Part shown: one piece after another, positions 1 through 64,000 of the stretch
How the letters are laid out: each line of letters opens with the position of its first letter
Position numbering within the stretch: position 1 is the stretch's first letter
The notes under the pieces: generated by a model
Database searches by the model: none
Told to the model about the DNA's origin: nothing
What the model saw: only the letters and a program-made list of their open reading frames with translations
Assembly (NCBI GenBank): GCA_029931535.1
Contig: JAQPZY010001244.1
Location: 854,501 to 918,500, forward strand
DNA: 64,000 nt
Reading direction: 5' to 3'
Origin: Margaritifera margaritifera
Taxonomy: Eukaryota > Mollusca > Bivalvia > Unionida > Margaritiferidae
Position numbers and translations under genes: made by a program

Positions 1-349
1 GAAATTTTCATAGTATTTCACCTCACCTTAGTGTAACGGGTGGCAATTCTTCACAAAACTTATATTTAGATTGGGGGGGGGGGGAGGATGGAGGTTGGCA
101 ACTGACATAAGAACTGTTCTCTTTGGCAAAGTAGGTGCGCCACTAAAGAACATTGACCCCGGGCGCCTCGGCACACTCGCGCTGCCACTGAATCGAAACC
201 ATTTGGCAACATAATTTATCTGCATATATGGTAGTCTTTCCTAAATCTGAGTCTGTTACAGAAATGTCAGAAACACATCGACCATCAGCCTATAGTCTAA
301 TATGATGCATTAGTTTTAATTCTTAGATAATTTAACATTGTAGTAAATA
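1..349. other. No gene seen
   Basis: Short AT-rich stretch with a G-run near 75-84. The only open frame here is short and low in complexity, and I see no recognisable coding or RNA feature. Confidence 0.5.
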
Positions 350-2400
350 GGAGGAAAAATTACACAATCCAAATAGGATAAACTCAATAGCAATAGAAAA
401 AGAGCAGCTCGTGAGTTTATGAATTATATAATATTTTTAGATTATGAGAAACATTTGCTGATGGTGAAAACCCCGTACAAGTGAAATATCAAAACATGTT
501 TTGATACATGAGCCTATTTATGCATACCATCATGTACTTCCGAGGCTGTCATCTTTATGACCGAAATACCAATTAACAATAAATATATTACCTAGACAAG
601 GGATAATCATAATGCGGCCGTCATTTAATTTTGTGAAGGGTTAATGATCTCTTCGAGATTAAAAAATGTACCAAAATACGCTGAGTGTACTAACTCCGTG
701 AATCTGAACCGTTCCTGCAAGGCCTAATAATGTTTATTTTCATTTTCATTTTGCAGGATAAAGTCAGTCCTCGTTGTATGTGATGTCACACTGTCTACAG
801 TGTTTTTTTTTTGTTTGTTTTTTTTTCAATAATGATGTTAGTTCTTAGTTCTAATTGATACTTTAGACTGTGTAAAGTATGACCCCATCGTCCGCGATAT
901 CCCATTTTGCCCCGTCTACATGTTTTGTGTCAATAAATATTGTCGTCCTTTGTTTTAAGTGATATTTCAGACTATTTGTGTAAATATGTCCTGATTGTCC
1001 GTGTTGTACCATTTTCTCTAGTCTTCATGGTTTAGTCGAACGGTGAGTCCTCGGTTTTAATTGATTGTTGAGACTATTTGTGTAAATATGACCTGATTGC
1101 CCGTAATGAACCATTGCTTTCCGTAAATTATTATGAGCGTCTTTCGTTTTACATGACACTACAGACCATCAGTGTAAACGTGTGCATTCAATAATCATGT
1201 AGAATTTAACAAACAAATTTTATTTTGTAATAAATATTATATACAATTAATACAATCCAGATAGAATAAACGGAATAATAATTAACAAAAAGGAATCAGC
1301 TTGAGATACCATGAATGACATGACGCTTTCATATTTTCTGGAATAGGTTGAAAGTGAAATATTACAAAAGACGTTTTGATACATGAGCTTATTTACGCAC
1401 TCCATGTATGGAACCACCAGGCTGCCACCGTGCTGTGTGATTACCAACTGACAATTGACGTTTTACCTAGAGAAGGGATAATCATAATGCGATCATCATT
1501 TGTTTCTGGAAAGGGTCAAGCATTCATCCAGAATTAAACAAAGAACACCTATTACATCTGTTTAAACTAATCACCTAAGTCTGAACCGTTCATGCACGGC
1601 CTCATATTGTTTGTCTTCATTTTCATTTTGCAAGTTAATACGAGTTCCACTTGTCCATGATGTAACATTGTCCACGGTCTCCGTGTTTTTTGTCAATAGT
1701 GTGCATCCTTAGTTTTATATTGATAGTTCAGACTAGATGTGTAAACATGTCCTCATTGTCCATGGTGTGCCAATGTCCACAGTCTCCGTGTTTTCTAAAT
1801 TTTAAGTATAGTACAGATAATCAATGTAAAAGCTTGCCTTAAATTCTTAGGTCTAATTTAACAAACAAACTTTATGCATAAAACTATTATGAAGCAAGTC
1901 ATGTAATCCAAATAAAGCAAACTCAATAATAATTCCCCAAAAAGTAAGTTTCAGATTTCATAAATTATATGATGGCGTCATCTGTAAATTGTTCTTGATA
2001 GTATCAATTTACGCACACGTAAAAGAGCACAATGCTTGTTTTGATACATGAGTTTATTTACAAACTCCGTCATGTGCTTGAGGACTGAACACATTTATGA
2101 ACTGTATGGAATCACAAGGCTGCCACATTGCTATATGAAGTAACAATTAACAATTAACGACTGATGCATTACCTTTGGAAGGGATAATCATAATGTGGTC
2201 GTCCTTTGATTCTGTAAACGGTTAAAGGTCTCTCTGGGATGAAAAAACGAACCACAATTACGTCTGAGTGCACTAACCCTTAGAGTCTGAACCGTTCATG
2301 TACGGATTAATAATGTTTCTCTTCATTTTCATTTTACAAGATTATGGGAGTCCCAGTTGCAAAGTTAAGCCGTAAGATTCAATTAAAGTTCGAAGACATT
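350..2400. repeat. Degenerate threefold tandem repeat
   Basis: Three diverged units follow one another, with recognisable starts near 366, 1252 and 1905. Each contains the same ordered landmarks: an 'aatccaaat..aaactcaata' start, then 'tgatacatgag..tattta', then 'aagggataatcataatg', then 'tctgaaccgttc', then 'ttcattttcattttgcaag'. Spacing between units is about 890 and 650 bp. Inside the first unit a shorter repeat of about 95-110 bp, with a 'gtgtaaatatgtcctgattgtccgt' type core, occurs near 870, 975 and 1085, and again in the second unit near 1738. No long ORF runs through it. It is old, probably noncoding repetitive DNA of unknown origin. Confidence 0.7.
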
Positions 2401-2513
2401 TGCTTTGTATTGACGACCAAAATTTAGTTGATAAAATCGGATTACTACCTTATCATCGACTCATACAAATGAAACATTTCTTTGTAGTTGGAGGGTGGAG
2501 GGAGGAATCAGGA

Positions 2514-2516
<3 letters not shown>

Positions 2517-2589
<73 letters not shown>
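2517..2589. repeat. (AT)n microsatellite
   Basis: About 72 bp of uninterrupted AT dinucleotides. It gives artificial Tyr-Ile frames. Confidence 0.95.
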
Positions 2590-2593
<4 letters not shown>

Positions 2594-3149
2594 CACGCAA
2601 AGATATACCGAAAAGTTATAAAAGATTCGTTTGCGAGAAAAAACATCATATTATGCACGGTTTACCCATAAAAATATTAATACGGTACAGAAATTTGGTT
2701 GTGAATAGGTCATGTTTTGTTATCAGCAGACATAATGCTAAAATATCATACATGTTTCATTTGTCTAACCCTGTGTAACCTGCGTACAGGCATCCTAAAA
2801 CAAAGGCAAAGGGTCCCAGCTGCTACATTTATGGATTGTTTTACACAGTCAACGCAAGTAGCTCCGCTTAATACAGGAGGGAAGATTGGGGAACAAGTAA
2901 CTGTTAAAATCTACAATAGCAATGCCATTGATCACGTTGATCTAATATGCATCTTTTTCAACCATAGACAATAAACTATGATTATTCTTGCTAAATTATT
3001 TTGAATGGAATCTCCGTATTTTTGTTCCGACTTCAAAATCGTACCTACAGTTGACAAATTGGCATTAGTCGCTTGAAATGAATGATTAGGTTTCAAACTA
3101 TCATATTCGTCTAGATCATACTATAAAACATAAAGTTCTCAAAAGATAC

Positions 3150-3209
<60 letters not shown>
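3150..3209. repeat. (AT)n microsatellite
   Basis: About 60 bp of uninterrupted AT dinucleotide repeat, within the unique upstream flank of the first receptor gene. Confidence 0.95.
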
Positions 3210-3212
<3 letters not shown>

Positions 3213-4381
3213 CTTTCTCTGAAATCATGTATTGTAATGTAGAAACTGCATTTTGTGCACAATTCTGTTGCACAGTAAGTGAGTCAAATAATATGAGCAC
3301 AACGGGTAGTTCACGGGGAAACCAAGATGGCGTTGTTAATCAGAGTGAAAACAGTTAATTTTCACAAGAGTTTTTCCATTATTAATTTTAGGTAATATGT
3401 GTTTTACAAATGCTGAAAAATACATAATTTTATTGGTATAGGCATTTAACTCTTTCATCAATATCCCACATTTATATGCTACATTTTCTTTACATTTCTA
3501 CTTTTCTCACAAACGTGTATATTATGAATTTTGTAAATGAATTGCTTTGAGAAGAATACAGATAACTCTTGTTTATCTAACTTAGACAACCTTCATCAGC
3601 TTAAATATATAGAGAGTGTAACAGCTTTAATATTGACTGCCAGAGTAGGTCAATTTCGCCGATGTTACGAATATCCATCTAAATAGCGGATTTCATATAT
3701 AAAAACAAAGAAAACTGATAAAGAGTTAATAAGTTAAAAGAAGTATTGTAACACATATGGGATCTTACAGACTCTCACTGTCAGGCAAAACAAACAATGT
3801 CCAACACATGCCTGAGGCTGGCTTAAGGTCGATATATCCATTATTTTCAAGGACCTCAAGACAACATTCGTTGTCAACGGTGCGGTTCTTAAACTTTCTA
3901 ATACCACAAATAATTGTTCTTTAATTAACTAAATACCACACATTCACTAATCTCTAATTGTACACTTGCATGGTGTTTCTTGCTTTTGAATTCGTATGGT
4001 TTAACAGTACGCTTTTTCTAAGCCGTAGATAGGTATTTCATATCCCGTACTACGAAACACGATCTAAACACCTAATACACAGAATTATTCCTATCTCAAA
4101 TGACCAAACACTTATAAGTGAGAATATCCCAATAATTCTTTATATTAAGATATTAGGGAAGGTTAATTTTACGAAACTTATCCATGCTGCCATAAATATA
4201 GTAAATAATGACGCCTGCTCCATCTACTTGGCTAAGTTCCCTGTTTTAGAAATATCTTCCAACACTGATTCCCCACAATTAAACAAATAATCACTCAAAT
4301 CTAACAAATCTATGAACGGAGACGTAAATACAAATAGCATATACCCAAGGTTTGTTACAGTATACTATCTTTATTTCTTTT

Positions 4382-4384
4382 CAG
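4382..4384 (+). promoter_or_regulatory. Candidate 3' splice acceptor of a 5'UTR intron
   Basis: A pyrimidine tract ending in CAG (…tttatttcttttCAG) lies 40 nt upstream of the receptor ATG, with no in-frame coding before it. This is a good acceptor for an intron in the 5' leader. The duplicate copy has CCG at the equivalent place. No donor could be assigned by eye. Confidence 0.4.
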
Positions 4385-4424
4385 AGTTAGGACTATCCCT
4401 GTGAGAGAAAAAAACTGAACAGAA

Positions 4425-6824
4425 ATGGGAATCAAATTATTACTTACTTTTATTATCTTTCTGTGCAGCGATTTCATAACTGAAAATTCGGCGAGAGATA
4501 CTTTACCAACAAATTGTATCCACTCTAAAATAACTCGAGCCGTGAACTGCCAGGATATGGCAGATGTAGCCGACTTTCCTTTCATTGTACCTCCTGATAC
4601 ACAGAAAGTCAGTATAACGGGAACTCCTTCTCTCCTTGCTTTACCAGACGGATTATTTTCCCACCAATCTTGGTCGGTTGTTACACAGCTGTACCTCAGA
4701 AGATTTACATCGGTGTATGAAATAAGAGAAATCACACTCGATGGTCTATTCAATCTTCAAGTCTTTTCATTTACTTATGGAGAAATATTAGAAAAAATCC
4801 ACCAAGATGCATTCAACAATACACCTGAGTTAATCGTCCTAGATCTCAGTAATAACTATAATTTATTATTCAACAGCGTGGAAGATGCCATCAGAGGAAG
4901 ACTTTTCAAACTTTCTGGGCTTTCGCTGGCTGGTAGTCAGTCCAATGTCGCCAGAGAGAAACCTTACAGAATCGGTGAAGATTTTGTTAGCGCTATCGAA
5001 TCCAAACCTTTAACGCATATAGACATAAGTAGAACTGACGTATATGCAACTGTGGACACAATGGTACAGCTTGCACACCGTCTTCGTTGTGTCATTTTAT
5101 CCGGGACGCCTATTTTGCTTTGGGCACGAAATGCTGCACTGGGAAACCCTGTTCCTCTTGAATATCTAGACATTAGTTACGCCGGCCTATACCTGTCGAC
5201 AACTCTATCAACAGTCCAAATAGTAGACATAGCATCTGCCAAGTGTTTCACAAATTTGAGAGCACTACGTGCTACTAGTATTAACTTATCATTGAATGTT
5301 CATGTGCATGTAATTGTCTTAAACAAAATCAATTGTACCCTGGAAGAAATAGAAATAAGAGATTCATATTTTCAGTGGTTGAATATTACGATTGAGGAAC
5401 AATACTTCCCAGTGAGAAGGCTGGATATCTCTGCCAATAAAATTGAATATATATCAGCATCAATCCTACACCATTTGCCAATGCTAGAAGTTCTTATCCT
5501 TCGTGGCAATAGGTTACATGTCATGCAATACATGGATGATTTCAGGATTTTATTTATAGGATCAAAACATTTAAGGTACCTAGATATGAGCAGCAATGAC
5601 CTTTCATACCTTCCAGCCGACATGTTTCGTCACAATACGAACCTTTTGTACCTGGATGTACATGATAACAAGCTGGCATATTTTGATATAGAATTACGCA
5701 GTGCAACTCACTTAAATTATTTGCGAGTGGATTCAAATATACTAAAAGAACTGACACCGAGAACAAGAAGAGAACTTGATTTTATGTCTACGAAAAAAAG
5801 TATGTTTCTAACCCCTTATAATATTACACATTTTCAATCGGTAACTTCAGTCCTTGATGCCTTCTTTGGCAATTATGATTTTACGTATATTCAGAGAGAA
5901 ATGATAGAATCCTATAGAAACGTTTTGAACAGTGGTAAAACTTTACTTACAGAATCATTTCAAAACTCTACATATTTTCCATTGACAGTAAATATTTCTG
6001 ACAATCCATTTGAATGTAGATGTGAATCGCTGGAGTTTGTTGAATGGATAGCTTCAACAGAACTGCGATTCACCGACAAAGAAGTCATGTTTTGTTACTT
6101 CTTCGAAGAAAAGTTACAACTTCAGAAAAGTGCCGCTGAACATATCTCTGCCCAATGTACGCTAAAGCTACGAATTGCAATTATATGTTTGTCAATTTTA
6201 TCCTCTGGAGCTGTTCTATTCATTGTTTTTGTTTTATGTCGACGTCACCTCAGGAAAGAGAGACTTGCAAAACAATTTGATGAGGTTCAGAGAAAATTGC
6301 AAGCTGAGGAAGATTTAATGTCTATAGTGTTTGTTTCTTATAGTAGCCTTGATGCAGAAGTAACAGAGAAACACATTCTGCCAGCCTTAGAAAACTATTT
6401 AAGAGATAAGTTTGGCGTGGAGAAGCAGGTCATAGCCACAGGAAATGCAGATTTTGTACCAGGGAGATTAATACTAGAGGAAATACATCGATGTATAGAA
6501 GGGTGTGCGGTAGTGGTGCTGGTGGTGTCTAAAAGATTCCTTCAGAGTTCATGGTGCAACGAAGAAAGTTTGACCGCTAAGAGACTTCAAAAACCAACTG
6601 TTATCTTGGCCGAGAATACAAAAGAAATACCACATTGTTCCCGTGTCATAAAGGATATACTCAACACGCACACAAGGGCGACTTGGTCGGCAGAAAATGG
6701 TGACTTTAAGATCACGCCAAATTGGGAAAAAATTACACAGGGTATATTTGAGCTTGTTGTTCAAACGCAGTACAAGGATATCAAAGAGAAAAGAGCACAT
6801 AATGTTTATAATGTAGCGTTCTGA
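4425..6824 (+). CDS. Toll-like receptor (LRR-TM-TIR), single exon
   Basis: Cell-surface or endosomal pattern-recognition receptor that would signal through MyD88-type adaptors. The 799-residue frame starts with a hydrophobic signal peptide (about residues 1-20). Leucine-rich repeats fill the ectodomain, clearest around residues 340-440 (LRYLDMSSNDLSYLP, LLYLDVHDNKL). A cysteine-containing LRR cap (NPFECRCESLEFVEWIAS) begins near residue 526. One transmembrane helix lies at about 582-605, followed by a basic stop-transfer (RRHLRK), and a TIR domain at about 632-785. TIR box 1 is FVSYSSLD, box 2 GNADFVPG and box 3 is represented by NWEKI. The coding exon is uninterrupted. The ATG follows a plausible splice acceptor. 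Receptor class is secure; orthology to a numbered TLR cannot be judged. A diverged, broken copy lies 17.7 kb downstream. Confidence 0.93.
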   Translation: MGIKLLLTFIIFLCSDFITENSARDTLPTNCIHSKITRAVNCQDMADVADFPFIVPPDTQKVSITGTPSLLALPDGLFSHQSWSVVTQLYLRRFTSVYEIREITLDGLFNLQVFSFTYGEILEKIHQDAFNNTPELIVLDLSNNYNLLFNSVEDAIRGRLFKLSGLSLAGSQSNVAREKPYRIGEDFVSAIESKPLTHIDISRTDVYATVDTMVQLAHRLRCVILSGTPILLWARNAALGNPVPLEYLDISYAGLYLSTTLSTVQIVDIASAKCFTNLRALRATSINLSLNVHVHVIVLNKINCTLEEIEIRDSYFQWLNITIEEQYFPVRRLDISANKIEYISASILHHLPMLEVLILRGNRLHVMQYMDDFRILFIGSKHLRYLDMSSNDLSYLPADMFRHNTNLLYLDVHDNKLAYFDIELRSATHLNYLRVDSNILKELTPRTRRELDFMSTKKSMFLTPYNITHFQSVTSVLDAFFGNYDFTYIQREMIESYRNVLNSGKTLLTESFQNSTYFPLTVNISDNPFECRCESLEFVEWIASTELRFTDKEVMFCYFFEEKLQLQKSAAEHISAQCTLKLRIAIICLSILSSGAVLFIVFVLCRRHLRKERLAKQFDEVQRKLQAEEDLMSIVFVSYSSLDAEVTEKHILPALENYLRDKFGVEKQVIATGNADFVPGRLILEEIHRCIEGCAVVVLVVSKRFLQSSWCNEESLTAKRLQKPTVILAENTKEIPHCSRVIKDILNTHTRATWSAENGDFKITPNWEKITQGIFELVVQTQYKDIKEKRAHNVYNVAF

Positions 6825-7239
6825 TGCTTCATATCAGTTGTTGATTTACACAACATGAGCCTGAGGTATGGTCTTTACGGTTAGGTAATAATATCTGCAT
6901 GTGGATTATATTCAGGCGTCGTGTATTATATACGTGCGAGTTTCACACAGGGACATGATTAAAAAAATTAGCACAAAGTATGTTCCCAAGCTCTATTTTT
7001 TCAAATGTCACTTTAAAGTAGAATAGTATTTGAAAATAGAAAATTGTAAATTTATATCAAGGTGAATTTTCTTGATAACTGAGTCTTCGTGGATTCTCAT
7101 AGCCACTTCTTCGCCACTGTACAAGTCGTACATATGATTCCGCCTGTCCGTTAGTGCATGGCTCCGTTGCAATGTAGAATAATCCATCCTACACCGTTGC
7201 AGATACAAATCTGATTCTTTGAGAATTCTTATATACATG

Positions 7240-9160
7240 GTTGTATTAAAGTTTTGATTTGTTACGTGAGTGTTGAGACAGGAAGGGAGTTAAGTGGTGG
7301 TACCTGGAAGATTTGATAGCTAATAAATGCAAGACAAGTAGTGGTTAGTACCAGACCTAAAGAAGTAGACGATCCATTATTATCGGCCAGTAACTATATG
7401 CATCATTAAATTCGCTATGTAATTTTGTCATTCTAACTAGTGCTATTTTAAATTTAGTCTATAAATAACCCAACTACAATGCTGTGGCTGGCTGGTGGTG
7501 TCGTATCATTTATTGATTTCGACAGAGTAGACATTGGATAGAAGGCAATGCATATGAATACCCTTTTCTTAGTACATGACGGTACAGAGCAGTATAAGGT
7601 CAGACAGAATATATAGGATATAAATAATCATAATAATAATAAAAATAATAATAATGATAATAATAATAATAATAATTATTATTATTATAGCAACAACAGT
7701 GATTTCGATATCATAAGTATAATTAAGTATATTTCTATAGATTCATTTTGATTATAGTACGTTGCTAGATGCTTACACCATCTCTTTCCTACGTGATTTC
7801 ATGACTTCGTGCCACTCGGGAAACTTGTTGATATGCATTTGAACATTAATCATTAGCTTTGCGGGATATTTAACTAAGATTGTTTACAGGAGAACCGCAT
7901 TTTTGTTTTAGAGATTTCATCTCAATGTACTGGTAGTTTCTGGCTGCGATAGTCTCAGCGGCATAGTTACCGTTGACGATTCGTTTTTTGTCCCCTCGAA
8001 TTTGTGCACATTTGTCAATATCAGTTCTACAGTGATGAAGGGCCTGTGTTTTACAGATACGGGAGCATTACTATTGCTGTCAGGCCCACTTCACTTAGAG
8101 AAGCGGCTGCCTATGCCGTATACTCTTTGAACACAAATGTCATCCGAATCTAGGTTAAGTTTATTGCAACTGCAAACAAACATCACTATAATCACCCGTA
8201 AATGACATAAGGTAACAAATCTGCACCCAGAAACGCTGGTCGACCCTCTACTGTTGTATTAACTCTCCTCAACCTCATCATAGCTCGATTCTTGCTTATA
8301 TGTAACCTAAACAAAACAGCTGACATCACAAGAACACGCAAACCCTGCAGTGTCGAAAAGAAAAAGTCTGTACCGGTAGATAAACAGATATATAGAGAGA
8401 TAGCGATTGTATACTTTGATAAGCAAGTAAAAAAACTTTTATTTTACAATGGAGAAATATGTTACAAATATTGCACTAATAAATGCGGTGATGAGGAATA
8501 TTTGGATACCATTTGAAATATTCTTTTATTGTTCACGAGTTACGATAGCTAATAATATTCTTTTCATTAAGTTGATTGCTTCATCTCCAAAAAAATATGC
8601 CTAATTTGGTCTACGTTACAAATAGTCTACTTTATTTAACAGGTGCTATTGGAGTGCATAATAACTACAAAAGGTTTTGGTAAATACTCAGTGTACATAT
8701 TTAACATTTGGATATGAAATACAATTAATATATTCTTCTCATAATATAGACCGAAGAGCAATTCAACTCATAGTCGCTGACATATAATAAATTTAGTTGT
8801 GTTTATAGGTACAGACATGCTTCCATGATGAATATTGTGGAAGTGTAACTTCCCATATTCATAATTGTACATTGAAAATATTTACGTCGCAGAGGAAGAA
8901 TTTCATAAAATGTTGAGAAAACTTATCCGACCCTACTTCCTTATTAACATATTGCAACCATGAACACTCTACTAAGTAGAGTAAGTAGAGTACATTTTTG
9001 GTTAGAATTTTTTTTGTGTGAAACAAATATAAAAAATGAGATGAATATAGAAAGTCAGGAAACCAAAACATATGGAAAAAAAACAGGCTAGACTCTCAGT
9101 TAAATGTCATGGTTTTCCAACAAATTTCATCTTAATACTTATACCATATTGCGTTCATAG
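7240..9160. other. No gene seen; (TAA)n tract
   Basis: AT-rich DNA. A (TAA/ATA)n microsatellite with interruptions spans about 7628-7690. Short frames at 8292-8516 and 8859-9071 have no recognisable motif and look like chance. Confidence 0.5.
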
Positions 9161-9164
9161 GTGA

Positions 9165-12100
9165 TACTTTTATATGGCTGTAACGAGAGTTGCATATGGC
9201 TGTAAAGAGAGTTTTATATGGCTATAAAGAGAGTTGTATATGGCTGTAAAGAGAGTTGTATATGGCTGTAAAGAGAGTTTTGTATGGCTATAAAGAGAGT
9301 TGTATATGGTTATATAAAGAGAGTTTTATATGGCTATAAAGAGAGTTGTATATGGTTATATAAAGAGAGTTTTATATGGCTATAAAGAGAGTTGTATATG
9401 GCTGTAAAGAGAGTTGTATATGGCTGTAAAGAGAGTTTTATATGGTTATATAAAGAGAGTTTTATATGGCTATAAAGAGAGTTGTACATGGATATATAAA
9501 GAGAGTTTTATATGGCTATAAAGAGACTTGTATATGGCTGTAAAGAGAGTTGTATATGGCTGTAAAGAGAGTTTTATATGGCTATAAAGAGAGTTGTATA
9601 TGGTTATATAAAGAGAGTTTTATATGGCTGTAAAGAGAGTTTTATATGGTTGTAAAGAGAGTTGTATATGGCTATAAAGAGAGTTGTATATGGTTATATA
9701 AAGAGAGTTTTATATGGCTGTAAAGAGAGTTTTATATGGCTGTAAAGAGAGTTGTATATTTCTATAAAGAGAGTTGTATATGGCTATATAAAGATAGTTG
9801 TATATGGTTATATAAAGAGAGTTTTATATGGCTATCAAGAGAGTTGTATATGGTTATATAAAGAGAGTTTTATATGGCTGTAAAGAGAATTTTATATGAA
9901 TGTAAAGAGAGTTTTATATGACTGTAAAAAGAGTTGTATATGGTTATATAAAGAGAGTTTTATATGGCTGTAAAGAGAGTTTTATATGGCTGTAAAGAGA
10001 GTTGTATATGGTTATATAAAGAGAGTTGTATATGGGTATATAAAGAGAGTTGTATATGGTTATATAAAGAGAGTTGTATATGGCTGTAAAGAGAGTTGTA
10101 TATGAATATATAAAGAGAGTTGTATATGGCTGTAAAGAGAGTTGTATATGGCTGTAAAGAGAGTTGTATATGGATATATAAAGAGAGTTTTATATGGCTG
10201 TAAAGAGAGTTTTATATGGCTGTAAAGAGAGTTTTATATGGCTGTAAAGAGAGTTGTATATGGTTATATAAAGAGAGTTATATATGGTTATATAAAGAGA
10301 GTTGTATATGGCTGTAAAGAGAGTTTTATATGAATATATAAAGAGAGTTTTCTATGGCTGTAAAGAAAGTTGTATATGGCTATAAAGAGACTTGTATATG
10401 GCTATAAAGAGAGTTTTATATGGCTATAAAGAGAGTTGTATATGGCTGCAGAAAGAGTTGTGTATGGCTATAAAGAGAGTTGTATATGGCTATAAAGAGA
10501 GTTGTATATGGCTATAAAGAGAGTTGTATATGGCTATAAAGAGAGTTGTATATGGCTGTAAAGAGAGTTGTATATGGCTGTAAAGAGAGTTGTATATGGC
10601 TGTAAAGAGAGTTTTATATGGTTATATAAAGAGAGTTTTATATGGCTGTAAAGAGAGTTGTATATGGCTGTAAAGAGAGTTTTATATGGTTATATAAAGA
10701 GAGTTTTATATGGCTATAAAGAGAGTTGTATATGGCTGTAAAGAGAGTTGTATATGGCTGTAAAGAGAGTTTTATATGGTTATATAAAGAGAGTTTTATA
10801 TGGCTATAAAGAGAGTTGTACATGGATATATAAAGAGAGTTTTATATGGCTATAAAGAGACTTGTATATGGCTGTAAAGAGAGTTGTATATGGCTGTAAA
10901 GAGAGTTTTATATGGCTATAAAGAGAGTTGTATATGGTTATATAAAGAGAGTTTTATATGGCTGTAAAGAGAGTTTTATATGGTTGTAAAGAGAGTTGTA
11001 TATGGCTATAAAGAGAGTTGTATATGGTTATATAAAGAGAGTTTTATATGGCTGTAAAGAGAGTTTTATATGGCTGTAAAGAGAGTTGTATATTTCTATA
11101 AAGAGAGTTGTATATGGCTATATAAAGATAGTTGTATATGGTTATATAAAGAGAGTTTTATATGGCTATCAAGAGAGTTGTATATGGTTATATAAAGAGA
11201 GTTTTATATGGCTGTAAAGAGAATTTTATATGAATGTAAAGAGAGTTTTATATGACTGTAAAAAGAGTTGTATATGGTTATATAAAGAGAGTTTTATATG
11301 GCTGTAAAGAGAGTTTTATATGGCTGTAAAGAGAGTTGTATATGGTTATATAAAGAGAGTTGTATATGGGTATATAAAGAGAGTTGTATATGGTTATATA
11401 AAGAGAGTTGTATATGGCTGTAAAGAGAGTTGTATATGAATATATAAAGAGAGTTGTATATGGCTGTAAAGAGAGTTGTATATGGCTGTAAAGAGAGTTG
11501 TATATGGATATATAAAGAGAGTTTTATATGGCTGTAAAGAGAGTTTTATATGGCTGTAAAGAGAGTTTTATATGGCTGTAAAGAGAGTTGTATATGGTTA
11601 TATAAAGAGAGTTGTATATGGTTATATAAAGAGAGTTGTATATGGCTGTAAAGAGAGTTTTATATGAATATATAAAGAGAGTTTTCTATGGCTGTAAAGA
11701 AAGTTGTATATGGCTATAAAGAGACTTGTATATGGCTATAAAGAGAGTTTTATATGGCTATAAAGAGAGTTGTATATGGCTGCAGAAAGAGTTGTGTATG
11801 GCTATAAAGAGAGTTGTATATGGCTGTAAAGAGAGTTTTATATGGTTATATAAAGAGAGTTTTATATGGCTGTAAAGAGAGTTGTATATGGCTGTAAAGA
11901 GAGTTTTATATGGTTATATAAAGAGAGTTTTATATGGCTATAAAGAGAGTTGTATATGGCTGTAAAGAGAGTTGTATATGGCTGTAAAGAGAGTTTTATA
12001 TGGTTATATAAAGAGAGTTTTATATGGCTATAAAGAGAGTTGTACATGGATATATAAAGAGAGTTTTATATGGCTATAAAGAGACTTGTATATGGCTGTA

Positions 12101-15100
12101 AAGAGAGTTGTATATGGCTGTAAAGAGAGTTTTATATGGCTATAAAGAGAGTTGTATATGGTTATATAAAGAGAGTTTTATATGGCTGTAAAGAGAGTTT
12201 TATATGGTTGTAAAGAGAGTTGTATATGGCTATAAAGAGAGTTGTATATGGTTATATAAAGAGAGTTTTATATGGCTGTAAAGAGAGTTTTATATGGCTG
12301 TAAAGAGAGTTGTATATTTCTATAAAGAGAGTTGTATATGGCTATATAAAGATAGTTGTATATGGTTATATAAAGAGAGTTTTATATGGCTATCAAGAGA
12401 GTTGTATATGGTTATATAAAGAGAGTTTTATATGGCTGTAAAGAGAATTTTATATGAATGTAAAGAGAGTTTTATATGACTGTAAAAAGAGTTGTATATG
12501 GTTATATAAAGAGAGTTTTATATGGCTGTAAAGAGAGTTTTATATGGCTGTAAAGAGAGTTGTATATGGTTATATAAAGAGAGTTGTATATGGGTATATA
12601 AAGAGAGTTGTATATGGTTATATAAAGAGAGTTGTATATGGCTGTAAAGAGAGTTGTATATGAATATATAAAGAGAGTTGTATATGGCTGTAAAGAGAGT
12701 TGTATATGGCTGTAAAGAGAGTTGTATATGGATATATAAAGAGAGTTTTATATGGCTGTAAAGAGAGTTTTATATGGCTGTAAAGAGAGTTTTATATGGC
12801 TGTAAAGAGAGTTGTATATGGTTATATAAAGAGAGTTGTATATGGTTATATAAAGAGAGTTGTATATGGCTGTAAAGAGAGTTTTATATGAATATATAAA
12901 GAGAGTTTTCTATGGCTGTAAAGAAAGTTGTATATGGCTATAAAGAGACTTGTATATGGCTATAAAGAGAGTTTTATATGGCTATAAAGAGAGTTGTATA
13001 TGGCTGCAGAAAGAGTTGTGTATGGCTATAAAGAGAGTTGTATATGGCTATAAAGAGAGTTGTATATGGCTATAAAGAGAGTTGTATATGGCTATAAAGA
13101 GAGTTGTATATGGCTGTAAAGAGAGTTGTATATGGCTGTAAAGAGAGTTTTATATGGCTGTAAAGAGAGTTGTATATGGCTGTAAAGAGAGTTTTATATG
13201 GTTATATAAAGAGAGTTTTATATGGCTGTAAAGAGAGTTGTATATGGCTGTAAAGAGAGTTTTATATGGTTATATAAAGAGAGTTTTATATGGCTATAAA
13301 GAGAGTTGTATATGGCTGTAAAGAGAGTTGTATATGGCTGTAAAGAGAGTTTTATATGGTTATATAAAGAGAGTTTTATATGGCTATAAAGAGATTTGTA
13401 TATGGATATATAAAGAGAGTTTTATATGGCTATAAAGAGAGTTGTATATGGCTGTAAAGAGAGTTGTATATGGCTATAAAGAGAGTTTTATATGGCTGTA
13501 AAGAGAGTTTTATATGGTTGTAAAGAGAGTTGTATATGGCTATATAAAGAGAGTTGTATATGGTTATATAAAGAGAGTTTTATATGGCTGTAAAGAGAGT
13601 TTTATATGGTTGTAAAGAGAGTTGCATATGGTTATATAAAGAGAGTTTTATATGGCTATATAAAGATAGTTGTATATGGCTGTAAAGAGAGTTGTATATG
13701 GCTGTAAAGAGAGTTGTATATGGTTATATAAAGAGAGTTTTATATGGCTGTAAAGAGAGTTTTATATGGTTGTAAAGAGAGTTGTATATGGCTATAAAGA
13801 GAGTTGTATATGGTTATATAAAGAGAGTTTTATATGGCTGTAAAGAGAGTTTTATATGGCTGTAAAGAGAGTTGTATATGGCTATAAAGAGAGTTGTATA
13901 TGGCTATATAAAGATAGTTGTATATGGTTATATAAAGAGAGCTTTATATGGCTATAAAGAGAGTTGTATATGGTTATATAAAGAGAGTTTTATATGGCTG
14001 TAAAGAGAATTTTATATGAATGTAAAGAGAGTTTTATATGGCTGTAAAAAGAGTTGTATATGGTTATATAAAGAGAGTTGTATATGGTTATATAAAGAGA
14101 GTTGTATATGGCTGTAAAGAGAGTTGTATATGAATATATAAAGAGAGTTGTATATGGCTGTAAAGAGAGTTGTATATGGCTGTAAAGAGAGTTGTATATG
14201 GATATATAAAGAGAGTTTTATATGGCTGTAAAGAGAGTTTTATATGGCTGTAAAGAGAGTTTTATATGGCTGTAAAGAGAGTTGTATATGGTTATATAAA
14301 GAGAGTTGTATATGGTTATATAAAGAGAGTTGTATATGGCTGTAAAGAGAGTTTTATATGAATATATAAAGAGAGTTTTCTATGGCTGTAAAGAAAGTTG
14401 TATATGGCTATAAAGAGACTTGTATATGGCTGTAAAGAGAGTTTTATATGGCTATAAAGAGAGTTGTATATGGCTGCAGAAAGAGTTGTGTATGGCTATA
14501 AAGAGAGTTGTATATGGCTATAAAGAGAGTTTTATATGGCTATAAAGAGAGTTGTATATGGTTATAAAGAGAGTTGTATATGGATATATAAAAAGACTTG
14601 TATATGGCTGTAAAGAGAGTTGTATATGGCTGTAAAGAGAGTTGTATATGGCTGTAAAGAGAGTTGTATATGACTGTAAAGAGAGTTTTATATGACTATA
14701 CAGAGAGTTGTATATGGCTATAAAGAGAGTTGTATATGGATATATAAAGAGAGTTGTATATGGCTGTAAAGAGAGTTGTATATGGCTGTAAAGAGAGTTT
14801 TATATGGATATAAAGAGAGTTGTATATGGCTGTAAAGAGCGTTGTATATGGATATATAAAGAGAGTTTTATATGGCTGTAAAGAGAGTTTTATATGGCTG
14901 TAAAGAGAGTTGTATATGGTTATATAAAGAGAGTTGTATATCGTTATATAAAAAGAGTTGTATATGGCTGTAAAGAGAGTTGTATATGGATGTATAAAGA
15001 GAGTTGTATATGGATATATAAAGAGAGTTGTATATGGATATATAAAGAGAGTTTTATATGGCTATAAAGAGAGTTGTATATGGCTATAAAGAGAGTTTTA

Positions 15101-15518
15101 TATGGCTGTAAAGAGAGTTGTATATGGCTATAAAGAGAGTTGTATATGGCTGTAAAGAAAGTTGTATATGGCTGTAAAGAGAGTTTTATATGGCTATCAA
15201 GAGAGTTGCATATGGCTATAAAGAGAGTTGTATATTGATATATAGAGAGAGTTGTATATGGTTATATAAAGAGAGTTGTATATGGCTATAAAGAGAGTTG
15301 TATATGGCTGTAAAGAGAGTTGTATGTGGCTGTAGAGAGAGTTGTATAAGGTGGTATAAAGAGATTGTATATGGTTATATAAAGAGAGTTTTTTATGCCT
15401 GTAAAGAGAGTGTTATATGGCTATAAAGAGAGTTGTATATGGTTATATAAAGAGAGTTTTATATGGCTGTAAAGAGAGTTTTATATGGTTATATAAAGAG
15501 AGTTTTATATGGCTGTAA
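9165..15518. repeat. 6.35 kb minisatellite with higher-order structure
   Basis: About 300 tandem copies of a 19-23 bp unit of the type 'tatatggctgtaaagagagt', alternating with a longer variant containing 'ggttatataaag'. Rare variant units recur in the same order, so there is a higher-order repeat. The 'ggctgcagaaagagttgtg' variant lies at about 10446, 11780, 13004 and 14474 (spacings 1334, 1224, 1470). The 'gttgtacatggatata' variant lies at 9481, 10815 and 12039 (spacings 1334, 1224). The ends are abrupt, at 'tatggctgtaacgagag' and 'ggctgtaaagagaacattt'. Identical 61-codon frames at 10638-10823 and 11862-12047 are by-products of the period. Confidence 0.95.
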
Positions 15519-16129
15519 AGAGAACATTTATTGATGCTTTAGAGTTTCATTGTTGTTTTCTAGCAATATTTAATGGGTCAGAGAATTTGTTTATTTGAAT
15601 TCCATGATTCCCTGCTTTGATTTAGTTATACGGTAGTTGTGTTTACATTTCTTGGAGACAAGCATATTAAGTTTATACGGTAGGTCAATCAGTTTGAGCT
15701 GAACTTTGAGAGTTCGTGCTGATCATGCAAGCCAAAGCTTTGAACCTATAGCGTCTTTTTTACATGTGCAAGTATATTGTCCACATCTCCATAAAAGGGG
15801 TATATTGTTTCAGAACGCTAATTCGTACAGACTATGGGTGAGATCATTCATTTTCATTCTTGTATGGAATGTTTTTTATTCTTTTAATTTCCTTGCAAAT
15901 TTTCAGGTTCGTGAGTATGTTCTTTTGTTTTGTATGATACTATAAATAAATAATACCGAATTGAAAATGATGTAAGTATTTCTTTTAGTAAGGATTTTAT
16001 AATCGTAAGATTTGTAGAAGCAAAGGGCGAAAGTCCCAAAGATGCTTTGTGAAAAGAACAATAAGATGTTTATCAGTTTATGGGTCAATCTCTAACAATA
16101 TAAACAATGATAAATTCACAGAAATAATT
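15519..16129. other. No gene seen
   Basis: AT-rich single-copy-looking DNA between the minisatellite and the decayed polymerase. A 79-codon frame at 15706-15945 shows no motif and is not convincing. Confidence 0.5.
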
Positions 16130-18810
16130 ACAAATTGTATAGGTTCCTAAGGTGACAGCACCAAAGACATGGAACAAAAAAGATTTTAGTAAAGATATTT
16201 ATCCTTACGATTACACAGATGCCTTTGAAAGGTTTAATGAAACCAAAGTACCACTAATAAACACATTTTATTCAAACCTCAAAGGATCAGGAATAGGCTG
16301 GGAAGATTACCAGTACTATAGGGATGTCATGAATTGTTTCAAATTAAATTCTATTGGTGACTTGCATGACTACTGCGTATAGAAAGACCCGTAGATGTTA
16401 TTTAACATTTGTGAAGAGTTTGTAAATGTTTGCCTGAATGATTATCAACTAGACCTAGCACATTATTTTATATTAGGATATGTTTCTAATGATTGAGTCT
16501 TGAATTAGAGGAGGAATCAGCATGATATCAATGGATATGCTAACGTACCTGATGAGTATTTTGTAGTGGTATGGAGAATAAGATAAGCCAAGGTCATTCA
16601 TTATATACCTCAACGACAAGAAGTTATATGATTAAGCCATGTGCTAATTAATGCCTGTTAAAACTTTAAATGGACATCAAAACAACAATTACAATTAATG
16701 GAAAAAACTTTCATGTCTTGGAAAGGGGATGAACGTTTTTATGGTATTTAAGAAGAAGACTTAGAAGCACCAGCACATTTACATGGCTATTTTAAGGATT
16801 ATCCTTCAGCACCAGTAAACAAATTCACAAAGAGTCAGATATATCTACATTACAGAAGAAATTCATGGAGGATAAAAGGGTAGAAAACCTTCAGTGCCAA
16901 AATTATTGTGCACGTTAAAAAAAGATATATTTATCAACTATCCCAATTTAAACTTGTATATTCAGTTAGGATTAAAACTGAGAAAGATATCTAGAACAGA
17001 TTCATTTGCTCAAGAGCTATAGCTAAAATCTTACCTTGAATCAAATTAGAAATGCAGCCATTGACTTTGAAAAAGATGTCGTTCAATTGATGAATAATAT
17101 TGTATTTGGTTAACAGATAAAACGTTTTAGAAAGATAACGATGGTGAAAATGTCTTGTTACGACCCTATGGCTCGAACAAACGTAACAAAATGAAAGTGA
17201 AACCAACAATGTTTGTAAAATCAAACAAACAATTTATTTCTAAATAATTCATGTGAATATCAAAATACACTTACATTACCGTGTATTTTAATCCAAATAA
17301 TCCAACAATTATTAGTGTCCTAATCACAAGTCCTGTATATATAGAAACTATAAAATGTTCTAAATGAATGAATGTTCCAAGTTAATGAATGTTCCAAATG
17401 AATCTTCGTAATGAACGAATGTTCTGAAAGAATGATGGTTCTGAATGAATGAGTCTTTAATGTTCCGATAGATGATGGTTCCGAATGAATGAGTCTGTAA
17501 TGTTCCGAAAGAATGATGGTTCCAAATGAATGAGTCTGTAATGTTCCGATGTATCAACGATAATGTCAGATCATCTTTAAGTATTCAGAGGCATCCGAGA
17601 AAGTCCTAAATATAACTCCAGGTAGCTCTGATGAATGGTCCAATAAATAATTCCTTTCGAATTATCTATACAGCATGGCATTACAGCATTATAAGATTCC
17701 AGCATTCTTGCACGACTATTATTTCAAACGATCTGATGATTCCAAAGCTGATCATAAAAAACAGTTCTTTTCAACTCAAGATCTAAAATGGAATGGAAAT
17801 AATTCGTATTTCCAGGTCTTTTATAAAATATGAACATGGCACATTTCACAACAGGAAACGTGTCATATTATGACCCAGAATGCAATACTAAATGCGTCTA
17901 TTTCATGGAATTTTACTGAAGAATGATCAACAGCTCTGACCTTGAACAAAAGGTCAGTAAACATGTTGTTATTTGATTAATAGTACAACTAAACCCAACT
18001 TAAATATGACTCACTATTGGACACAACTTTAAAGTAGAGTCATAGGCCAAAAGTTTAAGCACATTATAGATTCCATATACATAATTCCGTAACATTCTAC
18101 TAACGAAAAGAAATTTCTTAAGCTTCAAAAGGATATTCCATTTGCAAGGAGAACAATCGAGGAACAGAATATGCTATTAGTTAGTTGAAATAAAACAAAA
18201 TTAAAAAAATTACCAAGCCAATTTATGATAGCTTTGCAGTGCAAGAAGTATGTTGCTTATGTACGACTTCGACTACAACATAATACAAAATCAATACGGT
18301 GATAAAAACGAAACATTTAGTGATAGATACAGATCAGTGATGCATTAATGTTCAAACCGATAATTGTTACAATGATATGAAAGCAATATTCTGATTCAGT
18401 TTTATGACACAAAGAGCTACAAAAAGATAATATTTGGTGTTGACTCAGATGATCAAAAACATACCAGGATATTTTAAAGGTGGATTCAATGGTCTACTAA
18501 TACAAGAATTTGTGTGGACTTAAAAAAAAATAACCTATATGCTTTTCGAACTGACACAAATGAAACAAAAATATGCAAGGTTATCCAAAATTCCGTCTCT
18601 AAAAAGAATCTAAAATTGGATATGTGCAAAGATTGCCTATTTAGCCAAACTATGTATCACCAAGAAATGAATTTAATTAGATCCCACCATCACGAGATAT
18701 ACAATATTACCTAAAATAAGGATGATGTGTCACTCTATGATGATAAGAGATATTTAGTGAAGAATATACATAACTTGCCTTTTGATCATTCTTCTATCAC
18801 CTTATAATCA
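16130..18810 (+). pseudogene. Decayed protein-primed-type DNA polymerase B, copy A
   Basis: Relic of a family B polymerase of the Pfam DNA_pol_B_2 type found in Maverick/Polinton-like elements. An intact stretch at 16152-16382 carries the YPYDYTDAFERFNETKVP and DYQYYRDVMNCF..GDLHDY signatures. Further pieces lie in shifting frames: LRGGISMI-like near 16510, HLHGYFKDYPSAPVNK near 16780-16825, a conserved NDFEKD/LMNNxxFG-type block at about 17040-17112, MYDFDYN..QNQYGDK near 18258-18320, and a C-terminal block at 18514-18800 ending in DDKRY..NLPFDH. The 5' part (exonuclease domain) is missing, so the copy is truncated near 16130. Stops, frameshifts and one insertion (17156-18095) break it. It is old and inactive. 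Confidence 0.8.
17156..18095. mobile_element. LTR-like insertion in polymerase copy A
   Basis: The polymerase reading is interrupted by a segment that starts TGTTACG and ends CGTAACA, a short terminal inverted repeat with TG..CA ends. The first several hundred bases ('aacaatttatttct', 'aatgaatgttcc', 'aataattcctttcgaattat') match 30067-30450 inside polymerase copy B, so this is a repeated mobile sequence. A solo LTR or a MITE would both fit. I could not define a clean target-site duplication. Confidence 0.5.
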
Positions 18811-18829
18811 AACTGATATTCCAACCTCA

Positions 18830-20040
18830 ACAAAAGCTTATTTCTTTTATTTAGTTTTAATGGTAACGCCATAGCTTTTCTCGTAAATACAGGTATCACA
18901 TCTGTTTTCCTCAAGCACATTTTCCATAGATATTTTATCTTCGGGGTTATAGACCACTATTAATCTAACATTTTCAAGAAGATTGTTTATACTTTTGCAC
19001 TATCACCCATATATATAGTATTTAATGTCTACCACTGTTTGATTTCTGTCGTACATCTTCAATGTTCGTGCAGTCGTCTGTGAAAAACAAAGTATTACTT
19101 CCCTGGTATGTTCTAATGAGTAATTCTAACCATGTTTCTAATATATCACCAGGTAATACCATTTTTGTTTGTCTCTAAAAAAAATTATGTTTTAAACTTT
19201 ATTGAACATAAAAATAGAATTGAAAATACAATATATTCCGTTTCGACCAAATCTGGTGCAAACTTTTCGTTACACAATTGTTAACACCGCAAATAATTAT
19301 ATTATCTTTTCTCTTAAGAACATTGCTTAATGAGTATGATCTTTAAAAACACTATGTCGGTATCAAAAACTTTACTGGTTTCTCTCGCCGTCGTAAAGGA
19401 GGTATCAGGCTCATTGCTATTTTCTGTGAAATAAATAACTTCTTCCCATGGGTTGTGATTTAATTTATTATATATTTTTCTTTTTTATTATTTCTTATAA
19501 TGTTTTGATCTGAGACATGTCCTTGTTAACCCAAAATTTAACTTTCAATTAACTTTTTACAGTGTCTTGTACAGTGGAAACACACTGCCTTAAAGATGTT
19601 CTATTTTTACCTGGACAACCAAAAATACATATCACACAGTACTTTATAATTTTGATTTAACCTAGATATTCCTTCTTCGGGCAGTCTTTTACTCTCTTGT
19701 AGAAAACAAAGTTAGTTCCATTTCATGCCTGCTTAAAATCTTATTAATTTCTTGAGCAGGCATTTATCTCCAGAATTCAACTATTCCAGCTACGTATATT
19801 TTTATGTTGTAAGCATTTACCTCATTAAATGGTATAGGTATTCTAAAGCCCTCATAAACAGTACTATGTTCTTCAGGACCATTATCAATCTAGTATGTAT
19901 TTTCCCATTTCTATATTTCCAATAACTATTAGGAGAAATATTAAAATTATTACAGATTATGTTAAATTGTTTTAAATCTGTACTATTGTTGGTTGGATTA
20001 AAAACTTTAGATGATATCATTTTACATTCCGACAATAGTT
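18830..20040 (-). pseudogene. Decayed packaging ATPase (A32-like), copy A
   Basis: The reverse strand at 18840-19200 matches 31975-32345 of the second element: the same order of a lysine-rich C-terminus, a 'SMENVxxEN'-like block and an upstream SGRH-type region, with many stops. The wider 19200-20040 piece contains further broken frames, including 19817-20035. Convergent orientation to the polymerase is the same as in the second copy. Identification rests mainly on the better-preserved copy B; residues of the Walker motifs are not readable here. Confidence 0.5.
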
Positions 20041-21034
20041 TTCCTATCTTAAAGTAGATGTGAAACCTATATGTTGATTTTACTAACTCTGGTATTATTT
20101 GATCTGAGAAATGCCAATACGATATTCCTCATCCTGATGTTGCCATACATACTGCCAAATTAATTGATTTGGAAAAACTTTTTCATGTCACACTGTGCTC
20201 TATATCTGTTGATTGTATCATCATTATGAATAATAATTAAAGTGTATGTATCAAAAATGTTTTGTGCCTGTATGAAGTTAATTTGCCATGTTAACATAGA
20301 TAACTTCAGTTAGCCAATATAAAGCGTTAAATTGAGTTGCTGGACAAGGGTACAATATATTGCTTGTTGGGCTGTTTTTAGTTGGATCCTTTTAATTCTA
20401 AGTCCATTATTCATTTATCGAAAGTTTCAAATTTCATTTTATTTTGCAAATATTATAAATTTGAATATATTACATAATGTGTTGTAAGCATTCATAATTA
20501 AATACATCTATAGTATTCGAGTTTATGGATTAATACCCTAATAGTGAAATGATTTTAAATTAAAGTACACTGAACATTATAAAAAGGAAAATTCGTCTCG
20601 AATTTTTTTTTAGCAACAGACGAATAGAGATACACTGAATGTCAGCCTGGTGTAAAATAATAGCCATTTTATTATTTGTGAGCCATGGGCGTGATAAAGC
20701 CACATACAAAGGTTCTCTTCTTTTATGTCGATAGTTATCCTAATTTTCGTGTGTGCCATGGCATACGCTATAAATATGTATACAAAGTTAAGCAGTATTG
20801 GAGGAGGAGTCCAATTATATGTGTCTCTTTGTGCATATACAAATCTTGTGCATATATAAATCTTTAGATTTCGTTTTAGTGTGCCAAGTGTGCAGGTATA
20901 CGGAACGTCATAAAAGATAGGTTGCACAATAAAACAACTAAATCATATCATACACGACTGAACATACCCTGAGGCATCCAACTATGTGACAGTCATCACT
21001 ACTTATTTTTAGATAAGCATAACAATTCACTACA
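20041..21034. other. No gene seen
   Basis: AT-rich DNA. Opposing short frames at 20610-20927 have no motifs. It may include the eroded end of element copy A, but no boundary is visible. Confidence 0.4.
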
Positions 21035-22124
21035 GTACAAAGTATATGTCGGGTCGATAAACCAACAATTTTATAATCAACAGACATAACGCTACAATAT
21101 CATACTGTTTTCATTTTGTTTTACCCTGCTTACAGGCATTCTGAAAAAATAAATGGGTCTCGGCTGCTACTCTCATGGACTCATATATGCACATTATTTT
21201 CACCAGGGGCAATGAACTACGATTATTGTTGCTGATTATCTACGTTAGAATCTTTGTAATTTGTTTTTCTCTTATATCGAAATCAAACCAACAGTTGTTA
21301 AATTTCAAATACCTCACCTTAATTTACAGATTAAGCACTTCAAACCATTATACTCGTTCAGATCATACTTTAAACCATATAGTTATCTCAGAGCTCAATT
21401 TTAAATGTAATGCCTGTCATGTATATAAAATATTAATATGCCTGTATCTCGATCTGGAAACTGTCTAATTGCGTAATTCGGTACAAGGATCTACCATGAA
21501 GTGAAACTGATATGAATCTCAATTAAGACAATCACATCCCTGAAGACATTCACCATCACAAGAACATAGTTTTCATGCTGAATGAACTTGAAAGAGGTAA
21601 GTTAGATAACTGCATCTTGTTGACAATTATGTTGCAATAGTAAATGACTCAAACAATGTGCACAGAACGGGCATTTTAAAGGGAAACAAAGATGATGTCG
21701 TTAATCAGTGTAAACATTTAATTTTTGCCAAAACTTTCCATTCCAAATTTCATGCAAATTAAGTTTTAGAGATACTTAAAATGCTGAAACTTATTGGTAT
21801 ATTTGTCAAACGGTTTCATCATTGCCACATATGTATATGCTACTATTTTGTTTCATATTTCTACATTCTCACAAACGTGTACATTTTTAATTTTGTGTAT
21901 AAATTGGTTGGAGAAGAATACAGATACTTTTTCTGATAGACACAACCTTCCCATCTGCTTAAAATATCTTTAAAGTGTAACAGCTTTGCATTAACTAACA
22001 GAGTAGGTCAACTTCGCTGCAGTTATGAATATCCCTGTATACAGCCTGTTTCACATACAAAACATTGACAATTTATAAATAATTTGATAGAGTAAACAAA
22101 TCTAAAATCTCTTTGATTTATTTT

Positions 22125-22127
22125 CCG
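22125..22127 (+). promoter_or_regulatory. Lost splice acceptor (CAG to CCG)
   Basis: Aligned with 4382-4384 of the intact copy, the sequence reads ttttCCGagttagg instead of ttttCAGagttagg. One base change removes the AG. The next AG lies 2 nt downstream, so splicing might shift rather than fail. Confidence 0.4.
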
Positions 22128-22162
22128 AGTTAGGACTTTGTCCGAGAAAGGCCTGAACAGGA

Positions 22163-24538
22163 ATGTGGATCAAATTGTTGATTATGTTTATAATCTTCAT
22201 GTGTATTGATTGCATAACGAAAAATTCAGCAATATATACCTTACTAACAAAATGTGTTCACTCTAAAATAACTCGAACCGTGCAGTGCCTGTATATGGCA
22301 GAAGTAGCCGACTTTCCATCCATTTTACCTCCTGATACACAGAAGGCCAGTATGACAGGAACTTCTACCTTCCGTTCTTTACCAGACGGATTATTTTCCC
22401 ACCCATCTTGCTCTTATGTTACAGAGCTGTACCTCAGGAAGTTTAAATCAGTGTATGAAATAGGCGAACTTACACTTGACGATCTATTTAATCTTCAGCT
22501 CTTTTCATTTACTAATGGAGACAATTTTAAAAGAATCCACCGAGATGCATTCAACATGACACCCGAGTTAATCATCTTAGATCTCAGCAACAATTATGCT
22601 TTATTATTCAACAGCGTGGAAGATGCTTTCTGAGGAAAACTTTTAAAACTTTCTGGTCTTTCTCTGGCAGGTAGTCAGTCTCGGGCCCCCATAAACAAGC
22701 CTTTTAGACTTGGCGAATTTTTTATTAGCGCTATCGAATCCAAACCTTTAACGCACCTAGACATAAGTAGAACTGACGTCTACGTTACTGAGGACACTAT
22801 AGTACACATTTTATGCCATCTTCGTTTTCTCAATGTATCGGGCACGTCTATTTTGCACTGGGCACGACAAGTTTCACTGAAAACTCCTCTTCCTCTTGAA
22901 TATCTAGACATCAGTGGGACCGACGTATACCTGCCTCCATTTCAATCAAAAATCTCAAAAATACACATGAAACGTGCCAAATCTTTTATAAATTTGAGAG
23001 TGCTATGGCTTACTGGTATTAAATTACCACCATCCTTTCATATGCATCTAGTTGGCTTCAACAATATCAATTTTACTCTGAAAGAAATAGAAATAAGAGG
23101 AACAACTTTTCAGTGGTTGAATCTTACAATTGAGGGACAATATTTTTTTCCACTGAGAAGGGTGGATATCTCTGGTAATAAATTTAAATATATATCACCA
23201 TCAATCTTACATCATTCACCCATGCTAGAAATTCTTCTATTTCGTGGCAATAGGTTACATGTCATGCAATACATAGATGATTTCAGGATTTTATTTATAG
23301 GATCAAAACATTTAAGGCACCTAGATATGAGCAGCAATGACCTTTCATACCTTCCAGCAGACATGTTTCGTCACAATACGAACCTTTTGTATCTCGATGT
23401 ACATGATAACAAGCTGGCATATTTTAATGTTGAATTACGCGGTGCAATTCACTTCAACTATCTGCGATTGGATTCAAATATACTAAAAGAATTGACACAG
23501 ACAACAAGAACAGAACTTGATGATATATCTGCAAGGAAAGGTATATTTCTTACTCCTTATAATTTTACGCATTTTCGATCGGTAACTCCAGTCGTTGATG
23601 CCTTCTTTGGTAATCTTAATGTGACTTATATTCAGAAAGAAATGATAGAATCCTATAGAAACATTGTGAAAAGTGGTGAATCATTGAACAACTCTCAATA
23701 TTTGCCATTGACCGTAAATATTTCCGGCAATCCATTTGAATGTGGGTGTGAATCGCTTGCGTTTGTTGGCTGGATAGCTTCAACAGAATAGCGTTTCATC
23801 GACAAAGAATTCATGTTCTGTTACTTCTTCGGAGCAAAGTTACAGTTTCAGAAAGGTGTCGTTGAACATATCTCTACAGAATGTATGCTAAAGATACGAA
23901 TTGCAATTATATGTTCGTCAATTTTATCCTCTGGAGTTGTTCTATTCACTGCTTTTGTTTTAGGTCGACGTCACCTCAGGAAAAGAAGACTTGCAAAACA
24001 TTTTGATGAGGTTCAGAGAAAATTACGAAATGGTGAAGATTCGGTGCCTATATTGTTTGTGTCTTACAGTAGCCTAGATGCAGAAGTAACTGAGGAGCAC
24101 ATTTTACAAAATTTAAACAACCATTTAAAACAAAGACTTGGCGAGAAGAGGCTGATGATATCGACAGGAAATGCAGATTTTGTGCCATGGGGATTAATAA
24201 TAGTTGAAATGCATCGCTGTATGAAAGAATGTATGGTTGTGGTGCTGGTGGTGTCCAACAAATTTCTCCAGAGTCCATGGTGCAACGAAGAAAGTTTGAT
24301 TGCTAAGAGACTTCAAAAACCAATTGTTATCCTGGCCGAGAATAAAAACGAAATACAAAATTGTTCCCGCTCCGTAAAAGATATTCTCAACACCTACACA
24401 ATGGCCACTTGGTCCGAGGAAAATGGTGAGTTTAAAATCACGCCAAATTGGGGTAAAATTACACAGGGTATATTTGAACTTGTTGTTCAAACGCAATACA
24501 AAGAGGCGAAAGAACAAGATAGGGATCTAATGTACTAA
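22163..24538 (+). pseudogene. Toll-like receptor copy with two nonsense codons
   Basis: Same architecture as the intact receptor over 792 codons: signal peptide, LRRs, LRR cap, transmembrane helix and TIR (FVSYSSLD, GNADFVPW, NWGKI). The frame is continuous apart from a TGA at 22631-22633, where the other copy has AGA, and a TAG at 23789-23791, where the other copy has CTG. No frameshift is seen, so inactivation looks recent or the frame is under constraint. In TIR box 2 the conserved proline-glycine has become PW (PG in the intact copy), which would also hurt signalling. The segment 23250-23425 is far closer to the intact copy than the N-terminal part. Most likely a pseudogene. The downstream frame (23813-24538) alone would encode the transmembrane-TIR part without ectodomain. 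Confidence 0.88.
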
Positions 24539-24845
24539 TTTGGTACATCTTTATTGGTTCTGGAGTTTCTCAATCTGAGGCTGTCTATTGTAACTACGGT
24601 TAGGTCAATAATATTTGCAAGAGGATTATATTCAGACGGCGTGTATTATATCTCGGCGAGCTTTTCTCAGGAGCGAAATTTGTCCCAAGGCTCTAAGTTT
24701 GCAAATATCAATTAGAAGTGGAATAATGTTTAAAAATATGTACAAATATATCGGACTTGTGTCTTCTACATCAAGGGTAAATTTTCTTGATAATGCCGTC
24801 TTTACGGATTATCCCTGCCACTTCCTCGGTCAGCAATACAATCTT

Positions 24846-25999
24846 CGCTCCACCTACAGTTGTCCAGTTATATTTGTTTTTATCCCGGATCGTGTATTTC
24901 GGTGAACTGGCGGTTTCTAAAAATTTGTAGAAGTTATGTTCTAAAGTAGTATTACATAACTGAGTTCGTACTAATTAATAAGCTTAATTTTTTTTAAAAA
25001 TATAATAAATGTATATGCGCTCTTAACATTTGACATACTTTAGATAAGAAAAAGTAGTCAAGCCCACTGGTTTGAGAAAGCGAATTAATGGTAGAAAAAT
25101 GTGATTGTGGCCACTTGTAAATTCCTTGTTAGTTATTTTATGTGATACATTTTTAGTTATGGTCGATTCCAGTCAGGATTACATCATTGAGAGTATGACC
25201 GGGGGAACAGAAACGTTCCGCCACTGGGCTCCTTTCCACTTTATTGTTTTGCCAGTCTGATATTTGGGGATTCATTCTAATATTTAATTTCTGCGTTTCT
25301 CCAAGATATTAGGTAATGTATACCTCAGATGTGATGACGTAGATCACATTTTCTGTGTTGCATGTTATAATACGGTTGTGAATATTTAACAGTTAAAGAA
25401 AGTTAAAGAAAGATGACATCGGATATATATTTTCTACTATCCTGACAAGAAAACGCCTGTTGTAAGAAGGTTTAATAGAAATCTAACGATCAGAATGTGG
25501 AAATACTTTACACAAAAAGAGATTAAAAATGGCTAGATGTATTCCATAAGTTGATCGACTGATATAGCAACATCTCATCTTACATCTATAGAACTTACCC
25601 CAGTTGAATCAAGCAAAGAAAAAAATATATCTAAATCCTGGATTAATTTAATTGGTTGCCTAACAACAACATACAATATATGTCATACGGTTAGGATTTC
25701 AAGATATATATCTTGCCAAAGAGTAGCTTTCTAATTTTACATAGGAGATTATCAAAATTAGACAAGTGGTATTATGTGACCCACATGCAGTGGCTTAATT
25801 ATCGCCCTGCGGCTCCTGCAATGTAGGGGGTGGGGTAGGAGTGTGGGCAGGGGGGTGGAGGTGGAGCGCGATCATTCAAGAACGGGGCCCAAAATCACAA
25901 GTTGATGGGTGTGTGTGGCATTTCTTAATTTTAGCAGGGGGAGGGCAACATTTGAAGTTACGCCACAATTGGATGATATGAAATTGGAAAATAGTAAGA
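24846..25999. other. No gene seen; G-rich patch
   Basis: AT-rich DNA with a G-rich patch at about 25800-25960 containing runs of 4-6 G. No coding signal recognised. Confidence 0.5.
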
Positions 26000-26149
26000 A
26001 CATATTTTACAAGGAGGAGTTGCCATTTTACAAAAATAAGATGACTTATTCAGTGTTGAAAAGATTTTTAAGCTGAAAAGAATGAACTGTTAAAAATATA
26101 TACTTTTTTTAATGGAAAGGGCATGGTAAAGTTTAATCTTAAAATCAAT

Positions 26150-27670
26150 GGAAAGCATCAACTTGGATACTTCAAAATTCAAAGACACACAACTAGAATA
26201 AATCAAACTAATCATAATGAACTACAGATATCGTGACATTATGATGAAATTATTCCGCCGAAATTAGATGTACATGAATACTGGTATTTTAAACGAAATT
26301 TGAATGATAATTAAATTTTGATTATCACAAGTGACGCAAATATTGCTTATTTCTACTCAGAAATTTGCCAGCAGATATTGATTTGGAAAAGAACGCTATA
26401 AATATTGTCGAAGAAAATATGCTTAGTATCGCCAGTTTATATCTTTTACGAGTCTGATCGGACCGAAATAAATAGAATCATTGATGACTCATAAACTTTA
26501 AATGTTGTGTTCGGCACAATGGATTTAGAGGGCATCGACAACATCAGATTGATCTGTAAAACAAATGCAAGTAGTAAATAAATGGATACTAGCAGATATT
26601 GTAAATGCGGGGAGGAAATATCCATTAAGCAGATGGAAGAGCGGAATGCAAAATATCAAAGAAGTAAATGATGTATGAATTTGATGAAATTAAATTGGTA
26701 TCGTTATGGAAGATATATAAAGGTGAGGAAAAACAATCATGAAATAGCTACTCGCAATTGGGGGAAAATAACAATTGGATCGATGTACACTCACAAGAAA
26801 AGTAAGTTTTATACTAATTTTGTATTCAATAAATTGTACTATGATAAAAGTCTACAATAATTGATGTTCCAATACCACATAAAGAAGAGATTTACAACCC
26901 CCTTTAAACAGTCCTCCATTATTAAAACGGACAAGCAAAATTTAAATAGAGTCATCAATAGAAGACTCCAGAATACGCTTAGCAAATTTGTAAATGAATA
27001 TGAATTCTACCGTGGAAACGATCAACATTTGTACTTTTGCTCAATGATATTGAACCATACAAGACGAAGACGATAGGTTCCGTAAAAGTCCATCTAGATT
27101 TAGCTATTACACGCGTAATCAGAATAGGGGACAAACTAATTTTTGGGGATTGGTATAACAGGACATTAAGCATTAAAGATCATAAAGAGAAATGAAATGC
27201 AAAATGTAAGTGATAGGCTATTTGCTACCCCAAAATATGGTCAGGAAATAAGTCAAGATAAAAATCAGTCTCACGGCATAATAGGCTTTTTAACATTATA
27301 TGTAAGTAGATATCAGACTATGAGAGGAAGGTCATAAATAGAATCAACCAAAATGAGTATGGAACAAATATGATTGTACTAACGTTCTAAATAAAGATAA
27401 CAGATGTTGTAGAATCTATGTTAAACCCACCAATATATCATTCATACACACCCTCCAAATATAACATCAACAGGTATAAACATTGGTTTCAAATATATCT
27501 AATCAAAATTGACGATATTGATGAATTCAAAAAATGTATTCGAAGTGTATTTGAATGTTTACGAAATCACGGACAGGCTCATAAAACCAGTCAGAGCAAA
27601 AGTAACAGAAAGAAACATCCATGCGGACAATCATTGTATTTGGTGGAAGCAGATATTATTAATATAGAAT
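26150..27670 (+). pseudogene. Unrecognised broken reading frames upstream of PolB
   Basis: Several stretches read as protein-like on plus between stops, for example around 26230-26680 (a Cys-x-Cys pair near 26605), 26675-26860, 26861-27076 and 27418-27672. They precede the polymerase exonuclease region in the same orientation. They could be the polymerase N-terminus or a separate element gene. I recognise no domain. Confidence 0.3.
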
Positions 27671-29339
27671 AAAGGATTTGTTAAGATTGGTGCCTTAAGT
27701 GATAAACCAATACGCCAATAAAAAGCCATTTCGCAAAAAGTGTTAAATCATTTTAAGATCAATTTAAAATTGCATGAACACTAAAGATTGCGTAACCAGG
27801 TAGATAACTCATTAGACATTATGCCTAAAGGGTGTTCTGATTTGAAAATAAAAACTACTATTGTCTGTTAACAATTACGTATGAACTATATTGTGATTTC
27901 GAAAGTATCATGAAACCAGTACTCTATTGCAAACGAAGCTCTATTAACCCATGGATATTTTTAAAAAAAACATATATCATCAGCATTTTGTCCTCACCTC
28001 AAATTCATGCACAAACACCATGGGTCTGTTGTTCATATGATTAATGATTGTATCGAAAATTGCTAGGGCATTTTCAGAAAATAGCACTGCTAATAACGGA
28101 GACTTAAATTATATTATGAAAGAAGATATTAAGCATTTTATTATACAAACATATGTCATATTTATGAAAAGGAAATGAAAGCCATCAAAATAAGAGATTA
28201 CTGCCATTTAGTTGGTAATTACAGATGCCCTGCACATATTGAGTGTAATCTGAATTACAGACATCCAAAGTATAATACCACTTTTTATCTATAGTTTGTC
28301 CGGTTATGAATCTCATATGTTTATCAAGACATCAATGAAAAATGGCCCAGAGCAAGAAGTAAAAATAATACCAAATAATGATGATATCTAAATTTCATTT
28401 AGTATGCATTTCATAATCGATTGATTTGAAAAGGACAGAAGTTGTTGATAAAGAGATAATCAGATCCTTAGTTAGTTTCTGGTTCATAGGACAATAGTTA
28501 AAACAAATTGCAAAGAATCCCAGTGATAGTGATGACAACGACATTTATCCCTACATGGAAGATTTTAAAAGGTTTGACGACATTTAATTACCACCAATGG
28601 AAACATTGTATTCCAGTTTTAGAATATCAGAGATCATAAAGGAGAATTGCCAGTATATAAAAGATGGAATGAAACATTTCAAATTAAAAATGGTTAGGTG
28701 ATCTGCATAACCACTACGTGAAGAAGGACACTTTAATGCTGTGCGATATTTGTGGAGAGTTGAGGAAAGTCTGTCTTTAAAACTATAAACTTGATCCTGC
28801 ACATTATTACAGCTCATGATGCAAACCCAAAGTTAGCAGGAGTGAGGCCAGTGTTGTGAACTGATTATGACATGTTCTTGATGATAGATTTTGGGAATTA
28901 GAGTAGGATATGTTATGGTTCCACATTGATACACCAATGCAAATTATGAGTATTAGATTGATTATTAAGGAAATATAAAAAAATATGGAGATCATGATCA
29001 ATGTCATTCATTATGTACCTAAATTCCAACACCTTGAGTACCTACCCCCCTAACTAATTCGTTGCTGTCAGGAAATTTAGATGGACAACCATGTAACAAA
29101 TCAAAGCCATCAAAGACAAGTTATTGTCTTGGAAACATGAAAAAAGTGTTGGTAGTATTTTGGAAGTAGTTTTACAAATACTAGAAAAGCCTATTATGTG
29201 TTCCTTGCACGAATCTACGCTATGGCAGATTACTACAGGTTTTACATGCAAAACTGTACACAGGTTTTTACATACAAGCAATTAAACTAGTTTTGGGGTC
29301 CATGACTGTTCTATCCAGGGGCCGGGAATTTCTGTCGAC

Positions 29340-29790
29340 CGTGCCTGTGATCCACTAAATATCATACGAAGTCTTTTTGTAAACAAAACCTATATCGCTG
29401 GATGAGTCTATTGCTTCACGAGAAGTGGTGATAATATTACTTTTAATATGGCCACCATAACGGCCATATTGAGTGGGATAACGGCCATTTTGTACATCCT
29501 TGCGGCACCATCTTTATTTGGTACCAACCAGACATCATAATAATTCTGTCAGTAAGACCCTATGTTGAGACGATTATACGTCCAGGTGGAGCAGTGATAA
29601 CAAGATTTCAGAATGCCCGTCGTCGTTGCCAAATTGGATGTCCAAGGAAGCAATAATATCATACGAAACCTTTTATTGAAAACCATATGTCAAGACGATT
29701 GTCCGTTCAGAAGGAGTAGCGAAAACAAAACATTCAAGATGGCCTCATTAGTTGTCGGACATAGGAAGTGATAAGGATCTCTGATCAGTC
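29340..29790. repeat. Short diverged tandem repeat inside the insertion
   Basis: Three related units start near 29358, 29537 and 29656, each with 'ataatatcatacgaa'/'cataataattctgtcag', then 'agacgatt', then 'ggagcagtgataac'-like text. The second and third are about 120 bp apart. The segment precedes the LTR-like sequence and may be internal sequence of the inserted retroelement. Confidence 0.4.
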
Positions 29791-30066
29791 TTATCAGATG
29801 TTTGATTTCTAAACGTCGTCCCGAATTGAAGTTTGGAAATACTCTTATGAGACTGAGATGGATTCTTTTTACCAAAGCCCTGCTGAGAGATAGTACTTGA
29901 AACAAAGTTCTCAACCTTAGATGACATTGTTAATGCTTGCTGGTTTCACTAAAAATTTGTCAAATCGGTTAAATAAAAATCTTTACCAGGGACAATGTAA
30001 ATTCTGAAATAACGTCAATTTAAATTGTAATTTAAAGAAATTCACATCCCGGACGAGCCCCCAATT

Positions 30067-30850
30067 TCTGTTACGACTCTAGGTCTTAAAATAATGTAAC
30101 AGAAAGAAGGTGAAATCAACAATGTATGTAAAATCAAAAAACAATTTATTTCTCTGTAATTAAAATCAAAATTAAAAAGACGCTTACAATTTGTGAATGA
30201 AATTCCAAATAATCCTAAATGTCCGACACACAAGTCAGAAATTATAGAATGTTCCGAATGAATGAATGTTCCAAATGAATAAATAGTCTATAATGTCCTG
30301 ATATACCACAACGATACAATCCAGAATATCTTGGAGAATGTTCACAACTATCCAAAAGTCATATATATAAATCCAAAGGTTAATGAGCACTTTATGTCAA
30401 CTCCAATGAATGTTCAAATAAATAATTCCTTTCGAATTATGTCTACAGCACAACCAAAAACTCTGATCATAAATAGATTCCCAAAGACTGATTTTAAAAA
30501 CAGGAATTACTTTAAAACCGGATTTAAAATAGGAATGAATAAATGCGTATCATGTCTGTATTTATACACATCTTATAATAACCCACAATGCACTAGGACG
30601 TGCAACGTTCGAATGACCCACATCAACAGGATGTGCGTGAGTTTAGTGGAAAAACCCCAAACTAGCTGTAAATAATTGTCAACAAGACTGACCTTGAGCT
30701 GAAATGCTTTCAACAAGGTTTTTACCAATTGACAAGAACTATAACGTGCGACTTACTATTATGGACAAGGTTAAACACACATAGTAGGTTAATAATATAT
30801 AACAGTATAAGGGTCCATGGCAATCTTCGCAGGACTTAAGAATGAGTAAC
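30067..30850. mobile_element. LTR-like sequence inserted in polymerase copy B
   Basis: Starts TGTTACGACTC directly after a 'gagccccc' tract that resembles a polypurine/primer-type junction of Gypsy-like elements. It shares several hundred diverged bases with 17156-17660. The insertion point in the polymerase differs from that in copy A, so the two insertions are independent events of one family. The right end is unclear. The 114-codon frame at 30331-30675 lies inside and has no recognisable domain. Confidence 0.45.
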
Positions 30851-31479
30851 GATAACATATTTGTGCAAACGGATATTCAACGGAAGACGGACGACAGACG
30901 ACAGACCATTGCATCTGTTGTTCTGGTCTATGACCAGTAGAACTAAAGACAAATATGCTGATAAAATGATGTCGTTAACGACAGATAAAGATTCGTTATA
31001 AATTCATATCGGGACTGATAACATTTTCAATGACATATAGAGAAACGGCCAGTTGTATGACACTAGTGACTATTCAAAGGATATCATATTTGGACCATTA
31101 GTCACCAATAAAGTTATTGGATTTGTTAAAGATGGGTTAGTGTGTTTTGGTCAAAACTTTATTCATTCAGAAATAATAATGAAGAAAAGAAAATTTGCAA
31201 TAATAATAATATTAATAATAATATGCAAGCAAAAATAATTTGTGCCAAAAATTGTACCAAATCCAATGAAGAGAAATCGATAAATGCAGTTTACTGAAAC
31301 CATAACAATGTAAGGTTTGCAGGAAAGAATATGTACAAGAGTATCGCCAAGAAATAAAGACAGTTTCAAATAAAATAGAAAGGAGAATCGACAAAAATAA
31401 AAAATAAAAACTTAGTTAATACAATATAAATTTCAACAAATTTCAACAAAGACTACTAACTACCAAAAGAATAAAGATA

Positions 31480-31900
31480 TGATTAGACAAAACAAAAGTA
31501 CTACAAAAGAATAAAAACTACACTAAAACATGCAATCAATTAAATATGGATGCCAAAACAGCTATAAAAAATATAGGTATAATAATGTTGTGAAATGCGG
31601 GATACTTGATTTATGTCGCAGTAGAATGAAGATCGCACTTAAACACGATATTAAATCTGATATGAATTAAATCTTGGAATATCATCAATCGATGGTTTTT
31701 AAAACAGGTTAGCGCTTTCTAATGTTGCTCGGGTACAAACCTCACATATCGATCATTTTATTCCATGTTCTAGTTTTGATTTGTCTAATCCTGGGGAATA
31801 TAGAAAGTATTTCAACTGGAGAAAGTTGAGGTTGATATGAAAAAGCTAATTTATCTAAAGGTAGTAAAGAGGCAAACACTGAGTTAGAGATACACAGTAG
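31480..31900 (+). pseudogene. Decayed HNH endonuclease remnant
   Basis: Broken frames contain a DHFIPCSSFDLSNPGEYRK block near 31755-31810 followed by a FNWRKL-like stretch, and upstream a RSRMKIALKHDIKSD stretch near 31632. These match the order of small HNH-type nucleases that accompany polymerase B elements (Asp-His followed by an aromatic-Asn-Leu segment). Stops interrupt it. It lies just after the polymerase and before the oppositely oriented ATPase. Confidence 0.55.
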
Positions 31901-31964
31901 TTTAACAGATGAATTTGAAGAGTTGTGGATTAATCAATCAATCAGTACCTTCTTATCTAAGGGA

Positions 31965-33200
31965 TATTCCAACCTCATTTAAAGTTATGGTTTTTTCTTC
32001 AATTGTTCAGCAATCTCCTCTTTCGTAAGTACTGGTAACACGCTATTCTCATCAAACACATTTTCCATAGACTTTTTATCTTTGGAGTAGAAGACCACTA
32101 AAAACGTAGCATTCTTACGCAGGTTCTTCACGAGAGAATTGTATTTCTGCAATCAACCACACAGATATTCCGTGATGCCTCCCACTAAAAGACAGTTTAA
32201 TTAGATTAGCTGCCTCCTTTATGCATCCTCTAAGTTGGCACAAACAACCACAGAGTATTAGTGGCCTGGTAAACATAAATAAGTAACTCTAACCACTTGT
32301 CTAATTTATCACGATTATATCGTCGACTCTAAAAAGCCATTTTCTGTTGTAATTCTTATTTTACATAAAGGTTGGATAGATGATGACAACATAAACTAAG
32401 ACGTGGATATATTCGGTTGTAGCAACTCTAGTGCAAACTTTGTCCTTCCACAATATGACGCGCCATTTGTAACAATGGTATGACGTTGTTTCAATCACAG
32501 CATTTAAATAGCAGATAAATTGTATGGGAGGGTAGCGAAAACGTTGTTATTTACTCTCTCTGTCGTAAAGGAGATATAAAAATTCATCTTGTTCTTAGGC
32601 TGGACCTAATCAAGAAATTCACCCCTACCCCCACCCCATTAATCGCTTTTTGTGTAATTTATGATGTTTGTTTATGTTGGATGGTTTTATATATGAAACG
32701 AAATCATATATGTAAAATATCTTGTCGAAATAAAAGGTATAGTTTATGGCTTGATCACAGTATCTGATTTTCGCAAAACTGGCAAATGACTTAAATGCCT
32801 CCCCAACGAGACAAACGGTCTTTATATTTATTGTATTCACCTTTAACTTGATTAGTAGCAGTTCTTTATGTTAGAGTTCAGATTGTGTTGTAATAATTAT
32901 CTTTAACCGTTGTAGAAATGTAGTCGAAGTTAACATCGGATTATTTTGTACTGTCCTTTTTCATTGTACCTGTAATATCCTTCATTGTTTGAATAAAATG
33001 TGTCTTATTACATTCTCAGATGAATCAATTTGTTCTTGGCTTGTGGTGTTGTTAAGATGACTTTTGCCTTTCGTATTCCTTCAGGATTTTTAATGATTTC
33101 AAAGCCACATATCACACACGTTTTATACCTTCTTGCTAAAGTGTATGATTCATGTTACATCTGCCACACTCGACAAAAATACGACCATCTGAACTCTTAA
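31965..33200 (-). pseudogene. Decayed genome-packaging ATPase (A32/FtsK-HerA type)
   Basis: On the reverse strand near 32190-32260 a KLSFSGRHHGISVWLI block is readable. It is the sensor-type segment that follows Walker B in viral A32-like packaging ATPases. Downstream, 31980-32120 reads NSLVKNLRKNATFLVVFYS, then SMENVFDEN and a Lys-rich end. Near 33080-33180 a CxxC-type piece may belong to another frame. Frameshifts and stops are common. Convergent with polymerase B, as in copy A. Confidence 0.6.
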
Positions 33201-33208
33201 AATATAAT

Positions 33209-36200
33209 TCATCTTCGATTTATTGTAATAGTAATGTTTACATGGGCATTTGGAGCAAAATAAATATAAATTTTGTGAGCATCTGTAAACTGTTGCTTCA
33301 ATATACACCTTTGAGAATAAAACATGGGTAATCCTTCTACAGTAATTATCATTGGATTGAAGTATTTTTCTGGATTAGTTTCTCTGTCTTTCTTACACGG
33401 TATTAAATTCCGTTGAAACAAATTCATGGTGAATCAAGTACAACATTTTTTAAGGTTGTATCAGTTGCTACATCAACAATTCTCTTCCAAGTGACGTAAC
33501 CATGAAAGAAAGGAAGTCCCTTTCTGTATTTATCATTAGCTATTTGAGTCATTGAATTGTAAGTAATTATCTAGTACTGAAGACATATATTTTCAATTTA
33601 GTAGTCATGGTTACCGCCTTACATAACTATAGATTTTAATAATATAATAGTAAATCTCAAATCCCGAGGAAAATGAAAAGGATACAATCAATAATAATAT
33701 GTTAGTATCTGGAAGAGAAGTGTTATTCTAAACTTTTTCCCATACAATGTTAACGGTATAGCTTCTGGGTGTTTTGCTGTTGTTTTGCAAATTTTTTTGT
33801 TGTTTTGTTTTTAAAAATATTATTTCCTTTCTTTCCTGTTGTTGTTGTCAGTTTCGTATTATTTGTTGTGGTGTATTGGGGTTAGGTTGTCTGTTTGTTT
33901 GTTTGTTTGTTTGTTTGTTTGTTGGGGTTTTTTTTTTTTTTTTTATTCTCCCTAAATTGTGTTCCACGGAGTTTCTAATATCATCTTTAGCATTCACATC
34001 AAACGATATGAAAAAAGCTACCGGTACAATTTAAGACATTAGTCACTAACTGAGATATTGCTGCTTGCAAAGTGTGTTCAACTATAGTGCCACTAAGTTT
34101 ATGTGTAATACAATGATATGCTGTATTAGGCTGTTTAACACCCTGAGGTCTTTTCTTTTCTTTGTGATGAGTTATGCAATTACCATGCGTTGCCACCCTT
34201 GCTACTTAAAGTTTGCTACTTTTAAAATTTTAAAGAAATTGTAAAAAGCATAAACGCTAACACCCATAACATTTGCAATAAATACATATTCCTTTTTCCC
34301 AGCTCATCAGAAACCTGTTACAAATTACCAGGTTTAGGTTGTCGAGGTTTCTCTAAAATAGTATCAGGATGAGTAGATGCATATAGAGGAAACGCATTAT
34401 CCAAATTATTGAATAACCGCGTGACCAAAAGTGTTATCTCAGTCTTCAATTCAGGTAGTTGAATGCCTTTGCTCTGTTGTCGCCGAAATCTGCAGTTTTC
34501 CACTGCAATTCCTCTGTGCTAATTCTCACTTTATTTACACCATTCGGATCAAATAATGGAAAGAGATAATTACTGCCTGTGAATGCAAGACCAGTAGCTA
34601 TTGCATTATCAACTATAGCTTCCGCTGGTAAAATTGTTGTACTAAATGGTAACAAATGTTGATAATGATTCCAGGTTTTATTTGACCTACTATATGTACA
34701 GCAATATATTTTGGAATATATTGATTGATCCCAAATAATCAAATATTGTTCTCTTCCAAACAGTATGTCCATGATTCTTTGACATTGTAAAGATCATCTT
34801 CTTCTTTTTAAAATCTATTGTATAAGCATTAAGTTGAGTATTTATCTCTAACCCAAAGTAAAAATAAGACTCATAATAACTTTTGAAGAGTAAAGGTTGA
34901 AATATATTGCATATAAGCATCATTTCTTAATTGGAATGAGATGATGCTGTAAATAATCTATTTTTTACGATTTATGTTAAGCACAAATTGATGGAGCTTA
35001 GTTAAATCTCTCACAGGAAGATGATGAATGGGGTGTAGATATTTAGGCATGTCCCAGATTTATCATGTTTTAGTTTATTGTTACTGTCATATTGGGGAAA
35101 TGATAAGTTGTGAATGTTAATGTAATATATATTATTCAAGACAAGTTATAAGTTGTTCTCGTGCAGCTTATCGCGCTTTCATTTACATTTATTTTATGTT
35201 TGTCCGCTATTTTTCTGTTTATTGTGGTTGATTCATTCTTCTTTTGTAATTCTGATATAATGTTGTCTTTTTTTCAAAAGTGTGCTAGATTTAAATACGT
35301 TTTCAGTTAAATGTGTTTTGGAATCTCTCCGCATTCAAGTCTGTACTCAAACTGTATATGTTGGGATTGCAAAGTTTCATTGTCTTCCAGAGATTTTTTA
35401 TTTTTTATTTTCTCATTGTCAATCTCCAATGCATCTGTCTCTGAGTTTATTCTTTTTGAATATGTTGTTATTTCTGTTGAAGGTTTGGTATTTCACATGC
35501 CCTTTCTCTGACATTGTGCAGTGTTTGTAATGGCATTAACCAGGGTGTTCATTCTCAGTCTAAAACGTTTCTGTTCATCTAAAATCTTTTTTTTCTGTTG
35601 TCGTCGATCTGTATTTGCAACTCTTGTATTTTTTTTAGCTCTTTCACTACTGCTCTGTTCAATATCTGCTATTTTGGTATCTACCTGTTCTCTCTATGAT
35701 TTAATATCTTTGAAATTATTATTCTCCAAAATCTTACGTAAATGAGTATCAATACCTTTTCCTACAAACTGTCTACTAATCACAGAGATGATCATCTAAA
35801 TTCAAGTTATGATTATTCAAGTTTAGGTTATTGTTTATTGATTGATTAAGTGTTACATTTGTTTCCTCTTTTTTCTCTACAGTATTAAGACTCAGTTCAC
35901 TAGTACCTCTTAAAGATATCTCCCATTTACTTAACGTAAAAAACATGTTACCGGCAGGATCTTTAATGTTGATATTTAATCTGTTTACAATGTGCAATTG
36001 CCTCTAATGACTATTACCAATCTATGAAACAAAGTCACTATGAAAACATTTTTAACAGAGTATAACAAACACGAACAATGGCCATTATAGTAATTTTGGG
36101 TGTCATTATTCTGATCGAGGATATGTATACATTTTTCAGTTTAAAAAAAAAAAACACCGCAAATTCTATCCCAGTCATTAGATGCTTGTATGTACCTCTG

Positions 36201-37310
36201 GCTATTGAATCTTAACAATTTATTATTGTAGTTGGTTATGTATGCTGAGTAATTATTATTGGTCGGAGTGACGAGGACTTTAAAGTTGTATTTCAAGTGC
36301 GCGATATCAATACTTTCTTCTCTGTCGATATTTGCTGTAATACCTTCTTGGATTTTGCTCACGTATATTTCCAGGCTATGATAACCATTACGACTTTTTA
36401 AAAAGTCCTTGTTTCAATCGTATCCTTGATGTAATAAAATATGTTCTTTTTCAATTCGTTGAATATTTTGTAATAACCAACAACAATATATATTCTCGGG
36501 ATAGTTTCCATGTCTGTTATCAATAGGATTTGTAAAAACAAAATCTTTTTCAGGTGACCAAACCATGGTAACCATGGTAAAATAGCTTTCCATTTGTATA
36601 GGACGAAATTTATAGAACCAAGAGTTAAAGCTTTTCTATTCAAATTATATGATTTGTTGTAACAGTTATAGATTTCTTGTTTGCTGTAATCTTCTCCAAG
36701 ATCTATTTCTCTTTCAGTTTGTTCTCTCCTCCAAAATCTTCTTTCCTTATCTCTTCAATATCTTGACTTTCCGTGTTTTTTGTTTTCTTCCTAATTGTTT
36801 TCTTCATTTCTTTGTACTTTTGTACTAGCTGCTGTCAGATTAAATTCTTTATGCTTTGGTTTCATTATAACATATCATCGATACCGTGTAGCATACTGAT
36901 AGCAGAGGTCACTATTTCATTGTTCTTTAAAACTTATGTAAACTTTGCAATGAAAGTCAGTAAAGTTGCACCAAACCCGTTAAAAGCCTGAGAGGATCAT
37001 AACTCTTGCTGCTATCCCTTCATGTTCTAAACCACAAGCTACTATTCCCATCCCACCTGAACCTGTAGCCATCCTAACCTGTACACAGTTAAAAATATTT
37101 TCTTTTATTTTATATTTCTTTCTAACACATTTGTAATATTCGAACCCTTTAACCTGATCAATTCTTAATTTCGCCGATCTTTTGCAACCTGAAACTAATA
37201 CCATTGTCAATTGACAATAAAGTATGCAAAGGCGCTGCAGTTGGTATTTTCTCTTCCATTTGAATGTAGGAAGCAGACAGTTTAGATTTAGCATTTGCAA
37301 CAGAGTCATC
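33209..37310 (-). pseudogene. Run of unrecognised decayed frames of element B
   Basis: Protein-like minus-strand fragments occur at 33209-33427, 34318-34503 with 34446-34772, 34690-34923, 35776-35997, 36141-36362, 36398-36643 and 36980-37309. Adjacent pieces (34.3-34.8 kb; 36.1-36.6 kb) look like single genes split by frameshifts. A Lys/Gln-rich coiled-coil-like stretch is readable on minus at about 35540-35720. By position these would be the structural genes of element B, but I recognise no capsid signature. T-rich tracts include (GTTT)n at about 33890-33922 and poly-T at 33927-33944. Confidence 0.35.
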
Positions 37311-38529
37311 GGGCGTTTTGTTGCAGGAGCAGTGTGTTTAAATTTAACAGTTTTCTTCTGATTAATTTTCAGCCCTGAAATGTATATATCCTCTGGTCAA
37401 CAAGTATTCATTTTGTTGCGTACGCAATTTAATTACCTAATTACTATGTCTGGTAGGATCCCGTGTACTATCAAGTAATCAGTTGTAAACTGACTCAGTG
37501 ACTGGAGTAATCAGTGACGAATTATCAGCTTTATGACTTCTTCAGCATCTATGTTAGTTGGGGGACCAATTATAACCTCAGCATTTTGTTTAAAAGCATA
37601 CAGTAACTCAGTTTAATGTTGCACGGTAAGCAGTGTTACTTATGTTATGTGTCTCACTTGTCATTCATTAGTGAAAGTCCACAACATTTATATAATTGGA
37701 TTTGACTGTTCTTTTGGTAGCGTAACTAATTTAACTGGTCGTTCTTGGGGTGTGTTGACTTAACAGTATTAACAGGCTTGACATTTTAACCAACTGTGAT
37801 TTTCATATACATCAACATCTGATCTAAGACAACAATAACACCACTTTTCCAATAATACATTATGCTAGAGCTACGTGTACCATATCTACTATCCTGTTAT
37901 ACAGCAGTTTTTTCTTACTCATATTTAACCTCCAAATTCGTGTTTTCCAAGTTGTCTACCAAGTTCACCTCAAAGTGGACATTTCTTTTTTCTTGAAGTT
38001 ACCTTCATGTGGTGATTTGTCAACCTTATTTTCAGCGTCCATTTGTTTGCAAACAAAAATATAAGGTAAACACAAACATAACTTAAAGGTTACCTGCAAA
38101 TCTAAACCATATTTCAACTAAACTTTATGTCGATGTAAACACGTCACGCCTTACAATTATGTTGAAAGTAACAGTAGTAAAATTTGAGTAGTGTAGCGTT
38201 CCTTGAAAAGAAAATATTAAAAAACAAATGCGGAATACTTAGATATATCTTCAATGCAAAAGAGAGAAAAACATAACTGAGTTGGGTTTTGGTTTTTTTG
38301 GGGTTTTTTTTTTTTTAATGGTTATCGCAACTGTTGTTATAATACATATATGAAAGAATGGAATGATTAAAATATGGACTATGGTAAACACTGGACAGAA
38401 GAAAACAAAGAATATATTGGAAGGAATATCACAAAAAGAATATAAAAGACAGACACCACAATAATAAAAAGTTTTAAGATTAATTCTCAATACAAGTAGT
38501 AGAATTTTCAATTAATTGAAACGAAAGAT

Positions 38530-38815
38530 AGATTCATATACAATTTTTAAAAAGCTTGGTGTACCATTCATTGGCTTCTACCGCAGATTGCTGAATTGTA
38601 CAAGACCTGAATGTGTTAGAGATGATGAGTCAGATATACATCATTTCATTCCTTGTGTTTCTTTTGATCTTTCTGATCGAGAACAGTAGATGAAATGTTT
38701 CCACTGGTCGGACACATGATATGTAGGAGCTAGTGATAATAAATCTAAAGGTATCAAAATTGCATCCAAAAGAAAGATACGAGAACACAATAGAAAAGAC
38801 GAACTTTGAAAACTA
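38530..38815 (+). pseudogene. Second HNH endonuclease remnant
   Basis: Reads DIHHFIPCVSFDLSDREQ near 38636-38690 followed, after a stop, by MKCFHWSD and ASDNKSKG. Better preserved than 31480-31900 but still broken. It may mark the right end of element B or another element copy. Confidence 0.6.
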
Positions 38816-38835
38816 CAAACTATGTCATTCGTGAC

Positions 38836-38907
38836 GTTTTGAATAACATGTTTCAGTCCGTTTTGGATAACATGTTTCAGTCCGTTTTGGATAACATGTT
38901 TCAGTCT
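38836..38907. repeat. 24-bp unit, three copies
   Basis: Three near-identical head-to-tail copies of a 24-bp unit beginning 'gttttg.ataacatg', followed by a partial fourth. Confidence 0.85.
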
Positions 38908-38919
38908 GTTTTGTCTCTT

Positions 38920-40800
38920 CTTTTGTTTCCCACTAAGAGTTAACTATATAATGGAGAGACGCTCCAATAATAACAACAGCTGTGATAAAAAAATGTTCCT
39001 GTTACTTTTATTTTCAAATTGAAGTGTTTAAATTGTATCAATCTCGCGCTATCATAAAACCCTGTGAAGTATCTAATACCTTTTGATGTTATTTAATCGC
39101 CGTTTAACTGTTTGGAATTATTCAAATTATCAGTGGGTAGAAATTAGCTCATCAAAGATGCTACTGCTAGAATGACGACATCTGACAATGACTTTCCTAT
39201 TTTAGCTAATGTTACACTGACAAATGTTTTCTTGATTTGTTATTCGTCCATTTTACCCAACTCTTTGTCAGTTAAAAGTTTGCTAGTAATCTCTTTGTAG
39301 CTTCCATTTGACATTAATTTTCAATTCATATTTGTATTTGTCATGGAATTATTTGCACAATGTTGCCTATGTATTGCATGCTAATATAATATATAGTATG
39401 GGTTTCCTAAGCCAAGTACAACATTACTCATGGTGTATATTTTACTTCTGTCAGACTATTACGACATAGTTTTACTCACTTGGTAGACTGACTTACTGTG
39501 GCACGTGCATAGTGCCGGCGGAAAGAGCTCACTTACTTCGTGTTTTCCGTATGTGGTTGGTGCTACGTACAACTATGTAGAGTGCTAAATGTATGCATAT
39601 AGCTGCATTGCATTGATGATTTGTCAGAAAAATATCGTCCTACGATAGTGATCTTTCAGCTGTAGAGGTATGTAATAATTTTAGTAGACCTTCTTCTTTT
39701 TCTTTTATCATCTGTGTTTCACATAATAGTTTTCTACGTTAAAATGTTTCGGAATTTAACCTAAATTTCCATTATGTCAAAGTTCATATAACACAATGAT
39801 ATCAGATTCAATATAGTTTGGTTCATGTTGCAGTTGTACTTTTCTCTGAATTAACAAGCTTTGTCGTATTATATACGTTGTATATGTTAAAGATGAGAAG
39901 CTCTCCATCTTTCGATAATCCCGTTGATTATTCTTGCTCTAGATAGATTCATGTATGAACTTAGTTGTCATCTAAATCCATATACTAGTCGTTTTTAACG
40001 TAGAACATGTTTAATGCTTAGCCAGGTCTTTTTGTGTACGCATACATACCATGTATAGTGGTGCTTGTACTAAAACATGCTAGAGTGTCGGATTCGTGTA
40101 TAACAAAGTTCAGTTGTGTATATTTTAGCTGACTCCGGCTATAGTATTTAAAATCAGCTGTGTTGGCCCCGCTCAGCGCCCCTGTGTGTGTGGATGGGGG
40201 CGGGGGAGACAATCCATTCTTCAACCTGTGTCTGCGCAGAAGTAAGGTTCCAGGTGGGTCCTTCGGCAGAATGGAAAGGGGTGTAAGATTTGGGAATATT
40301 CCTTGTGTACATCATATTATGGTGAATAGGGCAACTTCGTATCTTTGTTAAACAGTGCATCGTCATAATTTCATGTTCGTTATACGAATAGCATTGTGTC
40401 AAAACTTCATATCCGTTGATGGACGGTTTATTCTCACATATTTGTATGTTTGTCAACATTACGATTTCATCGACCCGTAGTTCATATGTGGATATCATAG
40501 CCTCCTAATTTCATGATGTCGATATAGATTCTCATTTTCATTAAATAAACATAAAAATTTCATATATGTTGAATTGAACAGAACAATTTAACATCTGTTA
40601 ACAGAATATTGTAATCCATGATTGTATTACGCACAAACTAATGTGTACAGTTAATTTGGCAACGTGTGGAAGAACTACTCAATACTTAATTTTGACTTCA
40701 GTCTGTCATTGAATAGCAGTAGTTAGTGCATGTGTACGACTTATAGTGAGTATTTGTTTAATCTAAATTCAAATATGATTATTTAGCTATAGATGTCAGA
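38920..40800. other. No gene seen
   Basis: AT-rich DNA with a short GC-richer patch at about 40160-40275. Frames at 40018-40498 overlap on both strands without motifs. Confidence 0.5.
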
Positions 40801-40804
40801 ATTG

Positions 40805-40810
40805 CATATA

Positions 40811-40865
<55 letters not shown>
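40805..40865. repeat. (AT)n microsatellite at LINE 3' end
   Basis: About 60 bp of AT repeat abutting the 3' end of the LINE on the minus strand, where such elements commonly end in a simple repeat. Confidence 0.9.
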
Positions 40866-40874
<9 letters not shown>

Positions 40875-43800
40875 TGTTGGTCCTTCGTCCTTTGAGTTCG
40901 AAGATGACCATGATATCACTAACTGGTTGGTCTGTGTCTGTACGTGAGTGGCTGATCAGGCCAATTTGTGCTCTGAAGTGTCTGTGGCACAATTGACAGC
41001 AGATGCCGCTTGGGTGTTCATGATCAATAGAGGACGTGCTGTAGTTCTGAGATTTACGCTGCTCACGCTTCTGCGCTGCCTCGGCAGTTCTCCTCCGTTC
41101 AAAATCTGTAGTTCCAGTATGGATGAGACTCCGCCAGGTGGAGCGATTCTGTGTGAGATCTTCCCAAGACTCAGGGTCAATGTTAAAGTGTTTCACGGAT
41201 GACTTGAGGAAATCTTTGAAGCGTTTCTTCTGTCCACACTGAGATCATTTTCCCTCCTTCAGCTCGCCGTAGGAGATCTGCTTTGGTAGTCGCTCTTCTG
41301 ACATCCTGGTGACGTGGCCTGCCCATCTCAACTTTGATTTCATCAGCAGAGTGTGGATGCTTAGAATGCCAGCCTATGTGTGTAACTCAGCGTCTGGGAC
41401 CTTGTCCTGCCATCTTATCCTCATCAGTTTCCTCAGGCAGCCCATGTGAAAGTGGTTCAGTTTCTTGACATGACGTCTGTACACCATCCAGGTCTCGTAA
41501 GCGTACATCAGAGTCAGCAATACAATAGCTTTGTAGACCTTCAGTTTTGTTGGCAGACTGTTGCCTCTACGCTCCCACACATTTACACGTAGTTTGACAA
41601 AGGCCACACTTGCTTTATCAATTCGGCGTTGGTTTTATCATCGATGTGGACTGCACGTGACAGTGTGCTGCCGAAATATGTGAACATGTCCACTGCCAAG
41701 AGGGTTTGGCCATTTACTGTGATGGTAGGCTGTACGTAAGGCTTTTCTGGTGCAGGTTGGTGCATCACCTTTTTCTTCTTGATACTGACTGTGTGACCGA
41801 AATTGTTACAAACTGAAGAGAAATGGTCCATACTCTGTTACATGTCAGACTCACATTTGGCATTCATGGAGCATTCGTCAGCAAATATGAGATCACGAAC
41901 AGTCACTTCATGTAACTTCGTCTTCGCCTGTAGTCTTCTCAGGTTGAATAGCTTTCCGTCGGTCTGGCATCTGGTGTCGATCCCAGTGTCATAGTCATCA
42001 GTAAGCATGGCAGAGAACATCACGCTGAAGACGGTTGGTGCCAACACACAACCTTGCTTGACTCCATTGATGACTCAGAATGGTTCAGATGACTCACCGT
42101 CATCCACAACCTAAGCGAGCTTGCCATCATGGAAATACCGAACGTTCCCGATGAATTTCTCTCCGTAACCAAATTTTACCATGATCTTGTAAAGGCCTCC
42201 ATGGCTGACTGTGTCAAAGGCTTTTGTCAGGTCGATGAATGTCGTATACAGGTTGAAGGTCTGTTCCTTGCATTTTCCTGGAGTTGACGAGCTGCAAAAA
42301 CTCTGTCTTTGGTCCCTCGTCCTTTCCTGAAGCCACACTGACTCTTTGGCAGGAGCCCTTGATTAATGTGATGCACAAGACGATTCAGCAGAATTCTGGC
42401 AAGTATTTTGCCGGCTATTGACAGCAAGGAGATGCCTCGATCGTTTTTGCAGGATTCTCTGTTGCCTTTCCGCTTGCACAAGTGGACGATAGATGCATCC
42501 TTGTACTCATGGGGTAAAGTCCCTTGCGTCCACATTGAGTGGAACAGTTCAGACAGTTTCTGTGCCATGTGCGAGCCTCTGGCTTTGTAGACTTCTGCTG
42601 GTATAGCATCTGTTCCAGGTGCTTTGCCATTTGACAGCAGATCGATTACTTTCACAGTTTCAATCAGTTCTGGAGGATCAGAAAGTGATATGTTGATTTC
42701 CACTTGGGGCAGTCGATCAATTGCCTCCTGGCTGATAGATGCCTCTTGATTGAGGATATTGTTGAAGTGTGCTGCCCATGTTTGAATTATATTTATTTGT
42801 CAGTGAGCAGCGTGGGGCCGTCAGCACTCAGTTTTGGAAATGTTTCTGATGACTGTGGCCCGTAGATTGTCTTCAAAGCATAATAGAAGTTCTTCATGTC
42901 TTTAATGTCTGCGTAGGACTGAATCTCATCTACCTTATTACTCAGCCATGAATCTTGTAACTCTCTGAGCTAGCCCTGGACAGTCCTCTTGATGTTGTTG
43001 AAGGCTACCTTCTTAGATAATGAAGTACTGTTTTCTAAATAGGCCTTCTGTAGCTGATGTTTGTCATTCAGAAGTCTCTGTATGGCAGAATCGTTCTCAT
43101 CAAACCAATCGTGATGTTTACGTGTTGTGGGACCAAGGGTTTTAGATGCAGTTGAGTACACAGAGTTTCTGAAGGATGCCCAGTTTTCATTGACATTCTC
43201 GGAGTTTGTATCAATTGTATTCAGGTGGCTGCGCTGCTCTTCGACAAATGCCTTTTTCACATTCTCCTGTTTCAATTTGGCGACATTAAACTTTTTGGGC
43301 ACTTTTTTGTTTTGTGGTCGTCTACCAGGCTGAATCCGGATATTGAGCTTGGAGACTATGAGCATGTGGTCAGCCCAGCTTTCTGCACTTCGTCACTCGG
43401 ACATCTTGCCTGTCTCTTCTCCGTAGGCAATAAGATGCCAGTGCTTGGAGCGAGGGTGCATCCAGACGTCTTGTTGCAGTTTAGCAGACGCAATACCATG
43501 TTGGTGATTAGGAGGTCATGTTCCCGTCAGCGCATTTTCTCAGTAGGAGGATTCCATTGTTGTTGCATTTGCCAAAACCATTGTTGGTAATGACACCTGG
43601 CCATGTCTGGTGATCTGTGCCAACTCTAGCATTGAAGTCACCAAGGATGATGAGCTTGTCTGTCTTTTGTACTTCTGCAATAAGAGACTCCAGTTCTTCA
43701 TAAAATTTGTCCTTGATCTCATCTGGGTTGATCATGGTGGGTTCATGGGCGCTTATGATAGTTGCATGTCTTTTTCAAGACAGTTGGAGTCTCATTTGCA

Positions 43801-44310
43801 TTAGTCTGTCATTAACGCCCTTTGAGTGATTTGTGAGCATGCTAACTAGCTTGATGGCAAATCCAACACAAGCTTCACTTCCTTCTTCTTTACTTCGGCC
43901 ACTCCAGAAAAGGTGTTGCCGGCTCCTACTTCGGTGAGTTGTCTTTCCTCAACTAGGCGCGTTTCACTCAGGGCTGCTATCTGGATGTCGAATCTGGCCA
44001 GTTCTCTACCAACTAGAGCTATTCTTCTCTCTTGTCTATCTGCTGATGTACAGTCCATTAGTGTGCGTAAGTTCGAGTCGCTTGGAGATGCAGTATATGG
44101 CCATCAGTTCCTACTACACCTGAGCTGATACCCTGCGCTGTCAACACAGCTCTTGCCATCTGCCTTCAGGGTCGGGGATGATTATATCTGCTCGGCCTCC
44201 TGATCCATCAGTAGGGACTTTCCAGAGGGAGCCAGGTGTAGCTGTCCACTCTGAATCAACAGTCACAGGTAGTACTGTCTACTGTTACTTATAGTAGCAG
44301 GCTATGCCTG
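40866..44310 (-). mobile_element. Broken non-LTR retrotransposon (LINE, jockey/RTE-like)
   Basis: One element read from about 44310 down to 40866. The apurinic endonuclease part lies at about 43370-44060 (LGDFNARVGTDHQTWPG at 43625-43675). A linker with WFDENDSAIQRLL is near 43090. Reverse transcriptase spans about 41380-42700 (SNGKAPGTDAIPAEVY, FIDLTKAFDTVSHGGLY, LAPTVFSVMFSAMLTDD). A C-terminal CxxC zinc-finger-like segment lies at 40910-41000. The catalytic box reads FADE; the second Asp has become Glu at 41874-41876. Many stops and frameshifts split it into at least nine frames. Nearly full length but inactive. Clade assignment is tentative. Confidence 0.88.
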
Positions 44311-44319
44311 ACCTGATTG

Positions 44320-44321
<2 letters not shown>

Positions 44322-44376
<55 letters not shown>
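44322..44376. repeat. (AT)n microsatellite at LINE 5' side
   Basis: About 54 bp of AT repeat just beyond the 5' end of the LINE. Confidence 0.9.
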
Positions 44377-44379
<3 letters not shown>

Positions 44380-45339
44380 GTGATCTTTCTCTGTTCACTA
44401 AATCCAAGCCCATTTGGTCTACCCTGTGACAGTATTTTTCTATTTCAGGGGAGATAAAACTACTACTACTTTTCTCATCCGTAAAAACTATTTGTTTTTG
44501 TTTTTCAAGTGGTTTTTGATCCCATGGCGTGACAATGATGGAAGGTGGTGTAGACAATTTTGATAATATGTGTAAAAAATCATGTTTGCGATGAAGATGG
44601 TTACGAGAAACAGCTTACAGATCCTGGTTTATCTAATGAAATATTTGGAACTCCTGTATCTATGGATTTAATGGAGAAATACAAAGAATTTGTTAAACAC
44701 ACTTTTAACATAACTGATACACGATAAAATCAGATAAACCTCAATTAAAAATCAAAGAAATAAACGTTGCATTATTATCATGAAGTAGGAAGAAAATCAA
44801 TTCAAATTTGTCAAAGTAGTCCAAATTAGATTTTAGGACCAAACTCTAAAGTGACGAACGGTTGAAGTAATTTCATAAAGTTACTAGACTTGACGAAATA
44901 AGGAATAGATGGATGCCACCAAATGGTAAATGTCTGGAGAGACCTTTACAACAGCCATTAAAACCTGGGCTGTTGTGCAAAGACAGCCGACACAAGCTCC
45001 CGAGGAAATAGCAATGAAATTGATAGAAGAGATTTGACTAATACAAACGAATTACCGAGTGGATTAAGAAAGGAAATACTTTTTTCATTATTTTGTAAAC
45101 TCGACGAGCTTTCAGTAAAGCCTCATCCTGCGAAAAGTTGCAGATCAAGAAGAAATCGTTACAAGATTGTGATAGTTTGGGGGATATACAAAAATTATGC
45201 TTGAATCGCCGCTTCGTAAAAAGAAGTTTTTAAAATAGATCTGCAATATGAAAAGTTTGGAAAACTGTTTACAACTTCATCATAAGCATAAATAAAAGAA
45301 ACAATAAAGTGTAAACATCTCTCTGTTCCTTTGTGTGTC

Positions 45340-45411
<72 letters not shown>

Positions 45412-46284
45412 CGACCAAACTGTTATTCGAAAAGAAAGGTGAAACAATTGCCACAATTATAACGGATATGGCTTTGACCATATCATTTTTACTCATTCTA
45501 AAGCAAATTTGGTCAACGTTTAGCAGGAGCTAGCAGACGAACAACTGTTGGTGATGAAGGTTCTGACGTTTGAAAAGGTAGCACATATTAATTTGTGGAC
45601 AATGTCAAACAAGACATGAAAAAATATTGCCAACTATTTGTTCGAGCCATATAAAAATGCAGTAGCAGCATTGCCTGGTGCTATTAGCAGTGTAATAAGC
45701 TAGTTGCTTAGGTCTGATTGACAGGCATTGACAGTTTTAGCTCATCATGTTGTTAGTTTGTTTGTTCTAGAGTTAGTTGGTATGTTGTTTGAATTTGTTA
45801 TCAGCGGTGTAGAAACAGCAAAAGAAAAAAAAAAAACCAATATCTATTTTAAGAAGTAAATAATGCTAGCTCCTGCACCCATTGGTATCAATATTAATGA
45901 TGCTTTGTTCTGCTTCATGATCTTTGTCTTTTAACTCATGTGCAGTTGCGACTACAAGACCGTCGCCAGTTTTATCATCATTGTCTACATAGTTATTACC
46001 AACGTTCTCTTTGTCTATTATGTTGTTTATCTTTTGATTCTATTATTTCGCTGATTGTTCCTGGATATTTGCTAAGCAGTGAATAATATTACTTGCATTC
46101 AAAAGAAAGAAGCATTAACGTCTCAACAAATGTTCATTGAGCTCAGCATCTGATCTTCTGCGTAATATGTAAAATAAAATAAAAAACAACAGGTGTGATT
46201 CTGTCACTTCTGAAAAAGTCTCGCACTAAACATTTCAGTTATTTCTTTCAAATGCAAGTATTTCCAGGAATTGAAAAGTAGCAT
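44380..46284. other. No gene recognised; (TG)n(GA)n tract
   Basis: Short protein-like plus-strand snippets near 44620-44725 are too broken to name. A compound microsatellite, TG at about 45333-45356 followed by GA to about 45410, gives artificial Arg-Glu and Ser-Leu frames. Confidence 0.45.
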
Positions 46285-47475
46285 CAACAAGAAAGGCTTG
46301 GTGTCCAAGCTTGTGCCTAACATCGTCATGACAGTATTGGTGTCCAAGCTAGTGCCTAACATCAACAAGAAAGTCTTGGTGTCTAAGATAGTCTTGGTGT
46401 CCAAGCTAGTGCCTAACATCAATAACATAGTCTTGGTGTAAAAGCTAGTGCCTAACATCAACAAGAAAGTCTTGGTGTCTAATATAGTCTTGGTGTCCAA
46501 GGTAGTGCCTAACATCAATAAGATAGTCTTGGTGTCCAAGGTAGTTCCTAACATCAATAAGATAGTCTTGGTGTCCAAGGTAGTGCCTAACATCAAGAAG
46601 ATAGTCTTGGTGTCAAAGCTAGTGCCTAACATCAATAAGGTAGTCTTGGTGTCCAAGGTAGTGCCTAACATCAATAAGATAGTCTTGGTGTCCAAGGTAG
46701 TTCCTAACATCAATAAGATAGTCTTGGTGTCAAAGCTAGTGCCTAACATCAATAAGATAGTCTTGGTGTCCAAGGTGGTGCCTAACATCAATAAGATAGT
46801 CTTGGTGTCCAAGGTAGTGCCTAACATCAATAAGATAGTCTTGGTGTCCAAGGTAGTGCCTAACATCAATAAGATAGTCTTGGTGTCAAAGGTAGTTCCT
46901 AACATCAATAAGAGAGTCTTGGTGTCAAAGCTAGTGCCTAACATCAATAAGATAGTCTTGGTGTCCAAGGTAGTGCCTAACATCAATAAGATAGTCTTGG
47001 TGTCCAAGGTAGTACCTAACATCAATAAGATAGTCTTGGTGTCCAAGGTAGTGCCTAACATCAATAAGATAGTCTTGGTGTCAAAGGTAGTTCCTAACAT
47101 CAATAAGAGAGTCTTGGTGTCAAAGCTAGTGCCTAACATCAATAAGATAGTCTTGGTGTCCAAGGTAGTGCCTAACATCAATAAGATAGTCTTGGTGTCC
47201 AAGGTAGTGCCTAACATCAATAAGATAGTCTTGGTGTCAAAGGTAGTGCCTAACATCAATAAGATAGTCTTGGTGTCCAAGGTAGTACCTAACATCAATA
47301 AGATAGTCTTGGTGTCCAAGGTAGTACCTAACATCAATAAGATAGTCTTGGTGTCCAAGGTAGTACCTAACATCAATAAGATAGTCTTGGTGTCAAAGGT
47401 AGTACCTAACATCAATAAGAAAGTCTTGGTGTCAAAGGTAGTGCCTAACATCAATAAGATAGTCTTGGTACATCT
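46285..47475. repeat. 39-bp minisatellite, open on both strands
   Basis: About 30 tandem copies of a 39-bp unit ('gtgcctaacatcaataag' plus 'atagtcttggtgtccaaggta'). Because 39 is a multiple of three and the unit has no stop in two frames, it yields a 349-codon plus-strand frame (13-residue repeat VPNINKIVLVSKV) and a 416-codon minus-strand frame (13-residue repeat LMLGTTLDTKTIL). Left-end units are irregular; the central units are nearly identical. No signal peptide or unique flanking domain supports a protein. Confidence 0.92.
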
Positions 47476-47479
47476 GACC

Positions 47480-48900
47480 CTATACCTAATGAAGTGAATT
47501 TCATCACAAATAAAGGAAAATGAAGCAAATATATAAAGAGCTTAGTGTAGTGATACCTTGAGTAGCATAAAAGGGAAAATCGATTGTTTTAATAATTTTG
47601 GATCCTAAATGCGTTTATACCTAATAGTTTACTGATGTAAATGAAATAAGACAATAAATCAGTTATTTGCTACATATTTGACTCATATGCCAAAAAATAC
47701 AATTTTCCTTAGTAACGGTGGGAGGCAAGACTTAGACTAGATTTCTGTATTACAAATGGGCCCTAATACACACATCAATATATCATATGGCTGCATAGCT
47801 TTGAAATTATTTAAAGCTTCATTTGGATGCAAACAACACTTGATTGGATGTTTGTTACTTTTGTGTGTTGTTGTTCACCTCTTGATTACTTGTAGAGTGC
47901 AAATAGGGCACATGGCGATATCACTTTTGGAACTACTTTCTTTTTCCATTTAGGAAGTATATCTGCCCTTATGTGTGTTATTCAGACTCATATTTGGGCC
48001 TATCTCTCTCTCTCTCTCCACACACATCAGGATGCATGTAGATCTTAAAAAATGTGTAAACTGTAGCCCCTCTGGTGTATATTTATGCAGTCAATGATGT
48101 GCCATCAAGAAATGCCCAAAAATGAACTACAAACGACAAAAAGTATACTTCAAGTATTAACTTTTTTATAATTAGTTTTCTACACGAATCGTGGAAGCTA
48201 TCAGTGACTGAACTTACATGACCTGTTGCCGTGTCACTCATGCAGTACTGTATACCTGTAATAATCTCCAGCAAACGGTACACATTGTTTAGAAAAACAA
48301 AAATTCGTGATTAAATATGGTAATACAATGTCTTAAGTAGCAATTTTAACTCGCATTATAATCGTGTTTGAAAACGATGGATAAATCAGGTGTTGATTAG
48401 TGTTGATTGCAAACCGAAATTAAGTGACAATCGAAAATTGGATACATCGTCTGCTACCTAGCTAGACTGCAAGCCTGCCAAGGCCACACAAAAATTTACG
48501 TTTGAATGTACAAATAAACAAAATGAAAAACGAAAATCCTCACAATTATTAAAATCTTTTCTATAAAGATGTTACGCTCTAAAGTGTGTCATATACAGGC
48601 GCTGTGTTATGTGTCTAGTTACACCTCCATAATAGTATCCCTCCGCGCATTAAATGTGTTAGCAAAAATAAAAATGTCTTCATTTTCGTACGAATACAGT
48701 AATTATATTGACAAAATACACAATTTGAAGCATGATATGTACAAGCAAAGTTTGTTAAACGTCGCTATACCAAAATTGTTGTAAAATTTAGGAACTTCTT
48801 TGTATCGATGTAGTAATGCTGCTGTTGATCACGTGGACACAGAATGGAAAAAAATCCAAGCAAATCGAAGTTTGCCTTTAAAAATATATAATAAAACAAA
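47480..48900. other. No gene seen
   Basis: AT-rich DNA with a short (TC)n at about 48003-48018. No coding motif recognised. Confidence 0.5.
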
Positions 48901-49044
48901 ATCTACACTTTTTCAGTAGATATAAGGAAATATTTCACTAGTGAAGGGAAAATATTTTGTATTGTCACTCGTCACTCGTGACAATACAATGTTTCCACTT
49001 CACTCGTGAAATATTTCCGTATATCTACTCAAAAAACGTAGATA
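48901..49044. repeat. 144-bp foldback (long inverted repeat)
   Basis: Two arms of about 65 bp are near-perfect inverted copies. The left arm begins 'atctacactttttcagtaga' and the right arm ends in 'tctactcaaaaaacgtagat'. The centre is an inverted 'gtattgtcactcg/cactcgtgacaatac'. The RNA or single strand would form one long hairpin. It is probably a MITE-like foldback; a target duplication could not be fixed. Confidence 0.8.
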
Positions 49045-49206
49045 TCCTCTAGGCCCATTACTATTACAGGACTTGCTTGCTTCCGATAATGCCGGTAGTA
49101 GCTAGTGATGAGATATACCAAGCCGGAGATAAGAGATTGAGTGGAGTTATTTGAGATAAACATGTAATGATTTTTGCAACAAGATAATCATTACCAGTGA
49201 ATAAAT

Positions 49207-49209
<3 letters not shown>

Positions 49210-49277
<68 letters not shown>
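49210..49277. repeat. (AT)n microsatellite
   Basis: About 68 bp of uninterrupted AT dinucleotides. Confidence 0.95.
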
Positions 49278-49281
<4 letters not shown>

Positions 49282-49689
49282 GTTAAAAGTTGTTGGGAAA
49301 TTAACTTTTGGACAGCAAGGATCCGACTCGGATGAAACCACAATCCGATTTCTGAAATATATTTCCGATTCAAAAGTTAGACTAAACTACACTGTTGTGG
49401 TGGTGACATATGCTTATTGTTGAGTTATATGGTCATGAAAACGAAAACATTTTTTTTTTTTTTGTTCTTTTTTTTTTTTGTTCTACAACAACAACAACAG
49501 CTGCAAAGGATCACTACACTAATTAAGTTCATAAGTTATATGTTCAGATGCACCAACAATATTACGTATGTTAGGCTCTAACTTAGACATAATATATTAA
49601 AAATTCAGCATTGGGTATGTGTCATTTTCTGGAAATAGTTCCACTTGGAAGAAACAACTGGAATTTTTAGTGTAAGTGACCTTAGTAGT

Positions 49690-49890
49690 ATAGGGTGGGT
49701 ATCGAGGTACTGGGTGGCACTTGGGGTACCAACGGGAATTTAACATAGCGGGTGGCACTTGGGGTACCAACGGGAATTTAACATTGGGGCCTATCGGGGT
49801 ACCAACGGGAATGGAACATGGCGGGGGCACTTGGGGTACTAACGGAAATTTAGCATTAGGGGTACTTGGGGTACCAACGGAAAAAAAAAT
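49690..49890. repeat. GGGGTACCAACGG-type tandem repeat
   Basis: Five imperfect units of about 30-50 bp, each with 'cttggggtaccaacgg' or a close form (one has 'ggggtactaacgg') followed by 'gaatttaacat'-like text. It lies immediately beyond the last gene of the virus-like element. It produces proline-rich frames on the minus strand (49597-49902) that are probably not genes. Confidence 0.75.
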
Positions 49891-49916
49891 GGAACATGGC
49901 AATCATGGAAAATTAA

Positions 49917-49952
49917 TCTTTTCTTGAAAAATGGGTGGCCCTGAAAAGGGCC
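49917..49952 (-). terminator. Histone-type mRNA 3' end (stem-loop plus U7-like element), gene 1
   Basis: On the minus strand the stem-loop GGCCCTTTTCAGGGCC (49937-49952; 6-bp stem, TTTC loop) is followed directly by ACCCA. After exactly 10 nt comes CAAGAAAAGA (49926-49917), matching the purine-rich histone downstream element. The stop codon of the gene lies 13 nt upstream of the stem. Sequence, order and spacing are those of replication-dependent histone pre-mRNAs. Confidence 0.8.
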
Positions 49953-49964
49953 ATTGGAGGAGGA

Positions 49965-50558
49965 TTACTTTTTCCTCCAACATTGAGTGAAGAAGCCTAG
50001 GAAGGTGGTGTGAGATTTTTTCTTCTTCTGGAGTGGTGGTGAATTGGGCAGCCAGTCGGGATGTTCCATACGTCTGAACTTATCCTGGATTTTCATCCAG
50101 ATTAAATTCAGGCGTTGAAATTCCTTTTCTTTCCTGGCTTGCTCCTTTTGACTTCGTTCCAGAGCCCACAAGATCTTAATGTGGGCTACTTCTTGCTCCA
50201 AAACTTTTTTTAATAATAATTTTGTCGTGTGAAGATTTATCTATTCACGCCTGACGCTACTGGCGGGTGGATAGATTAAACAATCTTCCTTCACTTGGTG
50301 TAGGAAGTATTCCACCCCATCCAGTAAGTCGAGGGCCGACTTGATAAAACCCACACGACAAGGAGCCGAAGAATTCTTTTGCGATTCCTCCAAGAAGACA
50401 TTCTTCACCAGCCTCCTCGCTGAAGTGAGAGCCGCTAGTTGGCTTGTGACGTATGGCTTTGTGGCAGGATATCTCCACCAACACTCCAACCTTTCCACCA
50501 AAGATTCCACACCCACCATGATATCCCAGGCTTCCTGCAATAGCTCTACCGTGTTCAT
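49965..50558 (-). CDS. Small helical protein 1, interrupted by in-frame TAG
   Basis: Unrecognised. From the ATG at 50558 the frame runs 105 codons to a TAG at 50241-50243 and then stays open in the same frame to a TAA at 49965, so the whole is a 198-codon unit with one amber codon. There is no ATG soon after the amber. The first half has MNTVELLQEAW and GVESLVERLECWW helices. The second half is charged and coiled-coil-like (ALERSQKEQARKEKEFQRL) and ends in a Lys-rich tail. The histone-like 3' signal lies 13 nt beyond the second stop, not the first, which argues that the full unit was the original gene. Its own TATA promoter is at 50602. Nonsense mutation is more likely than programmed readthrough. 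Confidence 0.55.
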
Positions 50559-50601
50559 TGTATCAGAGTGAAAGTATGAATGCTGCGACTGCGGAAGGCG
50601 T

Positions 50602-50640
50602 CGCTTTATATGCTAGAAGAGCGGACGTGAAGGAAAACAT
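50602..50640 (-). promoter_or_regulatory. TATA promoter with shared upstream box, gene 1
   Basis: On minus, GCATATAAAGCG lies about 45 nt before the ATG at 50558. It is preceded by CGTCCGCTCTTCTA and, further upstream, GGGATGTTTTCCTTCA. The same string of elements precedes the next two genes (51237, 52192). Confidence 0.65.
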
Positions 50641-50867
50641 CCCTTTTTCCAAAACATAATTTTTTTCATCAAACATACAAACAAAACACACACCACACCA
50701 TCCTTTTTTATTTTTTTATTTTTTTAATCAAACACACTCTATACAAACACACTCTACAAACACATACCAGGGAATGTGACTAATTTTGTTTTGGAGCGGG
50801 GAAAAAACAAACACACTCTATACAAACACACAAACATACAAACACCTATGGCAATTATGAAAATTAA
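50640..50867. other. Spacer, AT-rich with 'acacaccacacc' repeats
   Basis: No gene. A low-complexity spacer of T-runs and 'caaacacacaccac' strings, of the same kind as 51283-51640 and 52240-52500. Confidence 0.6.
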
Positions 50868-50903
50868 TCTTTTCTTGATTAATGAGTGGCCCTGAAAAGG
50901 GCC
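50868..50903 (-). terminator. Histone-type mRNA 3' end, gene 2
   Basis: Minus-strand stem-loop GGCCCTTTTCAGGGCC (50888-50903) followed by ACTCA. The purine-rich CAAGAAAAGA (50877-50868) again starts 10 nt after the stem. The stop codon of gene 2 is 23 nt upstream of the stem. Confidence 0.8.
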
Positions 50904-50926
50904 GTTTGGTTTTGTTTAGAGTTCAT

Positions 50927-51196
50927 CTAGAGGTGCGGGCACCTCCCTGGCTTGGCCCGACAAGCGTGACAGCTCCCCCTCCATGTGGCTGCACTCATGC
51001 AGCGCTTGGAGCTGTTATCCAGGATAAACGGAGGATGGGTCGCTTCAGACTCCCAATTTTCCTCCATCATCAGGTGGGGTCTGATGGCTACTTTCTTCTC
51101 CTGTTCCTCCTTCTCCCTTTTCTCCACTTCGTGGAGCAGGTGCCACGCCACCTCTAAATGTACTCTAATTTGCCGAATGATTTCGATCTTGTTCAT
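50927..51196 (-). CDS. Small helical protein 2
   Basis: Unrecognised 89-residue protein. ATG at 51196, about 45 nt after a TATA-like box; TAG at 50927. The N-terminal two thirds is a predicted amphipathic helix (MNKIEIIRQIRVHLEVAW then EVEKREKEEQEKK). The C-terminal part contains three Cys (CMS, CHAC) and basic residues. The helical part loosely resembles the second half of protein 1 (hydrophobic-Trp-Ala-Leu followed by a Glu/Lys run), suggesting but not proving paralogy. It sits in the middle of three cassettes that share promoter and 3' end. The product might act in DNA packaging or regulation; no function can be assigned. Confidence 0.6.
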   Translation of the reverse strand: MNKIEIIRQIRVHLEVAWHLLHEVEKREKEEQEKKVAIRPHLMMEENWESEATHPPFILDNSSKRCMSAATWRGSCHACRAKPGRCPHL

Positions 51197-51236
51197 TTTG
51201 ACAAGTGAACGGGGTAGCTCTATCGGGGAAGGTGTT

Positions 51237-51280
51237 GTTTTAATATACTAGAAGCGCGGACGTGAAGGAAAACATCCCTT
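51237..51280 (-). promoter_or_regulatory. TATA-like promoter with shared upstream box, gene 2
   Basis: On minus, GTATATTAAAAC lies about 43 nt before the ATG at 51196. It is preceded by CGTCCGCGCTTCTA and GGGATGTTTTCCTTCA, nearly identical to the box before gene 1. Confidence 0.65.
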
Positions 51281-51316
51281 TCCAAACAAAAAAACATTAC
51301 TCACACTACCCGCGTC

Positions 51317-51324
51317 TGACGTCA
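51317..51324. promoter_or_regulatory. Palindromic CRE/ATF-type site
   Basis: A perfect TGACGTCA lies about 75 bp upstream of the gene 2 TATA-like box (minus orientation), in a short GC-richer island in otherwise low-complexity spacer. Binding is inferred from sequence only; an 8-mer can occur by chance. Confidence 0.35.
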
Positions 51325-51640
51325 TCCCTATGACACAGACCCAGTGCGCGGACCTAAAAGAAATAACTTTTGATAAAAAAAACACATACACACACCCTAC
51401 ATACAAAATTTTTTATTTTTATATTTTTTTATCAAACACACACCACACCACACTTTTTTTATTTTTTATTTTATTTTTATCAAACACACCACACCATTTA
51501 TTTTTATTTTTTTTATCAAACACACACCACACTATCTATACAAACATTATTTTTTGGGAAAAGGGATTTTTGTTTGGTGGGTAAAACACAAACATACACA
51601 CATACAAACACAAAAAAAATTTTGTTAAGGCAATCGAAGA
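51325..51640. other. Spacer, T-rich with 'acacaccacacc' repeats
   Basis: No gene. Repetitive 'tttttatttttat' and 'caaacacacaccaca' strings. Confidence 0.6.
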
Positions 51641-51647
51641 GTAGTTA

Positions 51648-51683
51648 TCTTTTCTAGAGATCTGGGTGGCCCTGAAAAGGACC
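51648..51683 (-). terminator. Histone-type mRNA 3' end, gene 3
   Basis: Minus-strand stem-loop GGTCCTTTTCAGGGCC (51668-51683; one U-G pair keeps the 6-bp stem) followed by ACCCA. CTAGAAAAGA (51657-51648) begins exactly 10 nt after the stem. The sequence is diverged from the other two while the stem pairing and spacing are kept. Confidence 0.75.
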
Positions 51684-51704
51684 GTTAGGGTTAAGAAGTT
51701 ATGT

Positions 51705-52129
51705 TTAACTTCTAGTTGCGGCAGCAGTATCGGTAGCGGCAGCCGCAGCAGGGCGGCCACGTTTTAGCCACAGGTCTCGTGGCTGCTGATGGATAAGCTC
51801 TAAAAGGCAAACTCATCGCAATCTATCTTACTGCTGACTTCTCTGTCGGGTACTTTCATCGACTGCAAGAGTTGGAGCTGCTGCTGTTGTTGTTGTTGTT
51901 GTTGTTGTTGTCTTTGCTGCTGCTGCTGTTGCTGCTGCAGTCTTTGTCTCTCCTCCCATTCCGTTCTGTCCCTGATGATTTCTTCTCTTATAACTTCTTC
52001 CACCATATCATGAGCCATTTGTAGGAAGATCATTGTCTTTCTCTCAGGGTTGGTCTCCATCAAATGATGCTTCACCCTCTGCATATTCACCATTGCGTCG
52101 TTCAGTTTGCTTATCTTGGCTGCTGCCAT
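51705..52129 (-). CDS. Small helical protein 3 with polyglutamine, probable frameshift
   Basis: Unrecognised. The best start is the ATG at 52129 (MAAAKISKLNDAMVNMQRV); the frame also runs upstream to 52186 without an ATG. Charged helices are followed by a long Gln tract (CAG/CAA repeats, about 51875-51950). The frame stops at a TAG at 51800-51802. In the -1 frame, coding-like sequence (LIHQQPRDLWLKRGRP then an Ala-rich run) continues to a TAA at 51705. That second stop is 21 nt from the histone-like stem, like genes 1 and 2 (13 and 23 nt), whereas the first stop is 116 nt away. A one-base indel at the T-run near 51800 is the simplest explanation; frameshifting is possible. TATA box about 65 nt upstream. 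Confidence 0.5.
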
Positions 52130-52191
52130 CTTCTTGAAGTGTTGTTGAGATCTTGACGAGTCAACGAGAGTGACTATACTGGCCAACGCAC

Positions 52192-52233
52192 CGCTTTATA
52201 TGCTAGAAGCGCGGACGCGATGGAATACATGGG
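52192..52233 (-). promoter_or_regulatory. TATA promoter with shared upstream box, gene 3
   Basis: On minus, GCATATAAAGCGG is preceded by CGTCCGCGCTTCTA, as before genes 1 and 2; the further upstream part is more diverged here. Confidence 0.65.
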
Positions 52234-52239
52234 GTTCAG

Positions 52240-52500
52240 ATCGAGAGTGAGAAATGGATAGAGGGGGTGACTTCAGATCGATAGAAAGAGATAGAGAGAG
52301 CCTATTCATTTTGTTTTTCAAATTTCAATAAAAAACCACACAACACCATTTTTTTTTTCAAAAAATCAACATTTTTTAATGAACAACAAGAAGCTTCTTT
52401 AAACATAAAAATTCAAACTAACAATCAACAAGATATTAAACAGGAACGCATTTACAGGGTTGACAACGTTGGGAAGGCAAACTAAACTTCCACTTTTCTA
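52240..52500. other. Spacer between protease and small-gene cassettes
   Basis: Low-complexity AT-rich DNA. On minus, an ATTAAA (52375-52380) about 125 nt after the protease stop could be a variant poly(A) signal. Nothing else recognised. Confidence 0.4.
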
Positions 52501-52503
52501 CAT

Positions 52504-53568
52504 CTACATCATTCTGATGCACACAACGTTCTGAGCTAAAGACAAGAGATAACCATAACGTTCACAAAACCATCGTTCTACTTTAGCAACGTTTCGAGCA
52601 TAGTCTCTATCAAAAGAAGTCATTAAATGTTCTAAGGGATATCCGAGACTGCGTTGATGAAGAAAATGTACACAATATTGTCCACACACCATTGAATCCG
52701 ATCCTTGTAATCGAACATTTTTGAATCGAGTAGAGACGGCATTTCTTCTCATAAAGTCGATGATGTCGTCTTCCAAAGGAGGTAATCCATAAGAATCAAA
52801 ATATTCCACACCGCCATTGTGATCGTTGGGAAAGTACACAGCTACCCAATGGGTTCCTGGTCGATGACTGTCGTCGGTATTGATGACATAGGCATGAACG
52901 TCTTTAGGTTTGCGATGAGGTAGTTCATCTTTAGCACACACCACAGGATTCCAAGAAGAAGTGTAGGAACTGACGTCAACAGGTAATGAAGTTCCCTGGT
53001 ATCCATTTTTTCACAGGTAATAATGAGTCATCAAGTTACACTTGACTGTAAACTTGAATTGATCTGTCAAGTAATTCCACGAATTCTCACGGCGGATAGT
53101 TTCTGTACTCTGTTGAATGAGAGCTTCGATGCGTTTGATCTCCAGAGGAGTGAGTGGAGGTGAAGAAGAATCCTGCAAGTCTTTATACCATTTTTTCAAC
53201 ACCTTTTCTTCCGAGATCTGAGACCAAGCGTCCTCCAAAAATTCATCCATTCTTTCTTCGGCTGTCATCATCAAACATTTGTCGTGTTGTTTTTGGCTGG
53301 GATGATCGATTTGACATCCATGACAATGTTCTCGGGGCAGGGTGTTCATTCTTTCAATCAATTCCTGCACATAACAGGAAACTAAATGTTTTTCTTGTTC
53401 TGGCCATCGAGAAATAAATCCAGAAAACTGGGGAACAGTATTGTTTTCTTCTTCTTTTTTAGGTTCTGAATGAATGACTTCGTCATCATCATCAGTGGTA
53501 GTTTGTGACTGCTGAACTTCACAAAATCCCTCGTCTATTTCCATAGGTTCTTCTTCTTCGTGTTGCAT
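52504..53568 (-). pseudogene. Adenain-like cysteine protease, in-frame TGA
   Basis: Maturation protease of adenovirus-type (C5/Ulp1-like fold) that would cleave capsid precursors. The catalytic region is in the 52504-52944 part: His in GTHWVAVYF, acidic residue in EYFDSYG, and Cys in VCGQYCVHFLHQ. The 186-codon upstream part (ATG at 53568) is acidic, with an MEID/EEEE-rich start and a possible Cys/His cluster (CHGCQIDH). Both parts are in one frame, separated only by a TGA at 53011-53013, so I treat them as one gene of about 354 codons. The catalytic half has no ATG near its beginning. Alternatively the upstream part is a separate protein. Gap to the capsid gene upstream is 14 nt. Confidence 0.78.
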
Positions 53569-53582
53569 CTTTTTTTTTTCTT

Positions 53583-54926
53583 CTAATAGTCTAGAATCAC
53601 TTCTCTCAAATTGTTGATCTCTAGAGTATTATCAAATTCTGCATACAAGACGACGTTCACCGTGTCGGGTAGAGGATCTTTAAACTGAAGTTCCACACGA
53701 AGTGGGCCTGATTTTATAGGGTGGAAATGTCCTTCGTCGCTGCCTTGGTCAGGAGTGAAATCAAATCCCCACAATGCATATCCTCCTACATAATCCTCGT
53801 ATGAAATGCCGTGGCTGCTGTTGGTGCCTAACTGTCCTGTGGCTTCAAACAGACTCAAGTAAGATCGCAAGTAATTTTTCTGGCCAAAGTCAGGTTCGAA
53901 AGGTCTGGTACACAATGCCTTGCCATCTCGACTGACTTCTATCTTGGAGACGTTGTAGTGATGAAAGTTGAACGGATTCTGATTTGGGGTTCCGTTGAGG
54001 GCTGCATTACTAACGATGCTGTCCTTGGAAGACGTGATCTTCGACTTTGGATCGGAGTCCCGTGGCAATGGTAAACGTTTTCACTTCCACTCGTCGCACA
54101 GGATACTTGGCAGTGGTTCTGCTCAACGTTTGACTGATGTCGTTGGCTACTTTTGGTAAGACTTCTACACATCGCACGTAAAGTCTGGCTTCTTGGATGA
54201 CGGTTTTCCACTCGGAGGCATTGACACCAGGAACCATCAAATGGAAAGCGGCACAACTTCGATTCAGTCTCAGGCGTACATCTATTCCATTCAACAAATA
54301 CTTGTCTTGCAACCACATGTCCAAATGCAAACGATCCATCAGTTCTAAACTGCGTCTGATTTTCTTTCGGCGGTCGTTAAATCCCACATTGTGTGGGACT
54401 GCAGGAATTATATTTAGTACCATTAACACCATCCTCAGTAGACTTCGCCGCTACTGACAAGTCTGTCTCGTTGAACTTTTCCGCAGTGTCAGGTTTCCAG
54501 ACCACCGAAGCATCCAGATGAGTGTTCTTGGCTTCTTTTCCGTACGTCAAGAGATTTTCCAAGTAGGCACGGTAAGGGTAAGTATCCAAACTACTGCTGA
54601 CTAGTTTGTTATTCAAGTACAAATCTACTTCGCTGAACAAAAAAATGCGTGTAATTATTGACGGGTGCCACTCGGTCACCGTCCCCAGGAAGGGTGCTGT
54701 CCGCCGTTTTGATCACTTTGAGTTTCAGATACAAGTAACTGTTATTCAGATCGATGTAATCTTCGGTTTGTCCTTTGATTTCAAATTCGATAGGAGCTGA
54801 ATCCGTCAAAGACGATACAGGATGAAATTCCACCCATTGGGATTCTTGCATCGTCATCATGGTAGGAGGCATGCTAAACATATCCAGTTCTGACTTGGTA
54901 CATTCGCAAGAATCTCGGTGCATCAT
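53583..54926 (-). pseudogene. Major capsid protein (double jelly-roll, F54H12.2-like), frameshifted
   Basis: Polinton major capsid protein, which would form the pseudo-hexagonal virion shell. The family signature (a PVSSLTDSAPIEFEI-type start, a TYPYRAYLENLL segment, an NPFNFHHY segment, a terminal DTVNVVLYAEFDN segment) is spread over four overlapping frames: 54609-54926, 54377-54679, 54010-54432 and 53583-54068. Breaks are near 54640 (a T-run on minus, likely one extra base), near 54405 (one base), and near 54015-54030 (frame change with probable small deletion). The start is taken as the ATG at 54926. Length of about 445 codons fits the family. Breaks are described only; this copy cannot make a full protein as read. 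Confidence 0.88.
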
Positions 54927-54937
54927 TTTCAAAGGTT

Positions 54938-55384
54938 TTAGTAATCAAACACGTCTAATTCTCTGACGGTTCTTCGTTTCTTATTCTTTTTTGGAACACC
55001 ACCGTGTGTTTTATGAACTCTGAAGGGGTGTCGACGTCGTCTCTTTCTACCTTGTCCTTGCTGTGGAGTGGAGGAAGAAGTAATGCCAGGTCCAGAAGCG
55101 TGAAGCGAATTTATAGCACTCTCTCGGAGACCTAAAAGATCTTTGCCAGTGTTCATCAACACATTTTTGCCTGCTCTCATAAAGGCTTCTTTGGGATTTT
55201 GTTTGTCGATGAGGACATTTTGCAAAAATTCTTTTCCTTGTGTCAAAGCGGCATCTTTTAAGGCATGGAATCCTCGAGTCACCATCGGTTTCAAAATAGG
55301 GGCTACAGTCCGAAAAGCCGATCTTAACATATCTCCTAAACCATGTCCTCGTTGTCGAGCCACTCCTCGGTACACAGGATACAT
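54938..55384 (-). CDS. Basic virion-core-like protein (pX-like)
   Basis: Intact 148-residue frame, ATG at 55384. The N-terminal part has a GHGLGDMLRSAF motif followed by an amphipathic helical region. The C-terminus is strongly basic (GRKRRRRHPFRVHK, then KKNKKRR), as in small nucleic-acid-binding or core proteins encoded between the capsid and penton genes in adintovirus/Polinton genomes. It lies 11 nt before the capsid ATG and 6 nt after the penton stop. Role inferred from position and charge; homology to adenovirus core or pVI proteins is not demonstrable by eye. Confidence 0.65.
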   Translation of the reverse strand: MYPVYRGVARQRGHGLGDMLRSAFRTVAPILKPMVTRGFHALKDAALTQGKEFLQNVLIDKQNPKEAFMRAGKNVLMNTGKDLLGLRESAINSLHASGPGITSSSTPQQGQGRKRRRRHPFRVHKTHGGVPKKNKKRRTVRELDVFDY

Positions 55385-55390
55385 TTTTGG

Positions 55391-56282
55391 TTACAATGCG
55401 TTGGAGAACCTTTTTCGAAAATGTAGTTTCACCGCGACTTTTCCTTGGTCAATGAATGGCACACTTTGTCCCAAATCTCCTTTTATACTAATGTTGACAC
55501 TGTCAAAATACGATTTACTGACTGGAAGATAATGAGGGTGTACAAATTCACGGTGAACGTGATACGTGTTTCCACCACCTTCTTCGTTCGCATCAGCGCC
55601 AGAATCCAGTTTGAAAGGAAGGACTCTCAGTAAGGGCGCGGCTGTGTGTCCCACCACGTTGTACTCCACCACATCGGAGTACACAAACATTATATTCAGT
55701 CCAGTGTTCAATTCGATAGGGGTTTTAAAAGCATCTCCGAATTCTACGTTGCTTTTGATTTTTCGAATAGCATACAATTTATTTCCACCCAAAATAGCAT
55801 ACAGCCCAGGAGAAAATTCGATGGTTAAGGGTTTTTTCTCCTCCACGGGTAAACCTTTGTCCCATTTTTGGGCACTGTTTAAGGCTTTGCCAAATTGGGC
55901 TGTGAACTTGTCCGCAATCGTCTCCACCAAATGTTGAGCACTAAAATAATACCCCTTATCAATTCTCATGGTATACTGCGACAAGACAGAAAATTTAGGA
56001 TCTACTACCCTTTTCTTTGATTCCCACATTTTAGGATTATTTTTTTCCAACTCATCTTGCATTTTTGGGTTCAAGATTTCCACGACGAAAGTGTTTTGAC
56101 CTTCGTTGATGTTCATGATTTGCGTAGGATGAATGATTTCTACCAAACCCACTTCCCAATGAGCTTCGTGATCCAATTGGATAGCCTGAGGTAATTTGGC
56201 CGTGAAAAAAACATAAGGCGTTGTTGGGAAACACATCCATAGAACTGTCACTGGGTAAAGTTAAATAAAATTGGTCATTCAT
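55391..56282 (-). pseudogene. Penton/minor capsid-like protein (PY type), one frameshift
   Basis: Predicted single-jelly-roll minor capsid protein of Polintons, which would occupy the vertices. The main frame spans 55391-56251 with the WEVGLVEIIHPTQ signature. The true N-terminus (MNDQFYLTLPSDSSMDVFP) is in another frame from the ATG at 56282, so one base is gained or lost near 56205-56220. The ATG overlaps the stop of the upstream membrane gene as ATGA. Length of about 297 codons. Confidence 0.75.
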
Positions 56283-56713
56283 AGTAGGTCCAAAGTTGTT
56301 TTGGCGCTTGAGGAGTCACTCGAGTTCAAAGGATGTTCAAAGGGTTTCAAAAGAGGACTGGTATTATGGTGACTGGAAGAAGGTGGACTGGCGTTGGTCG
56401 TACTACCGTGGTGTTGGCTGCTGTTGTTGCGGTGACTGTTGTCCGTCGTCGTAAATTTCAAAGAGGGACTGGGTAAAAGATAACCGATGCAACTGCTGAG
56501 TAAAATGGTCCACAATTGTTTGCCTCCTTGTTGCAAACTCAGATTGGCAATAGCTGCTCCGATGACACAATACACTACAAAAATTTGGCAGAAAAAGACG
56601 ATTTGATTTTTAGGCACACATTCTCCGCACCACACCCAGAGCGGTTGTTTTTGTAATTCTTGAAGAGAAGAACTCTGCGAAGGAGTCGAGGTCGTGGTTG
56701 TGTTGAATGGCAT
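56279..56713 (-). CDS. Small two-helix membrane protein
   Basis: Intact 144-residue frame, ATG at 56713. A Cys pair (WCGEC) precedes a first hydrophobic helix (VFFCQIFVVYCVIGAAIANL). A second follows (LWTILLSSCIGYLLPSPS). Then comes a Ser/Thr/Asn/His-rich C-terminal tail. The same two-helix pattern with a GYLLPSP-type end is found next to the penton gene in many animal Polinton-like elements. Function unknown; a role in virion membrane or capsid assembly is only a guess. Ends with an ATGA overlap into the penton gene. Confidence 0.75.
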   Translation of the reverse strand: MPFNTTTTSTPSQSSSLQELQKQPLWVWCGECVPKNQIVFFCQIFVVYCVIGAAIANLSLQQGGKQLWTILLSSCIGYLLPSPSLKFTTTDNSHRNNSSQHHGSTTNASPPSSSHHNTSPLLKPFEHPLNSSDSSSAKTTLDLL

Positions 56714-56719
56714 GTTAGG

Positions 56720-57802
56720 TTACTTCTTTTTCTTTTTATAGTCGACGACTTGAGAAGCAGCAATCCAAGAATCAAAACTAGGAGGATATCCTTTCAAACG
56801 TACTTTGACTTCTTCTACTCGATGTTTGCCTACTTTGCGTGTTCTTTGTTCGAGAATGCTTTCGATGTCGTACAAAGCGTCTTCTTTTTTGGTCACTCGT
56901 TGTAACTCAGGCAAGTAAAATGTTCCTTTGAGCACTTCACCGTGCATGTCTTCCAATTTATAGACGGGAGGATCGCGTCCACGGACGGGTGTAGTGACAC
57001 GAAACAATTCGGTGGTCCAGTTGGGTAAATAACCTTTGTCAAAAGTGCGTTTGGTTTTTCCGATGCGAACCCAATCTCCCTTCTTCAACTCCAGCAAGGT
57101 TTTCTTTTGAGGTGGTCTCCTCTGGGGTGTACCAAACAATCGATCAAACACGGTCACTTCGTTTTCAGGGCTGACCTCTTCGGGGGCACATCCGATGCTT
57201 CGATGGTACGATTGATTGTACGCTTTGACCAAACGTGGTAACACGTCGATGTACTTGAGAGTGTGTTGATGTGTAAAATATTTCCACATGCGTTCTTTCA
57301 AAGTTCTTTGAAAACGTTCCACGATACTGGCTTTGGTTTCAGGATTTTAGGTGGTAAAAAAATGAATGTGTCTTTGTTTCAATTCTTTTTGAAAAGCTTG
57401 GTTTAGAAATTCGGTGCCTTTGTCGGTTTGCCATCGTAAAGGGTGACGACCACTTTGTTTCAAGACCAATTTTAAGGCACGTACCAATTCGGTACTGCTT
57501 TTAGAAGTCAAAGGCACGACCCAAGCAAATTTGGAAAACACGTCGATGACACAAAACACAAACACAAAACAAATATTTGTGACCACTATTGTAGGTTGCC
57601 AAATGAGAGACGTCGGCTAAATCGGCTTGCCATTGATGATCGATGCCTTCCACTTGGGTTGGACTTCTAGAAATTTTTCGTCGAATGGGTTTTTGTAACG
57701 CTCGATATAATTTTTTGTGGCAGCTCGATATAATTTTTGAACTCCTCCGTAACCAGCAGCATGGCCAGGATTGTAATAAAGGCTGGCTAAAAGTTTCTCC
57801 AT
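56720..57802 (-). pseudogene. Retroviral-type integrase with chromodomain, broken
   Basis: DDE integrase that would insert the element. N-terminal piece from the ATG at 57802 (MEKLLASLYYNPGH), core pieces at 57501-57824 and 57347-57586 (first Asp in IDVFSKFAWVVPLTS, second Asp in WQTDKGTEF), then 56720-57322 with the catalytic Glu region (ERFQRTLKERMW), an SH3-like domain and a C-terminal chromodomain (YDIESILEQR to SWIAASQV). Breaks: frame changes near 57715 and near 57560, and an in-frame TAA at 57347-57349. Gap of 6 nt to the membrane gene. Confidence 0.88.
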
Positions 57803-57808
57803 GATTCC

Positions 57809-58882
57809 TCAATAAGTCAACCACTGTTCGATGCTACTACTTTGAGTGTCGTGAGGTTTGGACGAAGTGGCTTGACGCGTTCGACGAGCCACAGGAGAGG
57901 GTAGTGAAGAAGGGGTGATGGTAGGTTTCTTCTTGGTGGTGTCTTTTTTCACTTCAGTCTTGCTGTCTTTCTTTTTTTCTTCTGCTGAAGAAGGAGTGGA
58001 CATCTTCTTTTTAACCCAAGCTTTCATGGCTTCTCGATGAGGGGTAGGAGAGGGTGTCAACAAGGAAGCTGCAATATGACTAGGTATGCCAGCAGACAGA
58101 GTTTGAAACACTTCTCGGGGCTAGTCTTCTTCTGTCATCCCCGTGGCGGTGTCTGTTTTAGTGGTGGTGGTAACTTTAGGTTCGCTTTTCATCAGGGTTT
58201 TGAAATCTCTCAGAGTGGGTGGAGCTGTTTCGTCTACAGCTTTTTGGTGAAAGAGTTGCAGACGTTGTAAAAGTTGACCGTACCGTTGCGATTTTTCTGT
58301 TTCTGACAAATCGCTTCGTTCCATCAGCGTTTGTAATTCTTGTTGTAACTGTGACATCTCGTTGAGATTAGGATTGGGTGGTAAATGAGGTATCCGTTGT
58401 TCGTTCCAACGATGGAATCCCATCCATCGTTTGTAAGGTACTAAAGTCAGTTTTCGTCCTTCCATTTCATCCAAAGGTACACTCCTAAAAGTGGTCCAGC
58501 AATCGTTCCTAACAAATCGAGCCGCTATTTTTAACAACGGTCCTAACAGCATAGGTAGAAATCCTCCTCGTTGCACCAACATTTTTTTCTTTTGCTGGAG
58601 AGGTATTTTCTTTTTCACCATTTGGCGAAGAACGTTCCGATGTTTGCCTAATTTATGTTTCTGTATCTTGGACAAAGGTACCGTTGCTTTCAAGACGTTC
58701 AAACAACATTCACACACGGTATCGATGATTTCTTTAGGGGCTGTTTGAATGAGTTGTTTTCGCATGGGAGGATTGGACTTGGTCAGGACAGACAAGACGT
58801 CCCAATGTTTCGCCAGACGAGGTGGAAGTCCTTTTTTGCTTTTCGTCTTTTTTTGGTGGTGGTGTGCACGTTTGGGGGTCAT
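57809..58882 (-). pseudogene. Basic hydrophobic-end protein, in-frame TAG
   Basis: No named function. From the ATG at 58882 (MTPKRAHHHQKKTKSKKG) a basic N-terminal region contains a Cys motif (VCECCLNVL) and a lysine-rich part leading to RGGFLPMLLGPLL, a pattern recurrent in animal Polinton-like elements. It continues into a helical region (LQQELQTLMERSDLSETEKS). The frame meets a TAG at 58121-58123 and is then open to 57809, with another basic Ser/Thr/Lys-rich section. It may be two or three originally separate proteins fused. The start is one nucleotide after the stop of the upstream gene (TAAGATG). Confidence 0.55.
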
Positions 58883-58883
58883 C

Positions 58884-59813
58884 TTATACTGGAACACTTC
58901 TCCACTGATTGTCTGCACGACGTACCATCTTCATCACAGGCCTCACCTGACGTTGAGGTTTTTTCAATGGACTAAATCGTCTCAATTCTTCTTTGGATAA
59001 ATCCACTAAACTTTGTAACACGCCGGTTCTCTCTTGGACTTTGGTTTTAGGGGACGGTACTTTGTTCGCGGCCGCTGCCATGGCTAGATCAGCCGAAGTG
59101 GAGGGTCCCGAAGTGGTGACTTTCGAAATGGGTTTCCATTTTTGCATCAAATTAGGAAACACTTGTCTTAAGTCCGGTTTGGCAGGCATCATCATGAAGG
59201 GAGGTGAAGAAGATGAAGAAGTGGACGCAAGAGGAGAAGGAGACCTCGTCACTGCTGGCTGTCGTGGTTGTGTCTTGCGGGTGTACGTTTGCGTCCTGGC
59301 AGCAGTACCTCTCTTGCGGGTGCCAGTGGTGGTGGTGGTGGTGGTGGGTGTTTTCTTCTTCTTGGCAGAACTTTTCTTTTTCTTGGGGGCTTTCTTCTTT
59401 GTAGGGCTTTTCTTTTTTGTTGTTTTCTTTTTGGGACTTTTCTTCTTTTTCGGTGTTTTGGGTTTTTTGGCTTGGGCATTAGGATCCCATTTTAAAAGGG
59501 AACGAATCATGACCCCTCCTAAAGAACCGCTCCCTCCAGGGGTTAAAATGATTTGTTTTTTAGTCCGTGGATCGATTCTAGGATCGGCTAGTTGTGACAA
59601 CGCCCCTTTATGTTTTTGAAAAAAAAGTTGAGTTTGATGAGGGATGTGAATGATGCCTTGCAGCAATTGACGTGCCGTCAAAGTAAACCATCGTAACACT
59701 TCTTTAAGACTAGCTTCTAACAAATGAGCACGGACTTGTGCATTTTTTTCGCGACTGATGCCATACAAGGCACGAATCAATTTGGCCGAAGGATGAGCTT
59801 GAAAGGAAGTCAT
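58884..59813 (-). CDS. Lysine-rich, histone-H1-tail-like protein
   Basis: Intact frame of 309 codons from the ATG at 59813 (the frame also extends to 59918 without an ATG). A helical N-terminal region (residues 1-110; SREKNAQVRAHLLEAS, LTARQLLQGI) is followed by GGSGSLGGVMIRSLLKW. Next comes a run of KKKKSPKKKTTKKK-type repeats (about residues 115-165), with SP/TP sites like an H1 or protamine-like tail, then a Thr/Pro/Ser-rich section. It probably binds and condenses DNA in the virion or nucleus. The N-terminal part resembles in layout the neighbouring 57809-58882 protein (helix, basic run, Gly-rich hydrophobic block), so the two may be paralogues. Neighbour of the packaging ATPase. Confidence 0.65.
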   Translation of the reverse strand: MTSFQAHPSAKLIRALYGISREKNAQVRAHLLEASLKEVLRWFTLTARQLLQGIIHIPHQTQLFFQKHKGALSQLADPRIDPRTKKQIILTPGGSGSLGGVMIRSLLKWDPNAQAKKPKTPKKKKSPKKKTTKKKSPTKKKAPKKKKSSAKKKKTPTTTTTTTGTRKRGTAARTQTYTRKTQPRQPAVTRSPSPLASTSSSSSPPFMMMPAKPDLRQVFPNLMQKWKPISKVTTSGPSTSADLAMAAAANKVPSPKTKVQERTGVLQSLVDLSKEELRRFSPLKKPQRQVRPVMKMVRRADNQWRSVPV

Positions 59814-59863
59814 CTCGAAGACTTGAGACAGAAATGACGCGGTAGATGTTTCTATAGTTTTTT

Positions 59864-60601
59864 TTAGAGAGTGGCTGAAGGGGACGTGTAAATGACAGGA
59901 CCTCCTTCTTGGCACCAATGGTGAAACAATTGGGTACGAAATCTCAAATAGTCGGGAGTGGTCGGTTTTAAGTCAATGAGTAAATACGCATGAGGTGTTT
60001 GAGTGGCATCGTCGTACGCATAATTCAGCCAAGGAGTGCCTAACTGTTTGGCTAACACTTGCACTCGAGATTTGTCTCTGGGGCTTTTAAACAACACCAC
60101 GTAATGAGCGTTGAGACTGATGGATCAATGGGCTTTACTTTGTTGAAATAAATTTTGAGTAATGTAAATGATGCTGGCATTTCGATGGTGTCCTTTTCGT
60201 GTAAACCAAAGTTTCATTTCTTCTTCGTCTTCTCCTAACATGTCGTCGAAGATGACCAGATGTGTTTGACTCACGTCAGACACGATCCCATCGTCTTCGC
60301 GAGGAATGCCTTCTACAAATGAAATGGCTTCTCCTTGACTTTCACGAAGTAAAGTGTAAGACGGTTGCCACTCTTTGTAACACCACACGATGCGTTGAGG
60401 TGGACGATCAAACAGATGAGATTTGTGTTCGATCAAACGTTTTACAAATTCGGTTTTGTCTGAACCACTCGGTCCCGCAATCATCATGTTAAATGGATGG
60501 CGCAGATACAAAGCTTCCCAACTTTGACGATCTAACTTTTCGTCAATCACTTTGACCACAGAGGAAGTAGAAGAGGCAGACGAGGCAGAAGATGTTGCCA
60601 T
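59864..60601 (-). pseudogene. Genome-packaging ATPase (FtsK-HerA/A32 type), Walker A altered
   Basis: NTP-driven DNA packaging motor. ATG at 60601 follows a TATA box (60649-60655). Walker A reads GPSGSDKTEF; the conserved second Gly before Lys is Asp (codon 60458-60460), expected to abolish nucleotide binding. Walker B is THLVIFDDML. The ITQN polar motif follows at about residue 152. A TGA at 60125-60127 sits where the frame otherwise continues to 59864, so the C-terminal 87 codons are cut off. A CGA-to-TGA change is plausible from context. Length of about 246 codons matches small A32-like ATPases. Confidence 0.87.
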
Positions 60602-60648
60602 GACTGAGGTAGGAAGATTTTTGAGAACAAGACAAAAGACCCAAGACA

Positions 60649-60655
60649 TTTTATA
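60649..60655 (-). promoter_or_regulatory. TATA box before packaging ATPase
   Basis: On minus TATAAAA lies about 47 nt before the ATPase ATG, spacing like that of the three small-gene promoters but without their shared upstream box. Confidence 0.45.
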
Positions 60656-60668
60656 CATTTCAAACACG

Positions 60669-60674
60669 TTTATT
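60669..60674 (-). terminator. Poly(A) signal AATAAA
   Basis: On minus AATAAA lies 33 nt after the stop of the 60708-61022 gene, next to an A/T-rich run. It would end the block of transcripts running from the polymerase side, just before the ATPase promoter. Confidence 0.5.
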
Positions 60675-60707
60675 TTTTTTTTTTAAAAACAAACAAAAAA
60701 CATTTTT

Positions 60708-61022
60708 TTACAAGTCATGAAGGACAAAAATGCATACCGCAAAAATGGTCAGGTACAAGATTAAGGCTACCACTAAAAGAATTAAAGTTCTGTATAAACA
60801 AGTCAATGTAAAACAAGAACAAAACACTGTCCTAGGAATGGAAGGCACAGGCACTGGTGGTAGTATTCTTCTGCTCGTCTTTGTTCTGGTGGTGGTGGTA
60901 GAATGAAATGTCTCTGACGGTAAGGAGGGGGTGTGTTCCTCAGGGGGTTGTATTTGGACGACGACGACGGTGTGGTCTTTCTCTGCTTTGTCAGGTTCTT
61001 CCAGGATTGTTTCTAAGGTCAT
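60708..61022 (-). CDS. Small single-helix (tail-anchored-type) membrane protein
   Basis: Intact 104-residue frame, ATG at 61022. A polar, Pro/Thr/Glu-rich N-terminal two thirds is followed near the C-terminus by one long hydrophobic helix (LILLVVALILYLTIFAVCIF) and a three-residue tail. Cys residues precede the helix (CSCFTLTC). No homologue recognised. Orientation with a cytosolic N-terminus is likely. Confidence 0.6.
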   Translation of the reverse strand: MTLETILEEPDKAEKDHTVVVVQIQPPEEHTPSLPSETFHSTTTTRTKTSRRILPPVPVPSIPRTVFCSCFTLTCLYRTLILLVVALILYLTIFAVCIFVLHDL

Positions 61023-61104
61023 TTTTTTTTTACTTGGATTTCAAGTGGTTCACTTTTGGAAACTTAGTGACATGCCAGATCTTTGGCAAACTGGGCCACT
61101 TCAT

Positions 61105-61329
61105 TTAGCCAAGCATCGAAACCAATTTTCTCCAGTCACGTACATCTTTCCAAGCGTAAAGTTGTTGGTGTAACTCACTAGCACTACACACTTCTTGAAA
61201 CGTATGAAGGGTAGATAAAGTTTGAGTAATGTCTTCTGCACACGGAGGTACCCCACTCGTCTTCATCACCACTCTCAACACTTTGAGTACAATTTGTCTT
61301 TTGTGTAACGATAAAGCATGAATGGTCAT
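61105..61329 (-). CDS. Small protein related to F-box-like family, part 2
   Basis: The frame extends to 61404, but the ATG at 61329 overlaps the stop of the previous gene as ATGA, so that start is preferred (74 codons: MTIHALSLHKRQIVLKVLRV). The C-terminal segment (LHQQLYAWKDVRDWRKLVSML) loosely resembles the 'IPW..EV' modules of its neighbours. No function assignable. Confidence 0.45.
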   Translation of the reverse strand: MTIHALSLHKRQIVLKVLRVVMKTSGVPPCAEDITQTLSTLHTFQEVCSASELHQQLYAWKDVRDWRKLVSMLG

Positions 61330-61607
61330 GTTTTTGTTTTTTGATGGTTCATCAAAATAGTCCAAAACAACCACGGGTCCTCCAAAATAATCCAAGACAA
61401 ACACTGGTCCTCAAAAATACTCCACAACGAATGTCCTGGAAAACGAAATCCAAGAAAGGTAGTCACTAAGACACACACCGCATAGCGTCCAAAATTCAAT
61501 GGAAACAGTTCTTGTATCAAGTGTTTATAATCCTCTAAGGTCTGAACACGATCGTTGACTTCCTTCCACGGAATACGTTTCACGAGTGAAGACCACAGTC
61601 CTGGCAT
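61326..61607 (-). CDS. Small protein with 'IPW..V' module
   Basis: 93-codon frame, ATG at 61607. Its middle (KRIPWKEVNDRVQTLEDYKH) is clearly similar to a segment (HKIPWNEVEETTNLQEYQKR) in the 61617-62564 protein, so the two share a module. The C-terminal third is encoded by three 28-bp tandem DNA repeats (about 61350-61430; Asp/Glu-Pro-Trp-like pattern) and may be a later expansion that displaced the original end. Confidence 0.5.
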   Translation of the reverse strand: MPGLWSSLVKRIPWKEVNDRVQTLEDYKHLIQELFPLNFGRYAVCVLVTTFLGFRFPGHSLWSIFEDQCLSWIILEDPWLFWTILMNHQKTKT

Positions 61608-61616
61608 GGTGAGATT

Positions 61617-62564
61617 TTATATGGTGAGATTCCCAGGGTGGGTATCTTTTTGTGGTGGGTTTTTATATCCAGGTTCCCAAGGTTGGTATCTTTTGTGATA
61701 GTCTTCTCCAAGGTGCCAGCGATAGGATCTTCCCAAAATCAGTCTTCTCATGCTTTGGAAGTAAGCATAGTTTACAGATCGAGGAATGACTTTGAGTTTG
61801 CGTTTCACTTGTATTTGGACCAACTCTTGGTAAATACGTTCTTGCAGCTCCAAAGGCAAACCACGAATGTGTTCTGGTAAGGTTTCCGACTTGGAAAGAA
61901 GTAACTCTCTTTTGTTTTCTTCACGATAGCTGTGATAAAAAAAAAAGTTTCTCCTCAGAATCAGGATTCTGATACGGTGGAAGTCGCGGTAGTGCGCAAA
62001 TCGAGGAATGAATTTGAGTTTGCGTTTCACTTGGATCTGGACAAACTCTCTGTAAATGCGTTCTCGCAGCTTCGAAGGCAAATCACTAATACGCTCTTCT
62101 AAGCTAGTCTTCTTGGTGACAAAATAGTCATACACTTGCCAAATGCCATCGGTGGGTAAAGGTTTTCCAAGATGTTCAGTGAGGACCCTACTACACGTCA
62201 GACGACGTAAAGGCGTTTCATCTTGAAGTGACACTTCTTGTAAACGTTTTTGGTATTCTTGTAAGTTGGTTGTTTCCTCCACTTCGTTCCATGGAATTTT
62301 GTGTATCACTCCCACATGGTCGGTGGTGCCATCCAATTCCTTACCAGACCAATTTCTTATTTGATCAATGTCTGACCATTTGAATATTTTCAAAGCAATT
62401 AAACTTCTTATAGCATTCAGATACCACTGGTTAAATTGTTTGTGTCGTAAAGGATGTAACTGTTCTTTACGTTTCACTTGTATCTGAATCCATTCTCTGT
62501 AAATGCGTTCTCGCAACTCCAAAGGCAAACCACGAATGTACCATTGTAAAGTATCATCCGACAT
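61617..62564 (-). CDS. F-box-like triple-repeat protein
   Basis: Intact 315-codon frame from the ATG at 62564, one base after the TAA of the BIR gene; an ATG at 62591 inside that gene is possible but less likely. Three copies of a motif of the form LPxELRERIYxExxQIQVKRK occur near residues 9-33, 181-205 and 254-279, with an IPWNEV module between the first two. The LPxEL..RIY core resembles the start of F-box motifs, which bind Skp1 in ubiquitin ligases; this is inference from a short pattern. Internal duplication and two small relatives downstream show a locally expanding family. Not known to me in other Polintons. Confidence 0.6.
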   Translation of the reverse strand: MSDDTLQWYIRGLPLELRERIYREWIQIQVKRKEQLHPLRHKQFNQWYLNAIRSLIALKIFKWSDIDQIRNWSGKELDGTTDHVGVIHKIPWNEVEETTNLQEYQKRLQEVSLQDETPLRRLTCSRVLTEHLGKPLPTDGIWQVYDYFVTKKTSLEERISDLPSKLRERIYREFVQIQVKRKLKFIPRFAHYRDFHRIRILILRRNFFFYHSYREENKRELLLSKSETLPEHIRGLPLELQERIYQELVQIQVKRKLKVIPRSVNYAYFQSMRRLILGRSYRWHLGEDYHKRYQPWEPGYKNPPQKDTHPGNLTI

Positions 62565-62565
62565 G

Positions 62566-63141
62566 TTACTTCTTCTTGTCATCTGGCTCATCGTACCCGT
62601 ACTCTTCTAAGGCCACTAAAGGTAAGAACTGACAGTGCGGAGACCATCTGGCATGTTCAATGTAAGCTGAGTCGGTAGGCTCCCATTGGTGAAGTCTCAC
62701 ACCGCAACTGAAACACTGAACTTTATCTCCTTCTCCCAAGTAGATAAATCCAGATCTGGCTAAAGCTTTGGCAGTAGTTGCTTGTAGTAGATATTTAGGC
62801 CACTTGTCTTGGAACGTCTGGAGTCGCCTTTCAAACTTGGAATAACCAGGCAAAACCACAGGTATCGTCAATTCTTTACTCCTGTAGGAATGACATTCAT
62901 GTGTACGTTTAATAAAGAGTAAAGGTAGTCCTGCATCGTTAGAGGGACGGTGAGGCACACGCACAGCATCGCTGATGTCAAAGCGTACGGCATCCGTCTC
63001 ATCGTGTGAATCGCTGATGCCAAAGCGTACGGAATCCGTCTCCTCGCATGGCACTGCATCGCACTCCAAATCGTGATGGCACTTGGAGTTCACACTAGAT
63101 TTCTCCCTTGGTGGGTTGGTGGGATGAGTATTCTTATTCAT
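62566..63141 (-). CDS. BIR-domain (IAP-like) protein
   Basis: Intact 191-codon frame, ATG at 63141, 4 nt after the polymerase stop. The C-terminal half is one BIR domain: FERRLQTF..WP at the start, then ALARSGFIYLGEGDKVQCF, the zinc ligands CFSC and, after W, HARWSPHC. No RING finger follows. The N-terminal half is polar, with a short tandem repeat (ETDSVRFGISD / ETDAVRFDISDA). BIR proteins of the IAP family restrain caspases or related host responses, so a role in keeping infected cells alive is likely by family but unproven. Confidence 0.85.
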   Translation of the reverse strand: MNKNTHPTNPPREKSSVNSKCHHDLECDAVPCEETDSVRFGISDSHDETDAVRFDISDAVRVPHRPSNDAGLPLLFIKRTHECHSYRSKELTIPVVLPGYSKFERRLQTFQDKWPKYLLQATTAKALARSGFIYLGEGDKVQCFSCGVRLHQWEPTDSAYIEHARWSPHCQFLPLVALEEYGYDEPDDKKK

Positions 63142-63145
63142 CTTT

Positions 63146-64000
63146 CTAGGTTGACGTCTGTATTTGCAATGAATGGTTAGGTTTGGAAGTGGTCCCTTTT
63201 TTATATTGAAGATTGGCGTGTCCGTAAGGCAAATTGGTGTGGTCTGGAAGTCTCACTCGTTTCTGGTACACGATTTGGTACACTTTTTGTAAAGGGCGAC
63301 TGACAATTTGATGATTAGGTAACCGTACGATCTTGTGAGGTTCTAACGTTTGCACTCGAAAGTCTTCCACTTGTCCAGACAGCAAAGCATTTTTCAAAAC
63401 CTCAAAATTGACCACTTGACTTGTTCGATAGTTTAGGGTTAATCCTTTGACTTTACATGGGGTGTGAAGTTGTCCTTGCGGGTCTCGGTATCGGTAGCCG
63501 TAATTTTTAGGGCCACCGCTGGCAAAACTCAAATGGTGTCTTGAGGGTGCTCGTCCGTCCAGGCTCCTAAACGATCTCCTTTGATGGTAGGGTGTGGGTA
63601 ACCGGGGCGATGAATGTAGATACAACTGTCAGTGTCAAAGAACAGGACACGATCTCCCAAGACTTCTAAAGCTTCGTCGTGCAATTTCAAGCGAGCATGA
63701 GCTGTCGCGTAGGCGGCAATGACTACGTTGCTAAACTTGTCAGGTTTTACAAACTTGGGTTCTTCTTCGAAATTGACTAAGATCAAATCCTCACGGACGA
63801 TTTCGACGTGTTTGACTAGTATACTTTTGTCGTCCACCAGTTGAAAGTAGCGATAAGAATCGGTCACGTATTCCGTCTTGGTTAAGATGGGTCGTTGGGC
63901 CATTTTTCCCCACAAACAATTGAGCATGACTTTGGCAAACGATCTTTTTCCTTCATTCTTTTCCACGTCTTCCAAAGTGATGCCTTCGACGTCACGGTAC
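63146..64000 (-). pseudogene. DNA polymerase B (C-terminal part), cut by window, frameshifted
   Basis: Replicative protein-primed family B polymerase of the element. The upstream frame 63529-63975 holds motif B (AKVMLNCLWGKMAQR) and motif C (FFDTDSCIY), both intact. The C-terminal frame 63146-63625 is in another phase, so a one-base-type break lies between about 63530 and 63625. The N-terminal exonuclease and TPR regions are beyond the window. Much better preserved than the two polymerase relics at 16-19 and 28-31 kb, and from a different lineage by its motif sequences. Confidence 0.88.

Follow-up and report, generated by a model that had tools for sequence, protein, structure and literature searches.

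Histone-type 3' end signals at the terminal genes of a Polinton/Maverick element in Margaritifera margaritifera

Results and discussion

The element and its genes

The window analyzed here, a stretch of 64,000 nucleotides of Margaritifera margaritifera DNA, contains the left part of a Polinton/Maverick element that begins at position 49684, runs past the end of the window and finishes at L073:5555 (C191:924004), giving a total length of 19,821 bp (Table 1). The other end of the element is carried by the sequence L073 (C191:918450-928340), which lies outside the window. Both ends are formed by terminal inverted repeats (TIRs) of the type AGTAGT...ACTACT, and the same 6-bp TSD, GACCTT, is found on both sides. 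The Polinton hallmark genes for polymerase B, rve integrase and A32-type ATPase all score above their Pfam cut-offs but are present in pieces. The window copy has both its integrase and its MCP-like region in pieces, and its polymerase frame ends earlier than in the copy L072; the MCP is a putative assignment based on its position. The order p59-p58-INT-p56.3-minor capsid-p54.9-MCP-p53-protease-gene 3-gene 2 is identical in all six copies compared (9.9 kb each), and gene 1 is present in four of the six within the stretch read. The TIRs and TSD, together with this fixed gene order, agree with the earlier note on this DNA, which had attributed the genes described below to a Polinton. No relatives turned up among viral contigs when these were searched with the capsid, ATPase, polymerase and MCP pieces, nor among genome contigs with the capsid alignment, and six proteins compared with PHROGs gave no match.

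Two further genes were observed. A BIR (inhibitor of apoptosis) gene adjoins the Polinton polymerase, and a gene containing repeats of the RGLPLELRERIY type lies at 61617-62591, with a similar gene in L070 and L072.

Table 1 Position and basis of the features annotated in the window.
Feature	Position	Strand	Basis
Polinton/Maverick, left part	49684..64000	-	TIR, AGTAGT...ACTACT ends, TSD GACCTT
Left TIR	49684..49957	.	97% over 247 columns, inverted, vs L073 5244-5489
Gene 1 HDE CAAGAAAAGA	49917..49926	-	comparison of three units
Gene 1 stem-loop	49937..49952	-	RF00032 42.6 bits
Gene 1, ATG ORF 105 aa, one in-frame stop, frame open beyond it	50241..50558	-	
Gene 1 core promoter with TATA box	50604..50627	-	motif search
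ATTAAA, 159 nt past gene 2 stem	50723..50728	-	possible back-up or true poly(A) signal
Gene 2 HDE CAAGAAAAGA	50868..50877	-	comparison of three units
Gene 2 stem-loop	50888..50903	-	RF00032 41.2 bits
Gene 2, intact ORF 89 aa	50927..51196	-	
Gene 2 core promoter	51239..51262	-	motif search, 3 mismatches
AATAAA, 159 nt past gene 3 stem	51503..51508	-	possible back-up or true poly(A) signal
Gene 3 HDE CTAGAAAAGA	51648..51657	-	comparison of three units
Gene 3 stem-loop, one U-G pair	51668..51683	-	RF00032 31.2 bits, cut-off 34
Gene 3, ATG ORF 109 aa, glutamine-rich	51800..52129	-	homologs in L013, L017 and 6 copies
Gene 3 core promoter with TATA box	52194..52217	-	motif search
Adenovirus-type protease, weak	52504..52944	-	Peptidase_C5 16.5 bits, below cut-off 21.3
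Probable minor capsid protein	55391..56236	-	28 homologs; weak viral fold matches, low-confidence model
Integrase chromodomain-like C-terminal piece, other frame	56720-57346		Chromo 22.3, below 25.1
Integrase core piece	57347..57616	-	rve 41.7 bits, cut-off 32.6
A32-type packaging ATPase	60125..60667	-	Pox_A32 30.3 bits, cut-off 22.8
BIR-domain protein	62566..63141	-	BIR 83.4 bits, cut-off 22.9
DNA polymerase B piece, runs off window	63529..63999	-	DNA_pol_B_2 27.7 bits, cut-off 25.8

Three units with histone-type stem-loops

Genes 1, 2 and 3 are each followed by a stem-loop of the histone type on the minus strand. These stem-loops, proposed in the earlier note, are real both on reading of the sequence and in a cmscan search with RF00032, whose cut-off of 34 bits is exceeded by two of the three, the gene 3 stem falling just below it (Table 1). 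Beyond these three, RF00032 finds nothing else in the 64-kb window at E<=0.01. The stem-loop pattern GGYYCTTTTCAGRRCCAC likewise occurs three times in the 64 kb, as compared with no occurrence in 100 dinucleotide shuffles. All three units have the loop UUUC, ACYCA after the stem and a purine element (HDE) that starts exactly 10 nt past the stem, as had been claimed; it takes the form CAAGAAAAGA in genes 1 and 2 and CTAGAAAAGA in gene 3. The stem of gene 3 shows the noted base change that keeps the pairing, a C-G pair being replaced by U-G.

When the three units are compared column by column, 15 of the 16 positions of the stem-loop, 4 of 5 in ACCCA and 9 of 10 in the HDE are invariant, while the spacer between stem and HDE retains 1 invariant position in 5 and the upstream stretch 1 in 25. 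The intergenic stretches of the units are related (69% over 226 nt), so that part of their likeness may reflect shared descent. RNA folding gives a 6-bp hairpin in all three, with one extra pair in gene 1; the gene 3 stretch folds no better than its shuffles (38 of 200 were as good). An ATTGCC motif was also seen about 20 nt past the HDE at all three 3' ends of the window (49890-49912, 50842-50860 and 51620-51640) and in many copies.

Each unit has its own promoter. The motif CGTCCGCGCTTCTAGCATATAAAG, with at most 3 mismatches allowed, occurs exactly three times in the window, once per unit, and is absent from 100 shuffles. The named ORF begins at the first ATG after the TATA box, 49-71 nt away, in each unit, and in dinucleotide shuffles the first ATG rarely opens an equally long ORF (4/2000 for gene 3, 15/2000 for gene 2 and 12/2000 for gene 1). 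The codon-usage test was weak, and gene 2 did not score highest in its own frame. The distance between stop codon and stem, put at 13-23 nt in the earlier note with extended frames for genes 1 and 3, holds for gene 2 as the sequence stands (23 nt), whereas the ATG ORF of gene 1 falls 288 nt short of its stem and that of gene 3 falls 116 nt short. The extended frame of gene 1 is backed by long-frame relatives of gene 1 or gene 1-prime (see below), whose stop lies 16-17 nt ahead of the stem at 8 of 30 loci; that of gene 3 was not confirmed.

Pfam assigns no histone family to genes 1-3, in agreement with the view that these stem-loop genes are not histones, and no family at all to genes 1 and 2. 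Comparison of the gene 1 and gene 2 proteins with 5.8 billion proteins revealed no relatives at E<=1; consequently their conservation is seen within one genome only. A PDB sequence search returned nothing for gene 1 and three weak matches for gene 2 (best E 0.48). The fold predicted for the gene 1 ORF from the single sequence (pLDDT 73.5) consists of helices only and had no PDB match at E<=0.001. The proteins of genes 1, 2 and 3 show no significant similarity to one another; even in the best comparison, 54 of 1000 shuffles scored as high.

Position of the signals in the element

Stem-loop signals are confined to the terminal genes of the element. A scan of the six copies on both strands, with at most 2 mismatches, detected stem-loops only after genes 3, 2 and 1. 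In the gene-order comparison of these copies the pattern that flags the HDE ignores the CTAGAAAAGA form, and the flag is absent at three gene-3 stems. All three consecutive genes noticed at the outset carry the signal, but it is not restricted to them, and others were found beyond the window, towards the opposite end of the element. The right ends of the copies L070-L072, which were picked from the RF00032 matches, contain polymerase- and BIR-like genes (recognized by eye), followed by gene 1-prime, which shares 37-40% identity with gene 1 and has a stem-loop on either side. Gene X, read in L072, ends ahead of the first stem-loop near gene 1-prime. In the window's own element, homology to gene X precedes the stem-loop of the right TIR, and a further stem-loop with CTAGAAAAGA lies at L073:4131 on the inward-reading strand, downstream of a short ORF (4755-4495).

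The inner end of the left TIR consists of the gene 1 stem-loop and HDE, and the right TIR has a copy with one stem mismatch. Since the outermost stem-loop is located inside the TIR, each end of the element bears the signal for its outward-reading gene. The stem-loop genes of the right end are separated from the polymerase side by a small gene encoding repeated CCHC zinc knuckles (CYICQEKGHWAPECPQ; L072:6067-6474, L070 and L073:3451-3891).

Copies in the genome and conservation of the signals

We ran RF00032 on the 2.45-Gb genome and obtained at least 75 matches above the cut-off; these are the matches scored among 508,685 candidates, and the window's own two above-cut-off stems are not among them. 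The 14 control genomes gave a single match, which is under the cut-off. We read 38 of the 75 loci (the 30 best and 8 chosen from the other 45), and all 38 sit at genes of this element family. By a strict rule, 29 of the 30 best follow a gene homologous to gene 1, gene 1-prime, gene 2 or gene X; the remaining one, L017, is at a gene-2 homolog, and the 8 chosen loci are all at the same genes. No H2A, H2B, H3 or H4 gene was found at the 38 loci.

Gene 2 has at least 150 copies in the genome with 75-100% identity. This number corresponds to the copies scored among 2,824, one of which is the window itself; 131 of the 150, counted from the table, are without internal stop, and the best 30 were read. 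Among these 30, which include the window's own copy, 24 stems match the pattern, 5 are one base off and 1 is without the 5' arm. The HDE core AAGNAA is found in 29 of the 30 and the exact CAAGAAAAGA in 25, and the promoter core TTCTAGNATAT in 26. The copies retain stop codon, stem and HDE as a set. Frames were usable in 25 of the 30 copies, and the 295 of 300 pairs that passed the dS filter have a median dN/dS of 0.14, none reaching 1, which indicates that gene 2 is under purifying selection.

The mean majority share per column in the gene 2 copies is 0.963 for the HDE, 0.935 for the stem-loop, 0.917 for the coding sequence and 0.807 for the spacer; in the flanks it is 0.75 between stop and stem, 0.719 at 65-150 nt downstream and 0.844 at 150-300 nt downstream. 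The stem-loop columns are therefore only a little more conserved than the coding columns, which counts against the reading of these stem-loops as signals for host SLBP/U7 processing that we favor below.

Two stem variants account for the 30 best loci, GGCUCUUUUAAGAGCC in 22 and GGCCCUUUUCAGGGCC in 8; the change from C-G to U-A in the stem goes with a change from C to A in the loop, and both forms are RF00032-like. In an alignment of 52 rows (A3, 41 of them distinct), whose rows were selected by stem-like patterns or RF00032 matches so that paired stems are favored, 95.5% of the cells pair, as compared with 6.5-61.4% when the partners are slid by 1 to 3 columns. One stem pair is altered on both sides, in 3 distinct rows, a cell count reached by 2 of 500 shuffles, although 226 of 500 shuffles match the number of pairs so altered, which is thus not unusual. 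This compensatory change lends modest support and may be a single event. In all, both stem-loop and HDE are kept across many copies.

A candidate histone-type processing of element transcripts

In the known pathway the hairpin is bound by SLBP, the HDE is paired by U7 and CPSF73 cuts between the two (PMC7026596). The HDE core of the element, AAAAGA, resembles the AAAGAG purine core of that pathway (PMC7026596). The terminal accessory genes form separate transcription units of one design, in which a TATA promoter common to all precedes a short ORF that has no visible introns and is followed by stem-loop and HDE. Most likely, host SLBP would bind the stem-loop, host U7 snRNP would pair with CAAGAAAAGA and CPSF73 would cut after ACYCA, yielding mRNAs without poly(A). 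We consider it likely, judging from these sequence features, that the Polinton uses host SLBP/U7 processing for its terminal accessory genes, and we infer that their mRNAs would be without poly(A) and their expression tied to host DNA replication. A search for U7 snRNA found none among 65 scored of 776,085 candidates, and the controls were also silent.

It could instead be that the genes are polyadenylated at the downstream AATAAA and ATTAAA hexamers and that the stem-loop is only an SLBP-binding element acting in stability or translation. The hexamers past the gene 2 and gene 3 stems (Table 1), with GT-rich DNA after them, would fit such a use. However, the HDE, which only U7 cleavage requires, belongs to the best conserved stretches, gene 1 has no poly(A) hexamer within 2.3 kb, and downstream poly(A) signals are also described for histone genes (PMC1924863), which makes this alternative unlikely in our opinion. 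We see only a slim chance that the signal is a relic, that is, a captured histone 3' end that duplication or gene conversion passed on among the units and that is now functionless. The relatedness of the intergenic stretches may explain part of the identity, and copies within one genome are akin, but stem and HDE persist while the spacer between them varies, one compensatory change is seen in the stem, and the signal is kept beside a gene under purifying selection.

The location of the outermost stem-loop within the TIR also raises the idea that the hairpin works as DNA, as a replication or integration signal of the terminal repeat, and not as RNA. We hold this to be highly improbable, as genes 2 and 3 have their stem-loops in the interior of the element, and both orientation and distance follow the stop of each gene. 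That the cassettes are host genes which happen to adjoin a Polinton, as the missing Pfam family of genes 1 and 2 might suggest, has a virtually negligible likelihood: they lie within the TIRs and TSD and occupy the same place beside the protease in six out of six copies, and for the window copy a host-gene origin is refuted by TIR, TSD and copies. Host SLBP/U7 processing thus remains our preferred reading, and it suggests that a virus-like mobile element borrows the tail-less S-phase mRNA pathway of the cell.

In a wider form, which we think somewhat likelier to be right than wrong, this element family would represent endogenous DNA viruses that express a class of genes at both ends as histone-type mRNAs lacking poly(A), through host SLBP and U7, tied either to S phase or to the SLBP-rich egg or embryo stages, and that would thereby provide a large set of non-histone clients.

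Comparison with known systems

The 3' ends described here resemble those of replication-dependent histone genes (RF00032) in the 6-bp stem, the UUUC or UUUA loop, ACYCA, the purine HDE at a fixed distance, the short 3' UTR and the possible poly(A) signals further down, but differ in that the genes are non-histone and belong to a mobile element. A 2007 paper describes replication-dependent histone genes as the only genes known to have mRNAs lacking a poly(A) tail (PMC1924863). The element itself shares with Polintons/Mavericks polB, rve integrase, A32 ATPase, putative capsid genes, (AGT)2-ended TIRs and 6-bp target duplications, the last two being also reported for vertebrate Mavericks (PMC8097293). 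A histone-type 3' end is not among the features that we found described for Polintons; the main text of PMC8097293 contains none of the words "stem-loop", "polyadenylation" and "histone". Histone-like proteins (Histoid; PMC11071296) occur in adomaviruses and related viruses, another case in which animal DNA viruses borrow histone biology; there it is the protein that is borrowed, whereas here it would be an RNA signal, and no core histone was found beside the signals read. In the open-licence literature we found no paper joining Polinton, transposable element or virus genes with the histone stem-loop or SLBP, though one in print is still possible.

Viral contigs were also screened. The patterns GGCYCTTTTCAGRGCCAC and GGYYCTTTTMAGRRCCACYCA had 0 matches each, and a looser pattern of stem plus HDE matched 3 contigs, in which the hairpin lies beside a bacterial-type tmRNA and was for this reason taken to be a terminator.

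If the proposed processing is true, a DNA virus would have a new means of keeping step with the cell cycle of its host, and the element would offer a large natural set of non-histone SLBP/U7 substrates. Such processing would also call for caution with poly(A)-selected RNA-seq, in which such transcripts would be missed.

Other features of the window

The host flank of the element contains two Toll-like-receptor type genes (LRR plus TIR) at 4425-6824 and 22163-24538, the second of which is split over several ORFs. We also observed a tandem array of 6.3 kb at 9171-15523, built from about 281 copies of a 22-bp unit, and a reverse transcriptase fragment at 42227-42703 (RVT_1 29.9 bits, cut-off 29.6).
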